NCBI GenBank assembly: GCA_030068145.1 | Contig: JAPJBO010000206.1 | Location: 186,001-250,000 of the forward strand | Source of the DNA: Diplonema papillatum | Taxonomy: Eukaryota; Euglenozoa; Diplonemea; Diplonemida; Diplonemidae | Reading direction: 5' to 3' | DNA length: 64,000 nucleotides | Shown here: positions 1 to 64,000 of the stretch, in pieces | Position numbering within the stretch: position 1 is the first letter of the stretch | Layout of the letters: every line of letters begins with the position of its first letter | Notes under the pieces: generated by a model | What the model was told of the DNA's origin: nothing | Databases searched by the model: none | The model's input: the letters and a program-made list of their open reading frames with translations, nothing else | Translations under genes and position numbers: made by a program

Positions 1-583
1 AACCGTCGTGGACCACACTTTCTGTCCGCGCCCCCCGTAGTTATCCCGTGCCTGCAGAACGTCCTGAATCTTCTCCAGGACGGAATCAAAGGGTGCAAGG
101 CGCGGGTCTTCGAGGGACGCTAGAAAGGTGTCGTCCTCGTTGAGAAGCATCGCGTGCGGCAGGACGTAGGGGGTCACCAGGGACGACAGGCAAGCCTCGC
201 CGTCAAAGGTGGCCGCGATGTGCGCGATCGCCGCTGTATCTGCGCAGGAGTGCAGGCCCAAGCCGCCCAGCCTGACGGGAAGGGAAGCCAGGGCCCAGGC
301 GGATGCGTCCGTCTCTATGCCCGTGATCGTCGCCAGGCAAGACTGCGTGGCCTGATCGATGCCAGCGAAGTCAAAGACGGCCCCCACTGCGCGCATGAGG
401 TGGACGACGCTGACGAAGCCGGCGCAGAACTTCAGCAGTGTCAAAGCCACATGCGCATCAGGGAGGGAGGCTATCATCCGCATCTTCCTCTCGGCGCCTT
501 TGGCCGCTTCTTCGACGAAGACACGCATCTTCTCGGGGGAACCGCAGGGGACGCCAAGGTGCTGAATCTCGTCTAGCGGACAC
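1..583 (-). mobile_element. LINE-A copy 1, internal fragment (RT thumb region)
   Basis: This stretch is almost base-for-base the same as 6029-6611; the one clear mismatch is near position 28. The minus strand stays open from about 528 to the left edge and encodes the region just after the reverse transcriptase palm of a LINE whose C-terminal half is visible at 5371-6556. The copy is 5'-truncated at about 583, where it joins directly the poly(T) of the next element. Its 3' end lies outside the window. The plus-strand open frames here are antisense shadows. Confidence 0.8.
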
Positions 584-1282
584 TTTTTTTTTTTTTTTTT
601 TTTTTTTGTCGACGCCCGCTCGGCGGGAACGGCTTTACTGGGCCGTGTTACTGTCAAGTAACATGCCACGCAGGTTAGACACAATGTGCCGCACAAGGCA
701 CAGGCTAGGTTGAGGTGGGCTAGGTTGCTTGTAGTAGGCTAGGGGGGTGCTTTACCGCGTCTATTGTTTCAGTTTAGCGCAATTATTTCTTTTCCCAGGG
801 TTGCAGTGGGTCGTTCCCGAACTCTCTGGGGTTGTCATTGTTTCATTTCTCATTTGCTGTTGTTTCGGGTGTTTTTCCTTCAAGTTGCACGGCCGCAAAG
901 GCTCGTGCTAGGTTGGAGCTTCTTATCTGATTGTATTCAGGACGAAGGGGGGGGCAGTGGCAGGAGTCGCTTACAACTAATTGCACACATCAGTTGACGG
1001 TCAAATGCGTTGGTTGCTGGTGCACAGGTCATGGAGTACTTGGGGTTTAACAGCAGAAGGCGCAGTGTTGACAGAGCTTTGGCAGTTTGTGCAACAGTTG
1101 ATGGTAAAGTCGTAGCTGGTGCCACGGTTGGAGGCGCAGTTGATGAAGCAACAGTTTACGGTACACTTGCTGCCTTATGCATAATAATAACACTGCATTG
1201 GTAGCTGGCGCGACAGTCGTTTGAACACTATTAGCAGGCGTCACAGCAGGGGGCGCAACAAGGGGGTGAGTTCAAAAAAACC
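584..1282 (-). mobile_element. LINE-B 3'-end fragment with poly(A) tail
   Basis: A 24-base poly(T) at 584-607 is the poly(A) tail of a minus-strand element. It is followed by the non-coding 3' region of the LINE-B family, matching 9954-10384 nearly base for base. Compared with that copy it carries about 217 extra bases (roughly 683-900), so the two came from different source copies or the other suffered a deletion. The region holds degenerate short repeats around a GCAACAGTTGATG-like core. It is 5'-truncated near 1256, shortly before the poly(T) of the next element. Confidence 0.8.
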
Positions 1283-1414
1283 TTTTTTTTTTTTTTTTTT
1301 GGGAGCGCGGGACACTGTACAAGCCATGTTGGTACAGCGGGGCTGCCGGTATCCGGTTGCTTCCGGAGCGGGAGCCCAAAAAAATGCTTCTTCAGCACAC
1401 AGTGAACGCCAGTC

Positions 1415-1687
1415 TCACTGCGACCTGGGCTGGCCTGCTAGCGAGCAGGTCCGACCAGGTAAAAAAACCCGCGATGCAGTGACACTACCCCCTGCAACAG
1501 GGTGGACCGCTTCGTCCGGTCGCGCCCCACCAGATGCAATGACTATTCTTGCCACCCCTTGGGCTACCTGAAAGCTCAATTGGTGGAAGAAGTCCTGGCA
1601 GGCGGCCGAAGCGGTCCGGTCTTCACGGAGGGCGCTTTTGCGGGCTATTTGCCGCAACTCCGTGAGTGCTCCAGGACACCACGCTCC
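1415..1687 (-). pseudogene. LINE-A polyprotein C-terminal tail, separated from its body by hAT-1
   Basis: Reading the minus strand across the hAT insertion, the tail restarts as WCPGALTELRQIARKSALRE and continues about 85 codons to a stop at 1415. Joined to the right flank of hAT-1, with one copy of the 7-bp duplication removed, it is in frame with PLVVDTFGA. The third LINE-A copy (7050-7463) has the uninterrupted equivalent FGAWCPGAITELRHIA, which confirms the junction. Confidence 0.75.
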
Positions 1688-1707
1688 CAGTGTGAGGTTT
1701 AGCTACA
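1688..1707 (+). repeat. hAT-1 left terminal inverted repeat
   Basis: CAGTGTGAGGTTTAGCTACA, an exact reverse complement of 5344-5363. Confidence 0.92.
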
Positions 1708-2265
1708 GTAGCCTTTTGTAGCAGCTATAGCTGCTACAGTTTTTAGCTACTGTAGCTCCTGTAGCCTTTTGTAGCTTTTTGTAGCTTTTTTTTTTGTGCG
1801 ATCAAAACCGTGTGAAAGTCCACCAAAAACCGGATTCCACCCGACTTTCCGGTTTTTTCTGATGAAATTGGCACGGCCATCCATCAGGGTGACCTGGCGG
1901 CCTGTGCTACTGCGGCTGTAGCATAGAAAGCTTCATGCGTGGTTCTCCCGTAGCTGTAAACGTGGAAGAAAGTGCGAATGTTTTTATTGCCAGTGTACTG
2001 CGACGACGTTCATGAACGCAAAAAGAAAGAGACATGTCCGATGTCGTCGGAAACACAAAATGGTGATCTGAAAGTACGTGTGCAACGTAGTGTGGCTCCT
2101 GGAGCCTGGCGCGTTTGGCGTGGCGCGGCGCGCCACGCTCATCGAACAAAAAAATTGTCGAAACGCACGCTGGGATCGCTGAGAAAATGGACGAATGATG
2201 ATCCCAAAATGAAAAAGGTGTCAATTCCTGTTATTCCTTTTATTCAGAATGGGAATTAGCCCCTG

Positions 2266-4941
2266 TCACTGCTCTGATAACGCGAGAGCCTGCTTCCACC
2301 GCCCTGTGGCTTTTTTCTCTTTGTGCTCGGAGGTTTGTGATGGTGCCGGGGGTTTCAAACAAGGAACAAGAGCTCTGGCATTTAGCGAAACTTGCAAGTA
2401 ATTCTTTACACTTTCCTCACGCAGTCGCGACTTCTGCCTTGTCAGAACGCGTGAAAGCTGTTTGAAGTGGCGTTCTACCGCCGCTTCGGATGCAGCCGCA
2501 TTTGCCAGCGAGTTAAAAAAGGCTGAAAGAAGCGGGTATCTTTCTTCGTTTTTCCAATGCTCAGCTAGGGTTTTACCATTGTACGCCGAGACAATTCCCG
2601 CTTTGCGAAATTCAGACCAATTCAACTCGCAATACTCCTCGTGACCCCTGTTCGTGGCAAAGGGTCTCACGTACTGCATCACCAATTTTTCCTCTACCCT
2701 TGCCTGGGTTCCTTGCAATGCGCGCACCTTTTTAGGGTCGAGTAAGTCGACCAGTGCTAAGGCATCAGACTGAAAGTGCTTTTTCTTCCTGTCCATGAAC
2801 ATGTCCAGAGCGTGCTTGACCATGTCCATCTTCCACGCGGTTGCCGGATTGTGTGAGGAAACCATTTGGCGCAGATGGTCTTCAATAGCTGCAAGCTCGT
2901 CTCGAACTTGCCCTATGCCGGATGCATTTCTCTGCAGTCTGTCACTTGCGACAGCTATGGGCTCAACAATCTTGAGAAAGAGCTCAAGTTTGTTCCAAAC
3001 ATTTGAGCTTGCTTCAACAAACTGTTTAAGCCTGTAGATTGAAAGACCACAATCCACCAGGCTGTTCCAGCGGACTGTTGTGGGTATCGAAACCCCTGCC
3101 ACTAACTTGTCAGCTATTCCGGCTTGTCGCTGACGATTTTTGAGGTCGTCGCGTGCCGAAGGCTCGTTGTATCGTTGTGATAGGGACAATACTGCGGTCC
3201 TCACCGACATGAAATGCGAATTTTTAAAGAGGTCGCCCAAGACCAACTGCATCGAGTGCACGGCACATCGAAAAGTAAAAAAACCGAGATCCGAAAAGTG
3301 CTCCAGCGTGCTCAAAACAGTGTTTTCGCATGCACCCTCGTCTTCATCGTTCAGCTCAAAGGTATCCAGGCTATCCCCCTCAGCATCATCGCCGGTGCAG
3401 TCTACAATTGCAGAATCTGCTTGCAGATCAAGCAGTGCACGCTGCATCGCGTTTGCGTTATCGGCACAGACTGCAAAAATCCGCATACCCTTATCTTGCA
3501 ACCTTGTGATCTGCGACTCGCAAGCCGCTTTAATGGTTGCGGCCTTTGCGTCAACCATTTCAACAACATCAAGAAAAAAACTTCGCTCGGGAGTGGAAAC
3601 AGCAAATCCAAGCCAGGACCGCCTGTTCTTTTTGGCCACGTCAATCATGACAACGACCTCCCGGTTTTTTAGCTTTTGCTCCACCAGGCTTTCGAACCTG
3701 GCGGCCATGTTGCTGATATGAGCAGACAGATCGTGCGGACCGAAAGCCAAACCACGTAATTCCTCGGACAACGTTGACCTGTGCAACTTGTCTGAAAGCC
3801 AAGATGCGGCGTGTCCTTTCATTGTGTGGTCTAGCGCCAGCCGGTCCTGGATGCTGAGCTCTCCAACGCCGGATGCATCAAAAAGATTTTTAGCCGCAAA
3901 AGACTTGTTTGGAGACAGAGATCTGGTCACAGGATTGGTTGTGTTCTTCTTTTTGCTCGATGTCGTTGTACTAGCGACTACTTTCTTTTCCCTGCGGGCG
4001 CGGGCTTCTGCAGAGTGAAAACTCTGCCAGTGTCTTCTAATGTTATCTCCCTTGGCTCGAAGGGAAGCGCTGCAAAAGTTGCATTTCACGTTTCCATCTT
4101 CGGGAGTTCCACAAACCGTTTCCCCTTTTCCCTTGCCCATTAGCTTTCCCTTCAAACTGTTGATGTCGGTCACCCACTCCACAACAGCGGTTTCGGGAAG
4201 AGCCGGATTTGGCGTGAGAGAAGAAGCGGCGGGGCTTTGAGAGGCGGCAGCTTGTGTGCTCGCGGTTGGTGTGTGAGGTGGGTCAGCTTCAGGTGCTGGT
4301 TCCGAATCGGAATTCCTACGTGGAGGAGAGGCGAGAAGCGATTCGACGATCGAAGCGTAAGCGTCTTCGTCGCTTTCCAGTCCGACAGATAGTCCGAGAA
4401 CAGCCCCCAAAGGTTGTTGTTCAAAAATGTCGGCGGCGTCGAGCGACGATGAACGGGCGGGCTCTGGGTCAGAATCTGCGGAAGCTGTCGGGGGCGCGGG
4501 GGCCGGTGCTGTCTCTTCGGTTTGCGTGCCGACTTCGACACCAGTCTTCTGGAAGACCGCGAGCTTGGTCTTGAGCATCACTATTGCCGCCCTTTCCTTC
4601 GCGATCGCGCTTCGCGCTTTGGTTCTGACGGCCTCCTCACGAGCGGCGGCTGATGCGCAAGCGCGCTTGACGACGTCCGCGACTGTCCCCTGACCCTTCA
4701 CGCATTTCGTGCAGAGGTCCAGGTCGCACCCACCCTTCTGGCAGCAACCATACCGGTCACCCTTGCTCTCTTTTCCGCACCCATCGCACGTCCACTTCAG
4801 CTGCTCTGGTCCCCGAAGCGTCTCCAACTCCTCGGGTGTGAAGTTGTGCTTGAGAACTTTTCCGCACAGGCAAATCTCGAGTACCTTCTCCTCAAGTTTT
4901 GCTTTCTTCGGCTGGGTTGATGAGGTTGCGCTTCGCTTCAT
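2266..4941 (-). CDS. hAT-1 transposase
   Basis: An uninterrupted frame of about 891 codons from the ATG at 4941; the open frame extends upstream only through non-ATG codons. N-terminal residues ~50-85 form a cysteine cluster (CDGCGKESKGDRYGCC and following CxxC) resembling a ZZ-type finger. A BED-type finger follows near residue 285 (CNFC...HWQSFH). The RNase H-like core shows MIDVAKKNRRSWLGF (~430), FAVCADNANAMQRAL (~490) and the hAT CxxH motif FRCAVHSMQLVL (~560), then TTVRWNSLVD. The C-terminal hAT dimerisation motif SEAAVERHFKQLSRVLTRQK is near residue 815. The protein would bind its own termini and catalyse cut-and-paste transposition in the nucleus. No frameshift or stop is seen, so the copy may be recently active. 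Confidence 0.9.
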   Translation of the reverse strand: MKRSATSSTQPKKAKLEEKVLEICLCGKVLKHNFTPEELETLRGPEQLKWTCDGCGKESKGDRYGCCQKGGCDLDLCTKCVKGQGTVADVVKRACASAAAREEAVRTKARSAIAKERAAIVMLKTKLAVFQKTGVEVGTQTEETAPAPAPPTASADSDPEPARSSSLDAADIFEQQPLGAVLGLSVGLESDEDAYASIVESLLASPPRRNSDSEPAPEADPPHTPTASTQAAASQSPAASSLTPNPALPETAVVEWVTDINSLKGKLMGKGKGETVCGTPEDGNVKCNFCSASLRAKGDNIRRHWQSFHSAEARARREKKVVASTTTSSKKKNTTNPVTRSLSPNKSFAAKNLFDASGVGELSIQDRLALDHTMKGHAASWLSDKLHRSTLSEELRGLAFGPHDLSAHISNMAARFESLVEQKLKNREVVVMIDVAKKNRRSWLGFAVSTPERSFFLDVVEMVDAKAATIKAACESQITRLQDKGMRIFAVCADNANAMQRALLDLQADSAIVDCTGDDAEGDSLDTFELNDEDEGACENTVLSTLEHFSDLGFFTFRCAVHSMQLVLGDLFKNSHFMSVRTAVLSLSQRYNEPSARDDLKNRQRQAGIADKLVAGVSIPTTVRWNSLVDCGLSIYRLKQFVEASSNVWNKLELFLKIVEPIAVASDRLQRNASGIGQVRDELAAIEDHLRQMVSSHNPATAWKMDMVKHALDMFMDRKKKHFQSDALALVDLLDPKKVRALQGTQARVEEKLVMQYVRPFATNRGHEEYCELNWSEFRKAGIVSAYNGKTLAEHWKNEERYPLLSAFFNSLANAAASEAAVERHFKQLSRVLTRQKSRLREESVKNYLQVSLNARALVPCLKPPAPSQTSEHKEKKATGRWKQALALSEQ

Positions 4942-5343
4942 AGTTATAGTTGTAATGAAATTGGTGCCCCGTCCCAGCCTGGTCACCCAGGGCCAGGTTT
5001 CCTGTCGGTGATGCAGTGGTGATTATGATGCCGGAAATACGCTGAAAATCTCCCGGAAATTTCCGATACTGAAGAAACTGGTGCAAAAAGTGGCCAGAAA
5101 TGGGTGGGAAACCCCCCCCCATCACAAAACAAAGAAGACAGTGAAATGGTCGTTACCTGGTCGGGTTTCGCTCGCGACCGCTTCCTGAACAATCCTTCAC
5201 TAAATCCGCGGTTAAATAACCTGGCCTCAGTGGTGCAAGCACCACGCGCTCTTCAAACCCAAGAAACATTTTCCCCCCAAAAAAGAGCTACAAAAGGCTA
5301 CAAAAGGCTACAAAAGGCTACGCTGTAGCTAGCTATAGCTTTT

Positions 5344-5363
5344 TGTAGCTAAACCTCACACTG
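5344..5363 (-). repeat. hAT-1 right terminal inverted repeat
   Basis: Mirror of 1688-1707. The 7 bases that follow (ACGCTCC) repeat the 7 bases that precede the left end. Confidence 0.92.
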
Positions 5364-5370
5364 ACGCTCC

Positions 5371-6556
5371 GAAGGTGTCCACGACTAGCGGGCCATTCCC
5401 GAGGGTTTGGCTCGTTGTCGATAATGCCGCGGTACTTGCCTTCTTTGACAGCTGTTGCGTAGGCTGTCGCCGCCCCCCCTGGCTTCTCCGCTGCCCTCTT
5501 AGCGTACTGGGGATTCGATGGCTGCAGGGGGAAGGTGACGGCGACATCTAACACAACGGTGGTGCCGTCCCGGACATAGCTGATGTCCGGGCGCTTTCGC
5601 TCCGTGTTCGAAAACACGGGGCGCTCGACCGCCGGGGCCAGCAGCCCGCGGCGGGCGAAGTCAGCGATGACGTCGCGGAGTGCATTGTGCATTCTCGTCC
5701 GGCGGCCGCCGGAGAAGCAACTACGCGCGTGCACTCCGTCAACGTCTGCCGAGCCTGTCCCGCAGAGACGACAGATGCTCGGCATGGGGGCGATGGGCAG
5801 CCCGAGCCGAAGCCGGATGGCCACCGCGAGCTCCGCGGGGGATAGCCACAGCCTGGGGTCCGCCTCCGCGTTGCCGTAAAGCCACGCGGACGCATGCTGG
5901 CCGGAGCAGCTTTGGATCCGCGCCCGGATTTGGACCTGCTTCAGGGCCAGTGCCGGCCCTTGGAGCTGGCCCGACCGGCCAAGCTCCTCTGTCATCGAGT
6001 CAAGGAGGGCCTTGCGCCGCTCGCCGTGAACCGTCGTGGACCACACTTTCTGTCCACGCCCCCCGTAGTTATCCCGTGCCTGCAGAACGTCCTGAATCTT
6101 CTCCAGGACGGAATCAAAGGGTGCAAGGCGCGGGTCTTCGAGGGACGCTAGAAAGGTGTCGTCCTCGTTGAGAAGCATCGCGTGCGGCAGGACGTAGGGG
6201 GTCACCAGGGACGACAGGCAAGCCTCGCCGTCAAAGGTGGCCGCGATGTGCGCGATCGCCGCTGTATCTGCGCAGGAGTGCAGGCCCAAGCCGCCCAGCC
6301 TGACGGGAAGGGAAGCCAGGGCCCAGGCGGATGCGTCCGTCTCTATGCCCGTGATCGTCGCCAGGCAAGACTGCGTGGCCTGATCGATGCCAGCGAAGTC
6401 AAAGACGGCCCCCACTGCGCGCATGAGGTGGACGACGCTGACGAAGCCGGCGCAGAACTTCAGCAGTGTCAAAGCCACATGCGCATCAGGGAGGGAGGCT
6501 ATCATCCGCATCTTCCTCTCGGCGCCTTTGGCCGCTTCTTCGACGAAGACACGCAT
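5371..6556 (-). pseudogene. LINE-A polyprotein C-terminal half: RT thumb, CCHC, restriction-like endonuclease
   Basis: The frame runs leftward from 6556 and stays open for about 395 codons until it is cut by hAT-1. After an alpha-helical thumb-like region it shows a CCHC knuckle (CRLCGTGSADVDGVHARSC, near 5770), then the nuclease signature RPDISY with a downstream LDVAVTFP strand (near 5590-5540). Together these mark the restriction-like endonuclease of early-branching LINEs, which nicks target DNA to prime reverse transcription. The frame that continues into the conserved tail (PLVVDTFGA, near 5400-5371) is a different one, so a frameshift lies between. Upstream, the palm sequence GLRLNRE is in yet another frame (near 6690). 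Confidence 0.8.
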
Positions 6557-6744
6557 CTTCTCGGGGGAACCGCAGGGGACGCCAAGGTGCTGAATCTCGT
6601 CTAGCGGACAAGTCTCGATGCCTTGCAGGGCCTCGGGGATTGTGGCGCCGGGGGCGACGGACAGCCTGCACTTCCCGGTTCAGGCGGAGCCCGACCGCTG
6701 TCGCCCTGTCTTCGAAGTCCCGCAGCCAGCGACCGAGGGATCCC

Positions 6745-7049
6745 TTTTTTTTTTTTTTTTGAGTAAGCAACTACGGAAGACATGCAGGGGGCGAGAACTG
6801 CATTTACTTGTACGGGCAAGTCGTTCTTTTGTTCCTTTTGTCAAACTAGGAAAGAAGAAGGACGGACTCTTCCTGTGCATGGAGTAGAACTCCGACCGTG
6901 ACTCATGCCACCATCGCCAGATAGTCGTTGTTAGGATAGCTTACCCTTAGGCTGCTAAATTGTCTGTCGGTAAAGATCGTCAGTCGAATCAGATTCGAAC
7001 ATTGTAGTGGCAGCGACAATCATCAATTCAATCTCTTAGTAATCCTTCC
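6745..7049 (-). mobile_element. Short 5'-truncated LINE fragment, family not assigned
   Basis: Starts with 16 T (6745-6760), read as the 3' tail of a minus-strand element. About 290 bases of non-coding sequence follow, up to the next poly(T) at 7050. No match to the LINE-A, B or C ends elsewhere in the window was noticed. Confidence 0.5.
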
Positions 7050-7463
7050 TTTTTTTTTTTTTTTTGGAGCGCGGGACACTGTACTTGCCATGTTGGAACA
7101 GCGGGGCTGCCGGTATCCGGTTGCTTCCGGAGCGGTAGTCCAAAGAAATGCTTCTTCAGCACACTGTGAACGCCTGTCTCACAGCGACACGGGACTGGCC
7201 TGCGCGTGACTGCTAACAGGTCCGACCCGGTAAAAAAACCCGCGATGCAGTGACTCTACCCCCTGCATCAGGGTGGATCCGCTTCGTCCGGTCGCGCCCC
7301 ACCAGATGCAATGACGATCCTTGCCACCCCTCGGGCTATAGAAAAGCTCAAGCGGTGGAAGAGGTCCTGGCAGGCGGCCGAAACGGTCCGGTCTTCACGG
7401 AGGGCGTTGGCGCGGGCAATGTGCCGCAGCTCCGTGATTGCTCCTGGGCACCAGGCCCCGAAC
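7050..7463 (-). mobile_element. LINE-A copy 3, 3' end
   Basis: The poly(T) at 7050-7065 is followed by a sequence parallel to 1301-1687. The minus strand reads FGAWCPGAITELRHIARANA and onward, the C-terminal tail of the LINE-A protein, then a short 3' untranslated part. Truncated at 7463 immediately before another poly(T). It provides the empty-site sequence for the hAT-1 insertion. Confidence 0.8.
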
Positions 7464-8009
7464 TTTTTTTTTTTTTTCCATCAGGCACCTTCCTTTCCAC
7501 CGGCCCAACGGACCGCGATTCTAAGAAAAGAACAGCCGCTCTGTGAGCCGGCTTCGAGGTTAGGCCGGCTGTACTGGGCCGCTTGTTTGCCGGTTTGGGT
7601 GAAAGCAGAAAGAAAAGAGTGATTGCTTGATTGTACGTTTTTCGCTCGGTGGCTTCCCTGCGCCCACTAGGTTCAGTTGAGCGGAGGTTCCATCATTGCA
7701 TGTCTTCAAGTTCTTGAACTTCGGCGTACTTATGTAGGTGGTTGCGTGTCTGTGGGTGCTTGTGGGTGGCTCCTTCCGATTGCTCGGGGTGCCTTTCCTC
7801 CCACTACGTTCGCGTCACTGCGGGTGGGCTTTTCTTGGTTGCCGCCAGCACCTGCGCGGCTTCTCCCCATCGGGGCCTGTACGGCCGGGTGACGAATCCG
7901 TGGTGCCGCCGCGGCAAAAGAAAACTGTTCCGCCAGCTTTCCAGCTGGGACTCCGTTCGTTCGTTGCTTCAGTAGCCAACTTGGTCCGGAATTGAAAAAA
8001 AAAAAATCC
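7464..8009 (-). mobile_element. LINE-C 3'-end fragment
   Basis: The poly(T) at 7464-7477 is followed by CCATCAGGCACC and a GGCTGTACTGGGCCGCTTG stretch. The same end signature occurs after the poly(T) runs at 9068, 16512 and 16707. No coding capacity was recognised. A 12-base A run at 7995-8006 lies just before the next poly(T). Confidence 0.6.
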
Positions 8010-9067
8010 TTTTTTTTTTTTAACATGTCGACGCCCGTAGGCAACGGCTTCACTGGGCCGGATTTAACGTCGGGTTAGAAACTGAACTGATACTGAAAGA
8101 AAAATGGAAACGGGGAGGAATTCGATTGTCGGGGCTTCCTGCAAACTGATCCCCCCATGTAGGCCTTACTAGTGACGGCCGGGTAGGTCAGGTGGAGCGC
8201 CCGTGACTGACAGATGCAGCTGCCTGTGGCCAACCGTCCTCGTCATAACATGGTTGTCATTGTATGCGTACACGTTTGTTCCGGCAACTTAGCCTTCTTT
8301 CGTCGGCTAGTCGGATCGGGGGTGTGAACGGTGGCTCAGGTCTGCACTGTGACTTTCGACAACGGCCCTGCCGTTACTGCCATATTCTCGTACTTATGTG
8401 CAACGCGCATGCACGTATGCATCGAAGCATGTACACATTCAGCCGTGTACCATGTGTACATTCGCTCAGTCTCGCTAGTCAGTGCACAAGTCCCAGTGAT
8501 AAGGGCTCGAACAGCAAGTTGTCAAGGCATTAGCGTAACAGGCTACAGAATAGGTCTAAGCCTACACTGTCTGACCTTGCTTCAGGTAAGGCCGGCGACC
8601 TGAGCATTAACTCAGGTGTTGACTGCACTAGAGAAGCTTACAGGTAACGATGTAATTCACAAAGCAATAGGCGGCATCCGGCGCGCTCTACACGACGTCA
8701 CAGCGGCGACTCTTTCAAACGAACGGTTGCGCCGACTTGCGGGGACACGGTCATTTGCAGCCAAGCCCTAAGACTCAGCGAACGCCTTCGAAGATGTTGA
8801 CAATCTTCGCGGCTGAAACAGATTAGTGTCCAACGCGAGCGGCATCGCAATCCGTTGGTGGGATGATGTCGCTTCAGCCTGAACCCCTGGCATTGCGGAC
8901 GTTAGTGCAAGGTATTCACCAGGTTCAATTCAGGGTTGGAGACCGTTCACTTTTTCTATTCGGTTGGAAGGGAGGACAGAGTTGTTGATTGAGTTTGAAC
9001 AGGTGCCAGAGGTGGTGATGCAAGTCATCGCATGCTGCAGGCGCGCGGTCTTCGGACCTTTTTTCTG
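8010..9067 (-). mobile_element. LINE-B-like fragment
   Basis: After the poly(T) at 8010-8021 the sequence GTCGACGCCCGTAGGCAACG...CACTGGGCCG resembles the LINE-B terminus at 608 and 9954, but diverges within 50 bases. It may be a related subfamily. The remaining 1 kb shows no long frame and no match elsewhere in the window. Confidence 0.45.
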
Positions 9068-9938
9068 TTTTTTTTTTTTTTTTTTTTTGCATGAGGCACC
9101 CGCAAGTGTCCTCGCAGGTAGGGGCGTTACTGGGCCCGCTTTGTGCCGGAAGGCACGCCACGCGCTTGTTTTCCTTTTGTGTCGCAGGGGTCGAGGTGTG
9201 TTGGAAGAGGGCGGGTTGCTTTCCCTAGAGGGTGGGTGTAGAAAGTGCTTTGGTATAGGCATCACGCGGAGACCCCCGTTTCGGCCCGTTAGGCAAGTTA
9301 CGCATCCCCCCACACGCCGGGCACTCGTCAGACGAGCTACGTGCAGGGGGTTCTGACCTTGTGAAGGTGCAGATTGACCTGACACTCGGGACCGACAATG
9401 AAATGTCGGTTGCGCGTCCTTCGTGTCAGGCAGGGTCTCCGAGGGCTGAAAGCCCTTGCTTTGGTGTGTCAGGGGCTGGGGGGAGAGAAAAAGCGTCCTT
9501 TTTCGTCGAATCCAAATCCCGTGGTACACTGTGCTGGCTTAGGGGGGTGTCGCTACTCACCCTGTCATCTGACATGCTGCCCTGTAAATGCTGCGCCTGG
9601 AACGCGGTGCCGTTGTGTGCGTGACAGAGAGGAAAAGTGTGTGGTGTGGGGGCTATCCTTTCGAAGCGGACAACATGTCTCGCCCTGGGTCTGGGGTGTT
9701 TTACTTCTCTGAGCAAAAGAGAGTGCCTGCGCTCTGGGAGCCTGGGGGAGGACTCTGGCCCAGGGGTTTGGTGAGTGTTGTGTTTGGCTGAAGGGGCTCC
9801 TTTCTAATCTTCTTGAGTCTGCTACGTCAGGCACGACGCCGTGGCTCCAAGGTTCGCACTGTGCTGGCATAGGGGGGGGTGTCGCTACTCACCCTGTCTC
9901 CTGACATGCTGCCCCGAATAATAAGGCGCCACGAATCC
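9068..9938 (-). mobile_element. LINE-C 3' region
   Basis: A 21-base poly(T) (9068-9088), then GCATGAGGCACC. Positions 9110-9345 recur at 23249-23483 with few differences. A GGGGGGTGTCGCTACTCACC block appears twice (near 9543 and 9876) and again in altered form near 17460, showing internal repetition. The minus-strand frame here (to about 9529) lacks recognisable domains and is probably non-coding. Confidence 0.6.
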
Positions 9939-10633
9939 TTTTTTTTTTTTTTTGTTGACGCCCACTCGGCGGGAACGGCTTTACTGGGCCGTGTTACTGT
10001 CAAGTAACATGCCACGCAGGTTAGACACACTCGTGCTAGGTTGGAGCTTCTTATCTGATTGTATTCAGGACGAAGGGGGGGGCAGTGGCAGGAGTCGCTT
10101 ACAACTAATTGCACACATCAGTTGACGGTCTAATGCGTTGGTTGCTGGTGCACAGGTCATGGAGTACTTGGGGTTTAACAGCAGAAGGCGCAGTGTTGAC
10201 AGAGCTTTGGTAGTTTGTGCAACAGTTGATGGTAAAGTCGTAGCTGGTGCCACGGTTGGAGGCGCAGTTGATGAAGCAACAGTTTACGGTACACTTGCTG
10301 CCTTATGCATAATAATAACACTGCATTGGTAGCTGGCGCGACAGTCGTTTGAACACTATTAGCAGGCGTCACAGCAGGGGGCGCAACAGTTGGTGCAACT
10401 GTCGATGGAGTAGTTGTAGCAGGTCCACGGCTTGAGGCACAGCAGTTGATGTCACTCTTACCATGGGTGCAGCTCGGTCGGTCACTGTCCGTCAGGCGTG
10501 CACAGGCGGGCGTTACGGTGTGCAGACAAGCCGCATCTACCGCAAGAGCGCATCGTCCCGGCTCCAGTTTCCAGCTACCGGCCGCGGCGCCGACGATGTC
10601 CTGCTTCAGGCTGATGAGACGGCCAGCCTACGG

Positions 10634-13600
10634 TCAGGCCCAGTCACTCGCGCTATCATCAGAGGGGAGCGCATCGGCAAAACTCAGCCCGCCTGCCGAC
10701 ACTGACTCAAGGTCGGGCGTGTCCGGTCTGTCACCAGGCAACGTTTCGTCGACGTGCCCAGATACAACCTCGCTCGCCTCCGAGTCAACAGGTTCTCTGC
10801 TGAAGCCCTCTGGCTGGCTACTCGCTGCGACACTCACGAGTGCACTTATCTGCGAGGTGACTGTCTGAGAGCTCCAGACTGACCTACCGTCGCATATGCA
10901 GTCGCTTGTGGGCAGCGATTCCCCGTGGCCGGACTTTACCACGGCGAAACGGGGTATCAGCCCCGTGTCCTGCAAGTACTCAAGCGCCATTTCAGGGTGC
11001 TTGAACAGGACGTGCCACAGCTTGTCGGCGTTTGTTGCGCCCGACGGGAGGCGTGCCGCCGGTTCGGGCCCTTTTCCTCTGGCCACTTTAGCCCACAAAC
11101 TCATGCGGTGAGCTTGGCTCGAGGCTTCGACACATCCGATGAACATATGCTCCAGGACGTTCGGGTGGTAGCTTTTGCAGAACGCGCAGCTCCGATAGGC
11201 CCGCCTCCTCTCAAGCATATCCAGGTCCGCATAATCTGCAGCGTACATCGTCATTACGAGCGGGTGGTGTCCGGTCCGGATCTGCCGGATCTCCCGCTCC
11301 GCCCGCACCGTAAGGTGGCAAGGGCGCTTGACGCTTCGCCCGTCTACAATCCTGGCGTATGGCATTGAGACGCGGTGTCGCTCAGCCCTGATGAACGCCG
11401 CGCGTGCCATCGGCTCGGTTGAGGCGAGGGTCGTAAACGCTTTATACCGTGTGACTGCATCTTCTGCCGCTAACGGGGGCTCCCCGGGTGCGTTGCCTCT
11501 CGTCACCTCTCTGAAATGGTGGAAGGCCGCACGTTTCGCGAGGCTGTCAGTTACCTCGTTGCCGCGTAGGCCACAGTGCCCGTACACGAACTGCAGCGTT
11601 GTTGTGTAGCCCTTCTGGGAGATTGCGCTGAGCGCAGACCAGATGTACACGAGCAGCGGTTGCTTCTGCACTTGCGGGCCACCAGCCAGTAGACGCAGGA
11701 GCGACTGCGAGTCAGACAGGATGAGGATCCGCCGGGATTCGGGTGTGGGTGCGAGGATTTCCAATAGCGCCTTCATGGCTGCGGCCAGCGCTAGCGTCTC
11801 GGCTTTGAGGCTGGAAGGGAAACGGCCAGCTGTGTGGGCGAGGTGTGTCGACCGAAGGTTGCCAAGTTGACGGAACGAGTAGTCATGGCCGTTGGCGATG
11901 GTGATCGTTGGTGCACACTCTATCAGGGCGGCAGCCCCACCCCAGGTTCTGGTGTCTGCGTACTGCGTGGTCCATGGTTGCATGATGCGTTCAATGCGAG
12001 ATCCAGGAGGTGGCGCCGGTGGTTGTTCTCTTAGTACGGACCCATCAGTCCACACTGTGCAGTCGGGCACGGGAAGCTTGAGGAGGTATTGCTCGACGAT
12101 CCGTTTCTTCTCAGCCGGACTACGCTTTTTCCCCTCAGGCAGGAAGGGATTGATATCGACTGCCGGTCGAGGGAGCCAAGGTGCGAACGGGTTGAACGTG
12201 AGGCGTTCCCTCGGCTGCTTGTGGGTTCCGGACTTCACCGTCAGCTCTGCGTACCGACGATTCAGCGTCGACGGCCATCCGAAGGTGTCTGGCCACAGGT
12301 GCTTGCGAGGCATCATTCTCTCGCACAGGCTGCCGAGGCGCACGTCAATGTATGTTGCAATTGGGGGGATTCCGGCCTCGCGTGTTGCCACAAAATCAGA
12401 TATGCCTTTACGGCAGCCAAGGACGTGAGCGATCGAGTTTGTATGAAGGCGTTCGAGGATGCCAATATATTTACTCGCCGAGAGTAACAGAAAGGGCCCG
12501 TAGACTGACAAGCAGTAAGTGACCGAGGGGATCACATACGTCAGATACATGCTACGCAGTGTAGCAGTGCTGCACCCCCACGCTTTTCCAGACAGGTGGC
12601 GTAGTAGGTTAGCTCTCTGCGACATGCGCTTGACGGCACGTTCAGCATGCGGGTGGAACGTGAGCTCGTCGTCAATTATTAGGCCAAGAAACTTTGTCTG
12701 CTTGACCCAGCGCACGTTCACCGTCAGCTCGAGGATGACCCTTCGGTCGCGCGACTCTCTATGGACGTCCAGTATGTCCTGGTTGGAGAATCCACTGCGG
12801 CCGTCGACCGTTTCAATGTGCTTCCCGTCGTGTTCAGCATATTCGGGTTCGTTGGCCACGAAGTTGTGGTTCCAGCGCGTTATCCACGCAGGCAGCTGCG
12901 CACCGGGAACACTGATGGTCTGCCTCGTACCCATAAAGCGCAATGGCGGCGGGACTGTCCTTTTGTCCCGCGGGCATAGGAAGATGGCTTCGGTTTTGTG
13001 ATGAGCCAGTCGCATTTTGGCTTTCGTCACCCATTCTTCAACCGCATCAACCACTTTCTGCGCCTTTGTCCCCAGTTCTGCTACCGAGGCCGCTGAGACG
13101 ACCACCCCCACGTCATCAGCAAAAAGTGAAGGGGTTATGGTGTTGGGACCGGCAGTCGTGCTCCCGAGAGAGCCGCGGAGATCTTCAAGCTTCAGGCCCA
13201 ACCCGTCAATACAGAACAGGAATAATAATGGGCCGAGGACTGTGCCCTGGGGGACGCCACGCCCCAAGGAAACCTTCTTCCCAATCGTGCCGTCGATTTT
13301 GTATGCGGCTGTTCGTCCCTGCAGAAAAGCGTGCAACCATTGCAAGTAACGTGGTGGTACTCCACGCTTTTCCATCGCATTGAGCAGGAAGTCGTGGTCT
13401 ACAGTGTCGAATGCGTTTGCAAGGTCAAACGACAGTAGGCACGAGAAATCTCCTCTACTGCGAGCCTGGTCCATGGCTGTGACTATGCTCATGGCCTGCT
13501 CTTCCGTGCCGCGTCCTTTTCGGAATCCGCCCTGTGAGTCACAAAAGGGTCGGACGGATTTGTCCATCGGGTTATCGGTGGTAAAGATTAAACGGTTCTT

Positions 13601-15457
13601 TACCATGACCTCCATCAGCTTCGCGATCACACTCGTCAGAGAGATCGGCCTGTATCCCTCAGGTGTACTGTGGTCCCTGTTAGGCTTGGGGACAGGTATG
13701 ACGTGGGCCTGCCTCCAGCTTGGGGGGACCACTGCTGTCGTCCACGAGATGTTGTACACCTCAAGGAGGAGCCTTTTGGTGTCGTCACCTACGTGTGCCA
13801 ATACCGTCGAGCATAGGCCGTCGGGATCCAGTGACGTTGTTTTGCGGAGCTCGGCGATTGCCCGGTTGAGCTCCAACTCTGTGAACAGTGTCTCCGCCAC
13901 TTCGATCTCGCCACTGAGCTGTAAGCTAGGTTTCCACTGCTTGGACAGCTGGGGACTATTCAAATCAAGTCGGCATATATCCGACAGGTGCTCCCCAAAG
14001 ATGTCAGCCTTTTCCTTGGCATCCACCACTCGCGTGTTACCGACCTTGATTGGTGGGACGGAGTACCGTTGTGACCTGCCGTCAATCCTCCGTATTTGCC
14101 GGTAAAGAAGGCCGATATCCGAGAACAGATTGATCTTGGATACTATCGTGTCCCAATACCCAGCTTTCGCCCTCGTTGCCGCGGAGGTGAAGGACTCCTT
14201 TAACTTCTCGTAGGCGCTTGTCTTTTCCTCGTTCTGAGGGTCGGCCGAAGCCTCCGCATGCGCCGTCGCCTTCTCCTTCTCCAAGCGGCTGAGTTCGGGC
14301 GTCCACCAAGCTTTGTGCACCCGACCGGATGAGGATGCAGGCACGAATTTACGCAGACCAGCTTGGAGAATGGTCGTTGCCTTTTCAGCGAGTTCAGCGT
14401 TAACAGACAGCCTCCCTGCGAGAAGTCTCCTGCTCTGCTCGTCAAGGAACGATGCCATCTCCTCCCAGTCAGCTTTCGCCCAGGAGTACCCTTTGCGGGT
14501 TTGCGTTTTAGATAGCCGGTAACCTCTCGGTAGCTCAAAGTAGACCGGCCTGTGGTCGGAGCCCCATGGTTCAAGGGCCCTCCAGTTGACGACAGCATCC
14601 GGTATTGCGGCTGATATGACAACGTCAGGAGAGGAGGCCCTTGCATGTCTCCTGTGGCACATTGTCGATGTTGCAGGGTCGTTCCAAGTTTTGGCCGAGT
14701 TCAGCTGGAGCCAGTCATGGAGGGTTTCGCCCCCCGGGTTTACAGTGCCCCGTGACCAATCCGTGTGGTGGACATTGAGGTCGCCGGCTATTATCACCGT
14801 GTCGTCCATTGGGAAGGGGTGCATGTTAATCTTCCTGGATTCTACGGCTGTTGGCTGTGGGGGTCTATAAACGTTGTAGACCTTTATCGGAGGTAGGCCT
14901 ATGCGTTCGACTGCTACAGCAATGCATTCCATCGCTGTGTCATCATCGAAGGAGTCCACTGGTAGCAAGCTGGCTGCTAGATTGGACTTGACGAACGTTG
15001 CTACACCTCCGTACCCACCACCCCCAGGCCTGTCACGTCGGTACACCCGATATCCAGGAAGCTCGGGGGGCAGGGACCTGTCACTGAGCCAGGTCTCCTG
15101 CAACAGGAGAATATCGGGCTTGTAACGCTCGGTTAGGCGGCTGATTTCGTCCCTGCTGTTTGGCGGATACTCACGTGCCTTGAATGATCTGCAGTTAAAA
15201 CAGATCACTCTCAGCAACTTTTCCGGGGCACATGTCACCGGCCGGTGTGCCTTCCCTCCTTCACTGGCGCCACTGTGTTTTGTCCTGCCGTGCGGTTTTC
15301 GTTGTCTGGCTCCGCGTGGGCCGGTACGGGGCGTTGCCAGACCCCGCATATTGGCAGGTGCTTGCTTTAGCCCCTCATTGTGGAAGTGTGGGTCGAAAGG
15401 CGTGCGAGGAGGTAGCAACCCTTCCCCTGGTCCTGAGCGGTGAGTCTCGCGGTCCAC
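10634..15457 (-). CDS. LINE-B ORF2 protein: endonuclease / reverse transcriptase / RNase H
   Basis: An open frame of 1607 codons without stops or shifts. Residues ~84-310 are an APE-type endonuclease: CFNCRS, LLLQETW, IAGDLNVHH, SPDVVIS and GSDHRPVYF. The RT follows at ~500-830, with YRPISLTSV, FDLANAFDTVDH, GVPQGTVLGPLLF and the catalytic FADD. RNase H is at ~1130-1290 (WTDGSV, LKAETLAL, LSDSQS, YGHCGLRGNEVTDSLAK). A CCHC motif CAFCKSYHPNVLEHMFIGC lies near 1430. The enzyme nicks genomic DNA and copies its own RNA there. The first codon of the frame is GTG; an internal ATG or frameshifted entry from ORF1 is more likely the true start. Confidence 0.93.
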   Translation of the reverse strand: MDRETHRSGPGEGLLPPRTPFDPHFHNEGLKQAPANMRGLATPRTGPRGARQRKPHGRTKHSGASEGGKAHRPVTCAPEKLLRVICFNCRSFKAREYPPNSRDEISRLTERYKPDILLLQETWLSDRSLPPELPGYRVYRRDRPGGGGYGGVATFVKSNLAASLLPVDSFDDDTAMECIAVAVERIGLPPIKVYNVYRPPQPTAVESRKINMHPFPMDDTVIIAGDLNVHHTDWSRGTVNPGGETLHDWLQLNSAKTWNDPATSTMCHRRHARASSPDVVISAAIPDAVVNWRALEPWGSDHRPVYFELPRGYRLSKTQTRKGYSWAKADWEEMASFLDEQSRRLLAGRLSVNAELAEKATTILQAGLRKFVPASSSGRVHKAWWTPELSRLEKEKATAHAEASADPQNEEKTSAYEKLKESFTSAATRAKAGYWDTIVSKINLFSDIGLLYRQIRRIDGRSQRYSVPPIKVGNTRVVDAKEKADIFGEHLSDICRLDLNSPQLSKQWKPSLQLSGEIEVAETLFTELELNRAIAELRKTTSLDPDGLCSTVLAHVGDDTKRLLLEVYNISWTTAVVPPSWRQAHVIPVPKPNRDHSTPEGYRPISLTSVIAKLMEVMVKNRLIFTTDNPMDKSVRPFCDSQGGFRKGRGTEEQAMSIVTAMDQARSRGDFSCLLSFDLANAFDTVDHDFLLNAMEKRGVPPRYLQWLHAFLQGRTAAYKIDGTIGKKVSLGRGVPQGTVLGPLLFLFCIDGLGLKLEDLRGSLGSTTAGPNTITPSLFADDVGVVVSAASVAELGTKAQKVVDAVEEWVTKAKMRLAHHKTEAIFLCPRDKRTVPPPLRFMGTRQTISVPGAQLPAWITRWNHNFVANEPEYAEHDGKHIETVDGRSGFSNQDILDVHRESRDRRVILELTVNVRWVKQTKFLGLIIDDELTFHPHAERAVKRMSQRANLLRHLSGKAWGCSTATLRSMYLTYVIPSVTYCLSVYGPFLLLSASKYIGILERLHTNSIAHVLGCRKGISDFVATREAGIPPIATYIDVRLGSLCERMMPRKHLWPDTFGWPSTLNRRYAELTVKSGTHKQPRERLTFNPFAPWLPRPAVDINPFLPEGKKRSPAEKKRIVEQYLLKLPVPDCTVWTDGSVLREQPPAPPPGSRIERIMQPWTTQYADTRTWGGAAALIECAPTITIANGHDYSFRQLGNLRSTHLAHTAGRFPSSLKAETLALAAAMKALLEILAPTPESRRILILSDSQSLLRLLAGGPQVQKQPLLVYIWSALSAISQKGYTTTLQFVYGHCGLRGNEVTDSLAKRAAFHHFREVTRGNAPGEPPLAAEDAVTRYKAFTTLASTEPMARAAFIRAERHRVSMPYARIVDGRSVKRPCHLTVRAEREIRQIRTGHHPLVMTMYAADYADLDMLERRRAYRSCAFCKSYHPNVLEHMFIGCVEASSQAHRMSLWAKVARGKGPEPAARLPSGATNADKLWHVLFKHPEMALEYLQDTGLIPRFAVVKSGHGESLPTSDCICDGRSVWSSQTVTSQISALVSVAASSQPEGFSREPVDSEASEVVSGHVDETLPGDRPDTPDLESVSAGGLSFADALPSDDSASDWA

Positions 15458-16511
15458 CGGACAACCTGCCAGCGGTGGTGGGAGAGCTCCTCCTACTTGG
15501 GTGCGGCGACTCAGAACGGCTCGGCGTGGGTGTTTGTGCCCTCACTGTTGTATAGGGTTGGTACTTGGGGCGGGGTGCATCCTGCTGAGTGAGCGCTCTG
15601 TCCGGCGTGGGCGCAGGTTGATCTTGTCCAGGTACAGGTCCCCTACAATCGACATGTTCCTCTCCCATTGTGGCGCTTGTTACACAACTGTGTTCCGATC
15701 GAGAACAATGAACAGACCCTCCAGAGGCTGCTGGCTCCCGACGTTCGGAGGCATCAGTCACGGCCCGTTCAACAGCAGCGATGTCAGAGGGAGCCGGTAA
15801 CTGGGAAGTGGGGGGGCACTCGTCTCGGGATAGCACACCGGAGAGGCTTGGTGCCGCCCCCGCTACCATCGGGGTGGATGTTGGACAGGAAACGGCCTCC
15901 CGGGTAGTCACCAGGTCCGGTGAACATGTGACGGCCACAACGGTGTAGTCAGATGTCTCGCCAGCAGGAGTCAACGTTAGCGGGCCGCCTGTCCGGCCTG
16001 GCAGCAGGGGTGGGCTCGAAGTGGTACTTACTGCATGGGCCGCTGGGGTGCGATGGGTTGCTGTGCAAACACCGCTAACGTTACCATCGGCTCGAAGACA
16101 GACAGGCGCCTCCCGAGGGCGGCAGGCCGTGGAGTCCCTTTCCCTGCGAGGTGCTGACTCTGCGTCACTGGGAGGGGTGTTCCCACGGTGTCCATCACGT
16201 GGGCCCTCATCAGAATTTCTGCGTCGTCTCCGTGATTCGTCGCCCCCATGGGTGACCGCGGCTGAACGCCGATCCCGCGCCCTGGATGACGAGCCTATTG
16301 CGGCATGATCGTGGTAGTCAGCCTCAGTCCTGGCGGTGACAGATCGTACAAGTTGGGCACCTTGCATCGCAGCCTGCGGGCAGTAGGTCGTCTGTTGCGG
16401 GGCAGCACGGTTATAACCCTGCTTCAGGGTATTGATCTCAGCTCGCAGCTGAGCAGCCTCAATTTGAGCCGAGTTCTCGGAGGGTTGGGGCAGCTGTCGC
16501 TTGTCAAATCC
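15375..16511 (-). CDS. LINE-B ORF1 protein, 5'-truncated
   Basis: The frame is open from the truncated end of the element at 16511 to a stop at 15375, about 378 codons. Near its start is a short heptad-like stretch (IEAAQLRAEINTLKQGYN), possibly part of a coiled coil. The rest is rich in Ser, Pro, Thr and Arg with no recognised domain. ORF1 proteins of LINEs usually bind the RNA; that role is inferred from position only. The initiation codon is missing. Confidence 0.7.
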   Translation of the reverse strand, partial: GFDKRQLPQPSENSAQIEAAQLRAEINTLKQGYNRAAPQQTTYCPQAAMQGAQLVRSVTARTEADYHDHAAIGSSSRARDRRSAAVTHGGDESRRRRRNSDEGPRDGHRGNTPPSDAESAPRRERDSTACRPREAPVCLRADGNVSGVCTATHRTPAAHAVSTTSSPPLLPGRTGGPLTLTPAGETSDYTVVAVTCSPDLVTTREAVSCPTSTPMVAGAAPSLSGVLSRDECPPTSQLPAPSDIAAVERAVTDASERREPAASGGSVHCSRSEHSCVTSATMGEEHVDCRGPVPGQDQPAPTPDRALTQQDAPRPKYQPYTTVRAQTPTPSRSESPHPSRRSSPTTAGRLSGGPRDSPLRTRGRVATSSHAFRPTLPQ

Positions 16512-16706
16512 TTTTTTTTTTTTTTAGATGAGGCACCTTTTCCTTCTATCCTATCTTCTTTGGAGAACAAAAAGGAAAGGAGAGGAAGAGGCCAGCTGGG
16601 CTGATTGTTCTTGCCGTGGGAGAGGTTCTTTCGCTGGTTCCTGTAGACGTGTTGGTGTGTTTTGAAAAGATGCTTTGGCAGCCTTCTGTAGTATGCTGCT
16701 AATCAC
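16512..16706 (-). mobile_element. LINE-C-like 3' fragment
   Basis: Poly(T) at 16512-16525, then AGATGAGGCACC, the LINE-C end signature. Only about 180 bases remain before the next tail at 16707. Confidence 0.55.
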
Positions 16707-17880
16707 TTTTTTTTTTTTTTTTTTGCATCAGGCGCCTTAGAGGTCGGGCTGTACTGGTCCCGCTTGTGCCGGGCTGTGGAGAAGAACAAGGACGGGGGTG
16801 CAAGGAGGGGGGGGAAAGTAGGTGCTGTGCTGGACAATAACACCATACCCGGCATATGATGGCGGGCATCCCAGGTTTGCTTGCCTGGGGTAGCTGCGCC
16901 ATCGCCTGCGACGGTCTCATCGGAATCTCGCGTTTCGGGCCTCAAGATGACGCAGTGCCCCCGGTTAGCCCATCGTCAGAAATGCGCCGGGGGCACTCTG
17001 TCCTGCGACCACAGGTACAGTTACCTACACGCCAGGCGGGCCCTACCTTGGCGTGTAGTGAGATTCCGGATATGGGGAGGAGGTACCTGTGCGGTGTGTT
17101 TCGTGGCATGAATGAAGGAGGGTGTGTGTGTGCGTGCGGTGTGAAAACCTCCTGCATGGGTGCCCCGCTGGGTGCGGTCGGTCTACTCGCGTGCATGTGC
17201 GCACGACGCATGCAGGGGAGGACACGGCATCTGCGCGATGTTGCGGAGCGCTCTAGCAGCGGTCCCGCGTGATGCTTTCTCTCTCTTCTGGCCACCTGGA
17301 AGGAGGTTTTGCCGGGGGGCCCACTTTTCGACCGAACATGAGAAATCAACTCGCGCGGAGGCGAGCGTCCCATAGAACCAGGATGGGCTAAAACCCCAGC
17401 GTCTCGACTTCCGCCGTGTGCCCTGGTGTGCCCCGTGCCCATGTGTGTCAGCTGGCTAGGGGGGGTGTCGCGACGCACCCAACCTCCCGGTTGTCGGGTT
17501 GTGGTTTGCTGCCCCGTTCCGAGCTGCGGTTTGCGGTCTCTGGGGGCGTTCTCTTTCCTGTTTTGGCACTCTCTCACAGTGCAGGAATAGGCTTGATGCC
17601 TTTTTCGCCACCTTGGTGGGTTTTCTTGGACCTATTGCTCCCGTTTCGAACCGGGAGCTGCCGCTACTCTGCCCGCCTTGGAGGGGGCTCGGGACTTACT
17701 CAGCCAGTCCCGGACGTTCGTTGCAGCTGTGACCGTGGCCGCCTGTTGCGGTGTCCTGTATTTCCTACTTGTCAGCAGCCTCCTGTCCGGGTTGAGTGGC
17801 CTGCCCACCGCTTCTCCGCAGCCCAGCTGTGCGAAGTCCCCGCCCTTGCCTCCTCCGTTGCTTCGCGTTCGTTCTGGTTT
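16707..17880 (-). mobile_element. LINE-C fragment
   Basis: The poly(T) at 16707-16724 is followed by GCATCAGGCGCC and the GGGCTGTACTGGTCCCGCTT block of the family. About 1.1 kb is non-coding. A degenerate GGGGGGTGTCGC block sits near 17460. The right edge is not sharp; it passes into a dispersed repeat. Confidence 0.5.
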
Positions 17881-17892
17881 TTTTTTCCTGGT

Positions 17893-18006
17893 GGAGGTCC
17901 TTCAGAAATCGAGAGGTCCAAAGCAAGCAGCCAACCTCGAGCATGTGCCAAAAGACACAAACTGGATCCATCGACGCCAACTTCACATCTATGATCTCTC
18001 TCCACG
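17893..18006 (+). repeat. Dispersed repeat R2, left half, interrupted by hAT-2
   Basis: Matches 23577-23690 nearly base for base, ending CTCTCCACG. In the uninterrupted copy the sequence continues TCCGCTTCTACG; here it is cut by a CAGTG terminus at 18007. Confidence 0.7.
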
Positions 18007-18105
18007 CAGTGTGGGGGCTGGCACCGGTGCTGGCCGGTGCCCGGTGCTGAGCACCAGCACCGGGCACCGCGGTGCTGGCGGTGCTCTCCGGTGCTGGAAA
18101 AATAA

Positions 18106-18420
18106 TTTCGGTTTTCACACCTCAAGAAGCCCAAAAAACCTAAAAAAAAGTGTTGAACTCATCGTCTGGGCCTCGTTCTCGGGGGTTTGAGCAGAAATTT
18201 TTCCAGTTGCACCCCCCCCCCCTCCCCACGGAGGTTGTGCCCAAATTGCGGGTCTCCACCACGACTGTGGGCCTGGTCCTGGCTCCTGGAAGCCGGTCCG
18301 TAGTAGCAGACCGTTTTCGACGTCTTTTTGCTCGAGATCAGCTCCGATGAAGAGATCCGCGTCAAGTAGACCCGGGGACCAAAAGGCATGTACGTGGTTC
18401 GTCGGCCTTTCATTTCTGCA
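18106..18420 (+). repeat. hAT-2 subterminal repeat, also present at 24080-24430
   Basis: The blocks TTTCGGTTTTCACACCTCAA, ACGACTGTGGGCCTGGTCCT and a conserved ~50-bp motif (18306-18355) appear in the same order at 24091-24320. The motif with core GATCAGCTCCGATGAAGAGA also occurs near 22610 and 22820 and, inverted, near 24530; its 5' half recurs near 23055. Confidence 0.7.
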
Positions 18421-18598
18421 GGCACCTGGGAATCAGAAAAAAACCGGAAATATTTAGGGTTCCCGAAACCAGCTGGTGTAGTATCAATTCCTTCTTCGTG
18501 ACATTTCTTGAGTCTTCGTTGCAGAGTCGCCATCAAGAATTTCTGCTTATCGCATCTCATCTTCCTGCAGGTTACTTTGCATTTTAGAAAACTGAAAT

Positions 18599-21310
18599 AT
18601 GGGAGTACCGACCAAGCGGAGCAGAGAAAGTGCACCGACGGATGCAACCGCGAACCCAGAGGCTCTGGCAGAGCCGAAGCCAGACAGCGATCGACGCGCT
18701 CTTTGCTGCACATGTTGGACGCCGCTCCGTCTTGTCGCAAGCGACTTCACTGTGGCGATCCGTGGAAAAAAACGCAGAACGGCGGTGTGGGATTGCGACG
18801 TCTGCAAGAAGGAATTCACAGGCGGGAAGCGCTACCACTGCTTCAATCCGGAATGTGGCGTAGTGGCCCAGGGACGCAACACACACACTGACTACGACTG
18901 CTGCCACGAATGCCACACCTTGCTTCTGTCAATGGGACATGTTGCAGGTAGCGAGGACCTCCCAACTTTCGTTGCCGAGACGCAAGAGCTGGATGAAGAC
19001 GCGAGCATGTTCTCGGACGATGAAGACTCGAATGCAGAGCTCGCACTTGCTGTGCGCATGTCGCTCGCCGATGAAGGTGCAGAGGCGGCCGACAGTGCCG
19101 TCGCCAACGAGGCAGCAAGCTTCGTCACGAAAAAGGAGCTGCAGGCGGAACTCTCGACGAATTTCACCTTCTTGGCAGCGAACTTGCTGCAAGAAATGAA
19201 AACCATGCTGAACGATCGCATCGTCGCACCACCTGCAGCCGGGCCAACGACAGGGCCAACGACAGCAACAGTGGCGCCTTCGCCCCCTCGTACTCCAACT
19301 CGCCAGCACCCGCCTTCTCCACAGACATCTAACGCTGCGAACTCACCCACCGCAGCTTCCGACAACGCTGCCAACTCCAACGAAGAAAAAGCCACAAAAG
19401 GATTGGTTGAAAACAGTACCGAAGAGGCCGCTCTTCTCATGACCCAACTCATGGGAGGGGAGCGAGGCACGACGGTCTGCGGGAAGGTGGTTCTAGAAGG
19501 CAAAAACAACGACAGGGTCTTGTGCAACTACTGCCCGAAGGAAACGTGGTTGATGCCAAAAACGTCCGTGGTAAAGAAGCATTGGGGACGACTCCACTCC
19601 GGGTCAGCTTACAAGGCGAAACAAGAAGCAGCTGTGGTCGTAGCAGCTTCCCAGAAGAAGAGCGTCAGGGTCCTGCCAAATAACGCCATCCGCCGGATAG
19701 CGATCGAAGAACGGATCGCCCTCGACTTCGCGATAACCGGTCAACCGTTTCGTCTGCTGGGCAGCAAGTTGCATCGGAGCACGCTTTCCGACGAGCTAAT
19801 CGGCCGTAACTTTGGGCCAAAGCAATGCAGTGCAAAAACGGCTGAGCTTGCCGGTCGGTGCAGGGTCAAAATGATCGAGGCCCTCCGGTTTCAGAATTGC
19901 TGTCTCATGATAGACGTTGCAACTCGAAACCGGAGGCAGTTTTTTGGCTTTGCTATAAAATGCAAAAGCGATGTTTTCTTTTTGTGTGTTCGCCAGATCC
20001 AGGGGCAAAAAGCTCAAACGTTGAGTAAAGTAGTCGACGAGGTCATTTCCAACTTGGAGAGTGAGCAGATTCGTGTTTTTGCTGTTGTTGCAGATAATGC
20101 GAACAGCATGCAGAAAGCTCTCAGGGATCTTCAGGGGTTCCCAGAGTTGGAAGTCGAGAAAGATGGCGAAAGCTCAGACTCTGAGTCAGAATCCGTCTCA
20201 GACTCAGATTCAGAGTCAGAAGATTCTGCAACTCCGATAGAAGAAGCAGCATCGAGCGAGTGCCTTGTGGACGAAGTACTCGAACATTGTAATGGTCGTG
20301 GTTTTTTTGCCTTTCGTTGCGCAGCACACAGCATGCAGTTGCTGCTAAAAGATGTGTTCGCCGACCCAAACTTTGCAACCCTCAAAAAGTTGATTTTGGA
20401 TACAGCTACTGTTGCCAACTCGCCTCGCGAGAAAGCAGTGCTCCTTGAGCGCCAGGAGAAGGCTGGTGTGAAGTCGCCCAAGGGAGTGCCATTTCCCACG
20501 TCAGTACGGTGGAATTCTCTCGTGGACACAGCGGTGGCCATCTGCGAGCTTCACGCGCATCTGGGCTTAACAAAAGCGCATATATCGCGGCTCAGATTCC
20601 TGGTCGAAGTGACGACACCGATCGCGCTTGCTACAGACAAACTCCAGCAAGATAAAGTAGGCCTCACTGACCTCCACAGTATTCTGTCCACACTGAAAGC
20701 CGAACTTGTCAGACTGCAGGGGCGGTACTCGACTGCAAACGGTAAGTGGCGACAGCAAGCTCTTACACATGCGTTTGCCTGTTTCAAGAAGCGGGAGAAG
20801 CGAAACTACGGGTTCGCCGCCCTGAAGGTCTTCCATGCCCTCGATCCCACAAAGCCGCACACAGAAAAAAGTAATGGATCCCACGAAAACCTCTTATTTT
20901 GTTATCTTGAAAAGTACTGCAGCGACAGGAATCTCCACGGGTACAAGGAAGAGTACGGATCTTTCAAAGGTCTTGGCGTGTGGAACGAGCCGGGAGAAGG
21001 GTTTGACTTTAAGGCTTTTTGGAAAGCTCGAGCCTCTGATATGTGCATTCTCAGTCAATTTGCTCTCTCCCTTGCTGAGTCCTCTGTATCCGAAGCTGCA
21101 GTGGAAAGGCATTTTTCCGCCCTGGCAAAAATACTGACTAAGCACAAAAGCCAGATGAAAGCCAAAACAGTGGACGATTCTCTTCAGCTTCGGCTCAACC
21201 ACCGCCTCCTTTACGGTGACATCTTTGGGGGCGAAAACCGCGAAAATATTGCCGAGAGGAAACGCAAACGTGCAAAGTGCGCGTGGGTGAAGATTGTTTC
21301 CCAATGTTGA
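18599..21310 (+). CDS. hAT-2 transposase
   Basis: An uninterrupted 903-codon frame from ATG 18599. Residues ~38-105 hold a cysteine/histidine cluster (CCTCW, WDCDVCKKEF, YHCFNPECG, CCHEC) like the ZZ-like region of hAT-1. A BED finger follows at ~306-336 (CNYCPKETW...KKHWGRLH). The catalytic core shows CCLMIDVATRNRRQFFGFA (~435), VFAVVADNANSMQKAL (~495), an acidic Ser/Asp/Glu linker (~520-545), FRCAAHSMQLLLKD (~570) and VRWNSLVDTAVA. The C-terminal dimerisation motif SEAAVERHFSALAKILTKHK is at ~830. Domain order is the same as hAT-1, but sequence identity is modest, so the two are separate lineages of one hAT group. Confidence 0.92.
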   Translation: MGVPTKRSRESAPTDATANPEALAEPKPDSDRRALCCTCWTPLRLVASDFTVAIRGKKRRTAVWDCDVCKKEFTGGKRYHCFNPECGVVAQGRNTHTDYDCCHECHTLLLSMGHVAGSEDLPTFVAETQELDEDASMFSDDEDSNAELALAVRMSLADEGAEAADSAVANEAASFVTKKELQAELSTNFTFLAANLLQEMKTMLNDRIVAPPAAGPTTGPTTATVAPSPPRTPTRQHPPSPQTSNAANSPTAASDNAANSNEEKATKGLVENSTEEAALLMTQLMGGERGTTVCGKVVLEGKNNDRVLCNYCPKETWLMPKTSVVKKHWGRLHSGSAYKAKQEAAVVVAASQKKSVRVLPNNAIRRIAIEERIALDFAITGQPFRLLGSKLHRSTLSDELIGRNFGPKQCSAKTAELAGRCRVKMIEALRFQNCCLMIDVATRNRRQFFGFAIKCKSDVFFLCVRQIQGQKAQTLSKVVDEVISNLESEQIRVFAVVADNANSMQKALRDLQGFPELEVEKDGESSDSESESVSDSDSESEDSATPIEEAASSECLVDEVLEHCNGRGFFAFRCAAHSMQLLLKDVFADPNFATLKKLILDTATVANSPREKAVLLERQEKAGVKSPKGVPFPTSVRWNSLVDTAVAICELHAHLGLTKAHISRLRFLVEVTTPIALATDKLQQDKVGLTDLHSILSTLKAELVRLQGRYSTANGKWRQQALTHAFACFKKREKRNYGFAALKVFHALDPTKPHTEKSNGSHENLLFCYLEKYCSDRNLHGYKEEYGSFKGLGVWNEPGEGFDFKAFWKARASDMCILSQFALSLAESSVSEAAVERHFSALAKILTKHKSQMKAKTVDDSLQLRLNHRLLYGDIFGGENRENIAERKRKRAKCAWVKIVSQC

Positions 21311-21488
21311 TCAATGCTCGGAGTCGCGTTATATTTCAAGACCTTCCTTCTTGGGCCCGTGGGAACAGTGATCACGGCCCCCGGCTTCCTCTTTGAATTT
21401 AGCCTCTTGTTTCAATTCAGTGACTCGAGAGGGGCGTTGCTAAACGCCGTTCGCTTTTACATGCCTCATGCAAAAAAAAATATTCCTC

Positions 21489-21721
21489 TTTTTTTTTTTT
21501 TTTTCACTCGCTACCACAGGGCCTTATATATAAAAAGTTCTCCCACGTAATTGTCCATAAGTTGCTGAGAACAATAAGAAAAGAGAGGGGAAAAAAGAAG
21601 GCAAACAAAAGTACCACCGCAGCAGCGCAACAGCGCCGCGACCGAACACGACTACCAACGAAGGGTAGACTCGGTGCACCGACAGCACACCCACCTGACC
21701 ATAGGAAGGTCCAAAAGGGTG
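21489..21721 (-). mobile_element. Poly(T)-headed LINE fragment
   Basis: 16 T at 21489-21504 follow the established tail pattern, but the adjoining sequence matches none of the LINE ends in the window. Immediately to the left, GCCTCATGCAAAAAAAAA (about 21465-21480) looks like the LINE-C terminus in the opposite (plus) orientation, the only hint of a plus-strand LINE here. Confidence 0.4.
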
Positions 21722-22085
21722 GAGTGAGCACTGGAGCGGTCACTGAGGCAGATAGGTAGCTGCAACACAAGAACAGTCCATTAGCAACCAAAACAAAAAA
21801 AGACAACCCTCCGGGCCGAGAGCGGACAATGAGCACGGGATAGAACAGCGTCGGAAACACCAGCCCGGTGTTTCCGACTGCCGGAGACGACCTGGCCAAC
21901 GGACCGCACCACGCAGAGTGAGCACTGGAGCGGTCACTGAGGCAGATAGGTAGCTGCAACACAAGAACAGTGCATTAGCAACCAAAACAAAAAAAGACAA
22001 CCCTCCGGGCCGAGAGCGGACAATGAGCACGGGATAGAACAGCGTCGGAAACACCAGCCCGGTGTTTCTGACGCTGCCGGAAGCG
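21722..22085 (+). repeat. Tandem duplication, unit about 195 bp
   Basis: Two nearly identical units begin with GAGTGAGCACTGGAGCGGTC at 21722 and 21917. The second is cut short near 22085. Few substitutions separate them, so the duplication is recent. No coding function is evident. Confidence 0.85.
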
Positions 22086-22089
22086 GGGC

Positions 22090-22468
22090 CAAAACCCATT
22101 ACAGTATGTTATCCAAACTTTGAACGAATTACAGTATGGCCCGAACTTTGAACCCATTACGGTATGTCAATCCAAACTTTGAACCCATTACGGTATGGAT
22201 TTTCAAACTTTGAACGAATTACGGTAGGTTCCAAACTTTGAAACCCATTACGGTATGGTCCCAAACTTTGAACCCATTACGGTATGGTTTTCAAACTTTG
22301 AACCCATTACGGTATGGTTTTCAAACTTTGAACCCATTACGGTGAGGTTCCAAATTTGAACCAATTCCGGCATGATTTCTAAACTTTGACTCTCAAGTTT
22401 GAGCATTTCGGTGTCACTGTCAGGTTATAAGCCCAACACCAACGAGATACGTAGAAGCGGACGTGGAG
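22090..22468 (-). repeat. R2 right half, inverted, with ~28-bp tandem array
   Basis: About ten degenerate units of AAACTTTGAACCCATTACGG plus a short spacer, then GTTATAAGCCCAACACCAAC up to GGACGTGGAG. It is the reverse complement of 23691-24022, with unit order preserved. It ends exactly at a CAGTG hAT-2 terminus (22469). Confidence 0.85.
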
Positions 22469-22640
22469 CAGTGTGGGGGCTGGCACCACAGCACCGGTGC
22501 TGGCACCGGAGAGCACCAGCCGGTGCTCTCCGGTGCTCTCCGGTGCTGGGTCAGGTATTTGACTATGACCACCACGTAGCAGACCTTTTTCAACGAATTT
22601 TTGCTCGCGATCAGCTCCGATGAAGAGATGTGTGAGAAAT
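22469..22640 (+). repeat. hAT-2 family long terminal repeat (outer end 22469)
   Basis: Starts CAGTGTGGGGGCTGGCACCA, continues through GC-rich CACCGGTGCTGG palindromic repeats and the AGACCTTTTTCAACGA motif. The same ~170 bp occurs inverted at 24530-24712. The flank to its left is the right half of repeat R2, which suggests this is the inverted right end of the hAT-2 copy that starts at 18007. Confidence 0.7.
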
Positions 22641-23065
22641 GGATCCAGTGACCAAAAAGTATGTGCGTGGTTCGTGGGTTCGTACGAGGTTTAGGCCCAT
22701 AGTAGGGCACCGGGCGTGGAAACCACCATAATTGCGATGAATCGATCCCCTGGTTAGTGACATTCTTCGCTGGTCCACGTAGCAGACCTTTTTTGTCGAC
22801 TTTTTGCTCGCGATCAGCTCCGATGAAGAGATCCGTGCAAAATAGACCCGGGAATTACAAAGTATGTGATGGTTCGTGATTCGTGGTGTTTACAAGGTAA
22901 GGGCACCGGGCGTGGAAACCCCAGGTTTGCAATGGCCATTGAATGGCCCTCAATGGCATTCAATGGGGAAGGACGGGAATCGATCCCCAGGTTGGTGACA
23001 TTTCTTCGCTGGTCAACGACGTAACAGACCCTTTTCGACAATTTATTTCTGCCCGCGATCAGCTC
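22577..23065 (+). repeat. Satellite-like tandem units of about 210-240 bp
   Basis: Three diverged units begin with the AGACCTTTTT motif at 22576, 22785 and 23028. Units contain GATCAGCTCCGATGAAGAGA, GGGCACCGGGCGTGGAAACC and ATCGATCCCCAGGTTGGTGA in that order. This block lies between the hAT-2 terminus and a LINE-C relic. Confidence 0.65.
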
Positions 23066-23248
23066 TTGCACTGTTGCTCTTGCAAGTTGCAGGCTGGCAC
23101 TCGGACCGGACCAGGGCCGCCTGCGCCGGGACTTCTTGAAGGCTACAATAAAGTTCTTCTCTTGATTGAGCTTTATTGCACTTTTGTCAAGGGTCATCGA
23201 AATGGAGAAGCAAGCGAGAGTTACTAAGGTTGCGAGTCGTCGGATTCC

Positions 23249-23483
23249 TCGCAGGTAGGGGCGTTACTGGGCCCGTGTTGTGCCGGAAGGCACGCCACGC
23301 GCTTGTTTTCCTTTTGTGTCGCAGGGGTCGAGGTGTGTTGGAAGAGGGCGGGTTACTTTCCCTGGAGGGTGGGTGTAGAAAGTGCTTTGGTATAGGCATC
23401 ACGCGGAGACCCCCGTTTCGGCCCGTTAGGCAAGTTACGCATCCCCCCACACGCCGGGCACTCGTCAGACGAGCTACGTGCAG
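23249..23483 (-). mobile_element. LINE-C relic without tail
   Basis: Parallel to 9110-9345 (CTCGCAGGTAGGGGCGTTAC to CAGACGAGCTACGTGCAGGG) with scattered differences. It lacks a poly(T), so it was moved by a rearrangement or is an internal piece. Confidence 0.7.
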
Positions 23484-23576
23484 GGTGGGCGGATCGGGGG
23501 CGAGTGCGCCGCAATGGTGGCTGCCCAACCATGCACCGACTCTTCTTCAAACCCGAGCACTTCCCCTGGGGATGCA

Positions 23577-24022
23577 TCTGTGCGAGGTCCTTCAGCAAAC
23601 GAGAGGTCCAAAGCAAGCAGCCAACCTCGAGCATGTGTCAAAAGACACATACTGGATCCATCGACGCCAACTTCACATCTATGATCTCTCTCCACGTCCG
23701 CTTCTACGTATCTCGTTGGTGTTGGGCTTATGTTGGGCTTATAACCTGACAGTGACACCGAAATGGGCTCAAACTTTGAGGGTCAAAGTTTAGAAATCAT
23801 GCCGGAATTGGTTCAAATTTGGAACCTCACCGTAGTGGGTTCAAAGTTTGAAAACCCCGTAATGGGTTCAAAGTTTGAAAACCATACCGTATTGGGTTCA
23901 AAGTTTGGGACCATACCGTAATGGGTTTCAAAGTTTGGAACCTAACGTAATTCGTTCAAAGTTTGAAAATCCATACCGTAATGGGTTCAAAGTTTGGATT
24001 GACATACCGTAATGGGTTCAAA
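23577..24022 (+). repeat. Dispersed repeat R2, uninterrupted copy
   Basis: Contains the left half found at 17893-18006, the uninterrupted target CTCTCCACGTCCGCTTCTAC (about 23683-23702), and the inverted ~28-bp array (23760-24022). It serves as the empty site for the hAT-2 insertion. Confidence 0.75.
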
Positions 24023-24049
24023 GATCATCAGCGAAACGGCGTCCTTGAG

Positions 24050-24712
24050 CAGTGTGGCGGGTGCTGGCGGTGCTCTCCGGTGCTGGAAACATAGTTTCGG
24101 TTTTCACACCTCAAAAAGCTCAAAAAAACGAAAAAGTGTTGAAACCATAGTTTGGGCCTCGTTCTCGGTTTTCTGAGCAGAATTTTTTTGAGTTGCACCT
24201 CCCCCGTTGAGTCTGGGTACAGTGCTTCCCCATTACGACTGTGGGCCTGATCCTGGCTCCTCAGTCCACAGTACCAGACCTTTTTTGACGACTTTTTGCT
24301 CGAGATCAGCTCCGATGAAGAGATCTTTGGAAAATGGCCAAAGAGTTGGTACGTGGTTCGTCGAGCCAGGGACCGGGACGTGGATCCGCGTGAAAACGGA
24401 AATCGTGGAAATCGAAGTTTCCATTTCAGATTTCTGGTTCAAGTGCCTGTGCACGTGAAATTATCATTTCCCGCAGGGCGCGTTTTTTGACATTTGCCGA
24501 CGTCTCCCCGATTTCTCACGGCTCTCTTCATCGGAGCTGCTCGCGAGCAAAAACTCGTTGAAAAAGGTCTGCTGCGGGGTGGTTAAAGTCAAATACCAGA
24601 CCCAGCACCGGAGAGCACCGGCCGGTGCTCTCCGGTGCCAGCACCGGTGCTGTGGTGCCAGCACCGGTGCTGTGGTGCCAGCACCGGTGCTGTGGTGCCA
24701 GCCCCCACACTG
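24050..24712. mobile_element. Short non-autonomous hAT-2 relative
   Basis: Left end CAGTGTGGCGGGTGCTGGCG at 24050; right end is the reverse complement of CAGTGTGGGGGCTGGCACC, ending at 24712. Inside are the subterminal repeat of hAT-2 (24080-24430) and an inverted terminal block (24520-24712) with three GCACCGGTGCTGTGGTGCCA units. No coding sequence. Flanking 8-mers do not match, so the unit may be chimeric. Confidence 0.55.
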
Positions 24713-25304
24713 CACTCGACAAGCACGCATTCCGACACTCTGCATTCGACAGTTTTGCAACCAGCTCTACCCCTCTCTGAGACGAATTAGTTAGTGAGTC
24801 AGAACAAGGTTTCACAACGGAGTGACACATCCACCCGAAACGAGCGGCACCCTCTCTTTCTCAACCCCCTCCATACCCAAGACGGTCAACCGGAGACTTT
24901 AAAATACCGACCTTCTAATCCACAAATAACGCTAGAACCGTGACTGAACTGTCTGGCGCAAGGCCGCAATGAATCAAACAAAACACACTACAGAGAATCT
25001 TAGAAGTGGAATTTGTTGCTCTGGCTCACAAAATCCACAGCGCGGTATGCATTTCTTTCACGGCTGCGCGTGGTGGAAGGCCCGAACCGCCCGTCAAATG
25101 CTGTACGGAGGCCGTTGTGACACTTTGTGTGCGATGTGTGAGCTCAGAACTGTGTTGAAACGTCAAAGGTTCCACTCCAGATGATCCGTTCCTTCGGTGA
25201 CATGGCAATGTGCATAGTTTCCACCTTCCTTTCCACGTGGATCATGCCTCGCCTGGAAGTTGTGCTTACTTCGTGATGTACGACATCGCTTCAAATCACC
25301 ACAG
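24713..25304. other. Intergenic or intronic DNA upstream of the P4-ATPase exon
   Basis: No open frame with recognisable domains. The segment near 24880-24940 (GGTCAACCGGAGAC ... TCTAATCCACAAATAACGCT) resembles sequence just before exon 2 of the proline dehydrogenase gene (62030-62072), so it is part of a dispersed repeat. The last bases, TCAAATCACCACAG, form a plausible splice acceptor. Confidence 0.5.
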
Positions 25305-26336
25305 ATATGCTGTCGCCTGACGCCTTCTCAGAAGGGATACATAGTCACTCTATTCCAAAACCGCAAGGGAGAGACCGCGCTCGCGATAGGCGACGGCGCG
25401 AACGATGCGACGATGATAAGCCAGGCGCTGGTTGGGATTGGGATCATTGGTCTCGAAGGCAGTCAAGCGGAACTCGCCAGCGACTACGCGATTCCTCGTT
25501 TTCGGTTCCTGCAGCGGTTGCTTGCAGTTCACGGCCGGTACGCCCTCTACCGCAATGCCCGTTGTGTCTGCTTCAGTTTCTACAAAAACATCGCCCTCTC
25601 CCTCTGCCAGGTGTATTTCGCAGGCTTCAGCGCGTTTTCCGGTGCCACTGTCTTCGACTCTTGGCTGTTAGCCATCAAAAACACACTCTTCTCCTTCCTG
25701 CCGCCATTCCTCATAGGCTGCTTCGGAAAGGACATCTCCGAAGAGATATTAATGGATCCGAAGCTGGGTCCCCAGCTGTACAGCCAACTGCGAGACGGTC
25801 TCTACTTCGATGGCGCCGCCGTCAGCTCTTGGTTTGGTGTTGCATTATTGCACGGGACGGTCATATTCTGGGTCATGGTAGACACCCTTCAGCAGGACGA
25901 CACCGACCCCGGAGGTGGCAAAACCACAGGATTGATCCAAACTGGCACGTACATGATGTCAATGGTCGTGTACGTGGTCCTCACGAAGGCCGCTGTGCAC
26001 ATGCACATCATTACGGCCATCCAAGTCTGCGGACTGTTGTTCTCGTACGTGCTTTACCCGTCGACACTCGCGGCTTACTCCGCCATACCAAGTGCTGAAT
26101 ACGAAGGTGCCTATGACCTGCTGCAGGACACCGCCTTCTACGGCCTCTCACAGTCCCTCTTTTCGGACCCAAAGCACTACCTCTACATCTTCATTTCGGT
26201 CATCGGCTTAGTAAGCACGTTCGACTTTTCCATCCTGTACTTGCAGCGAAAAATACGGCCCACCCTTCGCGACGAATGTGCTGACAACTACGACTACCAG
26301 GTACCGGTTTTGTACTCCTTGTTTTATTCAGGTTAG
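25305..26336 (+). CDS. P4-type ATPase (phospholipid flippase), C-terminal exon
   Basis: The frame begins directly after an acceptor AG at 25303-25304 and reads ICCRLTPSQKG, LAIGDGANDATMI, GLEGSQAELASDYAI, FRFLQRLLAVHGR. These are the end of the P domain (hinge GDGxND) and the start of the M5-M10 membrane domain. Several hydrophobic segments follow, with the family-typical SFYKNIALSL and VFDSWLLAIKN. P4-ATPases move phospholipids to the cytosolic leaflet of Golgi, endosome or plasma membranes. The actuator, phosphorylation (DKTGT) and nucleotide parts are absent from the window, so upstream exons lie far to the left beyond the transposon block, or this is a displaced fragment. A donor-like CAG/GTACCG at 26300 could end the exon before the TAG at 26336. 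Confidence 0.88.
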   Translation: MCCRLTPSQKGYIVTLFQNRKGETALAIGDGANDATMISQALVGIGIIGLEGSQAELASDYAIPRFRFLQRLLAVHGRYALYRNARCVCFSFYKNIALSLCQVYFAGFSAFSGATVFDSWLLAIKNTLFSFLPPFLIGCFGKDISEEILMDPKLGPQLYSQLRDGLYFDGAAVSSWFGVALLHGTVIFWVMVDTLQQDDTDPGGGKTTGLIQTGTYMMSMVVYVVLTKAAVHMHIITAIQVCGLLFSYVLYPSTLAAYSAIPSAEYEGAYDLLQDTAFYGLSQSLFSDPKHYLYIFISVIGLVSTFDFSILYLQRKIRPTLRDECADNYDYQVPVLYSLFYSG

Positions 26337-27115
26337 GGCGAGATCTGGGAAAAGAAAGAGGAAGGTGAGACTGACATTCTTTGCTCCTGCTGGTTTTGGG
26401 CTTTTGTTGCTGCCAGAGTGACTAGTAGCAACCCCCGCCTCCTCCCAAACTCTTCTGGTGTTGGTTTGGGTAGGTGCTCTTCCTGCCATGCGCTTTGCTC
26501 CAATTCCCACGGTAAACCATAGGAGATGGCCGACTGCTCAATAAACGGGGGGGTCCCATGCAGTGCTCCCGCTAACGAAAAAGTGCGAGGAATTCCTCAT
26601 GAGGAATTCCTCACCTTTTTCCCGTTGGTGGTATCGTGTAGCCAAAGCACTGCATCACAGTCAACTAGAAGTCTGGGCTGCCACGGGGGCTGGAGCCAAG
26701 AAAGAGAGTCGAGGCTCAGAAGCAGCCCCGGATTTCTTGACCGATTCTCTCCGAGTGACGACACAAGTGCCTTGTTCCATGTGATCTCAATGATTTACCA
26801 GCACGCAGTATCGGGTGGTGGTTGAATTGGAAATGGGCTGTTGCCTCCAGGAATGTGCAGTGTTTATTGTGACAAACAGACTGAGAAGTGCAACACCTGT
26901 ACCGCACCGTTCGCCGGGGCGGAGCCCCCCGGACCCCCCCTGGAGAAAAGCTTCTCGATCTCAGAGCGGCAAAGTAAAGTTGGTCGGGAAACCGAGGCAA
27001 ACCCAAAGCTAATATAACCTGCACAACATGGGGGTAAAAAAAATGGGGGGCACAAAAAAAAAACAAGCCCCAAACAGGTTTTTGAATTCCTCGCCAAAAG
27101 TGAGGTTAGGGGGGC
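26337..27115. other. Intergenic DNA with a perfect 26-bp palindrome
   Basis: No gene recognised. Positions 26587-26612 are a perfect palindrome made of two GAGGAATTCCTC halves around CATG. A T-rich pyrimidine stretch at 26380-26480 may belong to a 3' region of the ATPase gene. Confidence 0.6.
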
Positions 27116-27131
27116 TGAGCCAATTCACCTA
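27116..27131 (+). repeat. Left terminal inverted repeat of the two-gene transposon
   Basis: TGAGCCAATTCACCTA, preceded by the duplication GGGGC. Confidence 0.9.
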
Positions 27132-27394
27132 GCCCCCCTGAAAATGACTTTAGCTCGATTACGCGTCGATTACACTCGATTACACTCGATTACGCTCGAT
27201 TACGCTCGATTACACTCGATCAACTTTTGGGTGAATTGGGGGGGTACTGCAGTAATTGATTAACGGCGTAACACTCAGGCAATCTTGATTGGTCGGTTCA
27301 ACGTACCCACTAACGCACCTTCTTCCGGGGCTAAAAAGGTGCTGATGACAGGATATTGAAATCGGAATAAAAACAAGAATATTAGTCTGAAAAA

Positions 27395-29569
27395 ATGCCC
27401 GAGACAGGCCGTGCAGCTGGAGACCAGGAAGTTCGGGCTGACTTGCGGAAGCAGGTTGTCGAGTGCATACGGGCTCGGGTACCAGTATCTCGCATTAGCT
27501 CGCATATATTCAATTTAGCGCAGCTAGTACTTGGGCCTTTCGGCATTCCGTGCGGGCCAGTTCCAGGCGATAGGGCTGTTCGCCGAGCGCTTGGTAGGCA
27601 CCTTGTCCTCGGTGACATGGAGTTTCTGCTCCGGCTTGGGGGTGGTGACTTCGTCATTGCCGGGGATGCAGGAGAGCTTCCGGGGAGCAAGGATATCCTC
27701 TGCCTGACGTTCTCGTACCTGGACACGATGGAGCAGAGGTGGAGGACGCGGCTTGTGCTTGCAGCACTTGTGCGGCAGAAGGATCCAGCAACGACGACGA
27801 AGTATCTCCAGTACGTGCTGGACTACTTTCAGAAGCTGCAAGAGTCGCTCCTTGCCTTGGGGTTCGATCTCCCTGGCGATGCACTGCTCCCAAGGATGAA
27901 GAAGGTTGTTACAGACAGAGGCCTCTTCACGACGGCTAGTGAGTTGTACGCCTGTGGGGCCGTCGACGAGGTCATCATGGAGCCCGTGCATCGCCTGCAC
28001 CTTGCTGACAAAGCCGTCCAAAAATGTCTGGCGACCGACCTTCCTTTGCGATCACTCATTCCATTGGCGTATGATTTCATCGCAGGAAACGATGCCTTCC
28101 ACCACTGGCTGGAAGAAAACGCTGGCGTGAGCCCAGCAGGCGTGTTTTGGGCACCAGTCAAAGCCGGTCGGTTTTCAACACTGACGGCCGGAGCTTACAG
28201 CCTTTCAGAAGAGATTCGGGGAAAACCTCTTGCCGAGTGGGCGCGGCTTTATCTTTCCACGCGGCAAGTCCTGCTGTACGCGTCCAGCCCAATAGCAAAG
28301 AAGCGTGTGCCAAACCGGTTCCTCAAGCTGTATGAGGCCCTCGTGGGCACGTCGTTCCTTCCGAAGCTCCGCGTCCTCCGCTTGCTGTTCACGTCGCTCT
28401 GCTATCCTCTGACGCACTTGCTTTGGCATCTTGACCAGCTCGGCACCGTCAAGGAGGCGTGGTGCAGCATCCTGTGTTGCCTCTGCAAGAATGTGGGTGA
28501 CCACGATCTTCAGAAATTGGTCGTGCAGGGCAAGAAGGACTGGTTCGGATGCGTCGTCCCGTTGCAGATCCGAGTGGTGGAAACCGCATCCAAGTCGAAG
28601 CTGAAGTTCGGTGTTGTGGAACTCGAAGATGTTTTCCTTGTCGAGGACAAGCCTGGTGCAAAGCTATCTGGATACGCAGCAGCTTTAAAAGACGCCCTCG
28701 CTCCCCATCGACAGTCCGACATACCCCAAGAAATTGAGTGTACTGCAGTCTCCGAGGAAGCCGAAGTTCTGGTTGGGCACGTAATGAAATACGTGCGGCA
28801 TTTCAAGCGCCTAGAATTCGACAAGTACATCAACATGTCGAATGCAGCCAACGCACCCCCGAACTGCAATCCGAATTTAACGGAAACCCCTGTAGGTGTG
28901 GTGAAGCAGACTGTTGAAGACTGCAAGAACCAGACTGTCACCGATGAGGTACTCAGGGGTATAGCTGTTATTCGAGGAGGAAACGAACCTGAGATCAGCG
29001 AGTGGCTGCTTCGGGACTGCGCCGTTTCGACTCTTTGTGATACGGTGTACCGTTCATGGGAAAACTGCATTGAAAGGTCCCACCGCCTGGCAGACGAGTT
29101 CGAAGCACACACCCAGCGAAAACAGAATCTTGCTGATGAAAGCCAGCGCAAGCGCGATGCAAGGGAAGAGATCGCGAAGACACGCTTGGAGGCAATCGAG
29201 CAGTTGACCCCGAAGGAGATTGCTGAAAACGGCACTCGCGCATGCGTATTGAGTCAAAGCATGAAGCGACGCCTTCCCAAAAAGGGCAAAATGAGCGACC
29301 TTCTCGAAGCCATCATCGCCTTCGACAAGTCCGACTTCAAGCTGCCGACTACCTACGGCAAGGTCGGGCGAAAGCGTCCGGAGAAGCCCGGGGGAAAGCA
29401 CTCTGTGAAACGTCGGAAAAAGAACCCTACGGTTAAGGCTGGGAAATCATCGAACAAGTCAGGCAGTAGTACCTCGTCCAATGGGTCCGACAATTCCGAC
29501 GAGTCCGACAATTCTGACGAGTCCGACGAGTCCGACAGCGCCGACGATTCGTCAAGCGCTGACTCCTGA
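27395..29569 (+). CDS. Putative transposase of the two-gene element (divergent RNase H-fold / hAT-like)
   Basis: An uninterrupted 724-codon frame from ATG 27395. No BED finger and no classical hAT dimerisation motif. An RNase H-like strand pattern is suggested by VIAGDAGELPGSKDILCLTF (Asp91) followed by the hydrophobic RLVLAALV. Then comes VVTDRGLFTTA (Asp174) and, 25 residues on, MEPVHRLHLADKA (His199), which recalls the hAT CxxH segment though the Cys is replaced. The C-terminus is basic (KRPEKPGGKHSVKRRKKN), a likely nuclear signal, and ends in a Ser/Asp/Glu-rich tail. The shortened copy has lost most of this gene, which supports a trans-acting role. Assignment to a hAT-like lineage is inference; no third acidic residue could be fixed. 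Confidence 0.6.
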   Translation: MPETGRAAGDQEVRADLRKQVVECIRARVPVSRISSHIFNLAQLVLGPFGIPCGPVPGDRAVRRALGRHLVLGDMEFLLRLGGGDFVIAGDAGELPGSKDILCLTFSYLDTMEQRWRTRLVLAALVRQKDPATTTKYLQYVLDYFQKLQESLLALGFDLPGDALLPRMKKVVTDRGLFTTASELYACGAVDEVIMEPVHRLHLADKAVQKCLATDLPLRSLIPLAYDFIAGNDAFHHWLEENAGVSPAGVFWAPVKAGRFSTLTAGAYSLSEEIRGKPLAEWARLYLSTRQVLLYASSPIAKKRVPNRFLKLYEALVGTSFLPKLRVLRLLFTSLCYPLTHLLWHLDQLGTVKEAWCSILCCLCKNVGDHDLQKLVVQGKKDWFGCVVPLQIRVVETASKSKLKFGVVELEDVFLVEDKPGAKLSGYAAALKDALAPHRQSDIPQEIECTAVSEEAEVLVGHVMKYVRHFKRLEFDKYINMSNAANAPPNCNPNLTETPVGVVKQTVEDCKNQTVTDEVLRGIAVIRGGNEPEISEWLLRDCAVSTLCDTVYRSWENCIERSHRLADEFEAHTQRKQNLADESQRKRDAREEIAKTRLEAIEQLTPKEIAENGTRACVLSQSMKRRLPKKGKMSDLLEAIIAFDKSDFKLPTTYGKVGRKRPEKPGGKHSVKRRKKNPTVKAGKSSNKSGSSTSSNGSDNSDESDNSDESDESDSADDSSSADS

Positions 29570-29898
29570 TTAACCATGGGTCACTTTAGCTTCTCGTTCC
29601 TCTGCTCAAGTAATTTTGTTTGCGGTCAGCAGGCTCATTTTCATTCAGACGACGTCCTCATTCTTGCTGCTCTTACATAAACCATCTGGCCTGTACGGAC
29701 TCTACGAAAACGCATGCCGTCATATGTTTGTCCCATCTCTCTTGCGTTCTTGTCGTTCTCTATCAGTGGCTGTCGTGCATTCGATGCCTTGTCTCGAATG
29801 TTGTGTGCGTTCAAGCGTGTGATCTGGTTGTGCTTCGCTTCGTGCTGCATTGATAATCTTTCATTGTGAACTTTATTGCAGGGGGTTTGAATTCTAAG

Positions 29899-30924
29899 AT
29901 GCCGCGCGAGAATGAGATCAGCTTCACCATGAAGGTGATTTGGGGGGAGCGCACAAAAAAGCTCCTTACCAAAAAGGACCGAACAGCGGCCGCAGAGGCC
30001 GTTTTGTACGTTGAGCAGGGGGGTGACGACCTTGCGCAGTACGTCAAAAAGGCACGAGACGCAGCGGTGCCGATCGCGCGAAGGGAGGGCTTTACTGTCT
30101 CCCTAGCCCCCACCGCCGTTCGGTACACGCTGCCGAAATCCGCCGCGCGCCTCGACGACGATGACACCGGCATCCGCGAGGTCGTTGGGCCGGCGGACTT
30201 GTTCGCAGCAGCCAGAGCGGACGCACGACAGCTTATTGTCGTGCTGGACGCAACCGAGAAGCGGGCGGCAGGCAAGCAAGCGAACACAGCGGCCCAGCTA
30301 GCCGCTAAGTTAACCGGCGCCGACCTGCAACCGGCCTTCAAGGTCGGTAAAGGCATCTCGCCCACCGTATCTTGCGTGGGATGCTCAAAGGTGGTGTTCG
30401 TCGCCAAGGAGGGGGACAAGGACAAGCTCAGGCTAGCCCCCTACGAAGCCCACATAAGCGGCTGTGAAAAGGGCGCCGCTCTGCTGGAGAAGACCGCGGT
30501 GGCTGCGGTCGAGAAGAAGCGAGGGTCTCATTTGCAAGACTCTCGAGTTGGGGCTCAAGCGCGACGAGAGGAAGAAAGGCGAGCCGCTGCCGCGAAAGAG
30601 GATCTGTCCAGCTACAGATCTCTTTTCGACATCTGGAAGAAGCCGAAGCCGACGAAGCCTGCAGGCACGAGCACAGCCGAAGACAGGGCCTCGGAGCTAC
30701 CGGATGCTGACCCGCCGGGGGAGCTACCGGATGCTGACCCGCCGGTGGAGCTACCGGATGCTGACCCGCCGGTGGAGCAACCGGATGCTGACCAGCCGGT
30801 GGAGCTACCGGATGCTGACCAGCCGGTGGAGCTACCGGATGCTGACCCGCCAGGGACTGTCCTGGTGAAGAGGAAGGCAGAGGAGTGCCAAGAGCCGAGG
30901 AAGAAGCTCGTCTTTCTGCTGTAG
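29899..30924 (+). CDS. Zinc-finger protein, second gene of the two-gene element
   Basis: Begins at ATG 29899, the first ATG after an acceptor-like TTTATTGCAG (29871-29880); about 341 codons. A C2HC cluster, CVGCSKVVFV ... YEAHISGC, lies at residues ~168-200, spaced like a BED-type or related DNA-binding finger. A Lys/Arg/Glu-rich helix follows (QARREEERRAAAAKED). The C-terminal third has seven or so tandem ELPDADPP(V/G) units, encoded by a 24-bp minisatellite. Since the putative transposase lacks a BED finger, this protein could supply terminal-repeat recognition in trans; that is inference from context. The gene is absent from the shortened copy. Confidence 0.62.
   Translation: MPRENEISFTMKVIWGERTKKLLTKKDRTAAAEAVLYVEQGGDDLAQYVKKARDAAVPIARREGFTVSLAPTAVRYTLPKSAARLDDDDTGIREVVGPADLFAAARADARQLIVVLDATEKRAAGKQANTAAQLAAKLTGADLQPAFKVGKGISPTVSCVGCSKVVFVAKEGDKDKLRLAPYEAHISGCEKGAALLEKTAVAAVEKKRGSHLQDSRVGAQARREEERRAAAAKEDLSSYRSLFDIWKKPKPTKPAGTSTAEDRASELPDADPPGELPDADPPVELPDADPPVEQPDADQPVELPDADQPVELPDADPPGTVLVKRKAEECQEPRKKLVFLL
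30695..30860 (+). repeat. 24-bp coding minisatellite
   Basis: Units of GAGCTACCGGATGCTGACCC plus four bases are repeated in frame about seven times; variants alternate CCGCCGGTG and CAGCCGGTG. Confidence 0.9.
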
Positions 30925-31348
30925 TGCTGCAACGCAAGGTGCGGATTTCGTGTGCTTTCGAGCGGCCTAGCGCTTCTTCTTTTTTCATCATCGTTCATCA
31001 TCCCGTCTTGCTAGGCTGCTCACAGTCGCTCGAAGATCTTTGTCCCTTTTCGCCACCAACTCGCCTGCAGTCCCCGAAAGCTTCCGGTCTCATATGCACA
31101 TCGCCCACTTGCCTGCGGTTTCCGTCCCTCGTATGCTTATGCTTGGCACTTCTGGGGCCAGACAGTGGTCAACATGGTCGCCCATGGGCCAGTCAGGGGT
31201 CCACCAGTGGTCGAACCCAAAATACTAGTGTCAATCTCGATCACACTCTACAACGCTCTACTACACTCTACTACACTCTATTACGCTCGATTACGCTCGA
31301 TTACACTCGATTACGCTCGATTACGCTCGATTACACTCGATCAGGGGG

Positions 31349-31364
31349 TAGGTGAATTGGCTCA
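31349..31364 (-). repeat. Right terminal inverted repeat of the two-gene transposon
   Basis: Exact reverse complement of 27116-27131, followed by GGGGC. Confidence 0.9.
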
Positions 31365-31496
31365 GGGGCACTGGTCCCATGGGGGAAAAAATAAGTAGAC
31401 CTGCCCCCTGCCTGCTGTCTCTGGCTGCTTCAGCAAAATGCGCCTTTATGGAGTCAACCTCTTAGGGTTTACTCTGGTTGTTTTCGCGCAAGAATT

Positions 31497-33303
31497 CTGA
31501 CAATTGGTGCTCGGGCGATTTAGCAAGTATTTCCTATGGTGTGATCCAAACCAAGTTCTGTCGGGTTCCTGCCGGGTTCTTATCGGGGGGTGTCCATTTT
31601 TTATTTTTGGCAGCTTGCGTCTCCCATCGAGTCGCTGCTAGCTCTTTCAGGCATTTGGCGACGCTTCACGCAGTACCTGCCGCGATATGGCAACAGAATA
31701 GTCGTCAAACTCCCTGGATATGTACGGGTGCCAATCACCGAGAAAAGGAGAGCCGTGAGGGTCAAACAGTGCATAGAAGCCCCCGTAGATGCCCCCGGAT
31801 GGGTATATTGGGTAGTATACCAGGTACCCATCCCTTGAATCCCTCATGGGGGCATTTCTGGGGCCGGCGTGCTATTCTGGAGGCATCTGCAGAACCTCAG
31901 CTGAAATGTGAACCGCATCCAGCAGCTACAGGCATGACCGAGTTGGCTTCCGTTCGACGTCGTGAGCTGTCAGGCTCGGACGACATTGACCTGGAGAAGT
32001 TTGATATGGTTGCATGCAGGGTTCTGGATCAGTGCCAGTCATCCTGGATGAGAATCGCATGCGCTTTCCAGTCGTTGTTCAGAGTGTGGAAGAACACACA
32101 CAACATTTTCCATCAGAACATCGAATATGGCCCCACCCTGCTGTCTCATCCAACCAGGCTTGGAGGTACTCCTGGAACGCTCGCCACCTGGTGCGACTTT
32201 CAAATGCACCAGCCGGTATCCTGGTATATCCGGGCACCTACGTGATCTGAGGGAAATCACAAACGGTTTTCGAGAGATTTCATGTCGGAGCTTGCAAAAA
32301 TCTGTACGCGGTTTGGACGTTTTTGGGTCAGATCGTCAGCGACACAGAAGACTTTCTGTGAACGGGCGAGGTGCGGCCATAACTGACTCTTTTGTCAAGA
32401 TGTTGCGACGAAACGCATTCCCGTGTCACGTGGATTCTGTTGACCTGCGGGCCAGCAGCTCCTGGGAAGGGGAAGCTCCTGGACTCCGAAAGCTGCGAAG
32501 AGGCCCTTCGGGCCATTCCGGTTACAGTGGGCGCGAGGGGACGAGACACCCGAGACTGCGACGATGTTTCAGGAGTGTGCTCGCCGTTTGAGAAACTGAC
32601 AGAGATGACGACCGATGATGTCGATGTGGGCAAGGAAGAGCGCTTGTGTGATGAGCGCGTTCACCGCCACTAGATGTAAATTTGTTGCATTAGTGCCACT
32701 AGATAAAACGCGGGGCGGCACCGATCCTTTCCCAGAAGCTGTCCAGCGGGGCAGTCCCAGCCACGTGTAGTTTCATATTCGGCGACAAGTACCCGAACAA
32801 CCTCTGCAAGCAAGGCAGTCCGTCGTTCTTTTCGCTCTTTCGCCTTCGCTGCCCAGGGACTGCAACTTCAGCGTCAAGTCGCTTTTTCCGTGCTTGCAAA
32901 TCCGCGGTTGAGAGGTGAACTCGTTTACAGAGTCTCCTCAAGAACCGGTAGATGCTGCAGAGCTTGGCCCCATTTTCCAAAATAAGTCAAAAATAATGTC
33001 TCACATTCAAACATTTCTCGACCAATACCGGGTTTGGAGTTTAGTAACACAAATTGTCAACGCCGCGGGATATTGTGATGCTACGTGTTCTGAAGCTGAG
33101 TGGGGGGCCCTTATCTCTTCTTCTGAGCACCCTGGGATGCTCCTCCAAACCCGGAGTAGTTCTGAGAGTTCCTGCAGGAAAGGTAAAAATAAAAAATGGA
33201 CCCCGCCCTGAGTTCTGCCGGGTTTCTGCCGGGTTCTTGCCGGGTTCTTTTACCGTCTTTCTACGGGGTCTGGATCACACCATCCTAAGTAGAAATTGTC
33301 GAA
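31497..33303. mobile_element. Element bounded by ~115-bp imperfect inverted repeats
   Basis: Left GGTGTGATCCA (31538-31548) and GGGTGTCCATTTTTTATTTT (31587-31606) are mirrored at 33271-33281 and 33180-33203, with repeated TGCCGGGTTC units between them on both sides. The interior has open frames of 94 and 93 codons, 32392-32673 (plus) and 32699-32980 (minus; STADLQARKKRLDAEVAV... to a stop). They look protein-like but match nothing I recognise. No clear target duplication was found. It may be a MITE or a decayed autonomous transposon. Confidence 0.5.
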
Positions 33304-33488
33304 TCATTTTGTGGTTTCGTTTCAGCCAGCGCACCACTTCGGGGTACCCACAGCTAAACTTGCAATCACAACCCCCCCTCGTTCTCTTCATCAAAACACG
33401 TACTGGGCAACGAAGATCGCACAGGGTTATCACCCAATACAAAACGTTTCAATAACCCACCGCACAGGATCCTCCTTGGAACCGTTCC

Positions 33489-34202
33489 TTGCCCATCTTC
33501 GGCTGCTGTGGGCGTAGCACGGCAGGCGTGCACCCGCTGAGTCCACTGGATCGCGGTCGTTTTGAGGGGTTGGACGTGACTCCTTCGGGAAGAGGGTTCG
33601 GGCCCAGTAGGCACGGGGACGAGGACCCGAACCCGTTCAGCGTGCCCAACTGCTCACGCAGCCTGAGCGCCTCTAGTAGCAGCAACCTTCTCGCCTCTGA
33701 GCCCAACCTGCAGACTACCCCCCCGGGCAGGTCGCATGAACGCAATATGTGGCCTCGTACACCGCCTGCCATTCCCAACTTCAAGCCGCTGTCATCGTCG
33801 ATCACGGGTGTGTTCACATCGAACGGTACCGGCGGGTACAAAACGGGGCTCCCGCTACACTTCGGCCTGCCGCTGGTCCCCGCCACGCCGCCAACGAACA
33901 CACCTTTGTCATCAACGCCCCCCCCGACAAGACCTGGCAGCGGGTCCTCTTCAATCATCGCCGCTGGCCCAGGCTCAGCGGCGGCAATGCCCCACGACGC
34001 TTCAGCCATCCCCCCTTACCGACCGCCTCCCGCTCCCTTCACTCGCAGTGTGACTTCCGAGACGTACATCCCAGGACGACTCCGTATCAAACCGCTTCCG
34101 ACCCTCCGACAGGCCGACTTCAGCTCTCTGTCCCCTCCAGTTACGCCACCACCCATGCTTCCTCGCTCACAGCCTGTGCCTCCACTCGGTGTGCGCCGAT
34201 GA
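33489..34202 (+). CDS. Hypothetical Pro/Ser-rich protein
   Basis: A 237-codon frame dominated by Pro, Ser and Gly, with PPTNTPLSSTPPPTRPGSG and PVTPPPMLPRSQPVPPLG stretches and no domain I recognise. The antisense frame (33449-34009) is nearly as long and Gly-rich, so strand choice is uncertain. The plus frame is preferred because it is longer and ends just before the (GT)n tract. Confidence 0.3.
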   Translation: MPIFGCCGRSTAGVHPLSPLDRGRFEGLDVTPSGRGFGPSRHGDEDPNPFSVPNCSRSLSASSSSNLLASEPNLQTTPPGRSHERNMWPRTPPAIPNFKPLSSSITGVFTSNGTGGYKTGLPLHFGLPLVPATPPTNTPLSSTPPPTRPGSGSSSIIAAGPGSAAAMPHDASAIPPYRPPPAPFTRSVTSETYIPGRLRIKPLPTLRQADFSSLSPPVTPPPMLPRSQPVPPLGVRR

Positions 34203-34318
34203 ATCTCATGAACGGCTACCTCATGATTTCACCCGAAGCGGAGTATCCCTCTGGCGAGCTTGCTCTCGCTTTCTCGCGAATTCTCGGCCTCGCGATTTTC
34301 GAAGTGTAGATTAGTAGA

Positions 34319-34494
<176 letters not shown>

Positions 34495-34553
34495 GTAGAC
34501 CTGTTTTCACGTGGTGCCTCCCTGTGCGAGAGGCGTCCACGACTCCTTCAGTT

Positions 34554-35120
34554 TCAAGTAACCGCCGATGCTCCCGCAGGTTGCGAGTGGGGGTCCGTGT
34601 TCAACTGGGGGTGGTGCCTTGTACAGCACCTCGCGATCCCTTCGTTGTCTGCTTCGCACTCGCCGCAGCGCCCCAGTCTGTGGATCGAGCAGTATAGCAT
34701 CCGCGGCCTTAGGCCGTCTCCTTCATGGTGGTGTTGTTTATACCGGCAACACGTCTCCGCTGGCAAGCGCTTTTTCGCACATTCCTTACATCGGGGCTTT
34801 CTGTGTAGCGTGCAAATCTCGCCGGGGCGTGATGTGTTCACCGCGTCTTCTGGGGCCTTCTTCGGTTGCGACCCTCCGCACGCTCCTGCACCTGAAACCT
34901 TGTTTATCATCTCCGCCCTCGCCTTCCAGTCGGCCTTTCCTTGTGCCCATCCTGCGGGGTAGGCTTCCTCCGGGATATAGGTTGCCGCCCATTCCAGGTG
35001 TTGGGGGTACAACGCGGTCTCCGTCCGTGTCGGCTTCAGCGTTCTTACGTGCTCCCGGATGCCGAGGATGACCGCGTCGGTTGTCTCCGTGAGTTGCGCG
35101 CGCCGCGAAGCACCCCTCAC
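34554..35120 (-). CDS. Small protein with two tandem Cys/His modules
   Basis: A minus-strand frame of 188 codons ending at 34554. The C-terminal half holds two copies of one pattern: C-x2-H-x4-C-x2-C-x9-CC-x(2,4)-HH. Copy 1 is CTLHRKPRCKECAKK...CCRYKQHHH; copy 2 is CSIHRLGRCGECEAD...CCTRHHP. Exact conservation of spacing with different filler residues is strong evidence of a real, selected, probably zinc-binding module. The N-terminal part (PQHLEWAATYIPEEAYPAG) is unassigned. The frame begins with GTG and stays open into the (CA)n tract, so it may be an internal exon with acceptor TACACAG near 35130. I do not know the family. Confidence 0.6.
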   Translation of the reverse strand: MRGASRRAQLTETTDAVILGIREHVRTLKPTRTETALYPQHLEWAATYIPEEAYPAGWAQGKADWKARAEMINKVSGAGACGGSQPKKAPEDAVNTSRPGEICTLHRKPRCKECAKKRLPAETCCRYKQHHHEGDGLRPRMLYCSIHRLGRCGECEADNEGIARCCTRHHPQLNTDPHSQPAGASAVT

Positions 35121-35131
35121 GACTGTTCCCT

Positions 35132-35135
<4 letters not shown>

Positions 35136-35184
<49 letters not shown>
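35136..35184. repeat. (GT)n microsatellite, ~49 bp
   Basis: GT dinucleotides with one TATG interruption. Lies just upstream of the Cys/His-module gene on the minus strand, where it reads (CA)n before an AG. Confidence 0.95.
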
Positions 35185-35185
<1 letters not shown>

Positions 35186-35476
35186 AATCCCTTTCTTTCC
35201 GTTTCTGGTCTTTCGAGCTTCTGGACCGCTTGTGGCATGGATTGCAGTGGGTGAACTCAGGACTAAAAGGCAGGAAAAGGATAAAGCACCGTTATCGAGG
35301 GAAGCGGCCGGCCGGCAATACAAGGAGAAGAGGGCCGCGTGGGCGGCACACGGGTAAGGGGGAAGGGGGAGTACAAACTTAAAGAGTGGAACTAGGAGGC
35401 ATCGCGTACGTCAAATGGTGGAAACGGAAAACGGGATTCCACTAGACGCGCCTTCGGCGCTCAAGCAAGCTTGCTA

Positions 35477-35581
<105 letters not shown>

Positions 35582-35584
35582 AGC

Positions 35585-37280
35585 TCACGCGGATCGAGGC
35601 GCGTTTGCGATGCGCGCCTCGCTCATCTGCCGACTTCTCCCAGATTTGATTGTCGGGAGGCTCGGTGGTGCAGCTGCCAGAACGTTTCTGCAGGACAGGT
35701 AGTGAGTGCCCCATCCGCCCTGAAAGAGCGGGACACCTGGACTCCCAGACGGCAGGGCTCCCTTTCCAACAATGTGCAAAATCCCCGGATCTGGGAGGAT
35801 GTGCTCGTTCTCCCCCCAAACTCTCCGCCCTCCAGCATGGAAGTCTCACACCACCTCCTTGTCACACGTTGAGTACACACAAGATTCGCATGTAGTTCAT
35901 GTTGTAGATCTCGTCATTAGCTAAGTATCGTGCATCACAAGTGTGTTGGAGTTTCACAAACAACAACAAAGCTACGCACTTCTTCCAAGACGACGCCGCA
36001 AGGCAAGCACTTTTACTCGTCCTCGTTTTTTTTTCTCGTCATACCGTGTGACAAGCCCGTGGTACACGGATATGAGGGGGGGGATTGCGTGTGTTGGTTC
36101 TGCTTACGTATACTGTGCCCCACGAAGCAGGCCGGTTTTGAAGAAGTTGGAGAGGCCCGACAGATGGAAAACTCGCGCGAGCAGAGAAGTTCCTGTCCAA
36201 AATGCCACACCCCCTGCCTACACATTGAACTCAGATATCCCCCCCTAGGAGCAGAATAGGTGGTGAACGAACTACCTACCAAAAAATGTCTCCACGTGAG
36301 AGGCACCAACCAACTAACGCTAGCTCGTTTTTTATCTTCTCTACAGTCAATCTCGTACCGAAGCTGAATAATCCAGTGTATAAAAATATCACGAGCCCCT
36401 GTTCGCGGCAGTAGTCGACGGTATCATCGACCTTTTAACCCAGCCATTTCCTATCGAGGGCCTCAAGAATGCTCAAAATCTCCGGCGTTCAAGCGAACGC
36501 TCCCTCTGAAAACACGTTAGCAGCCCTGTGCAACTATTCAATTGCAGGGTAGTGTATGTTGTTAGCTGCTAGAAACCTCAGATCATTGTTAGAAACGTAT
36601 CCAGCTCTTGTACGCTCAAAAGAACGCGAAACCCGTCGACGGGCTGTGTACAAACTTGATCCACCGCTTCATCAGCCGATCTTGACCGGGGGCTACCGGC
36701 AACCAGCTAACCGTTGGCAGGCAGCTACCGTCGTTCGTGCTTATTCCAAGATTATACATTATATTTTCTTTAGCGCTAACAATCTGGCGGGTTGCCCTTA
36801 ATGCGCTGTGCGTGTTTTTGGTGGTTGGTCAGAGTTTCTAACCTGAAAAATGCACACATGGTAAATACAAGTAGGAAACCGATCAACCGGCACGAACAAA
36901 ACGAAGTGCCTGTCTTTTTCCCGCTGTGTGGGGCCCCACCCGTGTTTAAGGTCGCGCCCAACCCTCGAAAAGCGATCGCACGCCCGCGCACGATTCTGAG
37001 GTTGTTGCAGCGCTAAAATCAGTCAGTGTTCTGCGTAAACATCAAACAGAGACTCTCCCCAGCGAGTCATGGTCTCCAGAAATTGGGCTGGCGCCCTGTG
37101 TTTTTCGACTGCGTAGGGGTTCGGATACCGAAGGGATGCAACATGGCGGGATACGAACAGACCTGATTTTTAGGCTCGCAGGCCTACAGGTTCTGTTATG
37201 TCCACATGCTCCTTGGGTTACTCTGTATGCATACTGGATACAGACGCAAACGACCGAAGCACGGTGCAGTCAAGTCACGC
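35585..37280. other. Gene-poor stretch
   Basis: Only short frames on both strands, none with a recognisable motif. The frame at 36780-37016 (MVNTSRKPINRHEQNEVPVF and on) has plausible composition but no family. Nothing else is supported here. Confidence 0.5.
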
Positions 37281-37289
37281 ATTGAATAC

Positions 37290-37842
37290 CTACACCATTC
37301 CAAAGCACTTTCTTGCATTTCCCTTCTCAGCAAGTCTGCCTCCTCTTACTCCAAACCACTTCAAACCAGTTGAAACCCACGGAGCGCAAATACAAACTTC
37401 CGAGGTAAAGATCCTCACGCAACGCAGAACGGGGTCCGGGGCGGCCGGATGCGCCTGCCTGTATGGGTCCCGCGTCCAGACGTCTGCCAGTTGTTCCGCA
37501 GTCGGGACCCATATAGTCTCGAGGACACATTGGTGTTCTTCCAACACGTCGCGGACCTGGCAGAGGATGAAGTTTCCGAGTTGGGTCTTCGACTTCCAAT
37601 TCCTAAACAGCGTACGCAATCGCAAACTTTGCCGCCGTTAATTCGGCAAAGAAGATGTGCTGCGAGACATCTCTCCACAGTCCCCACATTGCCATGGACC
37701 CACCAGCCAGGCCCATCCCTGCTTGCTGGCGTCGGACCATGCCTCGACGGGGGTATCCCTGCTGCATGTCGAACGTGACCCACCGGTTCCCCGACAGACG
37801 CCGCCTCACCCTAGCAAGGAAAGGAAGGACGTCGTCGCTCAC
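37290..37842 (-). pseudogene. RNase H-like relic of a retrotransposon
   Basis: Two minus-strand frames connect with one shift near 37610. The first carries GLAGGSMAMWGLWRDVSQHI then FFAELTAAKFAIA. The second carries CQVRDVLEEHQCVL then WVPTAEQLADVWTRDP. The latter resembles the end of the RNase H domain of Ty1/copia-type polyproteins, where a VPTxxQLAD(I/V)xT motif is usual. A YR-type element is an alternative. No other retrotransposon domains or LTRs were seen nearby. Confidence 0.45.
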
Positions 37843-37875
37843 TCGAACCAGCGATCCCCAGCCCAGGGCTAAGTT

Positions 37876-39098
37876 GGATGGAAACGCCGTTTCTTTTAGT
37901 TTTTTCGAAATATGGAAACGGAAACGGAAACGGAAACGGAAACGTTTCCGTTTCTTTTAAAAGAAACGCCGGAAGGCTCCTCATGCTGAGGGGTCCTATA
38001 GGATACCACTTCGCGGGTCCTTCTGTGTGTCCGTCGGGTGCCCGTTTCCAGCCAAAATTTGGCTTTCCTTTCAGAGGGCGGGATCACCTTCTTCTTTTGA
38101 TCTACCAGCGGGCACTTCTCTTCCAATCAGCATCAGGAGGTGAGAAGGGCACACGTATGCCGGGGCAATGTTGAACCCGCCAGAAAAGCGATGGCCACGC
38201 AGTAACGTGTCCGTTAAACATTGCTTGCCACAGTGCACCTTGCACACGACGACGGGTGACAACCGTCACCGGAAGGGGCACCATCGGGCGGTGCATAGAC
38301 AGCGACGGCAGGAAGAACCCCACCGACAATGCAGAAGAGGACGGCAGATTCAAAAAGCCCCACTCGGCACGGCCGCCGATACAAGTAAACATGAAGAACG
38401 TGGGTTGGAAGCAGCAGAGGACGAAGTGGTAGGCACAGAAGAGTGGAATCTGGTGTCAGAAAACCTCAGCATCCGCATGTGACGACATTCTGCATCATTA
38501 GCTTGTGGTTACCTATTTGCTCGTGTCAGATCGCCGACGAAAGAAAGCGGTGAGCATCAGCGACTGCTCTGCACAAACGAGACCGCGACGGCACACAAGA
38601 AGGGGCCGAGCCAAGTCGAAGAACAGCCCAGGAAGGGCCCTGAAGAGTCAGAGAGCCCGCCAGAAGACGGAGCACTCCCTCTTTGTCTTACGCCGCCGAA
38701 AAACCCCGGTCTTGTAGCCTGTGGCGCGGCGGTGCTCCCGCTGTCCTGAACGATCGTATCTGTATAGCCTATTATTGGAAGCGGATGTGCTTTCCGGATC
38801 GTCTTCAGCGCGTTGGCTAACGGCCTCGCACAACAGAGCATCGTCGCCACAACAGCCATTGGTATAAAGAGCTGCAGACCTCAAAGCCATCACAACCGGA
38901 TGCGTGTGGTTGCGTCTGCTCCACGCGGTCGCAACTCTTATGCTTCCTCCCTCTTTTTCGGAGCCTCCTTGTCCATGTTTCCAACTGGATTGCGGGGGGG
39001 GGTCCGCCGTTCGGAACACATTTCCGGTTGGACCGTCAGCCAGTATACTAGTGGCATACCAGCCGTTTCTTTTGAAAAGAAACGGCGTTTCCATCCAC
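37876..39098. mobile_element. Element with TGGATGGAAACG termini and GGAAAC hexamers
   Basis: The left end TGGATGGAAACGCCGTTTCT (37876) is mirrored by the right end finishing CGTTTCCATCCA (39098), giving about 23 bp of inverted repeat. Inside the left end GGAAAC is repeated five times, followed by GTTTCCGTTTC; similar hexamers flank the right end. The 1.2-kb interior has no frame I can name. No clear target duplication. Confidence 0.55.
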
Positions 39099-39894
39099 CG
39101 CCAAAAAGAAGGAAACGGAAACGGAATCGGAAGGAGTGCCCGTCCGTTAGGAGGTCAAGCAGGCCATGCAAGCGGGCCCCGGGGCCGGCGAGGCTCCGGA
39201 GCTCGCGGAGATCGATCGGCGGCACTGCCGTGACGTCTAGCGGCCTCGCAGATCTCGGGGCACCGATGCCCGGAATGAGACCTCTCGTTTCTTGTGGGAG
39301 GTACCCGAGAGGAACTGCGGTAAGAGGGTCGTGGAAATGGGGGTGGAGCCGGAGGAAAAGCCTCCTCCCCCTGAGCAACCTGGACCTTCGCGACTTCAAC
39401 CCCCTGACCTGCCTAGGCGAGAAGCCGGCGTCGGGCAAGGGTTGTTTCTGTCGTGTCGGGAAACGGCTGTCGCAAAGGGTAGGATGAGCTAATTCCGAGT
39501 GCCCGGGTGCATTCGTGGATGCGCTTCCCGGGTCTTCGTGTTGTGCGGCGCTGTCAGCCGGAGGCGGGAGTAGAGCCTCCGTCGTACTCCCGCCAGGTCC
39601 TTCAAGTCTGCAGTCGGCCAGGGGGGACCAGCCCCCAGACGACCGTTCAACGCCGGTCTTCAACTCCGACCGGCTTTCTCCCCCTTTCCCGCCGGAGAAT
39701 GGGGGACCACCGACTCCCCGGGCTCGCAAGGGTTCCATACCCGCCACTCCAGGGTGGCCTTATCGGCAGCTTCCTCAGCCGCCGCCCAGTCAGGATCCAT
39801 CAGCCGACGGCTGGCCCGGCCCGGCGGCGCGTGCTACCCGTGTGTACCGGCATTTTTCCCCAGGAGGGTAGTGTATGATTATGAGTATGATTAT

Positions 39895-40036
39895 GACTAG
39901 GAGGAGAATCGAAATAAAATGAAAGCGAGAATTTGGGGTAAGCCCTGATTATTAGATTCACGTTTAAACGAAGCTAGCGCACGGTTTGCTGATCTCGCAC
40001 CTACTTTCCGATACCAAATCGATGCTCTATTCTAAC
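39895..40036 (+). repeat. Dispersed repeat, copy also at 47921-48016
   Basis: Shared segments are GAAGCGAGAAT-like sequence, GGTAAGCCCTGA, TGATCTCGCAC and CTTTCCGATACCAAAT, then a (CT)n run. Not assigned to a family. Confidence 0.7.
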
Positions 40037-42287
40037 TCTCTCTCTCTCTCTCGGTCCTTTGATGGTGTGAATTGATGCCTCTGTCTCTCCGTTCAGGTAC
40101 GGTTGTGCCATGCATACTCGCGCCCGGTGTGTCACAGCTGTTTAAGTGGTTGACGTGACTCCGGAAGAATCGCTTTTGGTGCGCCTCCATTGTGGTGCAA
40201 CTCAGAGCTGGTGCACCCAATCGGTCGCCCGCCCTTTTCTCTATTACTCTGTTTTCGGCCTCAGCGAAAATACGTGTGGTCCACATGTGGGCGCTTAAGG
40301 TTCGAGGGAAACAAAACCCATCCCCCTATATGTGTAGGGGGGGTGGGGGGAGAAACAGCGATTTTCCTGTAATTTTACCTTTTTCCCCACTTATCCGTGG
40401 TTCCTACTTTGGACCCGGTCGGAGAATTAACGTGAGGAAACCCACACGTTCCACACGTGGAGCGTAAGCCCTGCCCTCGTGGCCACGCCTACGAATGTCA
40501 GTATCTCCAAAAGAAAAAAGGGGGGCACAATAATCAAAAAATGCAAGTAAATTTAATACGTAAATAGTCGGCTGCACAAAAAAGGCAAAATCACACCCGC
40601 AACCACTCAAAAGAAATTGATGATGCCCCCTTTCTCGAGCGTTTCTTTTCTCCATTTAATCAGTCCGCCAAAGCCAGGTAAAGCATCGAGGTCATCCCGA
40701 CCCGTTGGCGGCTGCAACACACATGGAAAATACTCGACGTTGCTGCTTCGACTCCGAATGGAAGGGAGGAAATATAGAGGTAAGGGGCAAATACAATACA
40801 AACACTATCTGATTTGTTCTTCGCTTGCACCACCAAAACAAGATTGGAATATTCGAGCGGAAATGGGACGACCCCGGGGGGGAAGAAGACCCTTCCCACC
40901 TACCACGTTTCAGCCCCTGCTAAACGAGCGCCACGTGGGGGGTGAAGTGAACGGATTCATCCCTTCTTTCAGCACCAAAAGTCCAGGAATACCGGTATTC
41001 CCAGCAATAGAGAGCAAAAGACGCATAAAAGGAGAGAATAGCCGTAAAAGGAACAAAAAGAAAGTTTACCACGATTACCATTTCTATTCAGCCCCCTCTG
41101 CCAACTAGAGCCACGGAGGTGTGAATCTTATATTATATATAAGACTCACCCACCGGTTGCTCGGACACGGTCGTAGAGGCCTTCTCCCCAAGACGGGGTT
41201 CCCTGTGCACTCGTAGTAGCCTGGGCTGCTACGAACACGCAGGCACCCAGGTTCCGCGCTGATGTCTCCAGCAAAAAATTCATCAGTTACCGCCAATTCG
41301 TTATTTTGTTAGAATAGAAGCCTTTGCGCTACACAATGCGGTGCAGGTGCCAAAAGTTAGTGCAGCGACCGCACGGAACTCAGCAGGGAAGTTCCTATCC
41401 CCAGGGAATGTTGACCATTTCACCTTCGGAGAATGGTGACCATGGATTCACCTTCGGAGAATCCACCTGTCCTATGCCTTAAAGTAAACGTGTCCCAGTA
41501 AAGCGACCCGTGTCCGAATTAGTTGTTCCCCGTTCCAACACGTGTGTTGGACGCGCAACACGAGCAACAACCCGAAGCTTCTTCGCCCGACCAACTAGCT
41601 CCGCTCTGCGGGACAGTGCAGGCACGCGATATCACCTCCTTTGAGACTTCGCAACTGGCAGTCTCCCCAAGCATTTCCTTACCAGTTTTCGCGCTAATAA
41701 AAAAGGAACTGAAAAACTGGCCGGCTTATATTCGGCCGGCTCTTTCCGCCGATCAGACCAAATCATGCCTCCGGGGCCACTGTTGTCATGCCAGGGCAGC
41801 CAGGTAGTAAGGCAGCGCCTGCATAACTGGTTTCGTGGGGCGTGCTGGCTCTGCCGGTGCCATCGCAGATGTAATTCTACCGGCGGTGTGGCAGAGCTTA
41901 GCTCCAGGGTTGCAGGCCCCCTGCCTCCCTCCGCGCGGAGTTGAGCACATTACAAGCATGCATGTCCTTGCAGCCCCCTCCCTCCCCCAGATGCCAAAGT
42001 GAACTCTGATCGGGAACACAAAACTTGCTTTCGGTTGGGGAAAAAAATCCTCCCAGGACCTCGAATGCAGCTCTTCGCTTCAGGCCCGAAATGCTACTCG
42101 AGCTCAGTCAGAGGTCCTGCATGGTGAGGTCCAGTTTCAGAAGCTGGAGCTAAAGATGGTATGCCTAAGTCACCCGAAATGCGGGCGTGCTGCAACCAAA
42201 ACGCGTGTATACATCCACACCCGAAAAGCGGGTGCGACACCCGCGTTTTTTACTTCTTTCATCAACTCCAGCTTCTTTTGAGGCTGG
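40037..42287. other. Gene-poor stretch with a dispersed repeat
   Basis: No gene recognised. 40733-40830 is nearly identical to 51805-51905 (CTTCGACTCCGAATGGAAGG through TGATTTGTTCTTCGCTT), a dispersed repeat. 42205-42240 resembles 50290-50330 (CCCGAAAAGCGGGTG motif). Confidence 0.6.
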
Positions 42288-42772
42288 TGAGCCAATTCAC
42301 CTAGCCCCCCTGAAAGTGACTTTAGCTCGATTACGCGTCGATTACACTCGATTACACTCGATTACGCTCGATTACGCTCGATTACACTCGATCAACATTT
42401 GGGTGAATTGGGGGGGTACTGCAGTAATTGATTAAAGGCGTGACACTCAGCCAATCTTGATAGGCCGGTTCAACGGGCCCACTAACGCACCTTCTTCCGG
42501 GGCTAAAAAGGTGCTGATGACAGGATATTGAAATTGGAATAAAAACAAGAATATTAGTCTGAAAAAATGACCGCGACAGGCAGTGTAGCTGGAGACCAGG
42601 AAGCTCGGGCTGACTCACGGAAGCAGGTTGTCGAGTGCGTACGGGCTCGGGTACCACTATCTCGCATTAGCTCGTCTTCTTGTTGCGTTAGTATAGTCCT
42701 TTGACAGAGTGAGCCGGTGCCTCTCATCTCACCTTTAAAACACGGCTGAGTCACGCATGCTCTTGACAGACG

Positions 42773-43467
42773 CTAGCGTCCGACATTTCGCACGCGCGTC
42801 GCAGTCGTTGGGTGGTATTGACAAGGGGTTTCATCGGACACTCGGATGAGCTTCGTTACTTCACTGGAGGCCCGCTTGGCTGCCTTCGAGTTGCGTTTCC
42901 GCGTTGGTGTTGTTGCTTCGCTTTTGGACTCCTTCTTCGACTTCGCACGGTCCCAACGTCCTGGTCTGCCCTTGGTGCACGTCTTGCGCTCAGTCTGCGC
43001 AGTTCGTCTCTCCTGCTTGACTCCGTGATTCCATCGAGCCTGCTTGCGCTCCCATCCCGACGGGTAATGCGTCTGCGGTCGAAAACTGCCATTCAGTGTT
43101 GCAGCTTTGCGGAGCCCAGCCTGCGGTACGGCTCGCACCTTGTCGCCGGCCTACTTCGCCGTCTGCTCTCGTGCGGCGGCTTCGTAGGCGCGCATCACAG
43201 CTTCAAACGCCTGCTGGTTTGCTATTTGTGGTCTCTTGTTGAGTCCGGCCATGTTCCCGCCTCCGAGAGACGTCAGGACGTTGACTTGCATCTCAAGCGC
43301 CGGGTGAATCGGCGTCTGCACGATACTCGTCAGCCGTCGCATCGCGCTCTTCATCGCGTACGATTTCGCGGTCGCCGAGTCCCGATACTCGGCTGTCGCT
43401 CGTCTCTGAACCTCATCCATCGCGTGATTCGATAGAGCATCGGCGTCTTCTTGTTGCGTCAGTGGGG
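42773..43467 (-). pseudogene. Captured gene fragment inside the deleted transposon
   Basis: The minus strand encodes about 230 residues starting around ALSNHAMDEVQRRATAEYRD and running through QVNVLTSLGGGNMAGLNKRP and AYEAAAREQTAK. A TAG at 43151-43153 interrupts, then the same frame continues AGDKVRAVPQAGLRKAATLN and a Lys/Arg-rich tail to a stop at 42773. Apart from that one stop the frame is clean. The segment is bounded by the direct repeat CTTCTTGTTGCGT (42679 and 43448). Related sequence of its 3' end lies at 47650-47770. The family is not one I recognise. Confidence 0.6.
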
Positions 43468-43492
43468 AGTCATTTGCATGCAAATGAGTACC

Positions 43493-44065
43493 ACAATAGC
43501 TCGCATATATTAAATTTAGCGCAGTTAGTACTTGAGCCTTTAGGCATTCCGTGCGGGCCAGTTCCAGGCGATAGGGTGTTCGCCGAGCGCTCGGTAGGCA
43601 CCTTGTCCTCGGTGACATGGAGTTTCTGCTCCGGCTTGGGGGTGGTGACTTCGTCATTGCCGGGGATGCAGGAGAGCTTCCGGGGAGCAAAGATATCCTC
43701 TGCCTGACGTTCTCGTACCTGGACACGATGGAGCAGAGATGGAGGATGCGGCTTGTGTTTGCAGCACTTGTGTGGCAGAAGGATCCAGCAACGACAACCA
43801 AGTATCTCCAGTACGTGCTGGATTACTTTCAGAAGCTGCAAGAGTCGCTCCTTGCCTTGGGGTTCGATCTCCCTGGCGATGCACTGCTCCCAAGGATGAA
43901 AAAGATGGTTACAGACAGAGGCCTCTTCACGACGGCTAGTGAGTGTACGCCTGTGGGGCCGTTGACGAGGTCATCATGGAGCCCGTGCATCGCCTGCACC
44001 TTGCTGACAAAAATGTCTGGCTACCGACCTTCCTTTCAAGGAAGGTCGGTCGCCAGACAAGGACC
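43493..44065 (+). pseudogene. Transposase fragment of the two-gene element
   Basis: Parallel to 27507-28045 with several substitutions and single-base deletions (near 43580 and 43945). It retains DFVIAGDAGELPGSKDILCL and MKKMVTDRGLFTTA. Near 44025-44060 a short inverted duplication (CCGACCTTCCTT / AAGGAAGGTCGG) marks the deletion junction. Confidence 0.8.
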
Positions 44066-44533
44066 TTTGCGATCACTTAGCGCTTCTTCATCATTCATCA
44101 TCCCGTCTTGCTAGGCTGCTCACAGTCGCTCGAAGATCTTTCTGTCCCTTTTCGCCACCAACCCGCCTGCAGTCCCCGTGCTTGCTGCCATGATTTAGAA
44201 CATCTTCATCTCGAGAGCTTCCGGTCTCATATGCACATCGCCCACTTGCCTGCGGTTTCCGTCCCTCGTATGCTTATGCTTGGCACGTCTTGGGCCAGAC
44301 AGTGGTCAACATGGTCGCCCATGGGCCAGTCAGGGGTCCACCAGTGGTCGAACCCAAAATACTAGTGTCAATCTCGATCACACTCTACAACGCTCTACTA
44401 CACTCTACTACACTCTATTACGCTCGATTACACTCGATTACGCTCGATTACACTCGATCAGGGGGTAGGTGAATTGGCTCAGCTGGACTCCGCCGTGTGC
44501 TAATATGGACTTTACAAAAATACTGGGTTCATA

Positions 44534-44606
44534 GGGTTAGCGTCAGTTTCAATTGTGAGGCAAATCCTCACATTTTGAAAAAAAAAAAAAAAAAAAACGC
44601 TAACCC
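44534..44606. repeat. Miniature hairpin element, 73 bp
   Basis: GGGTTAGCG at the left is mirrored by CGCTAACCC at the right, with an inner GTGAGG/CCTCAC hairpin and a run of 20 A. No target duplication was verified. Confidence 0.55.
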
Positions 44607-47600
44607 AAACAACTTCCGCCGGTAGAGAAACCTCGCCTAAAGAAATCAACTGCCTTCGGGTAGGCTAGTCTGACACCTAGTTGTCGTCGGGAAAAACGGA
44701 GCCCAGCACGAGCTGCTGGTGTTGACAAAAAAAAATCTGGGGAGGAAACTGGTGTCACATCCTCTAGTCCACCTTGGAAAACGGAAATTATCCAAAAGAA
44801 ATATGCGTTTTTCTCGGAACCCTGGGGGCCAGTCCCGTGGTGTATGGGTCGAACTGGGTCCAACTGCTGGTGGGGCCTAGCTAAAGTCTCATCATCAGGA
44901 GGGCAGTCATAAATACGTCACCAAGAAACATACCCAAAAAAAAAAATTGCCGCTGCGCGGGGCCAAGAAACTACCCCCCTCTCAAAAGTGTATCCAAAAA
45001 AAAAATTGCCGCTGCGCGGGGCCTGAGCCAACAATAATAAGCCAAAACCGTTCTTGTACAAGACGGGGAGGACGTGATCTGAAACACGGGGGTCCTCAGT
45101 GAAGCGCCCCTGGTGCAGTCGGTCGGGGGTCCAACCCACTGCACCACGGTGCAACAGCAAACAGAGGCTTTTCTTCCGCGCAAACTGCGCTTTTCTGAAG
45201 AGCTTCTAGCCGAACCCCTGTTTTTTACATCTCTCTCTCTTCGAGACAAAAAGTGCCCAATATAGCTTCCCCACCAGAAAATGGCTATCCCTCTGACTGG
45301 GTTTCAAAAAAAAAAAAAAAAAAAACACAAAAGCACCCAAGAGTACTCACTAAGTTGAATGAGGCGCAGGGCGCGCCGAACTGAGCTGTCTGGCGTGTTC
45401 TGCAGATCCCGCGTACATTGAGTACCATGAGCACAATAGATACCCTGCAGCGCCCTTCGTCGAAAAAAGCACACCGCACACGCGACACCACACACGCGAC
45501 CTTCGGAAACGCAAAAAAAAAAAAAACTGACGTTTTTTTTGTCGCCCTAGCATTGCCACGCAGATACACCTGCCGATGCGTCACCCCAGGCTGCTGTGTG
45601 GCCTTGCATCCTCGTATGTTTGTTCGTTAAGATCGCTCGCTCCGTTCTTCAAAATCAACAACCCAACGCTCGAACCAAGCGGTGTTTCCTGATTGCCCAG
45701 TTTGTGGCCTGCTCTGTTTGTTTCTTAACTTACACACACAACAACACGAGCCTCAAGGCAAACCCCTGTTTTCACATTTCTTCTTCCGGAACCGACCCAA
45801 GGCAACAAGTTGGGTGGCTCAGAAGAAGCTCGCTCCAGTGCAAGGCTTGGGTGCAGCGCCACGACTCCGTCCTCTCTGCCCTGTGGCTGACCGGCTCTAT
45901 GGGCTCGGGTATCGGCGCAAATACCAAGCTCGAAGGTACGCGGCCCCTTGACGCTTTGGTTTGGGAAATCAGTAACCGCCTAAACCGTCGGTCCGTGGCG
46001 CACGGATTATGCTGAAAAACATCCGCACAACACAGTGTCGACTGAGCCCACACACCGCGGCTCTGAGACCTGCCCTGTTCAACAGTTGGCAGGCGTTACT
46101 ATTGCGTTCGGGGTCCAAGATAACCCCCGCCCTCCCCGAAAAAAAAAAAAGACATTAGATAAGTCGGTAGCACAAAACAACAACCAAGACATATATTCGA
46201 GTCCGGTAGTGGCGGCAGCCAGTACATGTTTCCATGTAATGTGACCTATCACATTATCCCCCATGTGTTTTGTAGCTGTTAGGGCGATCGTTCAAGAAAG
46301 TAGGTGGCTGGGCGACCTACACGTTGTGGGGGTGGTATCCTACTCGAACAGTGTCTGCGTTCCGTTTTCCCTAAGGCGCTACGGGCCCAAGCCAGGACGT
46401 CGCTCCACAAGAATGACAGTCTTTGGCCTGCCACGCCCCGACGCCCTAAACGTAAGCGATACGCACTGTCTCGTTCCGTCATCCGCGACAGTCAGGACCA
46501 CCCATTTTGGGTTCGAATCCTGGGCAATCGTCCGCATCGTTCATTCTCGTGACCACCTCTTAGAGCGCACCGTGTCATGTTTCCGGCGCTTGTTCACTTC
46601 TGGCTCACCGGCCTCGGGTGGACGCTTCGTGCGGTCTGTCTTCTTCGCGGGTGAACGTTCCTTCAGCTCCGCCCCTGTGGCGGTGTGCGCGACTTCGCCC
46701 TCGATGGTGGCGCATCCCCCCCGTCGCCGTTTATTTCTTGAGCGGGAGAAACACGCAGTCCTTTTCCCTCCGAGGGCTTATTGGCGCAAACGAATCCTCG
46801 ATTGCAGTGGGCGGCACCCACGGCACACGGCACCAGACACTGAGTTCTTTTGAGTACATGAACCGCATGCAGTACACTCCATGCGGAGCATCAAGCTCGT
46901 GAAACAGCCATCACACGTATCAGGCTGCCGTGCAAACCCACATCATCGCACACACACGTATCAGGTTACCACACAATGCACACACACGGTCCTCCGTCCG
47001 TGGTCTTTGAAGAGTTCCGTAAACAACGATGTTCTTCCGCCTGCTACGCCCTGTCATCCATAGCACTCAGACTGAACGTGAAGCGCTTTGCGCCAACGAC
47101 GCCGTCTTTCTTCGAAAGAAAATACTACCCCTTGCGCTGCTGGATATACCCGCCTATACAGGCCACCCCCCAGAATAAACGACGCCCTGGCCCACTGGTA
47201 ACCGACGCCACTTCTTCCGAGCACCTCATCCGGAACAAACTCCTTCGAAAAAGAAACGGTCGGCGTGAATCGTCGACCGCACGAGAAAAAATAAATCCTT
47301 TTCCTTGCCGGCGCAAATATACTCTTTCTTACTGAGCCCGTTGCTCGCCCGAGATCTGTTGATGTTGTCTCAGAACTGCGCCGCACCTCGTCAGAACGCC
47401 ACCGATGCTGCCTACAATGGTGAGAAGTGAACTGCAGGACGTCGCGCGGAAGGTCACCAACCGGCGACCAAGATACGTAGAAAAAGCCGCGGCGCATCGT
47501 GAGCAGTGAGAACTTGGTGTATCAGAGGAGTAGGCTTGCAGTGTCACAGGCTAGTTTACTTGACAACGCCGTCCGAGTACTGACGTGTATAGCGAGCAAA

Positions 47601-47640
47601 GTGAATGGGCAGGCGAACGCTATTTTTCCCGGCGTCGCAT
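44607..47640. other. Gene-poor stretch with dispersed fragments
   Basis: Contains two close copies of an A-run plus TTGCCGCTGCGCGGGGCC (44936-44965, 44995-45022), A-rich runs at 45305-45324 and 45510-45526, and an open frame of 196 codons at 46263-46853 without a recognisable motif. 45868-46000 is a dispersed repeat described separately. Confidence 0.5.
45868..46000 (+). repeat. Dispersed coding-like fragment, second copy inverted at 60430-60600
   Basis: Both copies begin CTCTGCCCTG(T/C)GGCTGACCG. They encode a related peptide: DALVWEISNRLNRRSVAHG here, DALVWEVGSHLTRRPVAL on the minus strand at 60430-60510. Replacement pattern suggests descent from a coding element. Confidence 0.55.
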
Positions 47641-47649
47641 TTCGTTTGT

Positions 47650-47770
47650 GGGTTTTGTCCGTTGACAGAGTGAACCGATGCCTCTCGCTAACTTCGAGAT
47701 GCGGCTGTGTCATGCTCGCCCTTGTCGGTCGCTAGCGCCCGGTATTTTGCAACACGTGCCACAGCCGACA
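47650..47770 (-). repeat. Relic related to the captured gene's 3' end
   Basis: TTGACAGAGTGAACCGATGC and CGCTAGCGCCCGGTATTTTG correspond, with changes, to 42706-42790. It shows the captured sequence belongs to a repeated family in this genome. Confidence 0.55.
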
Positions 47771-47920
47771 AATTCGCAATCCTCTTCAAACCTATCCTTC
47801 CCCATTGTCCTTCTCTTTCACTCACTCTCTCTCTCTCTCTCTGTCTCTCGGAAAAGGTCGCGCTGGCAGAAATGGTGAAGATGCTAATTATCACACACAC
47901 TCTCTGTCTCTCTCTCTCTC

Positions 47921-48016
47921 TCAAATGGAAGCGAGAATGTGGGTAAGCCCTGAACATTATATTGACGGTTAAACGAGGTTTACCTGATCTCGCACTTTCC
48001 GATACCAAATTAGTGC
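47921..48016 (+). repeat. Dispersed repeat, second copy of 39895-40036
   Basis: Same block order (AAGCGAGAATGTGGGTAAGC, TGATCTCGCACTTTCCGATA). (CT)n runs lie on both sides (47825-47850, 47905-47922). Confidence 0.7.
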
Positions 48017-48449
48017 TCTATTCTCACACACCCTCTCTCTCCCTCTCACAGGAGTGCGTCCCCACTACGTTACCAACATTGCCTGTCGATCCACCAGAAC
48101 TAGCTTAACATTTTGCCCCTAGCCCTCATATTTTTGCTCCGTTCTGACCCAGAACAAATCTTGAACTGAACACACGCTCACGTTCAATTCACTCAATCGG
48201 CGCCACTCCGAGTTTTTAGAATGACATTTCGCTTGAGATTCCGGGGATTTTGAAGTGTCCGGGTAACCAGCGTCAAATCTTCTTTGCACAAAACCCGACC
48301 TTCTAATCTGGAAGTAACGCTGAAAAAGCCTCGCATGCCAATCGGAGACTCAAAACCCGTCGTCATACAAGAAGCTGTCTCCCGGTATTGATAGACGATC
48401 AGCAACAAGTGCTGAATGAGGGTAAACTATTCTCGTCCTTCGCGTGTAC

Positions 48450-48454
<5 letters not shown>

Positions 48455-48481
<27 letters not shown>
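48455..48481. repeat. (AT)n microsatellite at the left of the foldback locus
   Basis: Pure AT run; a second one (50117-50133) closes the locus on the right. Confidence 0.95.
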
Positions 48482-48483
<2 letters not shown>

Positions 48484-48540
48484 TTGGGAAAAATAAATTC
48501 CCTCTGGTGGAAATGGCTGGAGGAGCGTGACGATAATAAG

Positions 48541-48736
48541 CATTTATTCGGCAAGATAATTTCCGTTTATTTTGTCGAGGTGTCGGTTTTAGTCCCGAGG
48601 GAGGCCCGAGGGGGGGTTTGCAACCCCGAGCCACGAGCGGAGCGAGTGGCGAGGGGTTGCAAACCCCCGAGGGCCTCCCGAGGGACTAAAACCGACACCG
48701 AGGCAAAATTGGCGGAAATTATTGCCGAATAAATGA
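48541..48736. repeat. 196-bp imperfect palindrome
   Basis: Arms run from CATTTATTCGGCAA (48541) inward through GTCGGTTTTAGTCCCGAGGG to an apex near GAGCGGAGCGAG (48634-48645), and back out to TTGCCGAATAAATG (48736). The central ~115 bp (about 48580-48697) are nearly perfectly paired. It would form a very stable hairpin as RNA or cruciform DNA. Confidence 0.88.
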
Positions 48737-48740
48737 TTTT

Positions 48741-50111
48741 ATTGGGAAAACTAAATTCCCGAGGGTGGAAACAAAACATCGTTGCTTGGACGGCGTGAAA
48801 TTTTGATAAGTCGCGGGGAGTTGATGTGGTGTTAGTTTGCAACGCGAGTGCTCGGCCGCTTGCACATGCACAGCAGGCGATCAGCAGATGAACTCAGACA
48901 GCTGGAATCCAGTGTGCTCAGGCAGACCCACAGATGTTCTTGCAACGAGACTCAAGCACACTGAATTGGTACAAGTTTTCTACGCACTTGGACCTGGAAT
49001 TCAGCATGGGTGAGTTCGCTGGCGGTGAACTTCATCTGACACTTACTGGGCTGGAGCGTTCACGGGAGGGGTTTTCTTCACAGGCCTTTGAGCACCGAGG
49101 ATGAGACACCAATGAATTCGGCTCAAAACGAGCTCAAAACACGCGATTTCACTCACCACAGGGAGAAAAAAAATTTTGCGAGGGGTCTCCCCTACAGATT
49201 TCTCTGTATAACCCCCACGCAAAAATAAACGTTTATTTTTTTCGCGATACGAAATAAATTTCGTTTATTTTTTTCACCTGAAAATGGCTGGCGGCACGAA
49301 ATAAATGCTGCCACACGAAATAAATTCCATAAATAAACTCGTTTATTTTTCCGGCCTGCGTAAACACAATGGAATCCTGCCAAAAATAAACGAAATTTAT
49401 CGTCACGCTCCGCAAGCCATTTCCACCAGAGGGAATTTATTTTTCCCAATAAATTTCGTTTATTTTTGGCAGGATTCCATTGTGTTTACGCAGGCCGGAA
49501 AAATAAACGAGTTTATTTATGGAATTTATTTCGTGTGGCAGCATTTATTTCGTGCCGCCAGCCATTTTCAGGTGAAAAAAATAAACGAAATTTATTTTGT
49601 ATCGCGAAAAAAATAAACGTTTATTTTTGCGTGGGGGTTATACAGAGAAATCTGTAGGGGAGACCCCTCGCAAAATTTTTTTTCTCCCTGTGGTGAGTGA
49701 AATCGCGTGTTTTGAGCTCGTTTTGAGCCGAATTCATTGGTGTCTCATCCTCGGTGCTCAAAGGCCTGTGAAGAAAACCCCTCCCGTGAACGCTCCAGCC
49801 CAGTATGTGTCAGATGAAGTTCACCGCCAGCGAACTCACCCATGCTGAATTCCAGGTCCAAGTGCGTAGAAAACTTGTACCAATTCAGTGTGCTTGAGTC
49901 TCGTTGCAAGAACATCTGTGGGTCTGCCTGAGCACACTGGATTCCAGCTGTCTGAGTTCATCTGCTGATCGCCTGCTGTGCATGTGCAAGCGGCCGAGCA
50001 CTCGCGTTGCAAACTAACACCACATCAACTCCCCGCGACTTATCAAAATTTCACGCCGTCCAAGCAACGATGTTTTGTTTCCACCCTCGGGAATTTAGTT
50101 TTCCCAATAAA
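48741..50111. mobile_element. Foldback element: ~660-bp inverted arms, ~50-bp spacer
   Basis: The left arm 48741-49400 is the reverse complement of 49452-50111, with only a handful of mismatches seen (for example CTTACT versus CATACT near 49045/49807). The arms contain further small palindromes such as AAATAAACGTTTATTTT. The spacer (49401-49451) resembles, inverted, 48483-48535. The locus is enclosed by (AT)n tracts, which may be the insertion target. No coding capacity. Confidence 0.9.
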
Positions 50112-50116
50112 TGCTT

Positions 50117-50133
50117 AATATATATATATATAT
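50117..50133. repeat. (TA)n microsatellite at the right of the foldback locus
   Basis: TATATATATATATAT run following the right arm. Confidence 0.95.
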
Positions 50134-50571
50134 CGACCCCTCCGGGGATTTTCCTGCAGCGTCCAACTTTCATGTGCAACCGTTGTTCCGGCATTGTTGT
50201 CTCCAGTGCAACGGTAACTACCCCGCCTCCCGCCCCCTTATTGTGCACACGGTGGAGTCCAGCCCCTGCTGGAGTTGAAGCTGGAGTTCAAAAGCGGGTG
50301 TCACACCGCTTTTCGGGCGTGACTCGGGCACACCCTCTTTCCCGTTTCGGTGCATTCTTCAGTCGCACCTTGAAGTCAGTTAACATTAAAGGCACGAGAA
50401 GGCGCTGAAAATAGCATCATGTTGTGACTTGTCGACAAAAAAAAAAAAACCAGTAACAAAACGTGACCGCCCTTTGCGAGTCCAGAGGAACCTATTTCTC
50501 CGGCTGGCGTTTGCGTGATGCAGTCCGCCGCCCGAAGCTAAGTCCGCCGCTTGGCCCCCTTCGAAGAAGAC

Positions 50572-50587
50572 TTGATGCTAGCATCAA
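50572..50587. repeat. Palindrome TTGATGCTAGCATCAA, copy 1 of 3
   Basis: It lies in a longer shared context (GAAGAAGAC before, CATG...GAGAGGCAG after). The same context occurs at 63569-63610 and, altered, at 61687-61725. Confidence 0.8.
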
Positions 50588-50919
50588 TCATGCGTGAGAG
50601 GCAGTGCTCAGCTAAGATCCCCCCCCCGTGGAACTTTGATGCTCATTCCGGCATTAGTGCGAGCCACGCATCGTGCAACCACTTCAGAGGTCAACAGGAA
50701 GTGGTAGCTAGAGTGCGGGAGAGGAAAAAAAAGAACGTGCTTGGAACGGTATATATACGCGGGGAGAGGGGGAAGTCTTAGTTTAATGTTTGGGCAGACC
50801 ACTGCCTGAATGCCTGATGGGGGGAGTGTGAGAAAGGCGCGGGAGCCACAAAGGGTGCGCCGATGGGTACCCTTTAGAACTCTCACTCCGGAAAACCTGC
50901 CGAAAACGAGCCAACTCCC

Positions 50920-51385
50920 ATTACGGCAGGGTTTCCAAACTGAACGAATATTAGTATGGTCCGAACTTTCATCCCATTACACAGATGCAGCCCAAACTGT
51001 GAACCCAGTACGGTATGGTTCCAAAACTTCCTTCTCTGCTCGTAAGTATGGGGACCCGCTCCAGAACTGCCTAAAGCTGCAACAGAGGCCAGACCAACGC
51101 AAAAAAACCTGCGCCGGCTACTCAAGCTGACTCGTCCTCGGTCCTGCGCGATTCCGTTGATGTGTCCGGGCGCCTCTCTCATCTTGGTACCGCGTCGCTC
51201 TCCGTCATGTGCATGCAGATCCGTGTGGTCCGTGTACTTAACAGTTCCCAATGCTCTCCGTCAACCCGCAGACTTCGACGCGCAGTAGCCGGAACCTCCA
51301 TACCGTAGTGGGATGCAACGTTTGATGAGCATACTGGATAATGGGTTCAAAAAGTTTGGGTAACATACTTGAATGGGTTTCAGCC
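50920..51385. repeat. Second foldback built of ~28-bp units
   Basis: Degenerate units of the AAACTTTGAACCCATTACGG array lie forward at 50920-51025 and inverted at 51297-51385, around a 270-bp spacer. The same inverted arrangement occurs at 22090-22370 and 23770-24022, so the arrays are probably the ends of one element family. Confidence 0.6.
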
Positions 51386-52628
51386 CACTGAAAACGCAAA
51401 ACCCCCGCCAGTCCGACTGATAACCGCCCCACGATACAAATAGGTAATGCTCAAACGTCGTTTGGGCAGCAAGAAAAGAACCAGAAATTGCAATGCGCTA
51501 CATTTTTTCTTCTTTTTTTTTTCACATAAGGAGAGAGTGACGTGGGCCAACCGCAGAGAGAAGAAACGTGGTGCCTACAGAAATCCTACACCTCCGAATT
51601 GGTGCCACAACCTTTTTAGAACCCCCTTGGAAATATAACACTGAAAAACTACTTGACGCCCATCCAACCCTTCAGAACTGTGGCAGTCTAGAGGCATAGT
51701 AAATTCTCAAATTTACTTCTCTGCGAGCCACCCTGGGAAATGGGGGGATTGCTGGTCTGCTCAAAGAAACGCCAGCTCATATGAGCTGGGTAACTACGCA
51801 AAGAAATACTCGACGTAGCTGCTTCGACTCCGAATGGAAGGGAGGAAATATAGAGGTAAGGGGCAAGTACAATACAAACACAATCTGATTTGTTCTTCGC
51901 TTATACCACCGTGTGTTGCTTTCTCACTCAGGACTTTGACCTGTTGTGTTTGTGTGATTTGTCGTGTAGGGGTAGACCCGCATGACCTAAACACGTGGTT
52001 CGGTAGTTACAGCACTTGGGATCCCTTCTGTTCTTTGTCGGGCAGCATCGTCGAGCATTTCCTGTCAAGCTGGCGCTGGACATGACAAAGCATGGCAAGC
52101 GGGAAGTGTTTCCGATTGTTGCTTGTTCGTCGAACACGCGGAACGACCACATCGACAAACCTAGGAGATGCACGGTTGACTTCTTTCATCGAAACGGAGT
52201 AGTGACACAGAGATCTTTTACTAGCAATGTTGATGTTCGTCCTTAGGGATAGTAGCATGAGACGTGATATTGATGCTCTCTGTCTCTTTATCTCAACGAG
52301 CATAAATCGCGGAAAGTGTTACCACGTGGCATGGTGGCCTGCACGTGGGAAGACACCCCAAAGGAAGCTGGGGAGGGCGAGGCATAGTCCGTTCCCCCCT
52401 ACGCATGCAACTTTGTCTTTGCTCTGTTTTAGTTCCTGGTCCTGTCTTGTGGTTCCTTTATCTCCTTTTCACTGTGAGTACATACTAACACGTGTCGAAT
52501 CTTTCTCACGAGCCTTTCTGTCGCAAAATATCAAAGAACAGAACATGATCCGAGTTCCCGGAGCAAGAGCGTAACGGGCAAACGCAGCTCGCAGAGCTTG
52601 CCGGAACTTCGCAGAGCGCAACCCCTCC

Positions 52629-53026
52629 GCTCATCCCTGGCTGACCGTCCCCACGGGCATGTCAGTAAAATTATCAGAGACCCCTCGCGGAGACGGAGGG
52701 ATATGGGGGCTGGCCAGAGTGTGCAGATTCTGAGGGAAACTGAGGTTTCGTAACACATCATTGACAGCAGCAAACATTGCTCCTTTTCGACGCGTCTATA
52801 CCTTGAAGTGTCCGAATTCCACGCTCAGCCCTGTGGTTGACCGTCTCCACGGGCATGTCAGTAGAATTATCAGAGACCCCTTGCGGAGACGGAGGGATAT
52901 GGGGGCTGACCAGAGTGCGCAGCTTCTGAGGGAAACTAAAAAAAAGGTTTGTAGCACACATCTATTGGCAGCGGCAAGCATTGCTGCTTTTTGAAGTGTC
53001 TTTACCTTGAAGTGTCCGAACTCCAG
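52629..53026 (+). repeat. Tandem duplication, unit about 195-200 bp
   Basis: Unit 1 (52629-52821) and unit 2 (52822-53026) both run from CGCTCA..CCCTG through CACGGGCATGTCAGTA and GACGGAGGGATATGGGGGCT to CCTTGAAGTGTCCGAA. Differences of about 10-15 % indicate an older event. A third, weaker relative is near 63005-63085. Confidence 0.8.
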
Positions 53027-53249
53027 ACCGGCTGCTGACTTTGCGACAATAGTTTATATGTCCTCCGTTTCTGAACGGTAAAAGAGCTGTGATCACAGTT
53101 GTCGGTATTCTTTGGGCGTCTGCTCGGAGACTCGGATCCGTACACCCACAGTGAGCTTGGTCAGCTGTTGTCAGCTGTTCAAGTTTCTCTGTACCATGCT
53201 TTGCATCCTGGCTGAGGCTGGCGAGAAATACTCCCCTCCGGGAAGAAAT

Positions 53250-53335
53250 ACTCAGACTGAGTCCAGCCTGAGTCGAGCCTGAGTCAGTGCGACTCAGCCA
53301 GACTCAGTCTGGACTCAGGCAAACTCAGGCTGGGC
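53250..53335. repeat. Cluster of GACTCAG / CTGAGTC inverted motifs
   Basis: At least ten short direct and inverted copies of CTGAGTC within 86 bases, arranged roughly palindromically. This heptamer resembles an AP-1/GCN4-type site, but there is no gene next to it. Confidence 0.6.
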
Positions 53336-53399
53336 GGCTGCACTGTTGAACTACTGTACTGGTACTGAACTACTGCACCTGGTCACTTCGTGGCCACAC

Positions 53400-55450
53400 C
53401 CGCCGGCAGCCCCACTTTTTGTGTCTAACAAATGCAATTTGTCAAGAACAAAAACAGATCGATGACAGCGTTCTATCCTCACTCCTGTTAGATGAACAAA
53501 ACAGGTTTGAAGTAAGTGCACACAAACAAATCGAGCTGAGTATCGGGGAGTTTCGGGGAAGTATCTGGGAGTTTCGGGGAACTTACCAGGAGCCCGGACC
53601 AGGTGGAAACCCGAAAAAAAGTTGTACGCCCACACGGGATCGTCGGAAACACAAAGCAAACAACCATCCAAGGTATATTTGGGCCTGGGGGAGGGGCCGA
53701 GATCTGCGGAGGAAGGGTGGGGTACCATGCTGCGCCGCTGTCTGCGTCTGAGTGTGGCGTTGACATCGCCGCATCACCCGAGTTTCAAGAGCACGCCGCG
53801 CGCCGAGGTCTGCACGTTCCAGGCGCGTCTGGAAGTTGATCGTGTGAACCGCGAGATCGCCCGTCTGATGATCATCAGGGATGAGACCCTTGCCTCCGAG
53901 TTCCACGTTGGTGTGCCAGCTTTTTCGACGAAGTTGAACTGTTTATTTTACTGCTGTACTAGCAATCTTGTGAGTTGCCCTCAACGGATTGCTCAATGTA
54001 AGCTGAAGTTTCCCATCCAGGTATTAGCCGCCGCCGTAGGCAGCGCAGTCGCGAGGAAGAAGAGGGCCCGCAGCGTTACAAGGCGGCGATCCCTCGCGAG
54101 ACGAGCCTCACCCGCCGGCCAGAGAGCCCACTGCGCCAACTCCGGCGCCGCCACTGTAAGAGAAGAGCCGCAACCTGCAACGCGCCTCCTGAGCGACCTA
54201 CGCCTGCCGTAGCAGCACGAAGAGAAGTGAGGATACCGGAAGAGACGGTCCCTGCACTCTAACTCGTCTCTCTCTCTCTCTCTCGGGGGGGGAGTTGCTG
54301 TGTGCTCCTGCGGTCTTTTTGTGTTTTTTGTGTTAACAATGCATTGTTGGTACTAAAAATTAGTAGTTGGCAGCGTACTAAAAGCAACTCACCACAACAG
54401 GTGAAAAGCCGCTAGTGCGCACAAACAAACCAACAGGTTGACCAACAGGTTCACCCCCCCGCACGCCAAGTCCGCCCTTCGGTATAAGTTCGTCCAGAAC
54501 TTCACTCACTTCATTCACGAAGTTCTTGATCCCTCTCTCTCTCTCTGTACTGTGCAGGCTAAAAACACGTAGACAGCGTGTTTAAGGTTAAAACGACCCC
54601 GACTGAAATGCCGCACATACAGCTCGGATTGCGAACGGACGCTTCAAGCTCGGACCGAAGAAGCGAAGTGACATCACTCACGAAGTTGTATGGTATGCGA
54701 TTTCCGGTCTTTGAACTTATGACTACAATAGACACTGCTGGACCCATAGCCCGTGACTAGTTTCCAGTTTCACTGGGGGAGGCACCAGCATGCACGATGC
54801 CAGAACTTCACACAGCCTTCAGGATGTGGTTGGTTAACAGAGAACATCCGGTGGCCTCGCCCAAGCTCGTTTCCCCGAGTGAAGGCAATCACTCAACATT
54901 AGCATTCCCTTGCGCTAGAACGATCAGCGGAAGCGAACAGCGGTCTGAGCCTTGCTTCTCCCCGACGGCATTCGCGCCTTTCGGCAAAGCGACGTCGCCG
55001 CGACTGCCAGTCAGTTCTTCTACGCTGTTCGTTTTGTCCGAGGCCCATCAGGGTCCGTAGTCCAAGCCTCCAGTATCCAACGCACACACACAGCCTCAAG
55101 CGCAGGAAGATGCTGCTGGTCGATTACATCAAACGCAACGAGGTCCTAAATGCGCAGTTCCGCGAGCAGTCTGAGAAGGCAACTGCAACCTCAGAACAAG
55201 GGTGATCTCGACACGGCACGGGAGCTTTCGCGGGTCCGTATGGGATCCTTGCAAGCTCCCGACCACGTACGATACCATCGCAATCTTGGCGAGTACGCGA
55301 ACCGCATGCACCTTCCGCGCGCGTTTGTCCTTTATGAAAAAGAGACGGTCGGCGGCGTATCGTGTTGTGGCTATGCACTTTGTGTATGCGACTGCGCCAC
55401 AAACAAACCCGGCCCGTGCGCCCTTTTAGTGCCGCGTCTCTTTTTACTCG
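53400..55450. other. Stretch with short coding-like pieces, no gene assembled
   Basis: Short segments have protein-like composition, for example LEVDRVNREIARLMIIRDE (about 53830-53886) and MLLVDYIKRNEVLNAQF (about 55109-55160). They are in different frames and no exon chain could be established. A (CT)n run lies at 54266-54288. Confidence 0.35.
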
Positions 55451-55480
55451 CCATGCTCAGCGCGGGTTGAGCGTTGAGTT

Positions 55481-55552
55481 CTGTAAAGTGCAAGTGCCAT
55501 AAAGGCAGGTGGGGCAGTGCTCGGCTGCCTTGATGACACTTGCACTTTACAG
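55481..55552. ncRNA. 72-nt pre-miRNA-like hairpin
   Basis: Outer stem of 16 perfect pairs, CTGTAAAGTGCAAGTG with its complement at 55537-55552. A symmetric 5-nt internal loop, a second stem AAGGCAG/CTGCCTT and a ~15-nt terminal loop follow. The hairpin lies between direct repeats ATGCTCAGCGCGGGTTG (55453-55469 and 55559-55575). It could be a small RNA precursor or a miniature transposon; sequence alone cannot decide. Confidence 0.4.
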
Positions 55553-55786
55553 GGCTCAATGCTCAGCGCGGGTTGCCGTTCCGGCGCTGAGCTTGCCTCG
55601 ATAATCTCAAGTGGCGGTGTCCGCCGTGAAGGCGCGCGGAACCGGCGAACGGCGGCGCGCCGTTATCCGGCTGTATCGGGGCCGTCCTGTCAACTGCTTC
55701 GTCGGATGCATTTCGTGCGACGCTTTTCCCTCCCTTTTCACGCCCGTTCGCGTTCCGCAAGAAGTTAACCAACATGGTACCATTGT

Positions 55787-56164
55787 GTGTGTTGTAGAGA
55801 TTCGCAGTTGGAGATCTTCCAAACGAACAACAACGGAAAAGTGATCCTTGAGAAGGTGAGCTTCTGCTGTCAGCACGGGCCTGGCATGTTCATTGTTGGT
55901 ATTGAGAAGGTGAGCTTCTGCTGTCAGCACGGGCCTGGCATGCTCATTGTTGGTATTGACTACTGCGACGGCCTCATCTGTGCATCAGACCACGGTGGCA
56001 ATGAGTTCTTGGTTGTGATGTATGTGACGGGCCCGCACAATCCGTACTACATCAGCTCGTCGAGGAAACACAGGACTCTCTCCTCTGCGGATACCCCATT
56101 CCAGGAGACTTACCTCGACGCCAGACAAAATGTTTCCCCTGTAGAACAGACACCCTGTATGTAA
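55787..56164 (+). CDS. Hypothetical exon with a tandem 19-residue repeat
   Basis: The frame runs from an acceptor-like TGTTGTAG (55797) through DSQLEIFQTNNNGKVILEK, then twice EKVSFCCQHGPGM(F/L)IVGI from a 57-bp duplication (about 55850-55963). It continues DYCDGLICASDHGGNEFLVV and MYVTGPHNPYYISSS to a stop at 56164. The duplication keeps the frame, and composition is protein-like. No family recognised and no partner exons identified. Confidence 0.4.
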   Translation: MCCRDSQLEIFQTNNNGKVILEKVSFCCQHGPGMFIVGIEKVSFCCQHGPGMLIVGIDYCDGLICASDHGGNEFLVVMYVTGPHNPYYISSSRKHRTLSSADTPFQETYLDARQNVSPVEQTPCM

Positions 56165-57080
56165 ATTCGTCAAGCCTCGCGGATTCCCTCGGAAAATCCG
56201 TGAAAATTCCGCCGCGCGCGGGGGGTTGCCTAAATTCCTTACGTGCCAAGTGAGTCTCGTGAGGTTCACACGTCAAAGGGCATGGATTGGCTTTTGGAAA
56301 ACAGGTCGTTCGAACTGAAACGCTCACCGACCTCAGCTGTTGAAGATCTACGCGCTAAAGTCAAGCATATCGCTCAGCGCAGGAAAAGAAAGCAACAGCG
56401 ATGCTCCTAGTAACGGTATGGGGTGCGTCGCGAAAGTTGCGCGAGCGCGTTTAATCACAGTGCGCTTTCCTGCGTCGCAAACGTTTTGCGACACGTCTCA
56501 TCCCGGCACGTGCGATGGCCACGGAAAGCAGAAGAGAACCCAAGAACCACTCGCCAACTGGATTGTCGCCGGGACTAAAAAGGGGAGTCTTTTGTACTCG
56601 TTGAAATGCTGGCCCGAAGGGCTCTTTCTCCAACAGTAGCGTACAGCCAACGTGCCTCACGCCCCCCCACGACGACCTAAACGAACCCCAGGTTAGGAAG
56701 AGCAGGCATCGAAGGAAAAATCAAAAAGCAACGTCGTTATGAAGATGTGCCCAGAACCAGACCTGATTAGAGGGAACCTCGACTGCGCTAGTGAAGATGT
56801 AGTACCGCCGGCGAGGATACAAGAAGCAGAAAAAGGAGGGGCACCCTCAAGTGGTGTTGCGAAGGGCGGGATCAGACAGGTGCCCTGGGAGGACTAGCCT
56901 GGTAGTGAGCGAAGGCATGATCGTCAACCTCCTCCCAAACATGCTTGCGAACGTTGTCTTTCGAGTAGAGATGAGTGACGACGGTACACTGCCATCGGTC
57001 GGCTTTCTACACAGTAGTTAATGCATAGTAGCCCAATACACATAAAAGGTGTCACGGGATAACCCGGCTGCCGCTGCTTA

Positions 57081-57734
57081 CTGGGGGGGCCCAAATACAA
57101 TAGGTATAATATTGTATTTGGAGGGGAAGGATAGAGAAAACAGGGTTTTCAAACAGTCTGGGTGCTGATAGTCTGGCTGCAGGCACTTGCAGGCCAACTT
57201 TGGAGGAAATTTGGGAAATATTTTGTGGGGTGGAAAGAGCTACCCCCCGGCATGTATGGCACCTTTTCTACACTCGATGTGGCCAAAAATCTGGCCCCCA
57301 GATGGCATTTCAGACTTTGGAAAACCTCTCCGCCGAGGAATCGAACCAGCACCCTCAGCATCACATGTGGGTGTGGTGACCGCTGGACCACGGGCTAAAA
57401 AAAAGCGGGTCATTTATTTTTGTTTGGGCGCGGGCCTCAGGAATTATTGATCCCTGACCTGAGGAAAATGCCACAGATAGCGAAATCAAGTAGTAGGATT
57501 GAACTTTCGGCTTCAGGAGTGTTCCACATTGAACTTCTCGCGAAAAAGAAGCTGCTCTTGCGAGGGGAAGCCCGTGGAACCCCCTGCAAAACCCCACTGG
57601 GGACAAATAATATTGTATTCCGATTGTATTCCGAAACAATGCTCAACGAAACCCCCATTTCAGCGTACCTATTGTATTCCGAAATAATATTGTATTTGGG
57701 TACCTATTGTATTTGGGTATTTGGGCCCCCCCAG
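57081..57734. mobile_element. MITE with TA target duplication
   Basis: A 654-bp element with termini CTGGGGGGGCCCAAATAC, extended by AATACAATAGGTA motifs, inverted at both ends. It is flanked by TA (57079-57080, 57735-57736). The paralogous site at 58334 reads straight through (CCGCTGCTGAACGCATG), giving a near-identical empty site. TA duplication points to the Tc1/mariner (Stowaway-like) group. No transposase inside. Confidence 0.88.
57336..57402 (-). other. tRNA-like sequence inside the MITE
   Basis: The minus strand has an A-box-like GTGGTCCAGCGGTCA followed about 40 bases later by a B-box-like GGTTCGATTCC. Anticodon and T stems do not pair properly, so it is not a functional tRNA. It may be the head of a tRNA-derived SINE. 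Confidence 0.3.
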
Positions 57735-58294
57735 TAACGCATGCAATGCAAGCATACCCCTTGTGACACCTGCATTCACACTGTTTAACGGCTTTCTCAC
57801 ATGGACGGCCCTGAAGATCACCACACCACTGTTTTACCTTTAACCATACTACAACGTTCTCGGCAAAATTGCATTTGGTTAGACACAAAAACCACAAACA
57901 ACGAGGATCATACGGGTTGGCAGCACCACCCCACCTCACTTCCCACCCGCCCCGTGATGAACCAAAGGGGAGTGCTCGCGGTCGTCGGCGGCAGCCTTCC
58001 AGCGCCTTCGGCACACCGTTGTAAACACCACCCCCTCCCTATCTTTGCTTTGAACACCCTTTTTTTTATTTGTCCCCCGGCCGAGTCCGGTTTGCAGATT
58101 TCGACCGACGGTCTAAATCTGCAACGTAAACTAATCCCCTGATGCAATGTGTGAGGAAACTGAACCTCCCAAGTAGTGGAGGAGGCACGGGGGGCGGTGT
58201 GGGCCGGAGGCGGCGTGAAAGGTGCCACCAGGCCCGGTGGCAGGTGGGCACGGCTGCCTCGTCGACCGTAGTTAAGTCATAGTAACCAACGGCA

Positions 58295-58301
58295 TATAAA
58301 A
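58295..58301 (+). promoter_or_regulatory. TATA-like box of the proline dehydrogenase gene
   Basis: TATAAAA about 220 bases before the start codon, within the segment shared with the upstream duplicate, where it is mutated. Confidence 0.4.
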
Positions 58302-58518
58302 GGTGTCACGATATAACCCGGCAGCCGCTGCTGAACGCATGCACCCCTTGTGACACCTGCACGCACACTATCTTAACGGCTTTATCACATAGGCAACCCT
58401 GAAGATCGCCACACCACTGTTTTACCTTTAACCATACTACACAAAAACCACAAACAACAAGGATCATACGGGTTGACAGCACCACCCCACCTCACTTCCC
58501 ACCCTTCCCACCCGCCCC

Positions 58519-60192
58519 GTGATGAACCAAAGGGGAGTGCTCGCGGTCGTCGGCGCCGCGGCGCCGGCCCGCGTGAAGTGGAGGAGATACGGGGGCGGGT
58601 TCGCGGAGCGGGCCGGAGGCGGCGTGAAAGGCGCGCAGACCCGGTGGCAGGTGGGCACGGCTGCGACGCCGCCGCCGGCCCCCGCGGCCGCGGGCTTCGA
58701 CGAGCAGCTGCGGAAGGCGAACACCTCCGTCGGGGCCGATGCCGCGGCGGCCGTGCCCGGAACGGAGATCGAGAAGGTCATCGACTTCGCGGACGCGAAG
58801 CAGGCGTACCGAAGCAAGACCCGGGCCGACATGTGGAAGGCGTTGGTCGTCTTCCGCCTCTGCACGATCCCGCCACTCGTTCGGCACGCGGACAAACTGA
58901 TCAAGCTCAGCGAGTCGATCTTCGGGAAGCACATGACCCACGGCGTCCTCGTCAAAAAGACGTTTTTCTCCCACTTTTGCGCCGGCGAAAACATCGAGGA
59001 GATCAAGCCCGTCCTGTCCAAGCTCCAGAGCTTCGGAATAGGCGCCATCCTCGACTACGCCGCCGAGAACGACGTTCCGCACGAGGAGCGCACGAAGGAT
59101 GAGGGCGGCGGGGGGATCGAGAGAATGGATTCCGTCCTCGTGAGCCGGCAGCGCGCGGACGTGTATTCAGCGCGTATCTACGACTACGCAGGGGAGGCCG
59201 AGTGCGACGCGAACCTCACGACCGTGTTGCAGTGCATCGAGCACGCGTCGCAGACGAGGGACGGCGCCGCGTTCTGCGCCGTGAAGCTGACCGCTCTGTG
59301 CAAGCCCGCCCTCCTCGAACGGATGTCCGCCCTGCTGATGGCGATCCGCCGGTCGTGGGTGGAAGGCTTCGCAACCGCGTTCGTCGAGCGGAGCACGCCA
59401 CTGGAGGAGTACCGGTCCGTCGTCTCGTCTCCGGACGTTTCGCGGCCGATCAATTTGCTGCAGTGGAAGCGAGGGCTGGCCCGCCTGTGCAAGGTGCCCG
59501 TCGACGACGACGACGCGGAAAAGATGTTCAACGTCCTCAAGAACGACGACGACTTCGTCGATTACCTCGACTTCACCCGCCTGACCACCCTCGAGGCCCT
59601 CTCCTACCAGTTCGACGAAGACGGAGACTTCACCGAGACCTCGCGCGACCTCCGCCCGTTCATATCGTCCGGCGCGCTGCCGAGTCTGGACGAGATGGAG
59701 ACCAAGCTCCTCAAAAACCTGGTCAACCGCATCTCCACCGTCGCCAAAAAAGCCGTCGAAACCGGTGTCAACGTCATGGTCGACGCGGAGCAGACGTACC
59801 TCCAGGTCGCCATCGACCACTTCACGCTGTTGCTGCAGCGGAAGTTCAACTTGGAGGAGCCCCGAATCTACAACACGTACCAGTGCTACCTGAAGTACAG
59901 CAAGATGCGCATCCTCAACGACCTGGAGCGGTCGAGGCGTGAAGGGTGGAAGTTCGCGGGGAAGATTGTCCGCGGCGCGTACATGCTGCAGGAGAGAGAG
60001 ATCGCGCGCAAGAAGGGGTACGCCTCCCCCATCTTGACGACCATCGACGAGACCCACAGGAACTTCGACGAGTGCTTGCAGGTGCTGCTGCACCAGATGC
60101 AGCGGCGCCACATGGGCATCCTCGTCGGCTCGCACAACCAGGGTTCGATCGAGCGCATCCTCGAGACCATGCGCAGCCTCGGCATCGACAAG
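58519..60192 (+). CDS. PRODH: Proline dehydrogenase, exon 1 of 3
   Basis: The flavoenzyme oxidises L-proline to pyrroline-5-carboxylate at the inner mitochondrial membrane, passing electrons to ubiquinone. Start ATG 58519 (next codon also ATG) opens a basic, Ala/Gly-rich N-terminus compatible with a mitochondrial presequence. Barrel motifs appear in order: VKLTALCKP (~256), VMVDAEQTYLQVAID (~418), IYNTYQCYLK (~450), KIVRGAYMLQER (~480), GSHNQGSIERI (~536). Residues ~325-375 form an acidic insert (DDDDAEKMF, FDEDGDFTE) that recalls an EF-hand-like region but lacks a canonical loop. Exon 1 ends with AAG at 60192 before GTGTGT; the frame then meets a stop at 60231. With exons 2 and 3 the protein is 635 residues, near metazoan PRODH length. 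Very G/C-rich codons distinguish it from flanking DNA. Confidence 0.95.
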
Positions 60193-60697
60193 GTGTGTTT
60201 GAAAAACTGTCCAGGTTCTTCTCACAAGTAATGAAGAGTGTTTGCGAGATACGAGTACAAGAGACGGAAGGCAAAGCAGCAGAGCGGGCAAACTGGCTGC
60301 GACGTGAATTGAGCTCCCGGTAAGAGAGCAAGCTAACTGGTTTTGGCATACTTATTTCTTATTTCCCTCCCATTCTAGTTGAAGCGCGTAGCGTAAGGTA
60401 CCAGGGAAAGCCTGCTACACGGGAGCCAAGCTTCACGTGTTCGGCGGTACTGCAGAGCCACGGGCCTACGGGTCAAGTGGCTACCGACTTCCCAAACTAA
60501 AGCATCAGGGCGTGGCGCACCTTGGGGCTTGGCGCTCGCGCTGAACACAAGCTCGTCAAGACGGTCAGCCGCAGGGCAGAGCGGACGGGGTTGTAGCATT
60601 GTGCTGCCTCCGACTCAAGCTTTGCAAGCTGTGGTTGACCGTCACGTTCCTGGACCAGGAGTGGCCTTTTTTCTTTTTTTTTCCACCCACTCTAGTC

Positions 60698-61513
60698 ATA
60701 GGTGGCGGGCGAGTCACGACTCGCCCCAGACTCGTCTTCACTCGCCCTGTCACTCGCCCTCACTCGCCCTTCACTCGCCCTCAGTATCATACAGGGTCAG
60801 TTTTTTGTGCCCTCTCCGACCCACTCAGGTGCGGGATTTAACCACAAAAATCTCGGCAAATACCCCGTCGCAAAAAAAAACCATTACGGTGGAGAAACAC
60901 GTGTTGGAGGGGAAACGGCAGCAGAGAACTTTCCCGCGCTGTCGACCCACATCACGGCGGTGCTGGTCGCACAGCTAAGCGTGACGGGGGTCGACAGCGT
61001 CTTCTCGATGACGAACGCCAAGATACGCTGCCACCATGAATACGCAGACATTCGTCAACCGACTGTTTCTGCGGATGCATGGTGATGATGCATTTGTCGC
61101 TGACGACGACGACAACGACACCGACGATGACGACCTGGAAGCTCCCGAATTGAGCATTGTGTGAGGGCATGAGACCTTCAGCACACTGGGCAGTATTCTG
61201 CCACAACATCAAGATTTTCTCACCCCTACCCCTTCTCCTGCACTTGTGTTCATGCGCCGCAACAGGATCGGCAGCCCCACGGTGGCAGCGGCAAAACAGG
61301 TCGAGGGAGACGTAGTGCGCTCTTCGACGTGTGTCACCATGGTCCACGGAGGTTGGGCGAGTCTGGGGCGAGTGGGCGAGTCAAAAGGCGAGTTTCGGGG
61401 CTCGAGGGCCCTAGGGCGAGTCTGGGGCGAGTGGGCGAGTCAAAAGGCGAGTTTCGGGGCTCGAGGGCCCTAGGGCGAGTCTGGGGCGAGTCGCGACTCG
61501 CCCGCCACCTATG
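60698..61513 (+). mobile_element. hAT-like relic in intron 1
   Basis: Termini ATAGGTGGCGGGCGAGTC are inverted at both ends, continued by ACTCGCC-rich subterminal repeats. The flanking direct repeat is TCTAGTC. The interior encodes a frameshifted C-terminal piece (FPALSTHITAVLVAQLSVTG, DSVFSMTNAKIR, then in another frame NRLFLRMHGDDAF and an acidic end), similar to the hAT dimerisation region. It is a non-autonomous or decayed copy. Confidence 0.65.
61354..61495 (+). repeat. 59-bp tandem repeat at the relic's right end
   Basis: Two full units and a partial third, each with GGGCGAGTCTGGGGCGAGTG and TTTCGGGGCTCGAGGGCCCT. Units are almost identical. Confidence 0.9.
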
Positions 61514-62093
61514 TCTAGTCGAAGCGCGTCACCAAAATCCCTTGCCAAACCTTGCCAAACAAACAACTGATCGTCCTCGGTATCGACGGTACCACAATAC
61601 AAGGAGCCAGTCCCTCAAGGGGGTTTCATAGGGAGCTCTACACTCTTTTTACTCATTGTGCATTTCTTTTCTACACAGCATCTCTTCGAAGAAACTAATG
61701 CTAGCATCAATGCATGCGAGGCAGTGTCCTGTCTAAACATCTAACTAACAAGTCCCCTCGTGTAATTGAGACAGCAGAAAACGCTTGTAATTGAGAAAGC
61801 AGGCGTTTGCAAGGCGGCCAAAGTTACTGTTTGGTCAGCCTCCTCCAAATGTCTGACCGTTGGCGTCAAACGGCTGGACTCTTGAGAAAAACTTGCGCGT
61901 GGGGGGCCCAAGACTAAATTCAAAGCGAATTTCTTCTTGGTGTCGGTCGCAACACTTACAAACATGGCTAGCCGTATTTAAGCATACCTACTACCCACAT
62001 ACCACCCGCCTCACAGCCTCAATGGTCAACCGGAGACCGAACCTCTAAACCACAATAAACGCTAAAAAACAGTCTAACAAACCAACTCCGCAG

Positions 62094-62183
62094 AAAACCG
62101 GCGGCGTCTACTTCGGGCAGCTGCTCGGCATGGCTGATCACCTCACTTTCCCCCTCGGGCAGAACGGCTACAACGTCTACAAG
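62094..62183 (+). CDS. PRODH: Proline dehydrogenase, exon 2
   Basis: Ninety bases, 30 residues, in phase 0 on both sides: KTGGVYFGQLLGMADHLTFP then LGQNGYNVYK. YFGQLLGMxD and the following strand are hallmark C-terminal barrel motifs of proline dehydrogenase. Acceptor CAG at 62091-62093, donor AAG/GTACTG at 62184. Continues exactly from GIDK at the end of exon 1. Confidence 0.95.
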
Positions 62184-63712
62184 GTACTGTTTTCAGACTG
62201 AAGCTTTTTCCCGTTGCACCCCAGCTTGGCTAAAAGCCTCTGGCGTAGGTAAGGGAAGTCGGCAAACTGGATCCGTAACTTCGGGAAAAGGATTGGCTCT
62301 GAGGACACATTGCGAGATTGTCAGTGCGGGTTTAGGTCTGGGCTCAGATTGAAGGTGGCGCTCTCCCGCGGTGCTACCCGCCGGCTCCTGAATTCTTCCA
62401 GGCCTTCTTGCATGTTGTGCCCGCAATGAAGTGTCAGCTTGGAACTGTTCCGAACAAGAAGCCTCTACAGAATGGCAAGACTGCATGCCTCTGGAAGTGC
62501 TGTCCTGTCTGCAGACACTCAGGTTCCGCGCTGATGATGGTCCGCCTTATGTGTCCGTGGCTTAAAGGCACCGAAACACGGGGCCAGTACGGCGTTGAGC
62601 GCATATCCATTCCAAGCACGTTCTTGCAATATCCGCAACGAACTGCCTCTGCTGCCGTCTATCTCAGTAAATTGCAGTACCCCGCAAACTGTGTAGACCC
62701 AGATGATCCGAACCCGGTCGCGTTGTGGAGACTCCTGTAGAAGTCGACGAGGCGTATCCCTGTTGACCCCTTAAAGAAGAGGGGCCTGCGTGCGGGCAGA
62801 CTCTTTGCATTCGAATCCTGACTATCAGGCGAACCACGGTACACCTGGGTCAATCATAACCATCCCTATCTCCTGTATCTCCTGACGGAGGGGAGGGAGG
62901 TTGTCCAGCGCGCAGAAAGCCTTCCAGGCTGTGCGCTTAACTCAAGAATTTTGGTGCTTGACTAAAATGCGAAACACCTGGTGCTCCTTCGAAAGCTTTC
63001 GTAACACGTCTCGCCACAGCAGTACACATTGATCCTTTTTGACGCTTCTTTGCGCTGGACGCCCAGTGTGCGAACTCCGGCTCGGGTTCTCGCCGTTTCG
63101 ACACAGGCGTTACCCTACGAGATCCAGAAAAACAGCGTTTTGTGCTCAAAAAAGGCTCGCCGAGAGGATACGAGCTCGAAATCGGCTCGCAAACATAGTT
63201 TTTGGGGGGGTGTAGGTCCTATACCCCCCCACTTGCCCAGTATCTTAATATATGAATTTAAACCACGGAGTCCTGGACTCCTGTCCCACACTTCTTCTGC
63301 GAAGCAGACGCACAAAGGGACGGTGCCACGGCATGATTCGGCAGCCGCTGCTTAACGAATGTGTGCAGTGCATGTTAATCCACGTGGTTCATGTACTTAA
63401 AAGAACTCAATGCTAAACGAACATCGACGTGGGCGGCATAGAGAAGAAGAACTACTCTACGGCACCAGAAAGTCCAAAAAGACCATGGTGAAGAAAGTAG
63501 AAGGAGAAAAAAGAAGTTGTCGACAACGAAAGAAAGAAAAGAACATAAAATAAAGACTCTGCATTCCGCGAAGAAGACTTGATGCTAGCATCAAACACAT
63601 GAGAGGCAGGTAGCGCCTGAACACGAAACTAAGATTTCCCCCCCCTTTTGGCATCGTCTCGTATGTCCCTTCGGTCCAAGTCAAGCTCCGAACCTCACTC
63701 AATCATCCACAG
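62184..63712 (+). other. Intron 2 of the proline dehydrogenase gene
   Basis: Phase-0 intron of 1529 bp (GTACTG...CATCCACAG). It contains a 110-codon open frame (62408-62740) with no recognised motif, a weak relative of the 52.6-kb tandem repeat (63005-63085) and the third copy of the TTGATGCTAGCATCAA context (63569-63610). Confidence 0.88.
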
Positions 63713-63856
63713 TACGTTCCGTACGGGCCCGTCCACGAAGTGATGCCGTATCTGATCCGACGCGCACAGGAGAACTCTTCGATGTCCGCACTTTCCGAGC
63801 AAGAGCGGGCCATGCTCAAGGCCGAACTCAGGAGGCGAAACTCTTTGTTCAAGTGA
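63713..63856 (+). CDS. PRODH: Proline dehydrogenase, exon 3
   Basis: Forty-seven codons and a TGA. It encodes YVPYGPVHEVMPYLIRRAQE followed by NSSMSALSEQERAMLKAELR and a short end. YVPYG and the RRxxEN motif, whose arginines bind the proline carboxylate in characterised enzymes, confirm the reading. The remaining 130 bases of the window downstream show no gene. Confidence 0.95.
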   Translation, partial: YVPYGPVHEVMPYLIRRAQENSSMSALSEQERAMLKAELRRRNSLFK

Positions 63857-64000
63857 AGCGCCGCCCCCCCCCGAAGGCACGGGGACAAGGTATGCTGTTC
63901 GCGAAGCAAGGCAGTTGTTTTCTTTGAAAGTATGCTGGTGCCGCAGAGTATCGCTAGGCCTCTTGAATTCGTGCTGCCCCAATGCAACCTAAGGCAGGAC

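Follow-up and report, generated by a model that had tools for sequence, protein, structure and literature searches.

A recently active two-gene transposon of Diplonema papillatum and the arrays inside its ends

A 64,000-nucleotide stretch of the Diplonema papillatum genome (contig JAPJBO010000206.1, positions 186,001 to 250,000; here called the window, with coordinates counted from its first base) carries at 27116-31364 an insertion with two genes, which raises the questions of what kind of element it is, how its two proteins are used, and whether it belongs to a known transposon superfamily. The reading we favor, and regard as probable, is an autonomous DNA transposon that has been active recently, relies on two proteins, and is left without a superfamily assignment.

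Ends, genes, and arrays of the element

The element is 4,249 bp long and is bounded by 16-bp terminal inverted repeats (TIRs) that are shared identically with a 2,194-bp derivative at 42288-44481 (+). A search of the window for TGAGCCAATTCACCTA with up to three mismatches allowed gives four matches, all exact (27116+, 31349-, 42288+, and 44466-; 0.37 expected), with the left TIR of the larger element at 27116-27131 (+) and the right TIR at 31349-31364 (-). The ends and target site duplications (TSDs) given in an initial annotation of this DNA are all recovered, and both TSDs are exact: GGGGC at 27111-27115 and 31365-31369, and GCTGG at 42283-42287 and 44482-44486. The derivative has unchanged ends, contains gene 1 fragments only, and has lost gene 2.

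Both open reading frames are present as first described. Gene 1 (27395-29569, +) codes for a 724-aa protein, the presumed transposase, with an acidic, Ser-rich tail, and gene 2 (29899-30924, +) codes for a 341-aa protein containing the expected C2HC finger, C159-x2-C162-x22-H185-x3-C189 (CX2CX22HX3C; codons at 30373-30465, +), which is presumed to bind the 10-mer arrays. Gene 2 also contains a 27-bp tandem repeat coding for ELPDADPPV units (30693-30851, +) that varies among copies, giving products of 341 or 337 aa. Pfam matches no finger domain in the 724-aa protein, where an unrecognized finger could escape.

The subterminal arrays proposed earlier can be counted inside both ends. The left array (27157-27222, +) includes five TTACRCTCGA units at 27170-27219, and in the right array (31237-31343, +) CTCTACTACA grades into TTACRCTCGA, with six units at 31281-31340. 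Although the TIRs are inverted, the arrays at the two ends run in the same direction, in all eight copies examined and in both families described below. Because they point the same way, the two ends are non-equivalent and the complex they would form is expected to be asymmetric. The shared array direction is a point missing from the initial annotation.

Genome-wide copies and a second family

The family containing the window element (family A) is represented by 1,015 exact occurrences of its 16-bp TIR genome-wide (527 + 488; control, 0). Among 21 elements with both ends, 14 have exact 5-bp TSDs, one has a 6-bp match, and six have no abutting repeat; 10 further copies were fetched, five of them with both ends within the fetched stretch, and all five have 5-bp TSDs. 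Tabulation of duplication lengths across copies, suggested with the initial annotation, bears out the 5-bp length, which is exact in 19/26 copies read at both ends (6/26 without an abutting TSD and 1/26 sharing 6 bp). A preference for GC-rich TSDs, considered because the two window copies suggested it, is rejected, as the 19 TSDs are 37% GC and the middle base is A or T in 17 of them.

The window copy and a second copy (L033) do not differ at any of 4,249 aligned bases but have different TSDs (GGGGC and TCAAC), and the family has therefore moved recently. The 724-codon frame is open in at least 37 copies among 63 scored matches (62/2,232 candidates scored), and this is a recently active jumping gene with many near-identical copies in the genome. 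Deletion derivatives carry the same ends and 5-bp TSDs, which suggests that they may be mobilized in trans. Inverted ends, a fixed TSD, its own genes, multiple copies, and deletion derivatives are the features of a class II TIR transposon, and on these sequence characters the element is classed as a putative cut-and-paste DNA transposon.

A second family, family B, encodes both genes, and its large protein is 46% identical to that of family A. It has a different TIR, TGAGCCGGTCCACCCC, with 320 copies genome-wide (control, 0), and a different 10-mer, GTCTATCACA; the ends are TGAGCC in both families. Residues D91, D174, and H199 of the 724-aa protein are identical in the two families, and the finger spacing of the gene 2 product is also the same. 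In the interfamily comparison, pN is lower than pS for gene 1 (0.39 and 0.77) and for gene 2 (0.54 and 0.73; 28% identity over 284 codons), such that both genes look to be under selection, although the ratios are rough, above all for gene 2, because synonymous sites are close to saturated in this comparison. The two-gene transposon recognized initially is thus genuine, with the gene pair staying together in a strongly diverged family; family B has a single full-length open copy, so that conservation of the pair rests on two lineages, and no third lineage appeared with family B as the query (63/778 candidates scored).

Relationship of the proteins to known transposases

The two genes are without recognizable relatives in the databases searched. 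Pfam searches with both genes and with family B gene 1, as whole proteins and cores, give nothing significant, and neither do searches of PDB sequences with both genes; lines far below the cutoff in Pfam (Saf4_Yju2, ACCA, Clathrin, DpdA, CSS-motif, and Pox_A3L) and in PDB (prefoldin, UPF0234, PAP5, and a phosphatase) are rejected as chance. In IMG/VR, the single protein gives two pattern matches and the two-family alignment gives 89, with none confirmed in either case, and the two-family alignment gives 93 in GTDB genomes, also with none confirmed; because these collections comprise viruses and prokaryotes, the lack of matches is a poor guide to other eukaryotes. A fold prediction for the 724-aa protein from the two-sequence alignment is unusable (mean pLDDT 35, pTM 0.21), and thus speaks neither for nor against the RNase H fold with an all-helical insertion that characterizes hAT. 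As neither protein resembles a known transposase in Pfam or PDB sequences, position and conservation are the only grounds for assigning catalysis.

The most serious alternative, which we consider possible but doubtful, is that this is a very divergent hAT5-type transposon whose fused BED finger has been lost and replaced in function by a finger protein encoded separately. The hAT catalytic pattern is D..TD..CxxHxLxL, and by eye the order D91..TD174R..EPVH199RLHLA resembles its spacing; the position of the CxxH motif is occupied by E196-P-V-H199, however, with the His kept and the Cys replaced by Glu in both families. The faint hAT-like core noted at first fails to find support from this replacement, from Pfam, or from comparison with the hAT elements of the window, for which the profiles are shallow. 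Neither the whole proteins nor their cores have a hAT-like match in Pfam, and there is none to the C-terminal hAT dimerization domain, for which two other window proteins score, although a very diverged domain could escape. BLASTP of the gene 1 protein against one window hAT transposase is at chance level, as is a profile comparison of the catalytic core with both window hATs, with only two sequences per profile and 32/100 shuffles scoring as high.

The TSDs bear on the same question. hAT transposons make 8-bp TSDs, with 5-, 6-, and 7-bp variants known, and the 5 bp seen in 19/26 copies is compatible with hAT5 only. In Hermes, W182 lies beside the first Asp, and the absence of a W two residues after D91 counts against a hAT assignment. 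That Hermes residue is named in PMC4763223, which also describes subterminal repeats as helping hATs, a point in favor of this relationship. A hAT5 group (Repbase) with 5-bp TSDs, the closest known system, does exist, according to PMC12730594, and shares with the element that TSD length and the organization of a DNA transposon with TIRs, but it differs in that the element has no detectable sequence similarity to hAT, carries its recognized finger on a separate protein, and lacks the CxxH Cys.

Proposed working of the element and its use by a LINE

In the favored reading of a two-protein autonomous transposon, the 724-aa protein would most likely act as the transposase, cutting at the TGAGCC/GGCTCA ends, possibly by a DDE mechanism, and joining them to staggered 5-bp cuts in the target. 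Binding to the 10-mer arrays within the two ends is the most likely role of the 341-aa finger protein, which would also help to assemble a synaptic complex, probably an asymmetric one given its non-equivalent ends. The analogy is with the TNPA/TNPD two-protein system of En/Spm (CACTA), in which TNPA binds subterminal motifs and helps assemble the synaptic complex; both elements have two proteins, one a presumed binder of tandem subterminal motifs, but En/Spm has a 3-bp TSD and CACTA ends, and there is no Pfam match here. With dozens of copies retaining an intact large frame, the element offers a tractable case for asking how a transposon may divide catalysis from end recognition by using two proteins, as well as why both ends carry same-direction arrays.

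That neither protein has a recognizable catalytic domain would also fit a carrier element, with the two genes as cargo and an unrelated transposase elsewhere moving the ends; this is improbable, as families A and B have the same gene pair while their ends and arrays have diverged, and gene 1 is intact in at least 37 copies. A relationship to the integrase-type transposons (Ginger2/TDD, IS3EU/GingerRoot, and IS481EU) is less probable still: TDD-4 and TDD-5 of Ginger2 yield 5-bp TSDs (PMC2836005) and TG..CA ends are occasional in both GingerRoot and IS481EU (PMC10045372), but the ends here are TGAGCC in both families and not TGTNR. No integrase (rve-like) domain is matched by Pfam.

Least probable, and only slightly more remote, is membership in the CMCT group (EnSpm, Chapaev, Transib, and Plavaka), which the two-protein system and subterminal motifs of En/Spm would fit, but Pfam gives no match and, by eye, the stretch of the alignment from D174 to a downstream E shows no evident C(2)C plus H(3-4)H motif. 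The 2- to 5-bp TSDs of the group speak for membership, whereas its termini, mostly CA..TG rather than TG..CA as here, speak against it (PMC12730594).

A second jumping gene, an APE-type LINE of the copy-and-paste kind, lands preferentially in the two-gene transposon, and its insertions occupy essentially a single phase of the 10-mer arrays (∼60% by a strict pattern and ∼90% by extrapolation). Xenopus Tx1L is likewise a LINE with a DNA transposon, Tx1D, as its target, forming composite elements; the likeness is by analogy only, and the target here differs in being one phase of a 10-mer subterminal array. The joint reading, with its ecological chain, that the LINE is specialized on the arrays is tentative and somewhat short of an even chance. 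Use of essentially one phase of a 10-bp repeat in another transposon, with hundreds of insertions to analyze, provides a clear model for target choice by an APE-type LINE. The genome contains 591 matches to the 3' end of this LINE.

A recently active transposon family with two genes

The large element in the window (27116-31364; 4,249 bp) starts with TGAGCCAATTCACCTA and closes with its reverse complement, as does a smaller relative at 42288-44481 (2,194 bp). With up to three mismatches allowed, TGAGCCAATTCACCTA has four matches in the 64 kb (0.37 expected), which are exactly the four element ends, and the elements are flanked by GGGGC (large) and GCTGG (small), bearing out the ends proposed in the initial annotation. 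The large copy has 724- and 341-codon open frames (genes 1 and 2), both on one strand, and the small copy retains both ends and only fragments of gene 1. The initial annotation was thus correct in describing a two-gene DNA transposon, which is real and recently active and which we refer to as family A. Seven full-size copies differ from one another by 0 to 10 substitutions across about 4.2 kb, and the window copy and L033 (L numbers denote stretches fetched elsewhere in the genome) have none in 4,249 bases, with target-site duplications (TSDs) of GGGGC and TCAAC, respectively. A genome search with the gene 1 protein, in which 62 of 2,232 candidates were scored and counts are lower bounds, gave 63 matches. 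By a hand count of the rows, at least 37 of these keep all 724 residues in an open frame, with an identity that the tool rounds to 100%; gene 1 is broken in at least one of the full-size copies, L040. Another subfamily, represented by L038 and L050, shares the 16-bp end TGAGCCAATTCACCTA and is ∼82% identical over the left 0.5 kb but has a different internal sequence.

The 16-bp end occurs 527 + 488 times in the 271-Mb assembly (2,910 contigs), which is presumably eukaryotic given its size, hATs, and LINEs, and the reversed control has no occurrences. Among 21 elements with both ends (19 fetched and the two window copies), 14 are flanked by exact TSDs of 5 bp, one has 6 bp in common, and six lack an abutting repeat. 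Four of these six (L037, L038, L045, and L046) contain LINE sequence, one (L042) is followed by another end, and by eye L041 and L045 have a 5-bp repeat shifted by one base. A second set of 10 copies was picked for an intact gene 1, and the five with both ends in the fetched stretches all have exact 5-bp TSDs. The 5-bp length claimed from the window therefore holds for 19 of the 26 elements in both sets, the exceptions being the 6-bp case and the six without an abutting repeat; 17 of the 19 TSDs have A or T at the central position. At the borders of L041, L045, and L063, one extra base is seen by eye between the element end and the 5-bp repeat, possibly a trace of end processing.

A diverged second family and the direction of the arrays

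Family B codes for a 707-aa relative of the gene 1 protein (46% identical), has ends TGAGCCGGTCCACCCC present in 158 + 162 genomic copies (control, 0), and has subterminal arrays built of GTCTATCACA. L062, the one full-length open copy among the scored matches, whose right end is outside the fetched stretch, codes downstream of the gene 1 relative for a 312-aa protein with a CX2CX22HX3C finger as in family A and 28% identity to gene 2; six terminal bases and both genes are common to the two families. Both ends were read in two family B copies; L064 is flanked by a 5-bp TSD (ATATA), and L063 has a GATAC repeat with one base extra. Nei-Gojobori comparisons between the families (gene 1, pS 0.77 and pN 0.39 over 700 codons; gene 2, pS 0.73 and pN 0.54 over 284 codons) point to purifying selection on both genes since the split, although the ratios are rough because synonymous sites are near saturation.

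The subterminal 10-mers (TTACRCTCGA in family A) have a consistent direction: the 11 TTACRCTC units of the window copy are all forward, and every unit is on one strand in seven more copies (five of family A and two of family B). The left and right arrays are on the same strand in both families, whereas the terminal inverted repeats are inverted. This asymmetry, absent from the initial annotation, is common to both families, and if a protein reads the arrays, the two ends would be presented to it differently.

Protein relationships and a probable split transposition system

No significant Pfam match was found for genes 1 and 2 of family A, gene 1 of family B, or segments of both genes of either family; PDB sequences gave none for genes 1 and 2, and IMG/VR and GTDB genomes (viruses and prokaryotes) yielded no confirmed relative of gene 1. 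The window also contains two ordinary hAT transposase genes, at 2269-5022 (minus strand) and 18596-21307 (plus strand), with Dimer_Tnp_hAT and a DUF659 match below the cut-off; their proteins have an extra Cys-rich N-terminal region and are 32% identical to one another.

In gene 1, D91, T-D174-R, and EPVH199RLHLA have by eye the order and spacing of the hAT core, which we regard as a lead only. The faint hAT-like core of the initial annotation is not borne out: similarity is not above chance by BLASTP against one window hAT transposase and is at chance level against both by profiles of two sequences each, with 32 of 100 column shuffles scoring equally high. According to PMC4763223, hAT elements are marked by 8-bp TSDs, CxxH, and the hAT domain; here the CxxH Cys position is Glu in both families, Pfam does not find the hAT C-terminal domain, and TSDs are 5 bp rather than 8 bp, and the hAT label is not supported. 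A hAT5 group with 5-bp TSDs is described in PMC12730594. A fold prediction for gene 1 (pLDDT 35, from two-sequence input) is uninformative either way. A new transposon superfamily is possible but unproven.

A split two-protein system is well supported. The 724-aa protein most likely cuts and joins the element ends, presumably by DDE chemistry, and the finger protein is most likely the array-binding component that assembles the complex, a division analogous to that of En/Spm, which is a two-protein transposition system.

A LINE within the subterminal arrays

Several transposon copies (e.g., L032:4410-5165, L034, and L044) have the 3′ part of a LINE within a subterminal array, and in L032 ∼10 bp is repeated where the element resumes. 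The LINE 3′ end TTTGCATTCTAATCCAAA occurs 591 times in the genome (control, 0), and a strict pattern with TTACRCTC no more than 12 bases downstream (spacer free, 0 to 12 bases) has 365 matches, ∼60% of the 3′ ends, with at least two listed places counted twice. Among the first 20 listed failures inspected by eye, omitting three known from L038 and L044 that are in arrays, 16 nevertheless fall in variant arrays or in ends of the transposon group (degenerate in L065, L066, L072, L082, and L084) and four are in other DNA (L073, L076, L077, and L080), which extrapolates to ∼90% of LINE 3′ ends in transposon arrays or ends. The junction is nearly always ..TCCAAA joined to C(G/T)ATTACR, with a one-base shift in some rows, and this APE-type LINE uses essentially one phase of the 10-mer arrays.

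A single frame of 1,840 codons in a full-length copy (L105:428-5950) encodes an APE endonuclease domain and a reverse transcriptase domain, the latter matching structures of LINE-1 ORF2 and R2, and also gives a sub-threshold OTU-like match. Of the 68 scored LINE matches (68 of 12,587 candidates), 32 lie within an open 1,845-codon frame by hand count. Target choice of a comparable kind is reportedly known in principle from Xenopus Tx1L. Searches of open-licence PMC papers yielded no title or abstract concerning LINEs in subterminal arrays, though such reports may exist.

In L062, L063, and L064, a LINE 3′ tail related to the array-targeting LINE lies in the left arm between the left 10-mer array, which it adjoins, and gene 1; because it is in all three fetched family B copies, it seems to be an old insertion turned into part of the family. 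Elsewhere in the window, another LINE is represented by a 1,635-residue frame at 10637-15541 (minus strand) that combines an APE endonuclease and a reverse transcriptase with RNase H, and a Cys-rich segment at 34611-34991 (minus strand) shares 32% identity with the array-targeting LINE's tail across 129 residues. A tandem repeat array with 8-bp spacing is located at 34257-34549, with a second near 35.4 kb.
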